Assembly (NCBI GenBank): GCA_026391695.1
Contig: JAPLDP010000016.1
Span: 1-46,232 of the forward strand
Source of the DNA: Bacteroidota bacterium
Lineage (GTDB): Bacteria > Bacteroidota > Bacteroidia > Bacteroidales > JAGONC01
Direction of reading: 5' to 3'
Length of the DNA stretch: 46,232 nucleotides
Below, in pieces: positions 1 through 46,232 of this stretch (positions within the stretch are counted from its first letter, which is position 1; each line of letters starts with the position of its first letter). The notes under the pieces were generated by a model that saw only the letters and a program-made list of their open reading frames with translations, did not search any database and had not been told where the DNA came from. The translations under genes and the position numbers were made by a program.

Positions 1-1
1 G

Positions 2-1174
2 ATAGGCTGTGCCACAATAGAAGGAATGACCCCATATTTCTATACAACTGATGGTGGTGAAAACTGGTATTTGGATGATGAGTGGTTGGATATAATGGGA
101 GATGACATCGTTTTTGTAAATCCCGACACCGGTTTTATTGCTAGCGCAGATGGGGTGATTTATAAAACGATAAACGGCGGCCTATCCTGGACCGCCATAC
201 AAACTCCTGCCACTCAAGATGTAAATCGTCTGTTCTTCGTGGACGAAAATAATGGGTGGGCCACGCTTGCTAATCAAGATGCTAATTTTCAGCTCATCCA
301 TACAACTGATGGAGGCTATAATTGGTCTACTCAACAAGTTTTTGAATATAATATAAGTCTTGTTCGATCACTTTATTTTATTAATGATAGTATTGGTTAT
401 GGGGGCGGGGGGTACATTGATATTGAAAATAATGATACTTATAGTTGTATTGTAAAAACCCAAAACAAGGGAGAAACATGGGAAAGTACCTATCTAACTC
501 AAAACACATTTTATTCATTTCATGATTTATACTTTACTGACACCATAACCGGCTGGGTAGTGGGAAAGACACCCTATGAATATCTTATTTTACATACTAA
601 CAATGGAGGTGAAACATGGGAAGAACAAACAATAGCAGATACACCAGAACCAAGCAGAGTAAGTTGCGTATTTTTTGTTAATAATACAATAGGGTGGATA
701 GGTGGAGGAGGACCAGGTTTTGGAGTCATATATTTTACTCACAATGGTGGTGAAGACTGGTATTTGCAACAGTTATTTTACGAACCTATTTGGGATATTC
801 AAATGCTCAATTGTGATACCGGTTGGGCGGTGGGCGCCGACTATATCTACCACACGACCAATGGCGATACACTCAGTATTGAGGATGTGAAAGAAAACAA
901 ATTTGTAAGAGACCTTTTTACTATCAACCCGAATCCTGCAAATGGATTTTTTACTTTAAAAACTACCCAACCATTACCAACGCTAATGTGCCAATTATTA
1001 ATAACAAACCTATACGGTGAACCTGTTTTTCAATTAAACAAGGTAACAGTTGAACAATTGAACAATCAGGCCATCGACTTGTCACATAAGCCCACCGGTA
1101 TTTACTTTATCACAATTAAATACACCTTAAACAATCAAATTTATTCATTAACAAAAAAAATCATGAGGCTATGA
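2..1174 (+). CDS. YCF48/BNR-type propeller protein with T9SS sorting domain (5' end outside window)
   Basis: The frame is open from the first base of the window, so the first ATG at 26 is internal and the gene starts upstream. The product contains repeated units of the form GW-x-x-G followed by HTT/N-x-GG-x-x-W (for example HTTDGGYNW, HTNNGGETW, HNGGEDWY), typical of the YCF48/BNR/sortilin-type beta-propeller in secreted Bacteroidota proteins. The last ~80 residues form a T9SS type A sorting domain (INPNPANGFF, then a GIYFITIK strand and terminal KKIM), so the protein is inferred to be exported through the outer membrane. The stop overlaps the next start (ATGA), which implies translational coupling with the downstream paralogue. 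No catalytic motif is visible; the role is unknown. Confidence 0.8.
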   Translation: MGCATIEGMTPYFYTTDGGENWYLDDEWLDIMGDDIVFVNPDTGFIASADGVIYKTINGGLSWTAIQTPATQDVNRLFFVDENNGWATLANQDANFQLIHTTDGGYNWSTQQVFEYNISLVRSLYFINDSIGYGGGGYIDIENNDTYSCIVKTQNKGETWESTYLTQNTFYSFHDLYFTDTITGWVVGKTPYEYLILHTNNGGETWEEQTIADTPEPSRVSCVFFVNNTIGWIGGGGPGFGVIYFTHNGGEDWYLQQLFYEPIWDIQMLNCDTGWAVGADYIYHTTNGDTLSIEDVKENKFVRDLFTINPNPANGFFTLKTTQPLPTLMCQLLITNLYGEPVFQLNKVTVEQLNNQAIDLSHKPTGIYFITIKYTLNNQIYSLTKKIMRL

Positions 1175-1398
1175 CGAAGCTAAAATTTTTTCTGCTATTC
1201 CTGTTGTTTATACCACATTATTCAAAGGCCCAGTGGGAAATGCAACTTGACATACAAAACTTCACTTATTTAGATCGTATATTTTTTCTGAATGAAAACT
1301 TAGGCTGGGCGATAGGCTGTGCCACAATAGAAGGAATGACCCCATATTTCTATACAACTGATGGTGGTGAAAACTGGTATTTGGATGATGAGTTTTAG
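1171..1398 (+). pseudogene. N-terminal fragment of a broken YCF48-type T9SS protein
   Basis: This begins with a signal peptide (charged MTKLK, a hydrophobic stretch, then SKAQW) and the first propeller strand, then hits a TAG at 1396. It is paralogous to the gene upstream: bases 1311-1393 are identical to window bases 1-83. Right after the identical tract about 170 bp present in the upstream copy (roughly 84-253) are missing and the frame shifts. The rest of the protein continues in another frame from 1392 (first ATG at 1434). The start is supported by the ATGA overlap with the preceding stop. Either a genuinely disrupted tandem duplicate or an assembly collapse across the repeat. Confidence 0.75.
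1311..1393 (+). repeat. 83-bp exact duplicate of window positions 1-83
   Basis: Bases 1311-1393 are identical to bases 1-83. The remainder of the two paralogues differs at many positions, so this tract is more conserved than its surroundings. It ends exactly where the second copy is deleted and frameshifted. The true length is unknown because the first copy begins at the window edge. Confidence 0.9.
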
Positions 1399-1433
1399 AA
1401 TACTTAAATGATAGCTTTCAGATAGTTCATACT

Positions 1434-2306
1434 ATGAATGGGGGTGATAATTGGTATACTCAACAAGTTTTTGAATATAATTTAAGTATTATTCGATCAC
1501 TTTATTTTATCAATGATAGTATTGGCTATGGGGGCGGGGCATATTATGATATTGAAAATGATGATATTTATAGTTGTATTGTAAAAACCTTGGACAAAGG
1601 AGAAACATGGGAAATCATTTATCTGACTCAAAATACATCTTATTCAATTCGTGATTTATTTTTTACTGACACAATAAACGGCTGGGCTGTAGGAACTAAG
1701 CCATACCAACAATATTTTCTCATGCATACAGACAATGGTGGCGAAACCTGGGAAGAACAAACAATAGCATGTACGCCAGAACCAAATGGCTTAGATTGTG
1801 TGTATTTTGTCAATGATACAACGGGGTGGATAGGTGGAGCGGGATCAGGTTTTGGAGTTATATATTTCACTCACAATGGTGGCGAAGACTGGCAACTGCA
1901 ACAGGAGTTATACAGTCAAATAGGTGACATCCAAATGCTCAACTGTGATACCGGCTGGGCTGTGGGTGCCGATTATATCTACCACACAACCAATGGCGAT
2001 ACAATACTTATTAATGGTGTGAATGAAAACAAACCTAAAAAAGACTTCTTCGCTATCTACCCAAATCCCACAAATGGTATTTTCATGATAAAAACCGCCT
2101 ACAAATCACCAATGGTAATATGCTGGGTATTAATCACAAACCTATATGGTGATCCTGTCTTTCAACTAAACAATGTAACAATTGAACAATCGAACAGTCA
2201 GTTCATCGACCTGTCATATCACCCTGCAGGTATTTATTTTATCACAATCAAATATACTGCAGACAATCAAATTAATACGTTCACAAAAAAAATCATGAAG
2301 CTATGA
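1434..2306 (+). pseudogene. C-terminal fragment of the broken YCF48-type T9SS protein
   Basis: The open frame extends back to 1392, and the residues before the first ATG (FQIVHT) align with FQLIHT of the upstream paralogue, so the ATG at 1434 is not a natural start. It carries several YCF48-type repeats (MNGGDNWY, HTDNGGETW, HNGGEDWQ) and a complete T9SS sorting domain (IYPNPTNGIF ... GIYFITIK ... KKIMKL). With the 1171-1398 fragment it makes one gene lacking about 57 codons. If expressed alone it would have no signal peptide and would not reach the periplasm. It overlaps the start of the large protease gene by ATGA at 2303. Confidence 0.75.
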
Positions 2307-5300
2307 AAAAATTAATCAGTTTTTTAGGCTTGTTCATTTTTATAAACAGTGTCATCATGGCACAGCAGATCATACAACAGTTTACTTTTCCGCAAAACGA
2401 TGTACAACTGACGCAAAATGGCGTGTATGATGTTGTAAAACTCCCGGACGCATATTATTTGCAAGAGGAAGAACATGCCGGGAAGCCACAATTACCGGTA
2501 AAGCAATTCAAATTATTGCTACCGCAAGGTGCATTAACTACCAATGTAAATCTTACAATAAATTCGGAGCAGCAGCTTTCGGGCAGTTTCTACCTTTATC
2601 CGGTTCAACTGCCGGTGTATGCTAATTTTAGTAGCCCACCAGCTTTCGTTGAACCTGATACAATCATCTACAATTCAAACGATCCCTTCCCGACTGATTA
2701 TATTTATAAATATGAAATGAGCGGATTTCGCGATTACAACTATGTAACGGTGAGTTTTATACCATTCCGGTATATCCCTTTAAGCCGACAGCTACATCTG
2801 TTAACAAGTATAACAATAACTGTCACTTACACTGTGAACGCTATAGGTGAAACTCATAAATTGCGGCCATACGGCAGCACAGATCACGAGGCATATGAGT
2901 TCATTAAATCGATAGTAATAAATCCTACTCAAATTGAGGCTTTTTATCCTGATGCAGCAAATAAAATCGCTCAGTACCTTGGTACCAGAGAGATAGCTGA
3001 AAGCTATGGGGGATATGAACCTACCGAACTGCCGGCTCTGGAAAGCAATCCTGTAGATTATATTATAATCACCAACAATACCGATGTTTACGGCAATAAT
3101 ATCGGAGATTTTACAAATAAATTCCAGCAATTGGCTGATTGGAAAATACTAAGCGGAAGCTCTGCTAAAGTGATAACAGTGGATGCCATACGACAGTCAT
3201 ACCCTGGTGTTGACATAGCGGAACAAATCCGGCAATTCATAAAAGATGCCCATCGCCTGTGGGGTACCGAATATGTATTGATAGGAGGAAATGCCTCAAT
3301 CGTGCCTGTTCGCTGGATTGGACATTTTTTAGTTCCTAAAGAGAAGCCGACCGATTTATATTATTCAGCTATTTTGCATCCTGATCTTCTCTATAATGAT
3401 AATTGGAATAGAGATGGAGATATTATATTTGGAAATGGAAGCGGACCAGATGCAGATTATTGCGACTTTTATCCTGATATCGCAGTTGGCCGTGCACCTG
3501 TTGATACCGACGATGAGCTAAATCTATTTTTACAGAAACATTTTACCTATTACCGTTGCTCATTTGCACCAGAAGTGCCAGGTATACCACAAGACGTAGC
3601 CTGGCTGGCTAAGCAGTTGAATTTTAGTGGAATAATTGATTCTAATTATAATTGGGATAGTGACCCTAGCATTCTTGGCCTTTATAGAACATGGCAAATA
3701 ACCGAACAATTCTCATTTGGAGAGGATCATCATCAATATACAATGCACGAATATTTGCCAAACTGGAATTCAACGCATCATGATTGGTGCCCCGCTTATT
3801 ATAATCCTGTTATAGAACCGGATGGTTGCTCCGAAAGTTATATTATTATTTACGATGAAAATGTAGGACATACAGAAGTTAAATATCAGTTAAATCAAAG
3901 ATACGGTATTGTTAACCACATTGACCATTCAGGGAGATTTGGATTAGGGCTTTGTGGTATAACCACACAATGTGGTTTAAATAGCTCTGATTTTTGGGAT
4001 CTTTTTCCAACGAATAAATATTCTGTTTTTCTCAGCGCAGGTTGTCAGGTATGCCCTATTGATTTAAATTTTTATATTGGAGAGCAATGGTTATCCTCTC
4101 CTAATGGAGGTGTCGCTTTCCTCGGACCATCTGCTGATATACTAACACAAAATGGCAATGATTATGATTATCAATTTTTTAAATTGTTATACAACACTAG
4201 CACGAATATAGTAGGAAAGTTAAATAATTATGCTCCCTCTTTTGTTTTTGGAGGCGAACCCTACCTCCATAAAATAATGCAACTTCTTGGTGATCCTGAA
4301 TTATCAATTTATACAGATGAACCTGTAGAAATGAGTGTTACACATGATAACACAGTGCCAATAGGCACTTCCACTTTTAGCGTGACCGTTTCTGACGTAC
4401 CACCCGGAGAATTTGCAACAATATGTCTATATAAAGAAAATGAAGTCTATGTATCTACTTTAACTGGTGGTGTATCTACCATGCAAATTACACCTGATAA
4501 CATTGGCATAATGAAACTAACAGTTACCTGCCACAACAGAGAGCCCTATGAATCCACGATTAGTGTGATTCAAAATTCTGGTGCTCATTTATATATAAGC
4601 AATATAACAATCACTGATGAAAATGAAAATGGATTTATTGAACCTGGAGAACAGATTGAATTAAGTATTAAATTAAACAACTCAGGAGCAATCGAAGCAA
4701 GTGATATCCGGGGTACTTTAATGCCACTTGATCCAAATATTACAATGGATCAGGATTTTTCTTATTATCCTGATTTAGGACCAGGAGAAGAAGGCATTTC
4801 AAATAATACTTATATTTTTAAAGCCCCCCTAGATTTATCCTATGGTAATGCGATTTCTTTCGAACTCCAAATTTCTACACCTGCTCAAGGTAGCTTTATT
4901 GAGCGTTTCTTCTTCAATATTAAAACTTCCCAACTTGAAATTGGTGACAGAACCGTAAACGGAGGAGATCCATATCAATTTGTGTCCGGCTATGTTGGTC
5001 ATTTATACGTTGATATTTATAATTACGGGACCGTAACTGCAAGCGATTTAACAGCAGTATTAACAACCGAATTACCTGAGTATGTTGAAATTCAAACAGG
5101 AACCAGCGTTTATGGTGATATCGAAAGCTTTAAAAAAGGCACCAATTCACCTGAATTCAAATTCCTTATTCGCGAGCATTATAGTGGTCAGGCCTTGATA
5201 TTTGAATTGACATTAACTGATGGTTTCGGGAAAACAGATGTATTTGAACTAAATCTAACAGAGAATCCACCTGAATCCATTAGCGGTTTCGATTTTTCGC

Positions 5301-8300
5301 CAGGTAAAAATGATATAACACTTTATTGGATAGGGGTTAATGGTACTAAAGGCTATAATATATACCGAAGTGAAACGGAAACAGGCATTTACGAAAGAAT
5401 AAATAATTTCCTCGTCACAGGTACATCGATGTATTACGATTCAGAACTTGAAGCATCAACGGAGTATTATTACAAAATAAGTGCAGTTTCAACTACAGGT
5501 AATGAATTAAACATTGGTAATTTAATAGCAAATCATGCATGGACATCTCTGGATTCACATGGTCAATTTCCAATAGCGGTGAGTGATGGTGTTGCTAATA
5601 GTAACTGGACATCCATAACAGTTGCTGACGTTGATGAAAACGGAACAAATGAATTATTCCCTGCTTTCACTAGAAATAGAGATGGTCTGATAATGGGCTT
5701 TAATGAAACAGGACAGGAACTATACGATATTGATGGAGATGAAGCAACTGTTTCAGGATTTGCTGAAATTGTTTTACCTCAAAATAGCAGCGGAAAAACT
5801 GAGGGTGGGGAGTTACATTCTGAAGCTGCCGTTGGAGACGTTGATAATGATAATCATGCAGAAGTGTTCGTTACAACCCACGGAAGCTATTACGCACCTG
5901 AAAGGGGATATTTATTTGGATTTAAGACCGTTGATGAGGAAGAACCGTTAAATCAACCAGATCCTTTGTGGAATGATATACCGATCGACTTGGGATATCA
6001 TTCTTCTTCAAGTCCTGTTTTAGCCAACTTGGACGGGAATGAGAATGGATTTATGGATATAATAACTAATAATGGATTTAAAGATATAATAACTGAGCAG
6101 AAATATCAAAAGAACAGAGTGTTCTCTCATGATGGTTCTTTGAAATGGGAGAGACAATTTGTGGACGACCTCTCATCTTCTTGCGGTTATTTAGCCGTTG
6201 CAGATCTGGATAATAATGGATATCAAGAAATAATAAATGGATCACATACACCAGGGGAAATATATATTTACAATCATGACGGATCAGATTATAATATAAA
6301 TCCTGTTCTTATAAATTCAGTCCTACCTTTCAATTCAAATCCAGTTATTGCTAATATCGATTCTGATGTCGAACTTGAGATAATAATTGTAGGAATAAGC
6401 AATGGTTATGGAAAACTTTACGCTATTAATACTGATGGTAGTTTTGTTGAAGGCAAATGGGATGGCCAAATTAACCTGAATTGTAGTACGGGTTTAGCAC
6501 CACAAGCTGCTATTGGTAATTTGAACAATGATGAAAGCCTGGAAATCGCAATTGCCGATGATGAAAAATTATATGTTTTTGATAATCTTGGAAATACTAT
6601 TTCTGGATTTCCGGTTGAAATTGCCGACTTGGAGTGCGGCAATCGTTCACCACTACTTGCAGATGTTGATTCAGACAATGATATAGAAATTATCGTTACA
6701 GCATCAAACGACAGAATATATGCTTTCAATCCTGATGGCACAGAGTGTATTTACTGGAGATTAGCTTCTAAGTCTACTAATGGTTTTTATGCGACACCTA
6801 CAATATCAGATATAAATAATGATGGTTTAAGCGAAATAATTGCCAGCGATGTATTTGGGAAAACATTTGTTTGGAAAACAACCGGTGATGCACATAAAAT
6901 AGAATGGGGACAATACAGGCATGATTCATACAACAGTGGAACGTATAGTAATTTTTGCTATTATGATGCCGAAAATCCCGAAATTATTACCAGTAATGAG
7001 GAATGGACGGAAAATTATGATATGCGGAGGGATATCATCATAGAATCTTCAGGTACTCTTACTATTCATAGCCATGTTACAATGCCTGAGGACGCTAAAA
7101 TTACTGTTCAATGTGGTGGTAAATTAATCATTGATGGGGGTTTGCTGACCTCTGCTTGCCAGGGCCCCTGGCAAGGTATAGAAATTGAAGGTAATCCAAA
7201 CCATGAGCAAATACCCACTTCTTACCAGGGCATGATCGTCATTATGAATGAAGGCACCATTGAAAATGCTAAATGTGCAGTAAAAGCCATCGACGGCGGT
7301 ATTGTTGTCGCTGTCTCGGCCAACTTCATCAATAACCATACTGCTGTGGAATTTTTACCTTACGGATACGAAAATATCAGCCTCTTTACCTTTTGCACCT
7401 TTGAAACCAACAAGGATCATTTGGAAGATTGTGATCCTGAACATTTTGTCGATATGACTGAGGTTCATAGCATTCAGTTTAATGGCTGTACATTTAAAAA
7501 CATCTGTCCGTTGAGCGATCCCGAGCTGACTCAGAGAGGAACAGGTATATATAGCACTAATTCAAGTTTTTACCTTGACCATGAATGTAAATATTACGTC
7601 AGGCCCTGCGAAGATTACCAGTATAACCTGTTCCAGTGGCTGAGTTATGGGATTTATGCAACCGATATAGGTTTCGACAATTCCATGAAAGTCAGCCATA
7701 CTAATTTCATCAATAATATGAAGGGGCTTTACCTGAGCGGATACAGCAACGGCATCGAGGTCACCTCAAATGAATTTGATGTATACGATTCTGCTTTAGA
7801 CCCCGATGGCTATGGTATGTATTTAGATCACTGTACAGGATACCATGTCGAAGACAACAGGTTTCATAACGGATCTCTCGTTGAGAACATTGTTGGCTTA
7901 TACATCAATAACTCAGGTACCGAGGACAATATGATCTATAACAACAGTTTCAACACGCTTGATTATGCCATTATCGCTCATAATATCAACCGTGATGACA
8001 GAGAACAAAGCGGGCTTTGTATAAAATGCAATGATTTCACTGCCAATACCAATGATATTTCGGTTACGGTCTACAATCCCTCTGTAACGCCCGATTATGG
8101 CATTGCCGAATTTCAGGGATCGATGGCTCCCTCCAACACCGCTCCTGCCGGCAATACCTTCACCGTAAGTGGTTCACATGAGTATGATATCTATAATGAA
8201 GGGAATAACATCGTGTATATTCATCATCGGGCGTCTTCAACACCATTAAAAATCATCCCGGATATGATATCTTCAAATATCACATTAGTAGAAAATATCG

Positions 8301-9511
8301 TAGCATATTACAATAAAAATTTAAGCTGCCCGTCAATGCTGAATTATGGAGAAGGCAGCAAAGAAAATCTTAAATCATTGATGGCCGAAGCCAGTACAAA
8401 CATTCTGACAACACAGGCTGAATTGGCTGAGGTTGTTGATGGGGGTAATACGGAAGAGATGAATACGGATGTCATTATGAGCATTCCTGACGAAGCGCTC
8501 GAAATTCGTCAGCAATTACTTGATGAATCGCCATACTTGTCCGATACGGTGATGAAATCAGCCATATACAAGGAAGAGGTCTTGCCCAATGCCATGGTTC
8601 GTGATGTTTTGGTAGCAAATCCGCAGTCAGCCAAGTCGGATGATGTTCTGGAAGCTTTGGATAACCGCTGGGATCCCATGCCGGATTATATGATGGCCGA
8701 AATCATGGAAGGTAAAGACTCCCTCGGCGCCAAAGAAGTTCTTGACTCCAGGTTGACTTTTCATAAACAGGAACGGTCAAATGCATTTCATACACTAATC
8801 AGGAATTATAAAAACGATACGATCAACTCCTGGTGTACCGACAGCCTGATCAGTCTTCTGCAAAATGAAGAAGCCATACAGGAAAAGTATCGCCTGGCTT
8901 TTCTGTACCTGCAACTCCACGATAGCCTCCAGGCCGAGGCCACCCTGGATGATATCCCGGATTCCTATGAGTTAACAGATGAACAACTGGCAATACATGG
9001 TTATTATCTAGAGTTGTTCGATTTACTCAGGGAACTGGAGATAGACAGCTTATCCATACTCAAGCCTGACAGTATCCAGATCAGCACATTGCAGACGTTG
9101 GCATTGAACGATGCTTATCTGCCCGGTGTTTTTGCCCGCAATATCCTGTTAGTCAACGGATTAATTGAGTATCAGGAACCTGTCGTACTGCCCGACCCGC
9201 TTAAATCGGCCGAGGTCAGGAAAGATTACGGTAAAATGAATGTAAATCCGGTAACCGGAGCATCCAGACTATTGATTTATCCTAATCCGTCAAATCAGTA
9301 TATCATTGTTGAATTTCACCTGGATAATGATGGTATGGAAAGCTACATCGATATCCTGGATGCTTCTTCCATAAAAGTGGGTGAAATGCAATTACATGGC
9401 AGCCAAAACCAGGTGGTAGTGCCCGTAAACAATCTGAAGCCGGGACTTTATCTGGTAAGGCTTATGGTTGACCAACGGGTAATAGAAAGCAAGAAGGTGG
9501 CGGTGCTATAA
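2303..9511 (+). CDS. Gingipain-like (C25) giant secreted protease with FG-GAP, beta-helix and T9SS modules
   Basis: This 2402-residue multidomain cargo protein has a signal peptide at 1-21 (ends IMAQQ), a C25 propeptide-like region at about 25-200 and a peptidase C25 domain at about 245-690. The catalytic dyad is inferred as H542 (in HIDHSG, aligning with GHGS of gingipains) and C581 (in LSAGCQVC), followed by the typical GGVAFLGPS strand. Next come Ig/CARDB-like domains (about 690-980), a fibronectin III-like domain (990-1085), FG-GAP/VCBS repeats with Asp-rich loops such as DVDENGTNE and DVDNDNHAE (1100-1550), a right-handed beta-helix (1556-1990), an alpha-helical region (2010-2300) and a T9SS sorting domain (2320-2402, IYPNPSNQY). 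The start overlaps the previous stop (ATGA). Likely an extracellular or surface protease; the peptidase fold is fairly sure, the substrate unknown. The beta-helix and helical parts recur in the C1A protease at 42486-46040. Confidence 0.88.
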   Translation: MKKLISFLGLFIFINSVIMAQQIIQQFTFPQNDVQLTQNGVYDVVKLPDAYYLQEEEHAGKPQLPVKQFKLLLPQGALTTNVNLTINSEQQLSGSFYLYPVQLPVYANFSSPPAFVEPDTIIYNSNDPFPTDYIYKYEMSGFRDYNYVTVSFIPFRYIPLSRQLHLLTSITITVTYTVNAIGETHKLRPYGSTDHEAYEFIKSIVINPTQIEAFYPDAANKIAQYLGTREIAESYGGYEPTELPALESNPVDYIIITNNTDVYGNNIGDFTNKFQQLADWKILSGSSAKVITVDAIRQSYPGVDIAEQIRQFIKDAHRLWGTEYVLIGGNASIVPVRWIGHFLVPKEKPTDLYYSAILHPDLLYNDNWNRDGDIIFGNGSGPDADYCDFYPDIAVGRAPVDTDDELNLFLQKHFTYYRCSFAPEVPGIPQDVAWLAKQLNFSGIIDSNYNWDSDPSILGLYRTWQITEQFSFGEDHHQYTMHEYLPNWNSTHHDWCPAYYNPVIEPDGCSESYIIIYDENVGHTEVKYQLNQRYGIVNHIDHSGRFGLGLCGITTQCGLNSSDFWDLFPTNKYSVFLSAGCQVCPIDLNFYIGEQWLSSPNGGVAFLGPSADILTQNGNDYDYQFFKLLYNTSTNIVGKLNNYAPSFVFGGEPYLHKIMQLLGDPELSIYTDEPVEMSVTHDNTVPIGTSTFSVTVSDVPPGEFATICLYKENEVYVSTLTGGVSTMQITPDNIGIMKLTVTCHNREPYESTISVIQNSGAHLYISNITITDENENGFIEPGEQIELSIKLNNSGAIEASDIRGTLMPLDPNITMDQDFSYYPDLGPGEEGISNNTYIFKAPLDLSYGNAISFELQISTPAQGSFIERFFFNIKTSQLEIGDRTVNGGDPYQFVSGYVGHLYVDIYNYGTVTASDLTAVLTTELPEYVEIQTGTSVYGDIESFKKGTNSPEFKFLIREHYSGQALIFELTLTDGFGKTDVFELNLTENPPESISGFDFSPGKNDITLYWIGVNGTKGYNIYRSETETGIYERINNFLVTGTSMYYDSELEASTEYYYKISAVSTTGNELNIGNLIANHAWTSLDSHGQFPIAVSDGVANSNWTSITVADVDENGTNELFPAFTRNRDGLIMGFNETGQELYDIDGDEATVSGFAEIVLPQNSSGKTEGGELHSEAAVGDVDNDNHAEVFVTTHGSYYAPERGYLFGFKTVDEEEPLNQPDPLWNDIPIDLGYHSSSSPVLANLDGNENGFMDIITNNGFKDIITEQKYQKNRVFSHDGSLKWERQFVDDLSSSCGYLAVADLDNNGYQEIINGSHTPGEIYIYNHDGSDYNINPVLINSVLPFNSNPVIANIDSDVELEIIIVGISNGYGKLYAINTDGSFVEGKWDGQINLNCSTGLAPQAAIGNLNNDESLEIAIADDEKLYVFDNLGNTISGFPVEIADLECGNRSPLLADVDSDNDIEIIVTASNDRIYAFNPDGTECIYWRLASKSTNGFYATPTISDINNDGLSEIIASDVFGKTFVWKTTGDAHKIEWGQYRHDSYNSGTYSNFCYYDAENPEIITSNEEWTENYDMRRDIIIESSGTLTIHSHVTMPEDAKITVQCGGKLIIDGGLLTSACQGPWQGIEIEGNPNHEQIPTSYQGMIVIMNEGTIENAKCAVKAIDGGIVVAVSANFINNHTAVEFLPYGYENISLFTFCTFETNKDHLEDCDPEHFVDMTEVHSIQFNGCTFKNICPLSDPELTQRGTGIYSTNSSFYLDHECKYYVRPCEDYQYNLFQWLSYGIYATDIGFDNSMKVSHTNFINNMKGLYLSGYSNGIEVTSNEFDVYDSALDPDGYGMYLDHCTGYHVEDNRFHNGSLVENIVGLYINNSGTEDNMIYNNSFNTLDYAIIAHNINRDDREQSGLCIKCNDFTANTNDISVTVYNPSVTPDYGIAEFQGSMAPSNTAPAGNTFTVSGSHEYDIYNEGNNIVYIHHRASSTPLKIIPDMISSNITLVENIVAYYNKNLSCPSMLNYGEGSKENLKSLMAEASTNILTTQAELAEVVDGGNTEEMNTDVIMSIPDEALEIRQQLLDESPYLSDTVMKSAIYKEEVLPNAMVRDVLVANPQSAKSDDVLEALDNRWDPMPDYMMAEIMEGKDSLGAKEVLDSRLTFHKQERSNAFHTLIRNYKNDTINSWCTDSLISLLQNEEAIQEKYRLAFLYLQLHDSLQAEATLDDIPDSYELTDEQLAIHGYYLELFDLLRELEIDSLSILKPDSIQISTLQTLALNDAYLPGVFARNILLVNGLIEYQEPVVLPDPLKSAEVRKDYGKMNVNPVTGASRLLIYPNPSNQYIIVEFHLDNDGMESYIDILDASSIKVGEMQLHGSQNQVVVPVNNLKPGLYLVRLMVDQRVIESKKVAVL

Positions 9512-9550
9512 TCGCGTATTACTTGCGATTTTACTGACCTTTTTTAATTG

Positions 9551-9656
9551 GGCGATTGTCAATTAGACGATGTTCGATATTCAAATTGACTAATCGACTA
9601 ATTGACTAATTGACTAATTGATAAATCGTTCCATTGGCCATTGACAATCGCCTAAT
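9551..9656. repeat. 106-bp palindromic intergenic repeat, copy 1
   Basis: This 106-bp stretch is identical to 12096-12201. Its ends are inverted repeats (GGCGATTGTCAAT against ATTGACAATCGCC) and its centre has tandem copies of the 9-mer ATTGACTAA. It contains no ORF, so it could be a MITE/REP-like element. It lies in the 357-bp gap between the C25 protease and the next propeller gene; no other gene is seen in that gap. Confidence 0.9.
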
Positions 9657-9868
9657 TAAATCATTTTTCCTCAAATATTTGCTTTTCATAAATATATAGA
9701 TTATCTTTAGCTGCTCATTATCGTCAGTGATAAAAGACATGAACCGATATTCAAAACAAAATTGCGCAAATCATCTCAACAGAAATGCTGACCAGATTTC
9801 TCAGGCCACTTTTAACTGCATATTTTCAGTATGATACATATAATCAAACAGCAATGCTATCAATTAAA

Positions 9869-12007
9869 ATGAATAATATTTTTAAAAGTTTCATTTGCTT
9901 TTTATTGATTAATACATTATTGATACTGAACTGCTATGCTCAGTGGAATTGGCAGAACCCTAAACCGCAAAGAAATAGTCTATGTGGAATTTTTTTTATT
10001 GACGAAATGTCAGGTTGGGCAGTTGGAATTAAGGGTACAATAATTAATACAGAAGATGGTGGCTTGACTTGGAATGTCAGGGATAGTGGATCAGACATAG
10101 ATTTCAATTCTGTTTTTTTTATAGATAGTGTTCATGGATGGATTGTGGGAGATAGTGGACTCATTTTACATACTGATAATGGAGGATTAGAATGGGAAGA
10201 ACAAAATAGTGGTTATTCCCATAATCTTTATGCATTATTCTTTACTGACTCATCCATCGGATGGATTGTTGGACATAATAATTTAATTATTCATACTATA
10301 GATGGTGGTATTAACTGGGAGACTCAATATGTCTACGATCATAATGATAGATTTCTTCATTCAGTCTATTTCGTTACTCCGATGATCGGCTATGTAGTTG
10401 GGGGTTTAATATCTGAAATCCAAGGCGGCTGGATATGGGATACAAATAATGGAGGTGAAACGTGGAATCATAGTTATGGGACATTGGAAGAGCCCTTATA
10501 CTCTGTATATTTCACCGATCAAAATAATGGATGGGCAGTAGGATCCAAACTTTTAATTCTACATACAGACGATGGAGGTTATAGCTGGGATCAGCAACAT
10601 ATAATTACAAATCCCCTTTTACTTACTTCCGTTTGTTTTAATGATTCTAATAATGGGATTGCTGTCGGCGATAATGGAATGATTTTTTTTACCAACGATG
10701 GAGGACAAAACTGGGGGGAACAATCCGAAGAATTTGAAATTAATCTTCATTCGATACATTACGTCAACTCACAAAAGGCAATTGCTGTTGGTAGGGATGG
10801 ACAAATGACTAAAACAGATGATGGCGGAAATAGTTGGAAATCTATAAGTTATGCAACAACAAATTTTTTATCGTCAGTTTGTTTTATTGATCCTCTCAAT
10901 GGCTGGACAGTGGGAGGATTGGATATGATATTACATTCTACGGATGGTGGAAATACATGGATTAATCAAATTAATCAAAATAATAATGATTATATACCAT
11001 TACGTTCGATTTATTTACATTCAGTTTATTTTATTGATGAATATAATGGTTGGGCAGTTGGTTACTCGGGAACAATTATTCATACAAATGATGGAGGATT
11101 AAATTGGGAAACACAAAGTTGTCCTATTGGTACTCTTGAATTAGAAGATGTCCTTTTTATTGACAAAAATAAGGGCTGGATCTTATCTGATCATTGGTTG
11201 TTGTATACTAATGATGGAGGGAATTTATGGCAGACAACATATTATGAAAATAATGGTTTCAGTTCAATTTATTTTCTTGATTCACAAAACGGATGGATTA
11301 CAGGCTATTTTTTCCTTTTACACACTAATGACGGCGGGTTTTCATGGGCAGAACAAAATATTCCAGAAGGTTTTGCAGCTGGAATAGTCTTTTTTACTGA
11401 TTCTTTGAGAGGATGGATTGGCGGACACTTGGATGGATATTCAGATCTGATACATACCACCGATGGTGGTGAGACCTGGGAATTCGTGGATACTTGTTTT
11501 GAATATATATACATTAAATCAATATTTTTCAGTGATCCCTCTAATGGTTGGGTTATTGGCCGTTATGGCAATATTTTTCGGACTTTTGATGGTGGAAATA
11601 GTTGGGAAATTCAGTTTGATGAGGAAAATCTCTGGTTTAAATCTGCTTCATTTACTGACGAAGAAAATGGCTGGGTAGTTGGGGATCATGGTGTGATTCT
11701 ACATACAAATAATGGCGGTTTAGTTTGGTCTCAACAAAAAGAACCAGTGGAACAATTCGAAGTATCCAATTTCCCGAATCCTAGCACAGGAGTATCTTCA
11801 ATTGAATTAACACTACCTCATTCTTCACTTGTTTTAATTGAATTATTCGATAATTATGGAAGGAAGGTTTATGATGTTATTAATGAGAAAAGAGAAACAG
11901 GAGTCCAATACATAAAACTAGATTGCAATGGATTAGCAAAGGGTGTATATTTTTATCGTGTAGTAATTGAAAAGCAATCTGTTACAAAAAAGATTATCTT
12001 GATATAA
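9869..12007 (+). CDS. 14-repeat YCF48-type double beta-propeller protein with T9SS sorting domain
   Basis: The product (about 712 residues) has a signal peptide (MNNIFKS, hydrophobic core, ending NCYAQW) and then 14 repeats of the pattern GW-x-VG ... ILHT-DGG-x-W (examples: SGWAVG, HGWIVG, NGWAVG, NGWVVG). Fourteen repeats could fold as two seven-bladed propellers. The C-terminus is a T9SS-type domain (NFPNPSTGVSS ... GVYFYRVV ... KKIILI). I start at 9869 because the signal peptide begins there; the frame is open to 9785 and 9854 is another candidate. Family members include plant and cyanobacterial photosystem II assembly factor Ycf48, but in Bacteroidota these repeats are general extracellular scaffolds, so no photosynthetic role is implied. 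It is flanked by two identical 106-bp palindromes. Confidence 0.82.
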   Translation: MNNIFKSFICFLLINTLLILNCYAQWNWQNPKPQRNSLCGIFFIDEMSGWAVGIKGTIINTEDGGLTWNVRDSGSDIDFNSVFFIDSVHGWIVGDSGLILHTDNGGLEWEEQNSGYSHNLYALFFTDSSIGWIVGHNNLIIHTIDGGINWETQYVYDHNDRFLHSVYFVTPMIGYVVGGLISEIQGGWIWDTNNGGETWNHSYGTLEEPLYSVYFTDQNNGWAVGSKLLILHTDDGGYSWDQQHIITNPLLLTSVCFNDSNNGIAVGDNGMIFFTNDGGQNWGEQSEEFEINLHSIHYVNSQKAIAVGRDGQMTKTDDGGNSWKSISYATTNFLSSVCFIDPLNGWTVGGLDMILHSTDGGNTWINQINQNNNDYIPLRSIYLHSVYFIDEYNGWAVGYSGTIIHTNDGGLNWETQSCPIGTLELEDVLFIDKNKGWILSDHWLLYTNDGGNLWQTTYYENNGFSSIYFLDSQNGWITGYFFLLHTNDGGFSWAEQNIPEGFAAGIVFFTDSLRGWIGGHLDGYSDLIHTTDGGETWEFVDTCFEYIYIKSIFFSDPSNGWVIGRYGNIFRTFDGGNSWEIQFDEENLWFKSASFTDEENGWVVGDHGVILHTNNGGLVWSQQKEPVEQFEVSNFPNPSTGVSSIELTLPHSSLVLIELFDNYGRKVYDVINEKRETGVQYIKLDCNGLAKGVYFYRVVIEKQSVTKKIILI

Positions 12008-12090
12008 TTTCCATTCAGGTACTTCACACCATCGAAAAAATGACCGGCTGGAGGATCGGAGAGTACAGGAATTACAGGGTGTAGCGGCAT

Positions 12091-12202
12091 GATTAGGCGA
12101 TTGTCAATTAGACGATGTTCGATATTCAAATTGACTAATCGACTAATTGACTAATTGACTAATTGATAAATCGTTCCATTGGCCATTGACAATCGCCTAA
12201 TC
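12091..12202. repeat. Palindromic intergenic repeat, copy 2
   Basis: Bases 12096-12201 are identical to 9551-9656. In this copy the terminal inverted repeat is 18 bp and perfect (12091-12108 against 12185-12202). The flanking gap 12008-12381 otherwise holds no convincing gene. Between 12203 and 12340 there are two similar stretches (TGCCTGCGGCACTAT and TGCCTACGGCACTAT) that look like decayed sequence. Confidence 0.9.
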
Positions 12203-12343
12203 CATTTTGCTGCGTGCCTGCGGCACTATATACTGCCGCAACTACGTTGCTATCGGATGCCATGCCTACGGCACTATTTGCAGTCCCGACTGCGCCGGGA
12301 TTTCGCTCAGCTAAGCTTCGCTCAACTTGTAGCTAAAATAAGC

Positions 12344-12351
12344 TATATTTG
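12344..12351 (+). promoter_or_regulatory. Putative Bacteroidota -7 box (TATATTTG) for nfo
   Basis: TATATTTG matches the TAnnTTTG -7 consensus of the Bacteroidota primary sigma factor and lies 30 bp before the nfo ATG. A matching -33 element is not clear. Confidence 0.5.
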
Positions 12352-12381
12352 TAACCAGTTCTTAACTCTAATCACATCACC

Positions 12382-13218
12382 ATGAAATATGTCGGCGCCC
12401 ACGTCAGCACTTCCGGAGGGGTAGAATTTGCACCTGTCAATGCCTATGAAATTGGTGCAAAAGCCTTCGCCCTCTTCACCAAAAACCAGCGGCAGTGGTT
12501 TTCAAAACCACTCACACCGGAAAACATTTCCCTGTTCCGCAGTAATTGCGAGAAATATGGCTACAAGCCTGCCCATATCTTACCCCACGACAGCTACCTC
12601 ATCAACCTGGGCTCTCCTGATCCTGCAGGACTGGACCAATCCCGAAAAGCCTTTCTCGATGAAATGCAGCGCTGCGAACAGCTTGGCCTCGATCGCCTGA
12701 ACTTCCACCCCGGTAGCCACCTGAATAAAATCACAGAAGAACAATGCCTGGTAACCGTCGCCGACTCGATAAATTTTGCTCTCAACAAAACAAAAGGTGT
12801 GACGGCTGTCATTGAAAATACTGCCGGGCAGGGTACCAATGTCGGTTTCACTTTCGAACAGATACGGTTCATCATCGACCATGTTTATGATAAAAGCCGC
12901 GTCGGCGTATGTTTCGACACCTGCCATGCCTATTCTGCCGGTTATAATATCAAAAGTCCTGAAGGTTATCAAAAAACCTGGGAGAAATTTGATGCAGTAA
13001 TCGGTCTCTCTTACATGCGCGGCATGCACCTGAACGACACGAAAAAGGAATTTGCCAGCCATGTCGACAGGCATGATAACATCGGTGTCGGATTGCTTGG
13101 TGAGGAACTGTTCCGACGAATCATGAACGATCCGCGCTTCAACGATCTGCCTCTCATCCTCGAAACACCTGACGAAACCAAATGGATTGAGGAAATCAAA
13201 ATGCTCTATTCCTTTTAA
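12382..13218 (+). CDS. nfo: Endonuclease IV (AP endonuclease)
   Basis: Zinc-dependent apurinic/apyrimidinic endonuclease of base excision repair, which cleaves 5' to abasic sites; cytoplasmic TIM barrel. The 278-residue length is normal for the family. All nine metal ligands appear at the positions known in the E. coli enzyme: H69, H109, E145, D179, H182, H216, D229, H231 and E261. It begins [13 protein letters not shown], the standard family N-terminus, which fixes the start. It appears monocistronic with its own -7 box and is followed 51 bp later by an unrelated lipoprotein gene. Confidence 0.97.
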
Positions 13219-13269
13219 AAAAAATAATACTGAAGCTACTAACAATCTTATATCAATACTTTTATTATT

Positions 13270-15033
13270 ATGCGAGTTAAAACTATTCAAGGTCTCATTC
13301 TGGTTTCCCTGATGATCCTCTTTTTTCATTCCGGTTGTGAGAAAAAAGAAATAATAACCATTTATGAAACTCCATCTCATGAAACGCTGGTCTTTCTCAC
13401 TGACTTTGATAAAAACACGGATGTCGTCATTGCCATGATTGCTTCTCTGAAAACGAGCTTCCCCGATCTCCAGATCGAATGTATACAGGCCAAACCTTTT
13501 AACATCAAAGAAGCTGCCTACCAGTTGGAAGTCGCTGCAAGTGATTACTCGGAAGGTACCTATTTTATGGGTATTGTTGATCCCGGATTAATTTCTACGG
13601 GAATGGTCTTCGAAGCTCAGGGCGGGAAAAAATTTGTGGTTCCCGACAACGGACTCGCCACCAGGGTCATCAAATATATGAATACCTGGGATTATTACCG
13701 GATTGAGAATCCCCTGGATGAATCTGGTCAGGATCCATCTGAGCTGAACTTTAATGAATTTTATCTAAAATCCATATCAGCTGTTATATCCGGAAAACCA
13801 CTCTCTTTATTTGGCCCAGAGATCGATCAACCGGTTGCATACCCGATTCAGGATCCTGAAAAAGTTAATGATACCATTTCCGGGGAGGTGATCTTTACTG
13901 ATAATTTCGGCAATTGCATTACAAATATTCCCGATAGCTTGATAAACAGTTATGATTATGGCACTCTTTTTAAAATAACAGGAAATTCTTTTTCATTCTT
14001 TGCTTCTTACGGGATAAATTATGCTTCGGTTCCAGAAAACCAGAATGTCATGCTTGTCGACAGGCTGAAGCGTTTGGAAATGGCCGTCGACCTGGGAGAT
14101 CTCTCTCAGAGGTATCAATTAAATGCCGGTTCATCCATTAAATTGTTCCTTAGTAAAGTGCATATAGGAATACTTCAGTTCAATAATACCACGACTCCCT
14201 TTGTGGATACCATGAAGAATATGCTGAGTGCAAATGGATTTAATGAAGATGTGAATACAGTCATAGTAGAAAGAAATGCAAATGGGAATATCGAACAATT
14301 TAATGAACTTATTCAGGAACTGATCGGGGAGAAGATAGACATCCTCATTTCTTTTTCAACCCAGGCCACCCAGGCTGCTGTCACAATGTTACCTGATTCC
14401 ATCCCTATCGTATTCAGCCTTGTGACAGATCCTGAATCTGCAGGTGTGCTGAACCAGCGGCTTCGTGTCACCGGTTTATCAAATGCTACTGATTGCTTCC
14501 AGTTCATCAGTTTTACCAGGCGGATCTTACCTGAATTATCGATAGCCGGCAGCATTTATAACTCACAGGAGGCTAATTCGGTATATGTCCAGCAAGAACT
14601 TCATGACCAACTCCTTTTCCATGGGATTGATTATATTAATGCCGCTGTAACAACTGTAGATGATATCCCTTCAGCTTATGAGGAGATCAAAGCCCATAAT
14701 ATTGAAGTTATCCTGATTACGAATGATAATACCATGACCCTTGCCACAACAGACCTTGTCGCACTTGCCACACCTGATACCATCCCGGTCCTGGGTTCGG
14801 ATTATAATAATGCAAAAAATGGTGCCCTGGCTGCCATCGGTGTGGACTATGACCTCATAGCACGGGAAACAGGTAAACTGGCTATTGCTATCATCCGGGG
14901 AGTGAACCCGGATGAAGTTCCTGTTCACTATTTCGAAACAAATACAATTTCCCTTAATACCCAAACAGCTGCCAGCCTTGGATATATGTTTGACCCTGGA
15001 CTTCTTGAAGAGGCAAAATATATTTTCCCATAA
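13270..15033 (+). CDS. Lipoprotein fusing a SAM-hydroxide adenosyltransferase-like domain to an ABC substrate-binding domain
   Basis: The 587-residue product begins with a lipoprotein signal peptide (lipobox FHSGC, lipidated C23). Residues 38-290 resemble the SAM hydrolase/SAM-hydroxide adenosyltransferase family (DUF62): LTDFD at 43-47, VDPG at 103-106, PDNGL at 125-129, and a C-terminal-domain motif with FTDNFGN (209-215) and ITNI (217-220). Residues ~295-587 resemble ABC-type periplasmic binding proteins of the ABC_sub_bind (PF04392) type: IGILQFNN start, SFSTQATQAA, then VTDPESAG. The family enzyme splits SAM to adenosine and methionine, but this one should sit in the periplasm or outer membrane, where SAM is not expected, so binding of another nucleoside-like ligand is possible. 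No permease or ATPase gene is adjacent. The domain calls are fairly firm; the function is not. Confidence 0.75.
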   Translation: MRVKTIQGLILVSLMILFFHSGCEKKEIITIYETPSHETLVFLTDFDKNTDVVIAMIASLKTSFPDLQIECIQAKPFNIKEAAYQLEVAASDYSEGTYFMGIVDPGLISTGMVFEAQGGKKFVVPDNGLATRVIKYMNTWDYYRIENPLDESGQDPSELNFNEFYLKSISAVISGKPLSLFGPEIDQPVAYPIQDPEKVNDTISGEVIFTDNFGNCITNIPDSLINSYDYGTLFKITGNSFSFFASYGINYASVPENQNVMLVDRLKRLEMAVDLGDLSQRYQLNAGSSIKLFLSKVHIGILQFNNTTTPFVDTMKNMLSANGFNEDVNTVIVERNANGNIEQFNELIQELIGEKIDILISFSTQATQAAVTMLPDSIPIVFSLVTDPESAGVLNQRLRVTGLSNATDCFQFISFTRRILPELSIAGSIYNSQEANSVYVQQELHDQLLFHGIDYINAAVTTVDDIPSAYEEIKAHNIEVILITNDNTMTLATTDLVALATPDTIPVLGSDYNNAKNGALAAIGVDYDLIARETGKLAIAIIRGVNPDEVPVHYFETNTISLNTQTAASLGYMFDPGLLEEAKYIFP

Positions 15034-15066
15034 ATCAGATAGTTATAACTGTCTGATCTAATTTTC
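15034..15066 (+). terminator. Putative intrinsic terminator
   Basis: A 10-bp near-perfect stem (ATCAGATAGT at 15034-15043 pairing with ACTGTCTGAT at 15048-15057) starts right after the stop of the lipoprotein gene and is followed by a T-rich stretch (ATTTTCTT). Confidence 0.55.
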
Positions 15067-15132
15067 TTATTTCTCCTATAATATCACCCAACATTCATTT
15101 TTTTATTGCTTTTTACTTATCCATTAAAATTT

Positions 15133-15140
15133 TATCTTTG
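15133..15140 (+). promoter_or_regulatory. Putative -7 box (TATCTTTG) for the DUF5606-pyrK-pyrD unit
   Basis: TATCTTTG fits TAnnTTTG and lies 17 bp before the ATG at 15158. It is the only such match in the gap after the terminator hairpin. Confidence 0.5.
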
Positions 15141-15157
15141 CCAAAAATCTCAATATA

Positions 15158-15613
15158 ATGGATTTAAGTAAGATCATGGCCATCTCCGGCAAACCGGGAC
15201 TTTATAAATCAATAGCTAACACAAAGAACGGTATCATCGTTGAATCCATCATCGACGGCAAACGATTCACTGCCTTCGCCCATGAACGTGTCAGCTCACT
15301 TGAGGAAATAAGCGTCTTTACAACAGGTGAAGACCTGTCACTCAAGGATGTTCTCAAAAGGATCTTCGACAAACAGCAGGGTCAGAAAGCCATCGACATT
15401 AAAGCCGATACAAAGGCACTTCTCTCTTTCTTCGAGGAGGTTGTTCCTGAATATGATAAGGAAAGAGTCTATACATCCGATATAAAGAAAGTCATCAACT
15501 GGTATAATCTTCTTCAGGGAAAAAACATGCTGGATTTCACTGAAGAAGAGAAGAAAGAAGAAACTACAAAGGAAGAGGGCACAGAAGAAAAGAAAGAAGA
15601 AACAACAAACTGA
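15158..15613 (+). CDS. DUF5606 family protein
   Basis: This 151-residue protein matches my recollection of the Bacteroidota-restricted DUF5606 family: it opens MDLSKIMAISGKPGLYK, which is characteristic, followed by a small beta domain (about 15-60) and a helical domain (60-125). The C-terminal ~25 residues are a low-complexity Lys/Glu tail. No catalytic motif is seen and the function is unknown. Only four bases separate it from pyrK, so they are probably co-transcribed. Confidence 0.8.
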   Translation: MDLSKIMAISGKPGLYKSIANTKNGIIVESIIDGKRFTAFAHERVSSLEEISVFTTGEDLSLKDVLKRIFDKQQGQKAIDIKADTKALLSFFEEVVPEYDKERVYTSDIKKVINWYNLLQGKNMLDFTEEEKKEETTKEEGTEEKKEETTN

Positions 15614-15617
15614 TCGC

Positions 15618-16385
15618 ATGAAACGCATCGAGGACTGTAAAGTTCATCGTTACATCTGGCTCAACGCCGACAATTACATCCTCGAACTGGAGGCCCCAAG
15701 CACACTTCCCGTCATTCTTCCTGGTAATTTCGCCGAACTTCGCGTTAATAATTCCTCGTCCGTTTTTCTCCGCCGGCCCTTTTCAATCCTGGATGTCAAT
15801 TATTCGGAAAACACCATCAGATTTTATATCAAGATCATCGGCAATGGCACACGCATGCTGGGGCAAATGAGAATCGGCGATGACGTCAATATCATATTCC
15901 CTCTCGGCAATGCATTTACGACACATGGTAGTAAGAAAGCCCTCATCATAGGTGGTGGCTCCGGAATAGCTCCTTTCATACTGCTGGCACGCGAACTCGC
16001 CAAAAGCAACACAGCCATGACCTTCATTCTTGGAGGCAAAAACAAGGGTGACATATTCCTCATCGATCAGTTCAGCAGTTTCGGCAAGGTGTTGTTCACC
16101 ACAGAGGATGGGTCGCTGGGTGAAAAGGGATTGGTTACAGAACATTCTCTATTTAAAAATGGACTGACGGCTTTTGACCAAGTCTATACCTGCGGGCCAG
16201 AGCCGATGATGAAAGCAGTGGCGGAGATTACCCGGAGTAGTGATATCCCCTGCGAAGCCTCGATAGAAAACACCATGGGCTGCGGCTTTGGAGTTTGCCT
16301 TTCGTGCGTGGTGGCCACCAACGAAGGCTATAAATGTGTTTGTACTGAAGGACCTGTCTTTAACGTCAATGAACTGGCATGGTAG
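15618..16385 (+). CDS. pyrK: Dihydroorotate dehydrogenase electron transfer subunit PyrK
   Basis: This is the FAD/[2Fe-2S] subunit of class 1B dihydroorotate dehydrogenase, which passes electrons from PyrD to NAD+ in pyrimidine synthesis. Visible features are the FAD-binding RRPFS (52-56), the nucleotide-binding GGGSGIAP (112-119) and a C-terminal [2Fe-2S] site with C222, C227, C230 and C242. The 255-residue length is normal. It overlaps pyrD by 7 bp, consistent with coupled translation of a stoichiometric complex. Confidence 0.95.
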
Positions 16386-17293
16386 ATCTGCATGTTAACA
16401 TACACCGCCTCAACCTGAAAAACCCTGTGATGACCGCCTCGGGCACCTTCGGCTTCGGTGAGGAATTTGCCGACTTCATCGACCTGAACCGCCTGGGTGG
16501 CATCTTCGTTAAAGGGCTCACACCTAAACTCAGAGAAGGCAACCCCTATCCGCGCATGGCTGAAACACCATCTGGCATGCTGAATGCCATCGGACTACAG
16601 AACAAAGGTGTCGATTATTTCATTCAGACCATTTACCCCCGGATCAAAAAACTCGACACATACATCATTCCCAATGTCAATGGTTCAACCATTGAAGAAT
16701 ATGTGGAAGTCACTGAAAAACTCAACGCCACGGATGGCATCCATGCCATTGAGTTAAACATCTCATGTCCGAATGTAAACCAGGGCGGCATGGCCTTTGG
16801 CATAAACCGGCATTCAGCCATGTCGGTTACAGGCGCTGTTCGCAATGCATTTAAAGGTACCCTCATCGTCAAGCTCACCCCCAACGTGACCGATATCACC
16901 GAAATAGCCAGGGCTGTTGAGGATGCCGGCGCTGATGCGCTTTCACTAGTTAACACCTTTCTGGGTATGGCTGTTGATGCTGAAAAACAAAAACCGGTAT
17001 TGTCGACCGTTACGGGCGGGTTATCAGGACCAGCCATCAAACCCATTGCATTGCGGATGATATGGCAGGTTTATCATGCCGTAAAGATCCCCATCATCGG
17101 TATGGGCGGCATCATGAATGCTACCGACGCTATTGAGTTCCTGCTTGCCGGATCATCGGCCATCCAGGTCGGCACAGCCAATTTCATTGATCCACAGATC
17201 ACGGTTAAGATCATTGATGGCATCCAGGATTATTTAATCAGACACCACATTAACAGGGTGAGCGAATTAACAGGTGCATTACAGCTGGACTAA
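16379..17293 (+). CDS. pyrD: Dihydroorotate dehydrogenase, class 1B catalytic subunit
   Basis: FMN enzyme that oxidises dihydroorotate to orotate. Class 1B is indicated by the catalytic cysteine C130 in LNISCPN, the FMN-contacting K45 in VKGLTPK, and the PyrK partner immediately upstream. The GMGGI motif near 241-245 binds the FMN phosphate. At 304 residues it is the usual size. The start ATG lies within the end of pyrK. A palindromic intergenic repeat follows. Confidence 0.96.
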
Positions 17294-17295
17294 AT

Positions 17296-17465
17296 TCCAA
17301 ATCCCAGGCACCAATTACCAAATAAATACCAAGCACCAAGCACCAAATACCAAATAAATCTCAAATCTCAAGTATCAAATGTTAAACAATTATATTAATG
17401 TTTGCAATTTGACTATTGGTTTTTGGAATTTATTTGGTATTTGGTGCTTGTTATTTGGGATTTTA
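17296..17465. repeat. Long inverted repeat rich in CACCAAATACCAAATAA
   Basis: A 23-bp sequence at 17337-17359 is the exact reverse complement of 17428-17450; the wider arms also pair (AATCCCAGGCACC side against GCTTGTTATTTGGGATT). The left arm contains internal tandem copies of CAAGCACCAAATACC. It has no ORF and probably acts as a palindromic dispersed element and perhaps a pyrD terminator. Confidence 0.85.
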
Positions 17466-17466
17466 C

Positions 17467-17474
17467 TACCTTTG
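17467..17474 (+). promoter_or_regulatory. Putative -7 box (TACCTTTG) for the zinc-ribbon/lemA/M48 unit
   Basis: TACCTTTG fits TAnnTTTG and lies 27 bp before the ATG at 17502, immediately after the inverted repeat. Confidence 0.5.
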
Positions 17475-17501
17475 TTCCCCTTTTACATCAAACCCTTATA
17501 G

Positions 17502-17894
17502 ATGCGTTGCCCGGTTTGCAAAAATCCTATGGTCATCCTTGAACTTCAGCAGATAGAGATTGATTATTGCACCTTCTGCCAAGGTATATGGCTTGATGCG
17601 GGCGAACTCGAGGCCTTACTGGGTGATACACAGCAGGTACAAGACCTGTTGACATCTTTTAAGATCGACGATGCCATCAGGGAAAAAAGGATTAAATGTC
17701 CCATCTGTAATAAAAAAATGCATAAGATACAGGCCGGTCAGCACAATCCGATTATCATTGACAAATGCCGCATTGATCATGGTCTGTGGTTTGACAGCGG
17801 AGAGCTGCAGCAGATCATCGAAATGGGATCACTTCATAAAGAAAATGAAATCCTGATACTTCTTAAAGACATCTTTACAAATAAACTTAAATAG
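17502..17894 (+). CDS. Double TFIIB-type zinc-ribbon protein
   Basis: This 130-residue protein contains two zf-TFIIB-like (PF13453) units. The first has CPVCKNP ... CTFCQGIWLDAGELE (about 3-41), the second CPICNKK ... CRIDHGLWFDSGELQ (about 65-107), where the last metal ligand appears to be His instead of Cys. Proteins of this type are common and functionally uncharacterised; the ribbon may bind protein or nucleic acid. It is 13 bp upstream of lemA and is likely the first gene of a three-gene unit with lemA and the M48 peptidase. Confidence 0.85.
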   Translation: MRCPVCKNPMVILELQQIEIDYCTFCQGIWLDAGELEALLGDTQQVQDLLTSFKIDDAIREKRIKCPICNKKMHKIQAGQHNPIIIDKCRIDHGLWFDSGELQQIIEMGSLHKENEILILLKDIFTNKLK

Positions 17895-17907
17895 GGAGAT
17901 ACAAATT

Positions 17908-18483
17908 ATGGTACCACTTGTCGTTCTAGCAATTATCATCATTGTCGTATTTTATATCATTGGATTATACAATGGACTTATACGGCTCAGAAACCAGGTT
18001 CAGAATGCCTGGTCGCAGATTGACGTGCAGCTTAAAAGGCGTCATGATCTGATACCCAATCTCATCGAAACCGTCAGAGGTTATATGAAACATGAAAGGG
18101 AGACCCTTGAAAGTGTCACAAAAGCCAGGTCAGATGCAATGAGCGCGGTGTCCGTCGCCGACAAAGCCAAAGCTGAAGGTATTCTCGGCGGCGCCCTCGG
18201 CCAGCTCCGGGTTGCTGTTGAAGCTTACCCCGACCTGAAAGCCAACCAGAACTTCCTCGGCCTGCAGGAAGAGCTTAGCTCCACGGAAAATAAGATATCC
18301 TTCTCACGGCAGAATTATAATGACCAGGTCCTGTTTTATAATAATAAAATACAGATGTTCCCATCGAACATCATCGCCGGCATGTTCAACTTTGTCAAGA
18401 GTGATTTCTTTCAGCTTGAAGATAAAGCCGACAAGGAAGTTCCAAAGGTTAACCTTGAGTCCTATACCTCTGGCCAGAAATAA
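17908..18483 (+). CDS. lemA: LemA family membrane protein
   Basis: The 191-residue product has an N-terminal membrane anchor (about 3-22), then the LemA signature region (RLRNQVQNAWSQIDVQLKRR, HDLIPNLIETV) and a helical bundle rich in Asn/Gln towards FLGLQEEL. LemA proteins sit in the inner membrane with the helical domain probably periplasmic; their role is not firmly known, but they are frequently paired with an M48/HtpX peptidase or TPM-domain protein, as here (8 bp before the next gene). A GGGAG-type ribosome site precedes the ATG. Confidence 0.92.
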   Translation: MVPLVVLAIIIIVVFYIIGLYNGLIRLRNQVQNAWSQIDVQLKRRHDLIPNLIETVRGYMKHERETLESVTKARSDAMSAVSVADKAKAEGILGGALGQLRVAVEAYPDLKANQNFLGLQEELSSTENKISFSRQNYNDQVLFYNNKIQMFPSNIIAGMFNFVKSDFFQLEDKADKEVPKVNLESYTSGQK

Positions 18484-18491
18484 TTAACAAT

Positions 18492-19706
18492 ATGTGGGAA
18501 CTCATCCGAGCAAACAGAAGGAAATCCCTGGTGTTGTTTTTCATCATGGGTATGTTCCTTGTCTTACTTGGATACCTCATTGGCCAGGCTTTCAAGCCTC
18601 AGGGCGGAGGCATCACCGGAGTGGTTATAGCCATTTTTGTATGGTTTATACTGAACATGATCAGCATGTTTTCGGGAAGCAAGATCATGCTGACGGTCAG
18701 CAATGCCAAGGAAATAACGCCAGATGTCCATCCCCGGCTCTATAATATTGTCGAAGAAATGAGGATGGCAGCAAATCTGCCAAAGACACCCAAGGTATAT
18801 ATTATAAACACCGAGGCACCAAATGCTTTTGCCACAGGAAGAACACCCGACGATGCGGCCATAGCTGTCACTGCCGGGTTGCTTGCCAAACTGAACAGGG
18901 ATGAGCTGCAGGGCGTGGTGGCGCATGAGACGTCGCACATCCTGAACCGCGACATCCGTTTCATGACCTATGCCGGCATCATGCTGGGTACTATTGTTTT
19001 AATATCCGAATTATACCTGCGTACACTGTTCTTTTCCTCATCTGCCAGATACCGCTCCGATTCCAAAGGTGGCGGGCAGGGACAGCTCATCATGATGGTC
19101 CTGGCTATCGTCATGGCTATCCTCGCTCCCATTGCTGCGCAGCTTTTATATTTCGCCATCTCCCGTAAAAGGGAATACCTTGCCGATGCATCAGCAGTCA
19201 GGCTCACACGTTATCCCGAAGGACTGGCAGCTGCACTTGAAAAGATATCAGGGTCAACGCAGGATATCGAGACAGCCAACAAGGTGACTGCACCCATGTA
19301 TATTGTCAATCCCCTGAAAAAGAAAGGGATGAAAATAGCTGACCTGACCAGCACCCATCCGCCCATCTCCGAACGGATAAGGATTTTGAGGAGCATGGCT
19401 GGCGGTGCCAATTTCACCAGCTACCAGCAGGCCTGGTCGACGGTGACAGGTAGCCCGTCGCATATCATACCCCGGTCAGGACTTGCCGACAACGAAAGTC
19501 TGGGATTCCGCCCACCAGCATCAGGTGAAGATATTGAAGCTGACATGAAACAATCCCGCCGCGACTTGGGTAACCTGATGATGGCTGTGAATCAGTATAC
19601 CTTTATCGATTGCCCCTGTGGCGTAAAACTTAAAGTACCACCTGATTATAAAAGTCTGCAGGTTGAATGTCCAAGATGCGGCAGAATTCACAAGGTCAGC
19701 GATTGA
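18492..19706 (+). CDS. M48 family (HtpX-like) membrane metalloprotease with C-terminal zinc ribbon
   Basis: This 404-residue integral membrane zinc peptidase has TM segments at about 15-35 and 43-62, the active-site HETSH motif at H145-H149 (VVAHETSHIL), further TMs at about 155-177 and 196-222, and the downstream glutamate ligand in the SRKREYLADASAVRLT region. The family degrades misfolded membrane proteins. After about 315 it carries a linker and a C-terminal zinc-ribbon-like segment (CPCG ... CPRCG), which canonical HtpX lacks. It follows lemA closely, forming the familiar LemA-M48 pair. A 7-bp AT-rich inverted repeat surrounds the stop. Confidence 0.9.
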   Translation: MWELIRANRRKSLVLFFIMGMFLVLLGYLIGQAFKPQGGGITGVVIAIFVWFILNMISMFSGSKIMLTVSNAKEITPDVHPRLYNIVEEMRMAANLPKTPKVYIINTEAPNAFATGRTPDDAAIAVTAGLLAKLNRDELQGVVAHETSHILNRDIRFMTYAGIMLGTIVLISELYLRTLFFSSSARYRSDSKGGGQGQLIMMVLAIVMAILAPIAAQLLYFAISRKREYLADASAVRLTRYPEGLAAALEKISGSTQDIETANKVTAPMYIVNPLKKKGMKIADLTSTHPPISERIRILRSMAGGANFTSYQQAWSTVTGSPSHIIPRSGLADNESLGFRPPASGEDIEADMKQSRRDLGNLMMAVNQYTFIDCPCGVKLKVPPDYKSLQVECPRCGRIHKVSD

Positions 19707-19749
19707 TTTTAATCAATAATACACGCCTGTGTCACTTGAATTGAACTTT

Positions 19750-20052
19750 TTATATGCGATCACCATGTAAGTGCTGCAACTCAACACGCAACTTTTTATT
19801 TTCTTCTTCTCGCATTGCCAGGTCCTTTTTGAGATTAGCATTCTCGTTCGAATAATTTCTGACCTTTTCCCCGGTTTCTTTTACTTTTACCGTCAATTCA
19901 TCTGCCTCCGCTTTTATCTTATCTAATGCTTCTTTCAACTTTTCCTTTTCCTTCTGCATTTCCCGAATCTGCTCCTTTAAAGTGATTATTTCCGACAAAT
20001 TGGCAACAACCTTTTGATGTAACTGCTTAAAAAAATTTTCTCCCGGAATCAT
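19750..20052 (-). CDS. Short coiled-coil protein (hypothetical)
   Basis: The 100-residue product is almost entirely predicted coiled coil (residues ~15-92; heptad-rich Lys/Glu/Leu with EKEKLKEAL and ENKKLRVEL). Size and composition recall ZapB-like cell-division coiled coils of Bacteroidota, but no diagnostic motif was seen and I do not assign it. It lies 50 bp downstream of the LysM protein gene on the same strand and converges on the M48 peptidase gene. Initiation at 20052 gives MIPGENFF; no alternative start is evident. Confidence 0.65.
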   Translation of the reverse strand: MIPGENFFKQLHQKVVANLSEIITLKEQIREMQKEKEKLKEALDKIKAEADELTVKVKETGEKVRNYSNENANLKKDLAMREEENKKLRVELQHLHGDRI

Positions 20053-20102
20053 AGCGGTATATAATTAATTATTTTTTGTCTTAACAAAATAGTAACAAGA
20101 TG

Positions 20103-20657
20103 CTATTTATATATTTTCAGCTTTTGCCCTTCCAGAATCATGTCAGGGTCCTTAATTTCATTATCTTTGGCAAGACGCAGATATAATTTCCCATCACCAT
20201 ATGCCTCCTGGGCTATAAGATAAAGCGTTTCACCGCGCTTGACCGTGTATTCCGTGTATTCACCCTTACCACTGATAATATTTCCTTTCGAACTCTTTAC
20301 TTCAGCCAGTTCATTGGTTATAACACGCAGAAGTGAATCCGTTTTGAGTTTCTCACTTTCAAGATTTGAGACGGTCAATTGAAGTTGTTTATTGGCAGCC
20401 ATCTGTTCCTGTAATTGCTTCTTCACCTCTTCCATTTCCCTGGTTGCTTGTGAAGGATGGACTTTTAAGGGGATAAATATCCATGCCAGGATAAAAAAAA
20501 GTAGTAATAGCGAAGCTGCTATCAATGACCAGGAAACGGTTTTCAAAGTTTTTGACAAACGTTTGATGTATCCAAAACCCTCAAGATCGGAAGAGCAATG
20601 AGGACAAATTTTTAAATCAGGCGCCAGGCCCGAAGTTTTACATACCGGACATTCCAT
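20103..20657 (-). CDS. Zinc-ribbon, membrane-anchored LysM protein
   Basis: The 184-residue protein has an N-terminal zinc ribbon (CPVCKTSG ... CPHCSS, residues 3-19), one TM helix (about 40-62), a coiled-coil segment (about 70-120) and a C-terminal LysM domain (about 132-184, YTVKRGETLYLIAQEAYG). LysM domains bind peptidoglycan, so the topology would be ribbon in the cytoplasm and LysM in the periplasm. It may couple a cytoplasmic partner to the cell wall; that is inference. A TACCTTTA box lies on the minus strand at 20684-20691, just upstream. Confidence 0.82.
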   Translation of the reverse strand: MECPVCKTSGLAPDLKICPHCSSDLEGFGYIKRLSKTLKTVSWSLIAASLLLLFFILAWIFIPLKVHPSQATREMEEVKKQLQEQMAANKQLQLTVSNLESEKLKTDSLLRVITNELAEVKSSKGNIISGKGEYTEYTVKRGETLYLIAQEAYGDGKLYLRLAKDNEIKDPDMILEGQKLKIYK

Positions 20658-20858
20658 ATATTAAAAATTTAAAATTCCCAATATAAAGGTAGTAAATATT
20701 TTACTGATTCCTATATTTAATTTAAAATTATTCCCTTTAGTGCTCTTTTTGTGTGTAGTATGACTTGTGCTAAGTTCACCCAGTAAGTGTGACCGGTATT
20801 ATATTATAACCGTAAAAGGATTCTGTTAACGACTCCGTATACACATCCTTTTTTTACT

Positions 20859-20866
20859 TATATTTG
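20859..20866 (+). promoter_or_regulatory. Putative -7 box (TATATTTG) for the response regulator
   Basis: TATATTTG fits TAnnTTTG and ends 30 bp before the chosen ATG at 20897. A longer frame open from 20864 would overlap this box, which supports the shorter start. Confidence 0.5.
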
Positions 20867-20896
20867 TTACGTTGCAAATCACATCTGATTATATTT

Positions 20897-22069
20897 ATGC
20901 CCCGTATTTTAGTCATCGACGACGAACGTAGCATCCGCAGCACCCTGCGTGAGATTCTTGAATACGAGAAATTCGATGTTGATGATGCCGCAGATGGCAT
21001 CCAGGGGCTGGAAATGATAAAAAACAGCACCTACGACGTCATCCTATGTGATATCAAGATGCCGCAGATGGATGGCATTGAGGTACTCGAAAAAACCATT
21101 CAGGTCAGCGACACGCCTGTTGTCATGATCTCAGGTCATGGCACTATTGACACGGCTGTGGAAGCCATAAAAAAAGGAGCCTTCGACTTTATCTCCAAAC
21201 CCCTTGACCTTAACCGCCTGCTCATCACTATCCGCAATGCCATGGACAGGTCATTGCTGATCACCGAAACCAAAGCCCTTAAAAAAAAGGTCGGCGGATT
21301 CAATGATATGATTGGCGAGGCACCGCCTATTCAGCATATTAAAGACATGATTGACCGTGTGGCTCCTACTGATGCCCGTGTGCTCATCACCGGCTCAAAC
21401 GGCACCGGAAAAGAACTTGTGGCACGGTGGCTGCATGAAAAAAGTAAACGCGTCAACGGTCCTTTTATTGAAGTCAACTGTGCTGCCATACCCTCTGAAC
21501 TGATCGAAAGCAAACTCTTCGGCCATGAGAAAGGGTCGTTCACATCAGCTATAAAACAACGAAAGGGCGACTTTGAACAAGCCAATGGCGGCACCCTGTT
21601 CCTCGATGAGATCGGCGATATGAGCCTGTCGGCACAGGCCAAGGTTCTCAGAGCCCTGCAGGAAAACACCATCATGCGCGTCGGCGGCGAAAAACCTATA
21701 CCCGTCGACGTCAGGATCATCGCCGCCACGAATAAAGAGCTCAAGGAGGAAATAAGTAAAAATGCCTTCCGTGAAGATCTTTATCACCGCATCAGCGTGA
21801 TCATCATCCACGTTCCGCCACTGAAAGAACGAAAAGATGATATCCCCCTGCTGGCCGAACATTTCCTTCAAGACATCTGTGACAGTGAGGGTAAACCTTT
21901 GATGAACTTCACTGATGATGCTCTTGTGGAACTAAAAAAATATGAGTGGACAGGTAATGTGCGTGAACTCAGGAATGTTGTTGAACGCCTGGCCATCCTG
22001 TGCGACAATATCATCACTGCCGGTGATGTGGAGCTTTATGCCCAGCCGTTGCAGCAAAGGGGAATTTAA
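20897..22069 (+). CDS. Sigma-54-type response regulator without DNA-binding domain
   Basis: NtrC-class regulator of 390 residues. Receiver domain 1-118 with D8/D9, phospho-acceptor D52 and K101; AAA+ domain about 135-380 with Walker A GSNGTGKE (166-173), Walker B LFLDEIGD (234-241) and arginine-containing FREDLYHRIS. The sigma-54-contacting GAFTGA loop reads GSFTSA (213-218). The protein stops after VELYAQPLQQRGI, so the Fis-type HTH is absent. I believe this short form with GSFTSA is common in Bacteroidota, so it is probably not truncated. The start MPRILVIDDE is the natural receiver N-terminus. No sensor kinase is adjacent. Confidence 0.9.
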   Translation: MPRILVIDDERSIRSTLREILEYEKFDVDDAADGIQGLEMIKNSTYDVILCDIKMPQMDGIEVLEKTIQVSDTPVVMISGHGTIDTAVEAIKKGAFDFISKPLDLNRLLITIRNAMDRSLLITETKALKKKVGGFNDMIGEAPPIQHIKDMIDRVAPTDARVLITGSNGTGKELVARWLHEKSKRVNGPFIEVNCAAIPSELIESKLFGHEKGSFTSAIKQRKGDFEQANGGTLFLDEIGDMSLSAQAKVLRALQENTIMRVGGEKPIPVDVRIIAATNKELKEEISKNAFREDLYHRISVIIIHVPPLKERKDDIPLLAEHFLQDICDSEGKPLMNFTDDALVELKKYEWTGNVRELRNVVERLAILCDNIITAGDVELYAQPLQQRGI

Positions 22070-22076
22070 CAAAAAC

Positions 22077-22130
22077 ACCTCTCCCCCGTCCCCCTCTCCT
22101 AAAGGAGAGGGAGTGAAGGGGGTGAGGCCA
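22077..22130. repeat. CCCTCTCCT/AGGAGAGGG palindromic element, copy 1
   Basis: Hairpin of the type CCCCCTCTCCT-AA-AGGAGAGGG flanked by C-rich and GGGGGTGAGG arms. Similar elements occur at 25252-25292 and 33200-33251. It directly follows the response regulator stop and could serve as a terminator. Confidence 0.8.
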
Positions 22131-22155
22131 TTTAAAATTGATGACTATATAAGCA

Positions 22156-24291
22156 ATGAATTATAATAGAGTACCGCAATATTACGGTTTCCGTACCTTC
22201 CTTCTGGCAGCGCTTATCTATTATCTGCTGGTGATGCCATTTATCAGTATACTTTTCCTGAAATATGCTCCGCAGCTTATTGAAAGAGGCCAGCAATTAA
22301 ATCAGACAAGCACCGCCGGTATGTTACCCGCACAACGGGCGATACCCCTTCCCGACTCACTTATCCACCTGGGTACTGACTCATCATCCCTTATGTTAAA
22401 TCTTTTTCCCGGAACCATCGACACTGTAAAAAGGCTGCCGGCAGATACCGTAGGACTGGAGCTCTTTTTCAGAACCCCCTCCGGCACAGGACAAGCTGAG
22501 GAAAAAAGCCAGCTGACAAAGACATTCCAGCTGCTTTTCAGGTTACTTGTCATAAGTTTCGTCGCCGGTTTCCTTTTCAACATACCTTACAAAAGATACT
22601 TCCGCCGTAAACGTAAAAATCTCCGGATTTCTAAGAAACTCTTTACGTTCTGTAAAAAATATTTGCTCTATACCCCTTATATCAACAGCGGCATCCTGGC
22701 AATGGCATTTATCATCACCACAGGTTATATGATCTATGTATTATCAAAACCGGGCCTGTTCACCGATGATGCCTTCAGACATATATACCGCCAGTTCTTC
22801 TATGTATCGGTGATCTCCTCCCTTTTAGCCGTATTGTTTGTTTATTTCTGGCAGAAACACCGCGTACATATCAAATACCTCGAACACCTTTACACAGCCG
22901 ATGAGCTTCGCAAACGGATTTTCAGCCAGAAATCCGGAAAAATCCGAAACCGTTTTCTTTTTAGCAGTTCCATGACCACCCTGTTGCCTCTTTTGATCGT
23001 CATCTTATACCTTTTCATCAGCCTCACGCCTGTTTCTGATCTCGGTGATCTCACCCAGGATCAGATCAAAATACTGCTCGGCGACTATACCAAGATTTTC
23101 GGATTACCACAAACAATCGAACCTGGAAGCATATACCGCAGCCTGTTTTATGTGAACGCTATCGACAACATCTCCATGTTCGTAGGCATCAGTGCAGGCA
23201 TTTTCATTTCACTTATTTACATTGTTTTCTTTGTTCGCTGGACAACCCAGGATATCGTCAGTCCGGTCAAAGAACTTCTATATAATATGAAACTCACCGG
23301 CGAAGGCAGCATGAACAATTTCACCATTGTCAGGACTAATGATGAGATAGGCCAGCTTACCGAAGGATATAATGAAATGTCACAAAAAATTAAAGATTAT
23401 ATCAATAATATCTCCCGCATGAATGAGGCTTACTCCCGCTTCGTGCCTAAACAGTTTCTTGATTTCCTGGGCAAGGAGAGTTTTGTTGATATCAAGCTGG
23501 GTGACCAGGTGCAACAGGAGATGACTGTGCTGTTTACAGATATACGTTCCTTTACAGCTATCTCTGAAGAGATGACGCCGAAGGAAAACTTCGACTTCCT
23601 GAACCACTATCTCGGCTATATGGAACCCGTGATCAGGAACAATAGCGGCTTCATCGATAAATTCATAGGCGATTCCATCATGGCCCTGTTCCCTGATAAT
23701 CCCGGCGACGCCATCAATGCGGCCATTGAGATGCGGATAAAGCTCACGCAGTTCAACCAGGTAATGGGACAATTTGGCAAACCTGAAATCGACAGCGGCA
23801 TCGGCATTCACATTGGCCTTCTCATGCTTGGCGTCGTGGGTGGTGAAGGACGAATGGACGGCACGGTCATCTCCGATGCCGTCAACCTGGCATCACGGCT
23901 CGAAGGCCTCACAAGGATGTACGGCTGTTCTATCATCATCAGCGAGGATACGCTTATCAAGCTCGATGACCCGAGTGCCTATAATTACAGGTTCCTCGAC
24001 ATCGTAAAAGTAAAAGGCAAAAAAGAAGCTGTGTATATCTTCGAGATCATCGATGGTGAGCCTGAGGACATCAAACGGTTGAAGATCATGACCAAAAACC
24101 AGTTTGCCAAAGGCATCAGCCTCTATAAGAATAAACAGTTCCGCCAGGCACTTGTAGAATTCATTGAAGTGAAAGAAGCCAATATTCATGACAAAGCCGC
24201 AGCCCTTTACATCAATAGGTGTGAGAAAATTATCCACTCCGGACTGCCGGATGACTGGGATGGAGTTTTAATACTGGATACAAAGTATTAA
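22156..24291 (+). CDS. Membrane-bound class III adenylate/guanylate cyclase with HAMP domain
   Basis: The 711-residue protein has several TM segments (about 15-35, 130-148, 183-203, 215-235, 270-290, 338-360), a HAMP-like linker (about 362-420) and a class III nucleotide cyclase domain (about 450-635). Metal ligands are D462 (LFTDIRSF) and D506 (KFIGDSIMA); K502 and the TVISDAVNLASR segment are more like adenylate than guanylate cyclases, so cAMP is the likelier product. A C-terminal ~70-residue TPR-like tail follows. It probably converts an envelope signal into a cyclic nucleotide. The first TM begins soon after the ATG at 22156, supporting that start. Confidence 0.87.
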   Translation: MNYNRVPQYYGFRTFLLAALIYYLLVMPFISILFLKYAPQLIERGQQLNQTSTAGMLPAQRAIPLPDSLIHLGTDSSSLMLNLFPGTIDTVKRLPADTVGLELFFRTPSGTGQAEEKSQLTKTFQLLFRLLVISFVAGFLFNIPYKRYFRRKRKNLRISKKLFTFCKKYLLYTPYINSGILAMAFIITTGYMIYVLSKPGLFTDDAFRHIYRQFFYVSVISSLLAVLFVYFWQKHRVHIKYLEHLYTADELRKRIFSQKSGKIRNRFLFSSSMTTLLPLLIVILYLFISLTPVSDLGDLTQDQIKILLGDYTKIFGLPQTIEPGSIYRSLFYVNAIDNISMFVGISAGIFISLIYIVFFVRWTTQDIVSPVKELLYNMKLTGEGSMNNFTIVRTNDEIGQLTEGYNEMSQKIKDYINNISRMNEAYSRFVPKQFLDFLGKESFVDIKLGDQVQQEMTVLFTDIRSFTAISEEMTPKENFDFLNHYLGYMEPVIRNNSGFIDKFIGDSIMALFPDNPGDAINAAIEMRIKLTQFNQVMGQFGKPEIDSGIGIHIGLLMLGVVGGEGRMDGTVISDAVNLASRLEGLTRMYGCSIIISEDTLIKLDDPSAYNYRFLDIVKVKGKKEAVYIFEIIDGEPEDIKRLKIMTKNQFAKGISLYKNKQFRQALVEFIEVKEANIHDKAAALYINRCEKIIHSGLPDDWDGVLILDTKY

Positions 24292-24326
24292 ATCAATGAT
24301 CAATGAGCAATGATCAATGATCAGTG
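24292..24326. repeat. Short tandem repeat of ATCAATGA/GCAATGA units
   Basis: Four imperfect copies of an (A)TCAATGA unit follow the cyclase stop. Too short for a gene; likely a remnant of a dispersed intergenic repeat. Confidence 0.6.
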
Positions 24327-24365
24327 AAAAATTCATTTCGTCAATTCACATTTATATTATTTTTC

Positions 24366-24373
24366 TATCTTTG
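24366..24373 (+). promoter_or_regulatory. Putative -7 box (TATCTTTG) for the UspA gene
   Basis: TATCTTTG fits TAnnTTTG and lies about 35 bp before the chosen ATG at 24409. An upstream GTG at 24373 overlaps the box and is thus an unlikely start. Confidence 0.5.
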
Positions 24374-24408
24374 TGTGTGATTATTCCATTACCCTAAATA
24401 TTTCTGTG

Positions 24409-25251
24409 ATGAAAGATAACATGAACAATATCATTCTGGTGCCAACAGATTTCTCTGAAGTCTGCGACAATGCCACCAACCAGGCCGCTGAGGCAGCAAA
24501 ACTGCTAAAGTATAAGATCTGTCTCCTCCACGTCATCAATAAGGATACAAAAGCCTATCTGGATAAGGTGATGCAGAGGGAAAATGCCATCCATGAAAAG
24601 CTCAATGCAAAGGCTGAAGAGATCAGGAAAAAATATAAGATCGAAGTAGACATTCTTGCCAAGGAAGGCAGCATCTTCACGACCATTGGCGAAGTAGCCA
24701 AAGATATCGGGGCAAATTTGCTTTACCTCGGCACGCATGGAAAAGTCGGCATGCAAAAACTCACCGGTAGTTTTGCCCTTAAGGTCGTCACAAGTTCTCC
24801 TGTGCCGGTGATCGTTGTACAAAAAAGGCCTTTTAAAAAAGGCTATAAGAATATTGTTCTCCCCATCACCAGCGAAGCAGGGCCATGGGAAAAAACAAAA
24901 TGGGCGGTTTTCATTTCCCGTCAGTTTGGCGCCACCATTCATATCCTTCAGCTGAGTACGGCCGATGATGGAGTGGTTGAAGCAGCCAAACAAATAGGCC
25001 AGTATTTCAAGAAGAACAAGGTAAAATATTCGTATGTTATTTCCGAAAAGACCGGTGGATTCTCGAAACAGGTCATTGAATATGCCACATCTGTCGATGC
25101 CGATATGATCATGATCATGACCAATCCCGATACGAACTTTTCAAAATTCTTCCTTGGAACCTATGATGAAGAGATGATCTTCAATCCATCGCAGATACCG
25201 GTGATGTGTATTAATCCACGGAAGTTCAATTATCAGATATTGGGGCTGTAG
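24409..25251 (+). CDS. Tandem universal stress protein (UspA family)
   Basis: About 280 residues with two Usp domains. Domain 1 (about 5-140) opens NIILVPTDFSEVC and ends with the nucleotide-binding loop LGTHGKVGMQKLTGS and PVPVIVV. Domain 2 (about 150-275) starts YKNIVLPITSEAG and ends IPVMCINP but lacks a clear G-x2-G ... GS loop, so probably only the first half binds ATP. I chose ATG 24409 (MKDNMNNIILV); 24421 is also possible. Usually a cytoplasmic stress or persistence protein. Monocistronic, just upstream of tmRNA. Confidence 0.88.
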   Translation: MKDNMNNIILVPTDFSEVCDNATNQAAEAAKLLKYKICLLHVINKDTKAYLDKVMQRENAIHEKLNAKAEEIRKKYKIEVDILAKEGSIFTTIGEVAKDIGANLLYLGTHGKVGMQKLTGSFALKVVTSSPVPVIVVQKRPFKKGYKNIVLPITSEAGPWEKTKWAVFISRQFGATIHILQLSTADDGVVEAAKQIGQYFKKNKVKYSYVISEKTGGFSKQVIEYATSVDADMIMIMTNPDTNFSKFFLGTYDEEMIFNPSQIPVMCINPRKFNYQILGL

Positions 25252-25335
25252 CCTCACCCCCCTTCCCCCTCTCCTCCAGGAGAGGGGGAAACCTTTGCGT
25301 CCTCTGCGCCTCCTCTGCGCCCTTTGCGGTTAACA
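25252..25335. repeat. Palindromic element copy 2 plus CTCTGCGCC tandem units
   Basis: 25252-25292 is another CCCTCTCCT/AGGAGAGGG palindrome. It is followed to 25335 by near-tandem CTCTGCGCCTC, CTCTGCGCC and CTTTGCGG units. No ORF spans the region. Confidence 0.75.
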
Positions 25336-25411
25336 AGACGTCAAAACAGAACAAAATAACTTTCTTTTACAAAATAAGCCCTAATCCCACCCACTCTGTC
25401 ACTTTTATTCG

Positions 25412-25419
25412 TATCTTTG
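25412..25419 (+). promoter_or_regulatory. Putative -7 box (TATCTTTG) for ssrA
   Basis: TATCTTTG fits TAnnTTTG and lies 44 bp upstream of the mature tmRNA 5' end, leaving room for a short leader removed by processing. Confidence 0.5.
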
Positions 25420-25463
25420 CTCCTCAAATGGAACACTCTTTGCTCACACCCACACCCATGTAC

Positions 25464-25834
25464 GGGGCTGACCGGATTTGACAGCAAGGAAGTTAAACTG
25501 CAAGCATGCCGGGCATTGAGGATACGACCCGTTATCACTGATTCTCGCGCCAATAACTGGCAACAATTCTAATTTCGCGTTAGCTGCTTAATCAGTAAGA
25601 TTAGGCGCTGACTGCTTCCCGGGAAACCTCTCCCGACGGTGTCCCGACCGAAGCATCGTAAATGCCGGGATAGTATGAGCACCTCCCCGCTGTTCATGCA
25701 AATTTTAAGGGGATACGGATAAAATAGGCTGGTCTTCCGCCGGCTTTATCCCGACAACCAACGGAAGGCTAAGCATGTAGAAACCACTTTGGCTGCTTGT
25801 TTGGACGAGGGTTCGACTCCCTCCAGCTCCACCA
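25464..25834 (+). ncRNA. ssrA: Transfer-messenger RNA (tmRNA)
   Basis: The RNA begins GGGGCTGACCGG and ends GTTCGACTCCCTCCAGCTCCACCA; the ends pair as a tRNA-like acceptor stem (GGGGCTG with CAGCTCC, one G-U) and the T-loop GTTCGA and encoded CCA are present. The tag frame reads from GCG at 25547 to TAA at 25589-25591: A-P-I-T-G-N-N-S-N-F-A-L-A-A, ending in the hydrophobic ALAA recognised by proteases. About 371 nt, normal for one-piece tmRNA. With SmpB it rescues stalled ribosomes. The downstream pseudoknot region contains several C/G-rich stems. Confidence 0.96.
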
Positions 25835-25835
25835 T

Positions 25836-25910
25836 GATTGAGCGATGTAACGATTTTCGATTTTTTCTTAACCACATCGTTCAATCGGCCATCGTGTAAT
25901 CGCTACATCG
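25836..25910. repeat. 43-bp dispersed repeat / palindrome, copy 1, next to ssrA
   Basis: Bases 25849-25891 are identical to 26781-26823. The element contains inverted arms (GCGATGTAACGATT against AATCGCTACATCGC, one mismatch). It begins two bases after the tmRNA CCA end and may double as its terminator. The remaining sequence to 26013 holds no visible gene. Confidence 0.85.
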
Positions 25911-26013
25911 CATTACCACGGCCTTAAGACTGTGGCAATTGATAACCAGCTAGTTACCAGACTTTAGTCCAAAATGCTTACTTTTCGGAGTGGGCTCATA
26001 CCTTAATATTTAT

Positions 26014-26021
26014 TACTTTTG
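26014..26021 (+). promoter_or_regulatory. Putative -7 box (TACTTTTG) for the nucleotidyltransferase gene
   Basis: TACTTTTG fits TAnnTTTG and lies about 41 bp upstream of the ATG at 26063. Confidence 0.45.
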
Positions 26022-26062
26022 TATAACAGAATCATCTGTTGGCATCATAAAACCGGGCAAAC

Positions 26063-26362
26063 ATGTTCACTAAAACGGAAATAATAACATTTCTTGAGGA
26101 TCATATGGATTATCTGCGTAACCACCTCAATGTGAAACATATCGGTATCTTTGGTTCCTTTGCCAGGGATGAACAATCTGATATTAGCGATATAGATATT
26201 CTTGTTCAATTTCAGGAAAATACTCCGAATTTGTTTGAAAAGCGTCTGGAGCTCAAAGAATTTCTTCAATTGAATTTTGGAAGGAATGTGGATATATGTC
26301 ACAAAGATGCTATTAAACCGGTTTTCAGGGACATGATACTTAAGGAGGCGATTTATGTATAA
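26063..26362 (+). CDS. MntA-like minimal nucleotidyltransferase (antitoxin-type)
   Basis: The 99-residue protein is a minimal Pol-beta-type nucleotidyltransferase domain: GSFARDEQSD at about 31-40 (GSxxR motif) followed by the catalytic Asp pair in DIDILV (about 44-49) and a third acidic position in RNVDIC (about 74-79). Such proteins form toxin-antitoxin pairs with HepT RNases, which they inactivate by AMPylation. Here the gene is followed by only a short HepT-like stub that overlaps its last codons. A strong AAGGAGG site lies at 26342-26348, inside the end of this gene, and would serve the overlapping partner. Confidence 0.85.
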   Translation: MFTKTEIITFLEDHMDYLRNHLNVKHIGIFGSFARDEQSDISDIDILVQFQENTPNLFEKRLELKEFLQLNFGRNVDICHKDAIKPVFRDMILKEAIYV

Positions 26363-26447
26363 AAAGGATGAAGCTATTTTGCTCAACATGTTAGTCGCCT
26401 TTTCGGATACCTCAATCCTTTTCCTTACTCTTATAAAATGATGTAAA
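26355..26447 (+). pseudogene. Truncated HepT (DUF86) toxin remnant
   Basis: The ATG at 26355 overlaps the end of the nucleotidyltransferase gene and has a good AAGGAGG site 6 bp upstream. It encodes MYKKDEAILLNMLVA, resembling the N-terminus of HepT proteins, then runs into unrelated residues and stops after 30 codons, against the usual ~110-140. This suggests that the toxin partner was lost by deletion. The match is short, so confidence is moderate. Confidence 0.5.
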
Positions 26448-26766
26448 AAATTTCCCTTTTAAAAGGAAAAAAATATCATTTTTGTCCCTATGGAAAGGAA
26501 AAAATTAATAAAAAATATCATTCGCAATTTTCAGAGGAGTTTACTGATATCTGCTTGAAGCCGGATCTGTCAGTGAAACTGGAATGATGTTGGTTAAGTA
26601 GGCCTCAGATTATTGGTTGAAAATCAACGAAAGCCCGAGATAGCAAGCGTTATGAACGTGTGCTGTATTAAAACGCGTTAGCAATGCGAAACAATCACTG
26701 GCTGCTCGTCGTAAACGAGCGGTAATGAGGCACGCGTTCGAAAACGCGCGCCAGCCCAAGATATAA
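26448..26766. other. Gene-poor spacer
   Basis: No supported gene. The first part is A-rich and has CCCTTTTAAAAGG-like and AAATATCATT direct repeats; the second part (about 26590-26760) has small palindromes such as GCTCGTCGTAAACGAGC. It may be debris of the lost HepT gene or of a mobile element. Confidence 0.5.
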
Positions 26767-26885
26767 AGATTGAACGATTGAACGATTTTCGATTTTTTCT
26801 TAACCACATCGTTCAATCGGCCAACCTGTCCCGAAGAGCAAGCGCAGCGAGCGAAATCGGGATCGCGTAATCGTTACATCGTTAG
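26767..26885. repeat. 43-bp dispersed repeat / palindrome, copy 2
   Basis: 26781-26823 is identical to 25849-25891, and the outer arms are related (CGATTGAACGAT, ATCGTTCAATCG and AATCGTTACATCG). Copy 2 carries extra sequence in the loop (CCGAAGAGCAAGCGCAGCGA). The two copies flank the nucleotidyltransferase and HepT remnant. Confidence 0.85.
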
Positions 26886-27016
26886 ATAGATTTCCCAAAT
26901 TTAATTGAAAACTCATTTTACCGCCGCTTCTATTTTTGGGGAAGCTTACAGCAATCCACAAACAGACCATATTTTATATATCATGTTTTATGATGCATAT
27001 TTTATGAAAAATTTCG

Positions 27017-27024
27017 TAAATTTG
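27017..27024 (+). promoter_or_regulatory. Putative -7 box (TAAATTTG) for the ATPase gene
   Basis: TAAATTTG fits TAnnTTTG and lies 18 bp before the ATG at 27043. A second match, TATTTTTG, is at 26931-26938. Confidence 0.4.
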
Positions 27025-27042
27025 CCTGAAAATCTATTAATC

Positions 27043-28143
27043 ATGAATCCTTTTACACTGAATTATCAACCTAAGTATTTCTGCGACAGAGTTTCGGAAA
27101 CCAGACAATTGCATGAGTATGCTATTAACGAGTTAAATACCCTGTTACACAGTCCGAGAAGACTGGGCAAGAGTGCTCTTATCCGTCATTTGTTTCATCA
27201 GTATGAGCAGAGTGATACATTTGAAACAATCTTTGTGGATCTATTTGCTACCAGAGATATGGAAGGACTTATAAGGTCATTTGCAGAAAAACTACTCGAT
27301 AAATATCATAAAAAGAACCTTCTTTCCGGGATCAAAATCCTTCTTAAAGGATTAAGCCCTACTTTAACATTTTCGCGGGAAGGTTCCCCGAAACTTGGCT
27401 TGAGCATAAATGAAAGCCAACAGGAAACAACTCTTCATGATCTGCTCATGTATCTCGAAAAACTAAAGAAAAAGGTTATAGTAGCTTTTGATGAATTTCA
27501 GGAAATAGCCTCTTATCCTGAAAAAGCAGAAGCTATTCTGAGAACCCATATGCAGGAACTGAATAATGTTCACTTTATTTTTTCAGGAAGTTCAAATCAT
27601 TTATTAAAGGACATGTTCTTTAGTGCGAAGCGTCCTTTCTATCAGAGTACCGAGGTGATCGTGCTGGATAAGATCAATAGGAATATATACGCAGATCATA
27701 TTTCTGCATTATTTAGTCAATTTAATAAAAAAATTGATACAGAAGCCGTGAATCATTTATTGGATTTTTCAGAGGTCTATACCTATTATACCCAAGTCAT
27801 TTGCAATCAGGCATTTTATAAGACAGATGATGTACTTGACCTTGAACAGGCTATGCTGATCACAGAATCTTATCTTGAAAACCGTAAGTCGGATTTCCAC
27901 AGTCTGTTCAATCTGTTACCAGAAAACCAGAAAAGGGTTGCCATAGCTATAGCGAACAAAGGGACAGTATCTTCACCCACGGGGATCGATTTTTTATTAT
28001 ATTATAAATTACCATCTGTTTCATCGACACTTCAGGCCGTAAATACCCTTATAAACAAAGAAATACTTTACCGTACTCCTGATGGATATGTTATCTATGA
28101 TGTGTTTTTCAGAAGGTTCCTGGAAATGTATTACAGGCAATAG
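27043..28143 (+). CDS. Archaeal-type AAA ATPase (ATPase_2 / DUF234-like)
   Basis: The 366-residue product begins MNPFTLNYQPKYFCDR, the usual opening of this STAND-like ATPase group, so I choose 27043 although the frame is open to 26905. Walker A is SPRRLGKSAL (about 36-45), Walker B VIVAFDEFQEI (about 146-156), and a sensor-like FIFSGSS follows at about 178-184. The C-terminal third (about 280-366) looks like a winged-helix domain. These ATPases are common in Bacteroidota and archaea; their cellular role is unknown. It is isolated, with a repeat upstream, so it may be acquired. Confidence 0.8.
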   Translation: MNPFTLNYQPKYFCDRVSETRQLHEYAINELNTLLHSPRRLGKSALIRHLFHQYEQSDTFETIFVDLFATRDMEGLIRSFAEKLLDKYHKKNLLSGIKILLKGLSPTLTFSREGSPKLGLSINESQQETTLHDLLMYLEKLKKKVIVAFDEFQEIASYPEKAEAILRTHMQELNNVHFIFSGSSNHLLKDMFFSAKRPFYQSTEVIVLDKINRNIYADHISALFSQFNKKIDTEAVNHLLDFSEVYTYYTQVICNQAFYKTDDVLDLEQAMLITESYLENRKSDFHSLFNLLPENQKRVAIAIANKGTVSSPTGIDFLLYYKLPSVSSTLQAVNTLINKEILYRTPDGYVIYDVFFRRFLEMYYRQ

Positions 28144-28247
28144 ACTCTTGAGAAATTCTTAATAGCCATGTGCTGCAAATGCGCGCCAGCCGGAGCTAAT
28201 TGACTAATTCTCAAATTCTCAAATTAATCCCCCGCTCAGTTCGCACT

Positions 28248-29576
28248 CTATATTCTTGCCCCTGCCGTCACAGACTTCCGCAGTAGCAACAGCATGAATA
28301 CCAAGCCGATGATAAAAAAGGTGCAGATCGCCAATACGGAATAACGCATATTTCCTGTGATGGCTTCGATGACGCCGAAGCTGAAGGTGCCCAGGACAGT
28401 GGCCATTTTCTCCATAACATCATAGAAACTGAAAAAAGAGGTATGGTCGGTGGTCTCAGGTAACATCTTGGAGTAAGTTGACCGTGCCAGTGACTGCGTG
28501 CCGCCCATGACAATGCCAATGAATACGGCAGCTGTGATAAAGCCGGCGGCATGATGAATATAAAAGGCGCCTATTGTAATGATGACCCATGAAACGACTG
28601 AAAAGATCAGCGCCCTGAGATTGCCGAACCAGCCCGACAGTCTTGCAAATAACCAAGCTCCAAACATTCCCACAAGCTGAATGACAAGAATAGTCGGGAT
28701 GAGCACATCCTCCTTCAGTCCCAGCTCTTTTTCACCGTAAGTGGCTGCCATGAACATAACTGTCAGAAGCCCCATCATGATAAAAAAGAAACCGATAAGG
28801 TAGAGGCTCAGCTTATATGACTTGCGGACATAGTTGAAAACGATCCGGAGCTCTTTGTAGCCATTGGTCAGCACATTGGCCTTTTTGATGCGTTTGCGGA
28901 ACGTATATTTGGGCAACCGGTAAAACGTGATCTGCGAAAAACCTATCCACCATACGAAGACGGTAAGAAATGAAATGCGGGCTGGCAGGGAGGAACCCGC
29001 CGGTATTCCAAATAACTGAGGCTGCATAATCATCAGGAGATTGAACAGCAGCAGAACAACACCTCCCAGGTAACCCATTGAGTAACCTCTTGCACTGATA
29101 CGGTCCTGGTCTTCAGGTTCGGCAATGACAGGCAGGAATGAGTTATAGAATACGATGCTGCCGCCATACCCTATGGTTCCCATAGCGAAAGCAACGATGC
29201 CCAGTTCGACATTCGAGGAGTTGAAGAAAAAAAGCGTGCCGCACGAGATAGCTCCAATCCAGGTGAAGACCTGCATGAAGGCTTTACGCCGGCCTGTATA
29301 GTCGGCAATGGATGAAAAAAGCGGCGAACATGCAGCCACAATCAGATAGGCTGCTGCAATAGCCCATGAAAATAATACCGTATTGATGACCTTGGCACCA
29401 AAGAAGGAAACCGTATCATTATCCCCCGAACGGGTAACAGTATTATAATAAATGGGGAAAATAGTAGAGGAAATAGTCAATTGGTAAACAGAATTTGCCC
29501 AGTCGTACATGACCCAGCCACGGATCACTTTCTTGTCTCCTTTACGGAATTGGGAAACGTCGGTTATTTTAGGCAA
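28248..29576 (-). CDS. UMF1-type MFS transporter (ATG22-like)
   Basis: The 442-residue polytopic membrane protein has about 12 predicted TM helices. The N-terminal VIRGWVMYDWANSVYQL and the IADYTGRRKAF loop match the UMF1/Atg22-like MFS family (PF11700), and ISARGYSMGYLGG follows at about 141-153. Members are putative effluxers, some proposed to export amino acids; the substrate here is unknown. It runs opposite to its neighbours, with a 135-bp divergent gap towards the deacylase gene. Confidence 0.88.
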   Translation of the reverse strand: MPKITDVSQFRKGDKKVIRGWVMYDWANSVYQLTISSTIFPIYYNTVTRSGDNDTVSFFGAKVINTVLFSWAIAAAYLIVAACSPLFSSIADYTGRRKAFMQVFTWIGAISCGTLFFFNSSNVELGIVAFAMGTIGYGGSIVFYNSFLPVIAEPEDQDRISARGYSMGYLGGVVLLLFNLLMIMQPQLFGIPAGSSLPARISFLTVFVWWIGFSQITFYRLPKYTFRKRIKKANVLTNGYKELRIVFNYVRKSYKLSLYLIGFFFIMMGLLTVMFMAATYGEKELGLKEDVLIPTILVIQLVGMFGAWLFARLSGWFGNLRALIFSVVSWVIITIGAFYIHHAAGFITAAVFIGIVMGGTQSLARSTYSKMLPETTDHTSFFSFYDVMEKMATVLGTFSFGVIEAITGNMRYSVLAICTFFIIGLVFMLLLLRKSVTAGARI

Positions 29577-29698
29577 AATGCAGAATTTTTAAGATTTCAG
29601 GATCAGGCTAAATTAAAAAAAAAGAATCATACAACACTCAGGATAATTTTTTTCGGGCCGGAGACCAAATTCTGAGTGTGGTAAAAGTAATTTTATCA

Positions 29699-29706
29699 TA
29701 TATTTG
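29699..29706 (+). promoter_or_regulatory. Putative -7 box (TATATTTG) for the YbaK-like gene
   Basis: TATATTTG fits TAnnTTTG but ends only 5 bp before the ATG at 29712, implying a near-leaderless transcript if real. Confidence 0.4.
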
Positions 29707-29711
29707 AAACC

Positions 29712-30203
29712 ATGCGAGGCGATGATTTACTATATAAAATACTTCTTGAGCTGAACATTTCATTCGACTATTACGAACATCAGCCAGCCTATACTGTTGA
29801 AGATGCACTAAAGAACTGGAAATACATCGATTCCACTCACTGTAAAAATCTCTTCCTCCGCAACCATAAAGGCGACCGTCATTACCTTATAATTATGGAG
29901 TACTCGCAGCCATTGGCTATTCATGACATGGAACAGCGCCTGAAACAGGGTAAGCTGTCCTTTGCATCGCCGGAAAGACTGAAACGCTACCTTGGTGTGA
30001 CACAGGGCGCCGTCTCCATCTTCGGACTTATTCACGATAAAGAGCATCATGTTCATGTCTTTGTGGATGAAAATCTACAAAAAGCAGAGAAAATCAGCTT
30101 CCACCCCAACGATAACACAGCCAGCATTGTTATTTCATACGGGGATTTCATAAAGTTTATTAATTGGAGTGGGAATGGCTATGAGTTTATTAGACTGGTT
30201 TAG
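29712..30203 (+). CDS. ProX/YbaK-like aminoacyl-tRNA deacylase
   Basis: The 163-residue protein belongs to the YbaK/ProRS-associated editing domain family, which hydrolyses mischarged aminoacyl-tRNAs in trans (for example Ala-tRNA(Pro)). Family marks are THCKNLFLRN (about 36-45, with the conserved Lys), the YLIIM strand and GVTQGAVSIFGL near 95-106. Size fits free-standing ProX. Cytoplasmic; monocistronic. Which tRNA it edits cannot be told from the sequence alone. Confidence 0.87.
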   Translation: MRGDDLLYKILLELNISFDYYEHQPAYTVEDALKNWKYIDSTHCKNLFLRNHKGDRHYLIIMEYSQPLAIHDMEQRLKQGKLSFASPERLKRYLGVTQGAVSIFGLIHDKEHHVHVFVDENLQKAEKISFHPNDNTASIVISYGDFIKFINWSGNGYEFIRLV

Positions 30204-30240
30204 CCGTGTTCAGGCTTCATGTTCATAATCCGATTTTTTA

Positions 30241-30248
30241 TACTTTTG
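30241..30248 (+). promoter_or_regulatory. Putative -7 box (TACTTTTG) for the hdr-like cluster
   Basis: TACTTTTG fits TAnnTTTG and lies 33 bp before the first hdr-like ATG at 30282. Confidence 0.5.
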
Positions 30249-30281
30249 TTAAACTCTTTTTGTCGGACGAAACAGACTTGA

Positions 30282-30992
30282 ATGGGCCAACTTTACGATA
30301 AACTCTCCGAAGACGTGCGATTCAGGGAAGGACTTAAAGCCTGCATCGGTTGCGGAACATGTACAGCTATATGCCCGGCTGCTGAGTTCTATGACTATGA
30401 TCCACGCATCCTTGCCACTACTGTCCAGACAAAAAATGATGAACAAATCGAAGAATTACTCAAGGGTGATTTCATCTGGTATTGCGGTGAGTGCATGTCA
30501 TGCAAGACGCGTTGCCCAAGGGGAAACACTCCCGGGCTGATAATTTCGGCCCTGCGCGGATTATCACAGGAACTTGGTTATTTCGTCGAATCGGAAAAAG
30601 GCCGACAACAACTCGCTATCAAACGAACTGTTGGGAAATGGATATTGAACCATGGTTACTGCCTTTACCCCAGTGAGATCAATGTGCAAAATCATCCTGA
30701 ACAAGGTCCGGTGTGGGAATGGATGCATCAACACTTACCGGAGGTATTTGACCGCCTGGGAGCAAATTATCAGAAAGACGGCCCGGGAATATTCCGCAAA
30801 GTCCCGCAGCAAGCACTTGATGAGCTAAAAAAAATATTTGAAGTAACGGGTGCATTGAGTCGTTTTGAGAAAATTGAAGAATTCTCACGCCAAAAGGCCG
30901 AAGAAATGGGGATGCAGTTTGACGAAGGAATTGAAAGCGAATACTTTAATCATATTTATACAACGAATAATAATCAACACAACAAGAAGTAA
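30282..30992 (+). CDS. HdrC-like iron-sulfur protein
   Basis: This 236-residue protein resembles heterodisulfide reductase subunit C: two [4Fe-4S] motifs, C21-x2-C24-x2-C27-x3-C31 and C68-x2-C71-x2-C74-x3-C78. The C-terminal ~140 residues are longer than in methanogen HdrC and contain no other Cys cluster. It should shuttle electrons between the HdrB-like and HdrA-like partners encoded downstream. It is the first gene of the cluster and sits 34 bp after a -7 box. Confidence 0.88.
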   Translation: MGQLYDKLSEDVRFREGLKACIGCGTCTAICPAAEFYDYDPRILATTVQTKNDEQIEELLKGDFIWYCGECMSCKTRCPRGNTPGLIISALRGLSQELGYFVESEKGRQQLAIKRTVGKWILNHGYCLYPSEINVQNHPEQGPVWEWMHQHLPEVFDRLGANYQKDGPGIFRKVPQQALDELKKIFEVTGALSRFEKIEEFSRQKAEEMGMQFDEGIESEYFNHIYTTNNNQHNKK

Positions 30993-31002
30993 GCAGTTGT
31001 AG

Positions 31003-31063
31003 CTGTAAACTTGTAACCTGCAACCTGCAACTTGCAACTTGTAGCTTCAATCTTGTAACCAAG
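31003..31063. repeat. Tandem AACTTGTAACCTGCAACC-type repeat
   Basis: Seven or so imperfect copies of a ~7-mer (AACTTGC/AACCTGC/AACTTGT) fill the gap between the first HdrC-like gene and the HdrB-like gene. A probable dispersed intergenic repeat; no gene is seen. Confidence 0.7.
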
Positions 31064-31102
31064 AGCGGCTCAACAGAATTATCGCGTATAAACATTAATC
31101 TC

Positions 31103-32179
31103 ATGAACATTGAGGGTAAGCGTGTCATCTGGAAAGAATATCAAAAGGAGATAGCCGACGACCATTATTTCTACGTCCGGAGCTGTGTACGTCAGAGTTT
31201 CTTTCCCGGATCTGAAACAACTTTCTTACGGATTTTACGCGATGAGCTTGGTAAAGATGTATACGAAAATCCCTTTCATACCACTTGCACCGGCATTGCC
31301 TACCATGGCGATATCCTGCCATTCGAAACGACAATGACTGTAATTGCCCGTCAGTTCGCACTGATGACCGAAGCAGGGTATGAAAATTATATTCCCTCCT
31401 GTATTACGTCGTTTGGTCTCTATTCAGAGGTATTGGATACCTGGCATCACTTTCCGGAAATTGAAAAAAAAGTCCGTGACTTTTTAAAAAAGGCTACAGG
31501 CAAAGAATTTGAGAAACCGAAAAACCTTGCACATGCCAGCGATATCATCTTTAAATTCAGGAAAGAAATAACCAGTAAAGCGAAATTCAAGCTGGTAAAC
31601 AGGTTTACCGGTGATCCGATAAAAGTTGTGGAGCATATCGGTTGTCACTATTCTAAAATGTTCCCATCCAAAGGTGTTGGCGGGGCAGAGTATCCTTACG
31701 TTTTGGCTGGATTAATTGAAGAATGGGGAGGCGATGTGATTGATTATCCTGAACGCCGCCATTGCTGCGGCTTCGGATTCCGGCAGTATCTGATCAGGGC
31801 AAACAGGGGATACTCAATAGCCTGCTCCCGGAAGAAGTTCGAATCCATGCAACCCTATAAGCCTGATGCCATACTCACTAACTGCCCCGGCTGTCCATAC
31901 TTTCTCGATCGCTGGCAGTATGCGATCAGTGAAATGGAAGGGAAAACTTATGGAGTCGACGGACAAGGTATCCCGGTTCTCACTTATGAAGAGCTTGCAG
32001 GAATGGTGCTGGGCTACGATCCCTGGGACATTGGTCTGCAAATTCACCAGGTTCCTGTTGAACCTCTGCTGGATAAGATAGGCATCCCCTATGATTCCCA
32101 AAAAAAATTCCAGGGGAAAAATGGTGAGAATCTTGGTCAGCCTGCAACAGCTCATTCATTAACATTCTATCAGGGCTAA
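31103..32179 (+). CDS. HdrB-like CCG-domain protein with one degenerate site
   Basis: 358 residues. The C-terminal CCG domain is complete: C181, C221-C222, C261 and C264, as needed for the noncubane [4Fe-4S] site of HdrB. The N-terminal half keeps C28, C62 and C100 but the expected CC pair is T61-C62 and the CxxC is C100-x2-S103, so the first site is probably not a classical one. HdrB is the disulfide-reducing subunit in methanogens; in this non-methanogen the substrate may be another disulfide or an electron-carrier role. Start at 31103 gives a compact protein; 5 bp separate it from the next gene. Confidence 0.87.
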   Translation: MNIEGKRVIWKEYQKEIADDHYFYVRSCVRQSFFPGSETTFLRILRDELGKDVYENPFHTTCTGIAYHGDILPFETTMTVIARQFALMTEAGYENYIPSCITSFGLYSEVLDTWHHFPEIEKKVRDFLKKATGKEFEKPKNLAHASDIIFKFRKEITSKAKFKLVNRFTGDPIKVVEHIGCHYSKMFPSKGVGGAEYPYVLAGLIEEWGGDVIDYPERRHCCGFGFRQYLIRANRGYSIACSRKKFESMQPYKPDAILTNCPGCPYFLDRWQYAISEMEGKTYGVDGQGIPVLTYEELAGMVLGYDPWDIGLQIHQVPVEPLLDKIGIPYDSQKKFQGKNGENLGQPATAHSLTFYQG

Positions 32180-32184
32180 AGAAT

Positions 32185-33201
32185 ATGGGTAAACAAGTGG
32201 TTGTTATCGGCGGTGGCATAGCAGGTATGGAAGCAGTTTCCAGTCTGGCTTCTCTGGGTATGGATGTCGTTCTCGTCGAAAAAAAAACCTCTCTGGGTGG
32301 CCATCTGCAGCAGTGGGCACATCTTTTCCCTAACCGCAGAGCCGGAAAAGAAGTGCTGGATATATTACATAAAGGACTGGATAAGAAGATTGATGTACTC
32401 CTGAATAGAGATATTCAAAAAATCGAAAAAACAGAAAGAGGGTTTACTGTATATCTTGACACAAATATTGTTTATCATGCGGATGCAGTGCTGATTGCAA
32501 CGGGATTTGACCTCTTTGAGGCATGGAGGAAAGAAGAATACGGTTATGGGATTTATGAAAATGTTCTGACCTCTGCTGAATTGGAAGAACAGTTCATAAA
32601 ACATGGTGATATCAGAACCACTCATGGAAAAATTCCGGCACGAATTGGATTTGTCCATTGTGTCGGCTCACGCGATGAAAAGGCAGGAAATCTATATTGT
32701 TCAAAGGTATGCTGCGTGACAGCTGTTAAACAAGCAATTGAAATCAAAGAGAGATTACCGGAAGCCGAGGTATTTTGCTTTTATATGGACCTGCGGATGT
32801 TCGGAATGGGCTTCGAAGAAATGTATAAAGAAGCTCAGGAGAAGCATAGTATCAACTTTATCAGGGGAAGATTATCAGAAGCCTTTGAAAATCAGGATGG
32901 CAGTGTGATGGTCAAAGTCGAAGATACACTGGCCGGAAAACCCCTCAGGATGAATGTTGATCTTCTGGTCCTTATGGTAGGAATGACGCCCTCGGAAGGA
33001 ACGAAAAAGATTGGCAGGATGCTGGGATTGAACTTTGAAGAAAGCTTTTTCCTGAAACCTGCTGATGTTCATGTATATCCAAATATGACGAACATACCGG
33101 GAGTGTTTGTGGCAGGTACGTGTACATCGCCTAAAACCATTGAAGATACGATAACGGACGCAAGGTCAGCGGCTTTGAAGATTGCGGAATACTTGAAATG
33201 A
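32185..33201 (+). CDS. HdrA/QmoA-like FAD protein (short form)
   Basis: 338-residue flavoprotein with an N-terminal dinucleotide-binding fold (VVVIGGGIAGMEA, 5-17; LVEKKTSLGGHLQQW, 30-44), a cysteine cluster C159, C172, C176-C177 (CVGSRDEKAGNLYCSKVCC pattern) and the C-terminal FAD-closing segment GVFVAGTC. It lacks both the N-terminal and C-terminal ferredoxin-like domains of methanogen HdrA (about 650 residues), so it is closer in layout to QmoA. It probably transfers electrons in the cluster; bifurcation is not shown. A palindrome separates it from the next gene. Confidence 0.87.
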   Translation: MGKQVVVIGGGIAGMEAVSSLASLGMDVVLVEKKTSLGGHLQQWAHLFPNRRAGKEVLDILHKGLDKKIDVLLNRDIQKIEKTERGFTVYLDTNIVYHADAVLIATGFDLFEAWRKEEYGYGIYENVLTSAELEEQFIKHGDIRTTHGKIPARIGFVHCVGSRDEKAGNLYCSKVCCVTAVKQAIEIKERLPEAEVFCFYMDLRMFGMGFEEMYKEAQEKHSINFIRGRLSEAFENQDGSVMVKVEDTLAGKPLRMNVDLLVLMVGMTPSEGTKKIGRMLGLNFEESFFLKPADVHVYPNMTNIPGVFVAGTCTSPKTIEDTITDARSAALKIAEYLK

Positions 33202-33251
33202 CCTCACCCCTTCACCCCTCTCCTGGAGGAGAGGGGCCGGGGGTGAGGCTG
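33200..33251. repeat. CCCTCTCCT/AGGAGAGGG palindromic element, copy 3
   Basis: CCTCACCCC ... CCCCTCTCCT-GG-AGGAGAGGGG ... GGGGGTGAGG: two nested inverted repeats. The element fills nearly the entire gap between the HdrA-like and second HdrC-like genes without ending the cluster. Confidence 0.8.
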
Positions 33252-33265
33252 TAATAAATACATTC

Positions 33266-33601
33266 ATGATCGATTTCGGGTACAACATTAATGCCGACAG
33301 GCAAATCGACTATGACAGGAACGACAGACGACTTGCCCGGTACATTCTTGAGCATGAACCCACCTTCAGGATCTGTATCTCCTGCGGTACCTGTACAGCT
33401 ACATGCAGCGCAGGCAACTTTACATATTTAAACCTCAGGGAGATGATTGTTTTGATCAAACGTGGTGAAGCAAAAAATATAAAATCCGATATAGAAAAAT
33501 GCATGCTGTGCGGGAAATGCCAGCTTGCATGCCCCAGGGGAGTCAACACCAGAAATATTATTCTCACTATTAACAGGGCTATTGAAAGACTTGACTTTTG
33601 A
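33266..33601 (+). CDS. HdrC-like ferredoxin (short)
   Basis: 111 residues with two [4Fe-4S] motifs: C37-x2-C40-x2-C43-x3-C47 (with Ser, not Pro, after the last Cys) and C79-x2-C82-x2-C85-x3-C89 followed by PRGVN. It is about the size of methanogen HdrC and QmoC/DsrK partner ferredoxins. It overlaps the next, membrane-bound subunit by ~11 bp or more, so the two should be translated together. Confidence 0.88.
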   Translation: MIDFGYNINADRQIDYDRNDRRLARYILEHEPTFRICISCGTCTATCSAGNFTYLNLREMIVLIKRGEAKNIKSDIEKCMLCGKCQLACPRGVNTRNIILTINRAIERLDF

Positions 33602-35423
33602 CTTTTTTGTAGTACCGTTTGCCCTCGCGCTGATCGCTCTGCTGGGAATACTGGCAGTTAAATACAGCGGGTGGATAAGAGGGTTCAGCTCTGAAGATAA
33701 GAACCTGATGCGCAAAGGTATTTTCAGCGTCAAATCCTTGTATGCCCTTAAGGAAGTGTTCACGGAGAGCCTGCTGCATCGCAAGATGTTCAAAAGAAAT
33801 ATCCTACTCGGCTATATGCACATGAGCTTTGCCTTCGGATGGTTCCTCCTGATCCTGACCGGAAACATCGAATCCAGAATATACAGCAGGGTACATATTA
33901 ATCCTCCGTATTATCCCATCTTCCTCAAGTATTTCGTTCATGATAAACGTGTGCTCACCTTTGAGCTGACCAGCGTTCCGGGAATATTCCGTTTCCTGAT
34001 GGATTTAATCCTGTTTATGCTCCTTTCGGGATTGGTACTCGCCCTTATAAAACGGGCGCGGTCAAACTGGTTCGGACTGAAAAGGACCACCCGGCATACA
34101 GTTTTTGACAGGACAGCCATCACGGCATTATGGCTGATCTTCCCTCTTCGCCTTCTTGCAGAAAGCTTCACTGCCGGACAATACCTTGGCGGAGGATTCC
34201 TGACCAATAACCTGGGACGGTTATTTGCCAACTTCCTGCCTGTCGAATACTTATCGTACCCCACATGGTGGGCCTATTCCATCATGCTTGGCATCTTCTT
34301 CATTACCCTTCCTTACTCACGGTTCATGCACATTCCGACCGAAGTCCTGCTGATATTCCTTCGAAACTGGGGTATAAAACCGTCAAAAGGATCCAGCAAC
34401 ATATCGGAAATTGAAGTTTACTCCTGTCCACGATGTGGTGTATGTCTGGATGCCTGCCCCGTTTATGCAGTGAAGCAAAATAGCACCCCTCCTGTTTATT
34501 TCCTGCAAACGGTCAGAAATAATAAGATTAAAGAGAATGTCACATTCGATTGCCTGCTATGTGGAAAATGCCAGGAATATTGTCCCATCGGCATCCATAA
34601 CAATGCCTTGCGTATTTCACAGAGAGCTGCGTTTTTCAATAATAGTAACGGATCATTTGATTATTTACCTCAACCTTTAATCAGAAAAGCGGATGTGGCA
34701 TATTTTGCCGGATGCATGTCACATCTTACGCCATCCATTAAAAAATCGATGTTAAGCGTATTCACAAAAGCAGGGATAGATTATAATTTTCTGGATGCCG
34801 ATGGGAGCATATGCTGCGGGCGGCCACTGATAATGGCCGGCAAGGAAAAGCAGGCACGGCTCCTCAGGGAGCATAACCGCAATCTGATCATCGGTTCATC
34901 CTGTAAAGTGCTGGTTACATCCTGCCCGATATGTAATAAAGTATTTAAGGAAGATTATAACCTGAATATCGAGGTGCTGCACCATACACAGTACCTGTTA
35001 CGCCTGGTTGAAGAAGGGAAACTGAACATGGTGAAGAGTGCTAGAAAAGTTGTTTACCATGATCCATGCGAGCTGGGACGTGGCTCCGGAATTTATGAAG
35101 AGCCCCGGATACTGATTAGCAAGATAGCTGAACTGATACCGGGAGCAAATGAGAGAACAGATTCAATTTGTTGCGGCGGAAGCCTGGGAAATACGGAGAT
35201 ATCATCCGGCAAACGCCATGAAATTAAAAATCTTGCGATAGAGTCACTGTTAATAAACCAACCTGAAATAATTGTCACAGCTTGTCCGCTGTGTAAAAAA
35301 ACTTTACAAAATGATACAGAAATTCAGGTTGCAGATATCAGCGAGATAGTCGTTGGGGCATTGGCAAAAAATGAGCCCGCAACAACGCATCAAAAAATGG
35401 AAATAAATCCGGTGTTGTGGTAG
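33591..35423 (+). CDS. Membrane HdrDE/DsrMK-like Fe-S oxidoreductase
   Basis: About 610 residues from a TTG start at 33591 (the frame is open to a TTG at 33525; no ATG before the first TM). Five TM segments (about 5-25, 72-90, 131-154, 176-193, 226-243) resemble a NarI/DsrM cytochrome b unit with candidate haem histidines at about H77 and H169. The soluble part has two [4Fe-4S] motifs (C279/282/285/289; C321/324/327/331) and two complete CCG domains (C375, C408-409, C445/448; C493, C527-528, C565/568). This is the layout of a fused DsrM-DsrK or HdrE-HdrD. It likely exchanges electrons between quinone and cytoplasmic Hdr subunits. Electron direction is unknown. Confidence 0.85.
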   Translation: MTFDFFVVPFALALIALLGILAVKYSGWIRGFSSEDKNLMRKGIFSVKSLYALKEVFTESLLHRKMFKRNILLGYMHMSFAFGWFLLILTGNIESRIYSRVHINPPYYPIFLKYFVHDKRVLTFELTSVPGIFRFLMDLILFMLLSGLVLALIKRARSNWFGLKRTTRHTVFDRTAITALWLIFPLRLLAESFTAGQYLGGGFLTNNLGRLFANFLPVEYLSYPTWWAYSIMLGIFFITLPYSRFMHIPTEVLLIFLRNWGIKPSKGSSNISEIEVYSCPRCGVCLDACPVYAVKQNSTPPVYFLQTVRNNKIKENVTFDCLLCGKCQEYCPIGIHNNALRISQRAAFFNNSNGSFDYLPQPLIRKADVAYFAGCMSHLTPSIKKSMLSVFTKAGIDYNFLDADGSICCGRPLIMAGKEKQARLLREHNRNLIIGSSCKVLVTSCPICNKVFKEDYNLNIEVLHHTQYLLRLVEEGKLNMVKSARKVVYHDPCELGRGSGIYEEPRILISKIAELIPGANERTDSICCGGSLGNTEISSGKRHEIKNLAIESLLINQPEIIVTACPLCKKTLQNDTEIQVADISEIVVGALAKNEPATTHQKMEINPVLW

Positions 35424-35454
35424 AGATATCTTTCATTACTCAAAACTGTTTAAT

Positions 35455-35535
35455 AGAACACGGAGGATACGGAAGGCACGGAGGCTCACGGAATGTCCGT
35501 GATATTCCGCGTTTTCTGTGTATTCCGTGTTCCAA
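35455..35535. repeat. Inverted repeat with GAACACGGA ... TCCGTGTTC ends
   Basis: The left arm GAACACGGAGGATACGGA pairs imperfectly with the right arm TCTGTGTATTCCGTGTTCC across a central GAATGTCCGTGATATTCC. A further ACACGGATGACACGGA unit lies at about 35555-35572. Confidence 0.7.
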
Positions 35536-35590
35536 TAGTGACAAACCAAATGTCGAACACGGATGACACGGAAATGAACGAAGGTATTAT

Positions 35591-35742
35591 GAATTACCCC
35601 GCGATTTAGCGCGGGGTTAAACCAAACAACACAAAAACCGGGCTTTAGCCCTAAACTTTAAAAAACAACGCATTTGTTTTGGGCTAAAGCCCTGAATATT
35701 TTTTACTGCCGGGAATCCCCGGCCTGAAGTCCGGGGTAATTC
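35591..35742. repeat. Multi-hairpin palindromic element (GAATTACCCC ends)
   Basis: The ends GAATTACCCC and GGGGTAATTC are perfect inverted repeats enclosing at least three smaller hairpins: ACCCCGCG/CGCGGGGT, GGGCTTTAGCCC with GGGCTAAAGCCC, and CCCCGG/CCGGGG. The 398-bp gap 35424-35821 shows no ORF of note. It sits between the hdr-like cluster and the convergent T9SS cargo genes, so it may act as a bidirectional terminator. Confidence 0.75.
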
Positions 35743-35821
35743 AAATTACGAATTCCGCATTTAGGTCCGTATTATTGTAAAGATCCAAAAATTTAAATCA
35801 CTGCTTCCTTGGACTATTCCC

Positions 35822-37357
35822 TCATTGGCCAATTAATAGTTTCTCCTTCGCCAAGATTTGGTGTGAATTCTGCAGCACAGCCAAGTACAAACCCGCCGGA
35901 TAATCCGTAACATCGGTTTGGATTTTCTTTGTATATGCCGGTATCTCAATTTCATCCACCAGCCTGCAATAACTGTCATAAATGCTCAATATGGCACCGG
36001 TTTTCAAATCTTTGAATTCAAAATTGACGGTTGAGACAGTAGGATTGGGATACACTTTTAGTACCTTGTTATAATCTTCTTTCAGCGGTATATCTTTGAT
36101 TGAAACATACAGGCCGCAGGTTAAATCGACCGTATCGGAAGTGATTGTATCAGGGCATAGGCTGTCGTAATTAAAAGTCTGAGTGTAAAGGGTATCATCC
36201 TCTAAATCCGAATTGAGTTTCCAGAGGTAAATGTGTATTGGACTAAAAGTGCCTGTAACAAGAATCTTGTTATCAAATGTGGTTTTAATACTTACAGGGC
36301 CTATACCTATATCATCCTCTATCAATAATCTATTTTTAATTATATTTCCGGTTGTATCTGTAATAAGCGCATTGATATAACCTATATCAATCGGCCATTC
36401 GTCATTAGTCCACGCTATGCCAACGATCAATTCTGAATCATTATACACTTCAATTGAAGAAGCTCCACCTGAAACAATCGTATCACCTAGCAAATAATAT
36501 TGCCCTAAATATTCACCGCTTTCATTCAATTTAAAAATGGAAGGATGAAGACAGGTTTGATTTCCATATGTACATGCACTATAAAATATACCGGTATCTT
36601 TTTCAACTGTTTGTGAAAGCCAACCTGTATAGTTACCACATACCAAATCCCAGATTTGCTGCCCGGAGGTGTCGGTCATAAACCAGAAAGGACGAAAACC
36701 AGGATATGTACACCGGCCTGAGACCAAATTGTGGCCCTGATAAGTCAAAAGCAAATGACTTCCTTCCTCATTGGACATCTCAGGGTACTCCCAGGCATAG
36801 TTCTTTATCCAAATTGGATATCCCAGCGTATCTATCTTCACCAGGCTTATTCGCTGATTATGAGAGTATCCGGCATAATATGCCATCATACCTAAATAAT
36901 TTCCACCATCCAGTTGTATGATGCCTGTTCCATAATCATGTTCTGATGCCTGAAGTTCAAGACACCATTCAATCTCTCCACATGTATTTAATTTTAAGAA
37001 CAAGGGATCAAAGTGCCCCGTCAGATCATTTTTACTAGTCGATGCAGCTATCACACTCCCTCTGTCTTTCGTCTTTTGTAAATCATAAAAAAAAGTTTGA
37101 TATGATATATCTCCGAATTTTTTATTCCAGATAATGTTTCCATTGATATCTGTTTTAATCAACCACCCCCATCGACTTACAACCGTACCTTGGCTGAGAT
37201 AACCCGCTATCAAATATCCATTATCATAATCATTTTCAATACCCCGAACATAAGATGAAGTATTACCTCCATAAATTTTCGGCCATTCCTGCCCCCGGGC
37301 ATTAATCAAATTTATTATTAATAACTGTATTAATAAAATTCTTAAAATAGTATACAT
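35822..37357 (-). CDS. T9SS cargo protein with propeller-like repeats, paralogue A
   Basis: About 511 residues. Start at 37357 (MYTILRILLIQ, by alignment with the two paralogues; the frame opens at 37372). The signal peptide ends NARGQEW, then EWPKIYGGNTSSYVRG opens a region of repeated beta-strand units (GWLIKTDINGNIIW, FLKLNTCGEIEW, LVKIDTLGYPIW, LFKLNESG) like delta-60/SBBP-type propellers. A T9SS sorting domain follows (VYPNPTVSTVNF ... GLYLAVLQ ... KEKLLIG). No catalytic motif. It lies 24 bp downstream of a truncated protease-tail gene, as does paralogue B. Confidence 0.8.
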   Translation of the reverse strand: MYTILRILLIQLLIINLINARGQEWPKIYGGNTSSYVRGIENDYDNGYLIAGYLSQGTVVSRWGWLIKTDINGNIIWNKKFGDISYQTFFYDLQKTKDRGSVIAASTSKNDLTGHFDPLFLKLNTCGEIEWCLELQASEHDYGTGIIQLDGGNYLGMMAYYAGYSHNQRISLVKIDTLGYPIWIKNYAWEYPEMSNEEGSHLLLTYQGHNLVSGRCTYPGFRPFWFMTDTSGQQIWDLVCGNYTGWLSQTVEKDTGIFYSACTYGNQTCLHPSIFKLNESGEYLGQYYLLGDTIVSGGASSIEVYNDSELIVGIAWTNDEWPIDIGYINALITDTTGNIIKNRLLIEDDIGIGPVSIKTTFDNKILVTGTFSPIHIYLWKLNSDLEDDTLYTQTFNYDSLCPDTITSDTVDLTCGLYVSIKDIPLKEDYNKVLKVYPNPTVSTVNFEFKDLKTGAILSIYDSYCRLVDEIEIPAYTKKIQTDVTDYPAGLYLAVLQNSHQILAKEKLLIGQ

Positions 37358-37380
37358 CGTTTCTTTCCTCATCTACAAAT

Positions 37381-38207
37381 TTATTTATTCCCGGCTTTAG
37401 CAATTTTTTCACTTTCAATCAGGTTATCACCTACAAATAAACTTATCATATAAACTCCATTAGGAAAATTTTTTAATGAAACAGTTAATTGATTTAAATA
37501 ATTCGAAAGTATCATGGTTTTGATCAACTTGCCATTGACATCATATATAAGCAATTTACCATTAATTTCATATTCAGATGTATTATAATAAACAATCACA
37601 TAATCCCAGGCAGGATTAGGAAACAATTTCAAGTGATCCTCTTTTTCAACAATTACTTCGTGAGGTGTGAAATGATACTCAGGGTAAGATTTTGTATTTA
37701 AAGGAAAATAAACTTGTTCAGTATAATCAATGAAATTGCCTTTCACAAGCAATCCCCGCGCATAACCGCCGATCAACGGATACCCATTGTTCATAATTTC
37801 ATGCAAAGTATTAACAGATATAGAATCCAATTGCTCTACGCTCCATGCACTGTCACGCATCGTTTTTAAAATGCTGAAATAATTTTCATAATCCTGATGT
37901 ACCGCATTTTGGTATGTACTGAGTTCGTAAGTCGAAGGAATTTCATCCAGCAAGTCCAACGCTTCTTCCGGCTGATCATTGTTAAAATAGCAGAAAGCTA
38001 ACCTGTATTTTGACGGAAGGTCCGTTTCATTTTCATGTAAGGCTATCAGGCTGTCATACGGATTAAGGATGTTGGTATCGGAAAGGAATTTCCGTACGAG
38101 TTGATTTTTGGCTCTTGTGCGCAACTGCTGCCAGTATCCCAGCCGTGATTCAAGTATTTCTTTTGCCCCAAGATAGTTGCGTCCCTGCATGATCTCAGTC
38201 ATTATGT
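37381..38207 (-). pseudogene. Truncated C-terminal piece of a C1A-type protease gene, copy A
   Basis: From an ATG at 38202 (MTEIMQGRNYLGAKEI) the product aligns closely with the last ~275 residues of the protease at 42486-46040, covering the helical region and the entire T9SS sorting domain (LFPNPAWDYV ... GVYMISLF ... KIAKAGNK). Upstream of 38208 homology stops and the 195-bp hairpin element begins; the frame stays open through it to 38331 but that part is not homologous. There is no signal peptide or catalytic domain, so it is a gene remnant or silent cassette. Confidence 0.75.
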
Positions 38208-38402
38208 ACTTTTCTTTTGCTTGTCCAAAAGAAAAGTACGGAAAGAAAAGGACAGTCTGGGTTTTCGGCGACCCACTATGGGCTCGATTCCTAAGCCAGC
38301 CGAGCCGCTCTCCCGCCTTTGGCGGGATCACTTCTCCGTCTGGCTTTTAACGGAATCTTCGCCCAGTGGGTACCCCGCCTCCAAACCCAAAGGCATTAAA
38401 AA
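38208..38402. repeat. ~195-bp hairpin-rich element, copy A
   Basis: About 95% identical to 40667-40861. It starts with a perfect 12-bp hairpin (ACTTTTCTTTTG-CTTGTC-CAAAAGAAAAGT), then has CCCGCC-TTT-GGCGGG, and longer arms ACCCACTATGGGC against GCCCAGTGGGT. It caps the truncated end of the protease-tail fragment. No protein is convincingly encoded. 38403-38498 shows nothing else. Confidence 0.85.
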
Positions 38403-38498
38403 TGAATTTCAATTTAATTCCGATTTTAATATTAAAATAAATCACATGATCTATTGTGATGCTCCTGTAATATCAATTGTAGTGAGCATAAAAATCAC

Positions 38499-40028
38499 TT
38501 ATCTCACCACCATAAATCTTTCCTTACCAAGGATAGTTTTGGAATTTTTCAATACGGCCAGATACAATCCTGGCTTAAAGCCCATAACATCGACTTGTGT
38601 TTCCTTTGTATATGCCGGCACAGCTCTTTCCTCCGCCAGCTTGCCATAGCTGTCGTATATGCTCAAAATGGCGCCGTTTTTCAAATCCTTAAACTCAAAA
38701 TTAATAATGGATGCAACAGGATTAGGATAAATCTTCAATACTTTATCATACTCCTCTTTTAGAGGTATTTCATCTATCGAAACATATACGCCACAGGATA
38801 AATCGGTGGTATCGGAAGAAATCGGATACGGACAAAGGCTGTCGTAAGTGAAGGGCTGGGTGTAAAGAGTATCATCCTCCAAATCAGAATTGAGTTTCCA
38901 GAGGTAAATATGAACAGGATTGAACGTACCCGTAACAAGAATTTTATCATCAAATGTTTTCTTAATACATTTCGGACCTTGTGGATCATCAATTAATAAT
39001 CGTATCTTAGATATATTTCCGGCTGTATCCGTAATTAGCACATTGCTATAACCCTCGTCAACCGGATATTCTACATTTGTCCAGGCAATACCAACAATTA
39101 AACTTGAATCATTTAACACTTCTATTGAGGAAGCACCACCTGCAACTATGGTATCGCCAAGCAGATAATATTGCGATAAAAATTGTCCGCTTTCATTCAA
39201 TTTAAAAATTGAAGGATGAAAGCAGGTTTGATTCCCATATGTACCAGCACTGTAAAAAATACCTGTATCCTTTTCAACTGTTTGTGGAAGCCAACCTGTA
39301 TAATTACCCCATATTAAATCCCAAGTTTGCTGACCGGAAGTGTCGGTCATAAACCAGAAGGGACGAAAACCAGGGTATGTACAGCGGCCTGAAACCAAAT
39401 TGTGACCCTGATGAGTCACAAGCAAATGACTTCCTTCTTCATTTGACATCTGAGGGTAATCCCAAGAATAATTCTTTATCCAAATCGGATTTCCCAATGT
39501 ATCTATCTTTACCAGGCTTATACGCTGATTATGAGAGTATCCGGCATAATATGCCATCATACCTAAATAATTACCATCAACCAATTGTACCATACCTGTC
39601 CCATAATCATCATCTGATGCCTGAAGTTCAAGACACCAATCAATCTCTCCGCATGGATTCAGTTTAATGAATAAAGGATTAAAGTGTCCATTCAGATCAT
39701 TTTTACTGGTTGATGCGGCTAATACAGTCCCATGGTCTTTAGTTTTTTGTGAAGCGTAAAAAAAAGTTTGATACAACAGGTCACCAAATTTCTTCTCCCA
39801 AATAATATTTCCGTTTATATCGGTCTTTATAAGCCATCCCCACTGATTAACCACCTGTCCCCTGCTTAGATAACCTGCTATCAGATATCCATTATCATAA
39901 TCATTTTCAATGCCCCGAACATACGACGAAGTATTCCCACCATAAATTTTTGGCCATTCTTGCCCATGGGTAAAAGTTAAAACTGTTGATAATAATCCTG
40001 TTAGTAAGATTTTCAACAAAGTGTTCAT
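38499..40028 (-). CDS. T9SS cargo protein with propeller-like repeats, paralogue B
   Basis: About 509 residues. ATG 40028 is preceded by a strong AGGGAGG site (40034-40040, minus strand, 5-nt spacing), which decides the start over the open frame at 40085. Signal peptide ending LTFTHGQEW, the EWPKIYGGNTSSYVRG opening, the same repeated units as paralogue A, and a C-terminal T9SS domain (IYPNPVASIINF ... GLYLAVLK ... KERFMVV). High similarity to paralogue A suggests a recent duplication. Exported scaffold of unknown role. Confidence 0.82.
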   Translation of the reverse strand: MNTLLKILLTGLLSTVLTFTHGQEWPKIYGGNTSSYVRGIENDYDNGYLIAGYLSRGQVVNQWGWLIKTDINGNIIWEKKFGDLLYQTFFYASQKTKDHGTVLAASTSKNDLNGHFNPLFIKLNPCGEIDWCLELQASDDDYGTGMVQLVDGNYLGMMAYYAGYSHNQRISLVKIDTLGNPIWIKNYSWDYPQMSNEEGSHLLVTHQGHNLVSGRCTYPGFRPFWFMTDTSGQQTWDLIWGNYTGWLPQTVEKDTGIFYSAGTYGNQTCFHPSIFKLNESGQFLSQYYLLGDTIVAGGASSIEVLNDSSLIVGIAWTNVEYPVDEGYSNVLITDTAGNISKIRLLIDDPQGPKCIKKTFDDKILVTGTFNPVHIYLWKLNSDLEDDTLYTQPFTYDSLCPYPISSDTTDLSCGVYVSIDEIPLKEEYDKVLKIYPNPVASIINFEFKDLKNGAILSIYDSYGKLAEERAVPAYTKETQVDVMGFKPGLYLAVLKNSKTILGKERFMVVR

Positions 40029-40050
40029 CAGTTCCTCCCTTTCTATAGGT

Positions 40051-40666
40051 TTACTTATTTCCTGCTTTAGTAATTTTTTCATCATAGATTATCATTTTAC
40101 CGATCATTTTATACACGGTGGTGTTATAATAAGCTATCACATAATCCCAGGAAGGATTTGGAAAGATTTTCAAATGATCTTCCTTTACATCAGTTACTTC
40201 GTTTGGTGTGAAATGATATTCAGGATACGATTTTATATCAAGTGGAAAATATACTTTTTCAGTGTAATTGATAAAATGACCTTTCATCAATAATCCCCGT
40301 GCATAACCTCCGATTAAAGGATACCCATTGTTCATTATTTCATGCAAAGTATTAACAGATGTAGAATCCAATTGCCCTACGCTCCAAGCACTGTCACGTA
40401 TCGTTTTTAAAATGCTAAAATAATTTTCATAATCCTGGTGTACAGCAGTTTGATATGAATTCATCTCGTAAGTTGAAGGAATTTCATCAATCAAATTCAA
40501 CGCTTCTTCTGCCTGATCATTATTTAAATAGCAGAAAGCCAGTCTGTATTTTGACGGAAGATCCGTTTCATTTTCATACAAAGCTATCAGGCTGTCGTAA
40601 GGATTAAGTATGGTGGTATCGGAAAGGAATTTTCGTATCAGTTGATTTTTAGCTCTTGCACGTATC
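40051..40666 (-). pseudogene. Truncated protease-tail fragment, copy B, with internal deletion
   Basis: Reads ARAKNQLIRKFLSDTTILNP onwards, matching the C1A protease tail, but begins about 20 residues later than copy A and again starts right at the edge of a 195-bp element (40667). The sorting domain is damaged: after GKMIIYDE it jumps in frame to KITKAGNK, losing about 42 residues including the GVYMISLF strand. It cannot be a functional T9SS protein. It ends 22 bp before the ATG of paralogue B. Confidence 0.8.
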
Positions 40667-40861
40667 ACTTTTCTTTTGCTTGTCCAAAAGAAAAGTATGA
40701 AAAGAAAAGGACAGCCTGGGTTTTCGGCGACCCACTATGGGCTCGATTCCTAAGCCAACCGAGCCGCTCTCCCGTCTTTGGCGGGATCACTTCTCCGTCT
40801 GAATTTTAACGGAATCTTCACCCAGTGGGTACCCCGCCTCCAAACCCAAAGGCATCAAAAA
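40667..40861. repeat. ~195-bp hairpin-rich element, copy B
   Basis: Near-identical to 38208-38402, with the same 12-bp hairpin at the edge joined to the protease-tail fragment. Scattered substitutions (for example GCCAGCC to GCCAACC) show they are not a single collapsed copy. Confidence 0.85.
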
Positions 40862-40920
40862 ATAGTAGATCCATATCCAACTTCACCAAATCGAACGCCG
40901 AACATCATTAAATCGCCTAA

Positions 40921-42480
40921 TCATCTCCCTCTCACCACCATAAACCTTTCTTTCCCAAGGATATTTTTAGAATTTTTCAACACGGCCAGATACAATCCTG
41001 GTTTATAATTCGTGACACCAACCTGCATCTCCTTTGTATGTGCCAGCACAACCATTTCCTCCACCAGCCTGCCATAACTGTCATATATGCTCAATATGGC
41101 ACTGGTTTTCAAATCTTTAATTTCAAAATTGATTGTTGTGAAAGCCGGATTGGGAAATACTTTCAGCACTTTATCATATTCTTCTTTCAGTGGTATATCA
41201 TCAATTGAAACATATACGCCACAGTTTAAGTCAATGGTATCAGAAGGAATTGGGTTTGGACAAAGACTGTCGTAAGTAAAGGGCTGGGTGTAAAGGGTAT
41301 CATCCTCTAAATCCGAATTGAGTTTCCAGAGATAAATGTCCCAGTTATTGTCGACCACATAGCTTCCGGTGACTAATATTTTATCATCGAATGTTTTGAT
41401 GATATTTTCCGGCGTCCTGTTTTCATGAAGTAATTGTCTTCTTTTAACCAGATTTCCTAATGTATCGATCATGAATACTTCACTATATCCATCATCAACA
41501 GAAGATTCATTAACTCGCCATTGAATTCCTACAAGCAATGTTGAATCATTAAAAGAATAAAGTGGTTCAGCCCCACCGGCAACAATTGTATCTCCTAATA
41601 GAAATTCCCTATATAAAGCATTCCCGTCGATATCGAATTTAAACAGGGTAGGTGTCATAGGACCATTGTACATTCCACCTGATGCATAGAAAATACCATT
41701 ATTCACTGCGATGGTCTGACCATCGAGACCTGTTCCGCTTGGCCATTTTAAATCCCATATCTGATTGCCAGATGTATCGGTTTTAATCCAGAACGGGCGG
41801 GCGTTAGGGCAAAAGCAATGTCCTGAAACCAAATAGCTATCATCAGAGGTATGAATCAGGTAATAACCTTCTTCATCATGAATGGTTGGATCATCCTGTG
41901 CCAAGTTCTTGATCCAGACCGGTACGCCCAATGAATCCATTTTTACCAGGCTTATCCGGATATTCTGGTAATCACCACCATAATATTTCAGTAATCCGAT
42001 ATAATGGTTGTCATCAAGTTGAAGAATGTCCATGCCATAATTTCCACCAAGTGAACTAAGTATGGTACACCATTCAATCTCTCCACAAGTATTTAACTTA
42101 AGAAATAAAGGATCAAAATAAAGGGGATCATCGTATTTACTTGTTGCTCCGGCTAATATAATACCCTGATCTTTTGTCTTTGATAAAGCAATAAAAGCTG
42201 TATTGTAAGAAAGATTGCCAAATTTTTTATCCCAAATGACATTTCCATTAATGTCCGTTTTTATTAACCATCCCCATTTTGAGGGATTTTGGCCATAACC
42301 GGCATAACCTGAGATCATGTATCCAGCATCATAATCTTCTTTAATAGATGTTACAGTTGCATCAAAATTATCACCATATATTCTCGGCCATTCCTGCCCA
42401 TTAATGCAGGTAAAAATTAAAAACATTGACTGTATTAAGATGATTCTTAATAAAATACCTGATAATATTTTCATAATCAT
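40921..42480 (-). CDS. T9SS cargo protein with propeller-like repeats, paralogue C
   Basis: 519 residues, signal peptide ending FTCINGQEW, then EWPRIYGDNFDATVTS and repeated GWLIKTDINGNVIW-type units as in paralogues A and B, and a T9SS domain (VFPNPAFTTINF ... GLYLAVLK ... KERFMVVRGR). More diverged in the middle than A and B are from each other (for example KDIGVP against TLGNPIW regions). It lies 5 bp downstream of the intact C1A protease gene, in the same relation that A and B have to the truncated pieces, so this is likely the parental arrangement. Confidence 0.82.
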   Translation of the reverse strand: MIMKILSGILLRIILIQSMFLIFTCINGQEWPRIYGDNFDATVTSIKEDYDAGYMISGYAGYGQNPSKWGWLIKTDINGNVIWDKKFGNLSYNTAFIALSKTKDQGIILAGATSKYDDPLYFDPLFLKLNTCGEIEWCTILSSLGGNYGMDILQLDDNHYIGLLKYYGGDYQNIRISLVKMDSLGVPVWIKNLAQDDPTIHDEEGYYLIHTSDDSYLVSGHCFCPNARPFWIKTDTSGNQIWDLKWPSGTGLDGQTIAVNNGIFYASGGMYNGPMTPTLFKFDIDGNALYREFLLGDTIVAGGAEPLYSFNDSTLLVGIQWRVNESSVDDGYSEVFMIDTLGNLVKRRQLLHENRTPENIIKTFDDKILVTGSYVVDNNWDIYLWKLNSDLEDDTLYTQPFTYDSLCPNPIPSDTIDLNCGVYVSIDDIPLKEEYDKVLKVFPNPAFTTINFEIKDLKTSAILSIYDSYGRLVEEMVVLAHTKEMQVGVTNYKPGLYLAVLKNSKNILGKERFMVVRGR

Positions 42481-42485
42481 AGATC

Positions 42486-45400
42486 TTACTTGTTTCCAAC
42501 TTTAGTAATTTTTTTACTCTCAATCAAGTTATCATCCACAAACAAGCTGATCATATAAACCCCATTTGGAAGATTTTTAAATGATATAGTTGATTGATTT
42601 AACTGATTAGATAATACAATGGTTTTTATTATCTTACCATTAACATCATACATTATCAATTTACCATTCATTTCATACTCAGAAGTGTTATAATAAACAA
42701 TCACATAATCCCATGCAGGATTAGGAAACAATTTCAGATGATCTTCCTTTTCAACAATTACTTCGTGAGGTGTGAAATGATATTCAGGGTAAGATTTTAT
42801 ATTCGTGGGAAAATAAACCTGTTCAGTATAATCAATGAAATTGCCTTTCACAAGCAATCCCCGTGCATAACCGCTGATCAATGGATACCCATTGTTCATA
42901 ATTTCATGCAAAGTATTAACTGATAATGAATCTATTTGCCCAGCGCTCCAGGTGCTGTCATGCATCGTCTTTAAGACACTGAAATAATTCTTATAATCCT
43001 GATGTACCGCATTTTGGTATGTACTGAGTTCGTAAGTCGAAGGAATTTCATCAAGCAAATTCAACGCTTCTTCCGGCTGATGATTGTTAAAATAACAGAA
43101 GGCCAGCCTGTATTTCGATGGAATGTCAGTTTCATTTTCATACAGGGCTATCAGGCTGTCATAAGGATTAAGTATGGTGGTATCGGAAAGGAATTTCCGG
43201 ATGAGCTGGTTTTTGGCTTTGGCACGTATCTGTTGCCAGTATCCCAGTTTGGATTCAAGTATCTCTTTTGCGCCAAGGTATTCACGACCCTGCATGATCT
43301 CTTCTATCATGTAATCTGGCAAAGGATCAAAACGATCATTAAGTGATTGAAGAACATCCTGCGATTTAGCGGACTGAGGATTAGCAGTTAACACATCCCG
43401 TAACATGGCGCTTGGCAGGACATCTTCCTTATAAATAGCCTGTTTCATTACAGTATCGGACAGGTAAGGCGATTCATCCAATAACTGCTGCCGCATTTCC
43501 AAAGCTTCATTAGGCATACTTGTCATCACTTCAAAATTCAACTCATCGGTATTACCTCCGTCCACCAACAAATCTAACAAATTCCGATATTGATTGATAT
43601 ATCCCTCCGCAAATGTCATCTCAAGCCGGGGATCGTAACCGCTTTTGTAATTGTTGTTCCCTAAATTTGAAGGGCATGCTGAAAGTGAATCATAGACTAA
43701 TAATTGTTGTTCATATCGTGTTATTTTCTCATAGGTGTAATTACTATCTAACGGGTACGTCAGTGGATCTTCTTGTTTTTGATGATGAATGTAAGTAAAA
43801 GGCAGTGCATCGTTGAAATAGTTGAAATACAATTTGTCACGGCCGCCATAGTCGTGAGCAGGTAGAGTGTCATAAGTAAACGTATTTCCTGCCGGAGCCG
43901 TTACTATTAAGTCATAAGAGCCCTGCGACACTTTAATCCCATGTTCAGGGGTGCCGTTTTCCCGTCCTGACTTCCACACAAGGAAATCATTCAGGTTGGT
44001 GTTCATATCGTTGCACTTATTGCATAAGCCGGTGCCGGGGCCCCTATTTTTTCCTTCAGCAACTATTCCCCCGTGTAAATGAGAAAAATAATTGTTGTAT
44101 ATCTCATTATCCTCAGTGCCGGAATTCTTTATATATATACCCATTGTCCAATAGAAAGATGCGGAACCAGGGACATAATTTCCCGTAAACAGGTTACCTT
44201 CAACATGATATCCCGAACAATCTTCCATATAAATACCACCCACAAATGGATCATCCTGAAAGTTAGTCATATGAGCTGCTATTGTCATAAATGTATCGGA
44301 AATGATGGTCGGCTGTTGGTATCCTGAAAGATAAATCCCTGCGTTATTATTATTGAAAATGGCCTTATCCACATAAAACCTTCGATTATCACCACCATTA
44401 AACGCTTTTATGCCATACCAGAGATTATCAAAGGAACAGGGAATCAGCTCATAGCAACCCTCGCCGCAAGGCTCATACATCGGATCGGGATATTCATATC
44501 CAGGCAGCACCCAAACATCAGCATCATTAGCATAGATACCAATATTATCTTCAGTTAATGCCATTAAATTTGCATCCAATTCAGTATGGTTATATTTAAA
44601 GGAACAACCGTAGAATTCAACTCCTTTTACACCTTCCAATGAAACCTGGACTCCCGGTAAACCATATTCAAGGAAAGCGATATAATCTGTTTCAAACATA
44701 CATTTTGTAAAATAGCTGAAATTGTTTTCCTCATGTTCCGGGATGAACGGATGTATATTTTGGTAAGGATGAAATTCAATGCTTGTATTATTGTTTAAAA
44801 AAAGCGCCTCCCTTGCTATTATAAGACCCCCTTCAAAACCTTGTATATAATTTCCAATTACCTTTTTGCCTGTCACTATTCCTGTTATTGCATTTTGAAT
44901 TGATCCGTTATTACTTATAAGAACCCTCCCTTGCGATTCCTCATAAAATTGTGATTCCTCCGGATTACCCCAGACTTCGATACCCTGCCAGTTTTCCGTA
45001 CACGCTTTTGTCAGAGTGCCACCGTCAATTTCCAGGGTCGCTCCGGGAAGGACGATTAGTTTTGTTTCGGGTGCAAACAGAACCGTATCCGTTATCGTTA
45101 GTGTAACAGACGAATCAATGACTATATCACGGTTAATGCTAATGTTTTCTGACCATGTCGTATTGGATGAGATGTGTTCAGGAGTAGGAATATAATCCAA
45201 TAGGCACTCACAATAAAAAGTTTCAGTATCATAAGGACCTAACATTGGATTTGAATCATCGCAATCTTCCTCATCCTTTTCACCCGGACAATCGAATGGT
45301 TTTTCACCTATTCCCCAATAATAATAACCATCCTCATCATAATCATGCCATTGGCGGGCAGGAGGGATACTACAAATAACCGTAATAGCCCCAGAAATAT

Positions 45401-46040
45401 ATGTTTTTGGAGGTTTTAATGCTATTTTGGCATATTCAAAACCGTTTTCTCCGTAGTTTGGTCCTTTACTGTTTTTAAATATCCAGATAATACTTAAATC
45501 AACCGGATCAACTATATAACCTGTAAGTACTACGTTATGATTACTTCCTTTTTGTGGCGTAAAAGTCACAGATAGAGGCCCGTTGGTGATCAGCTTCTTC
45601 ATAATTTCAGTACTTTCAGATGGTTGAATAAAATGATAGTTATCAATTTTAACAACGGTATCAGCATTACACTGATTATTCAAGCTGATACATGTAGCTT
45701 GATCGCCGGTAGCATAATAAGGAAAACAATTTTCTGTCTTCACTCCGGGATCGTGTAAATATAGAAAAACGAAAGGAGGCGATCCGCCATCACAACCATT
45801 ACTTTCTTGGGAAAAACATACAATTTCCTGTTCCGAAAGATTGAAATCGAGATGTTGATTAAAATAAAGGTTAATATAACCTTCGAGTGCACCTATTGGA
45901 CCAAAAGCATAACAAGATCCACACATACCCTGGTCTTTCGCTTTTGTCATCCAGCCTGTTCCTGTAATATCATTATCATAATATTTGGAACCTAACCGGT
46001 TTGCCCCATGCCGGTTGCGCCAATCAAAATTCTTGACCAT
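42486..46040 (-). CDS. Papain-like (C1A) protease with beta-helix and T9SS modules, N-terminus truncated
   Basis: The 1184-residue product starts inside what should be the mature peptidase; there is no signal peptide, and an in-frame stop lies upstream near 46101. Peptidase C1A features: oxyanion Q37, catalytic C43 (GMCGSCYAF), GCDGGSP (83-88), H168 (NHNVVLTGY) and N190 (FKNSKG). The Trp residues flanking the Cys and the Asn in papain are Y44 and K192 here. About 225-280 is an Asp-rich metal-binding-type segment (DEDGYY ... DCDDSNP). A right-handed beta-helix (about 285-770), a helical region (780-1090) and a T9SS sorting domain (1100-1184) follow, all matching the C25 protease at 2303-9511 in order. 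Peptidase activity is plausible; export is doubtful without a signal peptide. Confidence 0.82.
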   Translation of the reverse strand: MVKNFDWRNRHGANRLGSKYYDNDITGTGWMTKAKDQGMCGSCYAFGPIGALEGYINLYFNQHLDFNLSEQEIVCFSQESNGCDGGSPPFVFLYLHDPGVKTENCFPYYATGDQATCISLNNQCNADTVVKIDNYHFIQPSESTEIMKKLITNGPLSVTFTPQKGSNHNVVLTGYIVDPVDLSIIWIFKNSKGPNYGENGFEYAKIALKPPKTYISGAITVICSIPPARQWHDYDEDGYYYWGIGEKPFDCPGEKDEEDCDDSNPMLGPYDTETFYCECLLDYIPTPEHISSNTTWSENISINRDIVIDSSVTLTITDTVLFAPETKLIVLPGATLEIDGGTLTKACTENWQGIEVWGNPEESQFYEESQGRVLISNNGSIQNAITGIVTGKKVIGNYIQGFEGGLIIAREALFLNNNTSIEFHPYQNIHPFIPEHEENNFSYFTKCMFETDYIAFLEYGLPGVQVSLEGVKGVEFYGCSFKYNHTELDANLMALTEDNIGIYANDADVWVLPGYEYPDPMYEPCGEGCYELIPCSFDNLWYGIKAFNGGDNRRFYVDKAIFNNNNAGIYLSGYQQPTIISDTFMTIAAHMTNFQDDPFVGGIYMEDCSGYHVEGNLFTGNYVPGSASFYWTMGIYIKNSGTEDNEIYNNYFSHLHGGIVAEGKNRGPGTGLCNKCNDMNTNLNDFLVWKSGRENGTPEHGIKVSQGSYDLIVTAPAGNTFTYDTLPAHDYGGRDKLYFNYFNDALPFTYIHHQKQEDPLTYPLDSNYTYEKITRYEQQLLVYDSLSACPSNLGNNNYKSGYDPRLEMTFAEGYINQYRNLLDLLVDGGNTDELNFEVMTSMPNEALEMRQQLLDESPYLSDTVMKQAIYKEDVLPSAMLRDVLTANPQSAKSQDVLQSLNDRFDPLPDYMIEEIMQGREYLGAKEILESKLGYWQQIRAKAKNQLIRKFLSDTTILNPYDSLIALYENETDIPSKYRLAFCYFNNHQPEEALNLLDEIPSTYELSTYQNAVHQDYKNYFSVLKTMHDSTWSAGQIDSLSVNTLHEIMNNGYPLISGYARGLLVKGNFIDYTEQVYFPTNIKSYPEYHFTPHEVIVEKEDHLKLFPNPAWDYVIVYYNTSEYEMNGKLIMYDVNGKIIKTIVLSNQLNQSTISFKNLPNGVYMISLFVDDNLIESKKITKVGNK

Positions 46041-46084
46041 ATTAGTAAGACAATAATCCTTTTCCGCGGGCCAGGGGAAACTAA

Positions 46085-46232
46085 AGATACCTTTTCACTA
46101 CTGACCGACTAAATTAATACAAAAGAGGGTACTCCCAACGGGTTTCCCCTCAATGTTGTAGTTTTGTTTTGCGAACCAAAAACTGCAACATGGGTAAAGA
46201 TACAGAAATAAAATTAGTCGGACAGCCGATTT
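46085..46232 (+). mobile_element. 5' end of a probable IS4/DUF4372-type insertion sequence
   Basis: From about 46085 the sequence no longer fits the protease reading frame; a non-coding leader of about 100 bp leads into a transposase-like start at 46190. The exact left end and any target duplication cannot be placed, because the other end lies outside the window. The position suggests that it removed the 5' end of the protease gene. Confidence 0.45.
46190..46232 (+). CDS. Transposase N-terminus (partial, IS4/DUF4372-like)
   Basis: Only 14 codons are visible (MGKDTEIKLVGQPI). The MGK... GQPI opening is typical of Bacteroidota IS4-group transposases with an N-terminal DUF4372 domain, as far as I recall; no catalytic residue lies within the window. 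The gene continues beyond the right edge. Alternative: an unrelated gene. Confidence 0.45.
   Translation, partial: MGKDTEIKLVGQPI

What the first reader, a model, noticed from the sequence alone, without database searches (positions are those of the whole stretch)
35822..42486. Triplicated protease-tail/propeller cassette with two progressively eroded copies
On the minus strand the order is intact protease then propeller C; 195-bp element, tail fragment B, propeller B; 195-bp element, tail fragment A, propeller A. The A and B fragments are cut at different points of the same gene but always at the edge of the element, and the unit length between elements is ~2.46 kb. This looks like tandem amplification in which the element marks the breakpoints, leaving propeller genes alive while the protease tail decays; the tails could also be a reservoir for recombination.
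Basis: partly seen in the sequence, partly recalled or inferred. Interest (0 to 1): 0.75.

Follow-up and report, generated by a model that had tools for sequence, protein, structure and literature searches.

The report
Shuffled protease-tail and propeller gene array
A bacterium carries one large secreted-protease gene followed by repeated pairs of a protease tail piece and a propeller-protein gene, and the same layout in related bacteria suggests these pairs are swapped and copied between loci rather than simply decaying.

Summary
The array is real: protease and propeller 1, then two units of a 195-bp element, a 5'-truncated protease tail and a propeller. (1) The protease is not intact: a multicopy insertion sequence cuts it; its signal/propeptide region lies on another contig beside a 10-bp target duplication. 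(2) The tails are not decaying neutrally: dN/dS is 0.13 between the two fragments, and 0.19 and 0.33 for fragments sharing a 5' boundary in different MAGs. (3) The element is a dispersed repeat, 95% identical between units whose tails differ at dS 0.72; 6 of 13 propeller-to-tail junctions leave no room for it.

The layout recurs: nine arrays in seven genomes; 25 of 95 propellers follow a tail piece. Tails cluster by locus, propellers do not. Conversion tracts cross the tails; propeller 3' ends are homogenised in several genomes. Best reading: orphan-module arrays, organised like CDI/Rhs orphans, of Type IX-secreted protease-propeller pairs whose propellers are exchanged between constant flanks. 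Function is untested.

The parts
46092..46232 (+). End of a multicopy insertion sequence that splits the protease gene; the held contig stops inside it
   Evidence: 137-141 bp at 99-100% identity on five other contigs, C4, C41, C91, C52 and C26; at the contig end in C4, C41, C91 and C52, not checked for C26; 10-bp direct repeat AAAAGGTATC on both sides, read by eye across contigs C22 and C16
42486..46091 (-). Unit 1 chassis gene: papain-family (C1) protease domain, beta-helix, helical tail and T9SS sorting domain; 5' part missing because of the insertion sequence
   Evidence: Pfam Peptidase_C1 1e-29, Beta_helix 6e-06, Por_Secre_tail 1.2e-09; AlphaFold2 model of body plus tail, pLDDT 84
42489..43538 (-). 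Tail of the unit 1 gene (residues 835-1184): helical region plus sorting domain, the portion found as fragments elsewhere
   Evidence: tblastn map, tail HMM
40921..42480 (-).
   Evidence: AlphaFold2 pLDDT 91.9; profile match to CylK 1e-17; Por_Secre_tail 2.2e-08
40862..40920 (-). Spacer between P1 and the first element, 59 bp, no match but itself in the own-genome loci tested
   Evidence: blastn
40667..40861 (-). 195-bp element, copy 1
   Evidence: last nucleotides missing at the junction with the tail fragment
40051..40668 (-).
   Evidence: no Por_Secre_tail match
38499..40085 (-).
38403..38498 (-). Spacer between P2 and the second element, 96 bp
38208..38402 (-). 195-bp element, copy 2: long imperfect hairpin plus a 14-bp terminal hairpin
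   Evidence: folded as single-stranded DNA, z-score -7.6
37381..38207 (-).
35822..37372 (-).
6929..9505 (+). Same beta-helix plus tail chassis at the end of a C25 (gingipain-type) protease gene 2303-9511

Best explanation
An orphan-module array of a Type IX-secreted protease and propeller system. The basic pair is a large chassis gene (exchangeable N-terminal protease, beta-helix, helical tail, sorting domain) followed by a propeller gene. Downstream lie orphan modules, each a 3' piece of the chassis gene plus another propeller. The modules arise or are replaced by recombination within two constant stretches, the tail upstream and the propeller 3' end downstream, so propeller bodies are swapped between loci while the flanks stay alike by gene conversion. 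Shown: the architecture, its recurrence, the tree discordance, conversion-like tracts in the tails of this genome, homogenised propeller 3' ends in several genomes, and low dN/dS of the tail pieces. Inferred: that the pieces are displaced ends of earlier pairs or exchange homology, and that a varied set of propellers is what selection keeps. The 195-bp element and the insertion sequence most likely came later.
For: Same layout in nine arrays from seven genomes: three in this genome (C16; C52/C66; C12) and one each in JAUVKF, JAUXFX, PLMO, JAIPBS, JAUXWT and SACF. Of 95 distinct propeller genes, 44 follow a chassis gene and 25 a tail piece; of the 25, 3 are open at a contig edge, 3 match the sorting domain only and 1 follows a frame break, leaving 18 clear ones. 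In this genome 5 of 5 fragments found by protease search precede a propeller (three weak sorting-domain-only hits not counted). Propeller bodies reject the three array propellers as one clade (p-AU 2.9e-75): P2 and P3 group with the C52/C66 first propeller. Tails group by locus (support 87/98) and reject (tail 2, tail 3, C52) at p-AU 0.008. Tail tracts at p=0.0005 in 4 of 10 pairs. Propeller 3' region: 53 of 127 within-genome pairs exceed +2 sd against 70 of 2288 between-genome pairs. In JAGOPY, 13 of 15 pairs among six loci have body pS 0.74-0.84 but 3' pS 0.16-0.48.
Against: Tails are not homogenised within JAGOPY, where tail identity is only slightly above that of the body (which crashed after printing this). 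20 of 95 propellers have no chassis piece upstream, 3 of these with a weak sorting-domain match there, so the tail is not required. No strain pair showing an actual swap was available. P2 and P3 are sisters, so some units may have arisen by local duplication, and their 3' ends are more diverged than their bodies, against the general pattern. Four of 10 tail pairs show no tract (p 0.21-0.73). The paired tail fragments of L162 share one junction, as tandem duplication would give. The loci were fetched by propeller, so they cannot show tail fragments without propellers. Function was not tested.
Confidence: 0.55

Rival explanations
1. Plain tandem duplication. A segment with one end inside the chassis gene and the other after the propeller is copied in place. 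Propellers then diverge quickly, and later gene conversion keeps the tails and propeller ends alike. Tail pieces are by-products.
For: P2 and P3 are sister propellers at 77.6% aa. The two L162 fragments share one junction. Truncation points are scattered along the tail, as random breakpoints would be.
Against: P1 of this array is less like P2 and P3 (58.9% and 54.8% aa) than is the first propeller of another locus (72.7% and 71.6%). Fragments stay open with dN/dS 0.09-0.43 in the 14 of 17 pairs that could be estimated; pairs under 42% identity were dropped, and two pairs rest on L131 and L112, which are cut by a contig edge.
Confidence: 0.27
2. Tail fragments are maintained small genes. Truncated tails (helical region plus sorting domain) are expressed and do a job with the propeller, so selection keeps them. 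This could hold together with the best explanation, so the odds overlap.
For: Fragments sharing the same 5' boundary in different MAGs evolve at dN/dS 0.33 [0.19-0.53] (L149/L150, upstream DNA 86% alike over 207 bp) and 0.19 [0.10-0.37] (L202/L205, 96% over 158 bp, 59 of them inside the frame). Two pieces, L144 and L141, keep a signal-peptide-like start, by eye.
Against: Starts vary from tail position 2 to 268. No signal sequence was seen on the window's two fragments (by eye, no predictor). One window fragment has lost much of its sorting domain. Conversion from full-length genes could imitate constraint. A third pair, L128/L154, is inconclusive, 0.41 [0.14-2.18].
Confidence: 0.3
3. One reading: the 195-bp element mediated tandem amplification and the tails are decaying.
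For: Both window fragments meet an element. The element folds strongly (z -7.6), which could stall replication.
Against: The two elements are 95% identical while the tails beside them differ at dS 0.72, though conversion of the element could also do this. No element match at 35424-35821 after the last propeller. Junctions with no room for it at C66, L133, L162 (two), L164 and L203. dN/dS 0.13 between the two fragments.
Confidence: 0.05

Closest known systems
Orphan cdiA-CT/cdiI and rhs modules downstream of CDI and Rhs loci (PMC3150448; passages read, part of the abstract among them)
   Same: A full-length gene followed by arrays of its 3' fragments, each with a downstream partner gene; fragments keep varying lengths of the parent; fragments mostly lack start signals there; mobile elements interrupt some loci; modules are exchanged.
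   Different: There the 3' end is the polymorphic toxin. Here the 3' end is the conserved tail and sorting domain, and the varied part is the partner gene. No toxin or immunity activity is known here, and the secretion signal is T9SS.
Allelic exchange and domain rearrangement of gingipain/HagA surface proteins in Porphyromonas gingivalis (PMC5266723; passages read)
   Same: T9SS-exported proteases and adhesins diversified by recombination between repeated modules, with a conserved C-terminal domain.
   Different: There adhesin domains are rearranged inside the genes. Here separate downstream propeller genes vary and truncated chassis ends remain between them.
CylK-type beta-propeller (PDB 7ron, 7fh6 and others)
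   Same: Closest solved match of the propeller by profile and by fold.
   Different: 14-15% sequence identity in the structural alignment; CylK is an alkylating enzyme, and no active-site comparison was made.
Small dispersed intergenic repeats of bacteria (REP/MITE-like; search listing only)
   Same: The 195-bp element is multicopy and hairpin-rich; none of the eight other copies checked overlaps an ORF of 120 aa or more.
   Different: No target duplication or named family was established and no transposase was sought; no Rfam match above gathering in the array region.

Membership tests
CDI/Rhs orphan toxin-immunity modules | Main gene followed by 3' fragments of it, each with a partner gene | tested here: met
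CDI/Rhs orphan toxin-immunity modules | Polymorphic C-terminal toxin demarcated by a conserved motif | tested here: not met
   3' end is the tail plus Por_Secre_tail sorting domain; no toxin family listed from Pfam or NCBIfam at E <= 0.1
CDI/Rhs orphan toxin-immunity modules | Partner gene neutralises the cognate toxin | not testable with these tools
   needs expression tests
T9SS type A cargo | C-terminal Por_Secre_tail / TIGR04183 domain above cut-off | tested here: met
   protease, three propellers and the unit 3 tail above cut-off; unit 2 tail has no match
Peptidase family C1 | Papain-family domain above cut-off | tested here: met
   PF00112 1e-29, 104.6 bits, cut-off 20.7; activity not tested
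Beta-propeller | Propeller fold | tested here: met
   AlphaFold2 pLDDT 91.9; Foldseek to CylK 1.5e-14; DUF5122 only below cut-off
Mobile REP/MITE-like element (the 195-bp repeat) | Several dispersed copies with a defined structure | tested here: met
   25 matches in the own genome, eight of them covering 170-301 of the 301 query bases at 84% identity or more, the array copies included; fold z -7.6
Mobile REP/MITE-like element (the 195-bp repeat) | Target-site duplication or cognate transposase | tested here: inconclusive
   several copies sit in longer, mosaic repeats with no common edge; no transposase sought
Decaying pseudogene (tail fragments) | dN/dS near 1, stops or frameshifts | tested here: not met
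   dN/dS 0.12-0.13 for the two window fragments, no stops inside; one has an in-frame deletion of about 43 residues

The most novel reading that the evidence does not exclude
A genome-wide cassette system in which T9SS-secreted proteases share one chassis, and beta-propeller partners are shuffled between two recombination anchors, the chassis tail and the propeller 3' end. Orphan tail-plus-propeller modules act as donor stock and are kept open by selection or conversion: the layout of CDI orphans, but with the partner gene as the variable part.
Probability: 0.4. Interest if true: 0.75.

Novelty: new variant of a known kind. Interest (0 to 1): 0.55.

Why it matters
If right, some uncultured Bacteroidota carry a recombination-driven diversification system for secreted protease-propeller pairs built like CDI/Rhs orphan arrays but with the variability moved to the partner gene. 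It would account for short protease-tail genes with a sorting domain in these genomes, and it makes testable whether the propeller is an inhibitor, an adhesin or a targeting partner for its protease.

Tried and rejected
Element as driver of amplification: rejected on age, on its absence after the last propeller and on junctions that leave no room for it. An integron-like cassette array was considered while reading the element and not pursued: no integrase was sought, and attC features were compared from memory only. RNA element: one match at E <= 1 in 35000-46232, a plant miRNA family far below its gathering score and outside the elements. Literature: searches on T9SS with gene conversion (5 papers, two looked into), with concerted evolution (1 paper, listing only), with beta-propeller and tandem duplication (10 of 17 listed), and on paralogous gene fragments (0 papers) showed no paper recognisable from title or start of abstract as describing these arrays; the library lacks most subscription journals. 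Passages of PMC5808330 did not bear on the question. One search (an element word with Bacteroidetes) gave one paper that I did not read.

General tail homogenisation as the mark of the system: tested and not general, since JAGOPY tails are not homogenised; the propeller 3' end is homogenised in several genomes. Correlations of module identities showed no module pair standing out (r 0.42-0.67), so a linked exchange unit of tail sorting domain plus propeller body is not shown.

Full report
NAMES. Units run with the minus strand. Unit 1 is the protease with propeller P1 (40921-42480), unit 2 is element, tail fragment (40051-40668) and P2 (38499-40085), unit 3 is element, tail fragment (37381-38207) and P3 (35822-37372).

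THE OBSERVATION. ORFs, repeats and homology confirm the array and its coordinates. The elements lie 2459 bp apart and are 95% identical. The fragments begin at protease residues 937 and 892. Unit 1 and unit 2 tails share 82.4% of nucleotides, unit 1 and unit 3 tails 85.8%, and the three propellers 63-79%, so the copies are distinct enough that assembly collapse is not a concern.

THE PROTEASE IS SPLIT. The last 141 bases of the held contig, from 46092, match five other contigs at 99-100% over 137-141 bp; in four (C4, C41, C91, C52) this is at the contig end, in C26 I did not check. The plus strand there begins a frame MGKDTEIKLVGQPIF that looks like a transposase start (by eye, no database match made). 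A search with the N-terminal region of the C52 protease found the missing piece at C22:157-675, 73% identical, beside the start of that contig. The first 160 bases of C22 match the starts of C27 and C36 and a stretch of C17. The 10 bases AAAAGGTATC stand on both sides. This is read across two contigs and not from one continuous sequence. The C52 protease also looks damaged: a signal-peptide-like stretch lies in another frame than the body, which could be a sequencing error.

WHAT THE PROTEINS ARE. The protease has a papain-family domain and a T9SS sorting domain. The region after the protease domain is modelled as a beta-helix (about 1-500 of the model), a helical stretch (about 520-782) and a beta-stranded sorting domain (819-900), mean pLDDT 84; Foldseek gave no match at E <= 0.001, the best being beta-helix proteins. 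The same chassis carries other proteases: a C25 gingipain-type protease in this window (2303-9511) and part of an S8 subtilase on C62. The propellers model with pLDDT 91.9 and match CylK by profile (1e-17) and by fold (1.5e-14); DUF5122 is matched only below its cut-off.

RECURRENCE. In this genome the pattern is found three times: C16; C52 plus C66 (full gene, propeller, tail fragment, propeller; the contig ends share 43 bp exactly); and C12 (two tail fragments between three propellers, the first cut by the contig edge and the second by a frame change). A propeller search of named genomes kept the best 80 of 262 confirmed loci. Home-made profiles gave the maps. In total I see nine arrays with a tail fragment between propellers, in seven genomes. 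One search lists 31 tail ORFs without body. All 31 precede a propeller, but the loci were chosen by propeller. Of the 31, three are open at a contig edge (L131, L185, L112), five match the sorting domain only (L128, L141, L154, L166, L190), so their descent from a chassis gene is unsure, and L199 follows a frame break in a full gene. L144 and L141 keep a signal-peptide-like start by eye, as internal deletions would. With stricter demands on the propeller, 95 distinct propellers remain: 44 follow a chassis gene, 25 a tail piece, 4 another propeller, 20 none of these and 2 a contig edge. Of the 25, 18 are clear internal truncations; of the 44, 10 begin inside the body, 5 of these at a contig edge. 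Three of the 20 have a weak sorting-domain match upstream. Thirteen tail ORFs follow a propeller; in 6 of the 13 the tail homology starts within 18 bp of the propeller stop codon.

NOT NEUTRAL DECAY. Between the two window fragments dS is 0.72 and dN/dS 0.13 [0.08-0.21]; against the unit 1 gene it is 0.13 and 0.12; all ten pairs among five tails of this genome give 0.09-0.16, and the C12 pair 0.28. Expected stops under neutrality, taking half the divergence as the fragment's own, are 2.7 (unit 3), 2.4 (unit 2) and 3.7 (C66); none is seen (P 0.065, 0.091, 0.024), so stop counts alone are weak for the window. In other genomes 17 pairs at 42% identity or more were listed, lower ones dropped; 14 could be estimated, at 0.09-0.43; the interval of one (L128/L154) includes 1, and two rest on pieces cut by a contig edge (L131, L112). 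Fragments with a shared 5' boundary in different MAGs are the best test, as they should have diverged while truncated: L149/L150 0.33 [0.19-0.53] and L202/L205 0.19 [0.10-0.37]; L128/L154 is inconclusive. Conversion from full genes could still imitate this.

RECOMBINATION. Sliding identity shows conserved tail, variable propeller body and conserved propeller end. The trees disagree: propeller bodies reject the C16 trio (p-AU 2.9e-75) and place P2 and P3 with the first propeller of C52/C66; tails group by locus (support 87/98, not starred) and reject the propeller grouping (p-AU 0.008). The test groups were chosen after seeing pairwise identities. Permutation tests (2000 shuffles, not corrected for the number of pairs) on five tails find conversion-like tracts at p=0.0005 in 4 of 10 pairs, at p=0.007 and 0.009 in two more, and none in four (p 0.21-0.73). 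Without the unit 2 tail, 3 of 6 pairs reach 0.0005, and at third codon positions alone these three keep p 0.0005-0.001. Among 70 propellers passing the filters in loci that I had labelled by genome, 53 of 127 within-genome pairs have a 3' end more alike than predicted from the body by over 2 sd, against 70 of 2288 between genomes. Synonymous sites agree: in JAGOPY, 13 of 15 pairs among six loci on six contigs have body pS 0.74-0.84 and 3' pS 0.16-0.48; a seventh locus (L136) does not share this. The window propellers show the effect weakly (P1-P2 body 0.67, 3' 0.54) and P2-P3 show the reverse (0.49 and 0.68).

THE ELEMENT. It has 25 matches in this genome, array copies and partial ones included (a few of these are the tail part of the query). 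It is part of longer mosaic repeats in several places, folds strongly as DNA (z -7.6), and outside this genome only short matches turn up, in 6 of 59 others. None of the eight other copies checked overlaps an ORF of 120 aa or more. Its two array copies look much younger than the units, so it most likely entered or was converted later. The unit 3 junction lies in a 5-bp stretch shared by element and gene, as in illegitimate joining.

MECHANISM. Most likely, recombination in the conserved tail brings in or duplicates a tail-plus-propeller segment, leaving the earlier 3' end and its propeller as an orphan module, and later conversion keeps the flanks alike. CDI orphan arrays are built the same way (PMC3150448, passages read), except that there the 3' end is the variable toxin. 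P. gingivalis also reshuffles T9SS protease and adhesin modules (PMC5266723, passages read). What the propeller does for its protease is unknown; inhibitor, adhesin and targeting partner are all open.

Noticed in passing
window 2303-9511 (+): A 2402-aa C25 (gingipain-type) protease with FG-GAP repeats ends in the same beta-helix/tail/sorting-domain chassis as the C1 protease; its 740-aa downstream neighbour gave no propeller-profile match.
   Followed up: partly
L190, L200, L193, L174, L178: Propeller genes interrupted by one to three in-frame stop codons (TGA or TAG) with homology on both sides.
   Followed up: no
L149:5848-6252, L150:1867-2328: A tail fragment with its own conserved upstream region and a start MKNSILMLIAAGE that looks, by eye, like a short signal peptide made from a former helix.
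   Followed up: partly
window 35483-35745: Other palindromic intergenic repeats (by eye) downstream of the last propeller; a similar palindrome lies next to a tail fragment on C12.
   Followed up: no
L105 (C52), upstream of the protease frame: Signal-peptide-like start in another frame than the protease body: apparent frameshift in the second C1 protease.
   Followed up: partly
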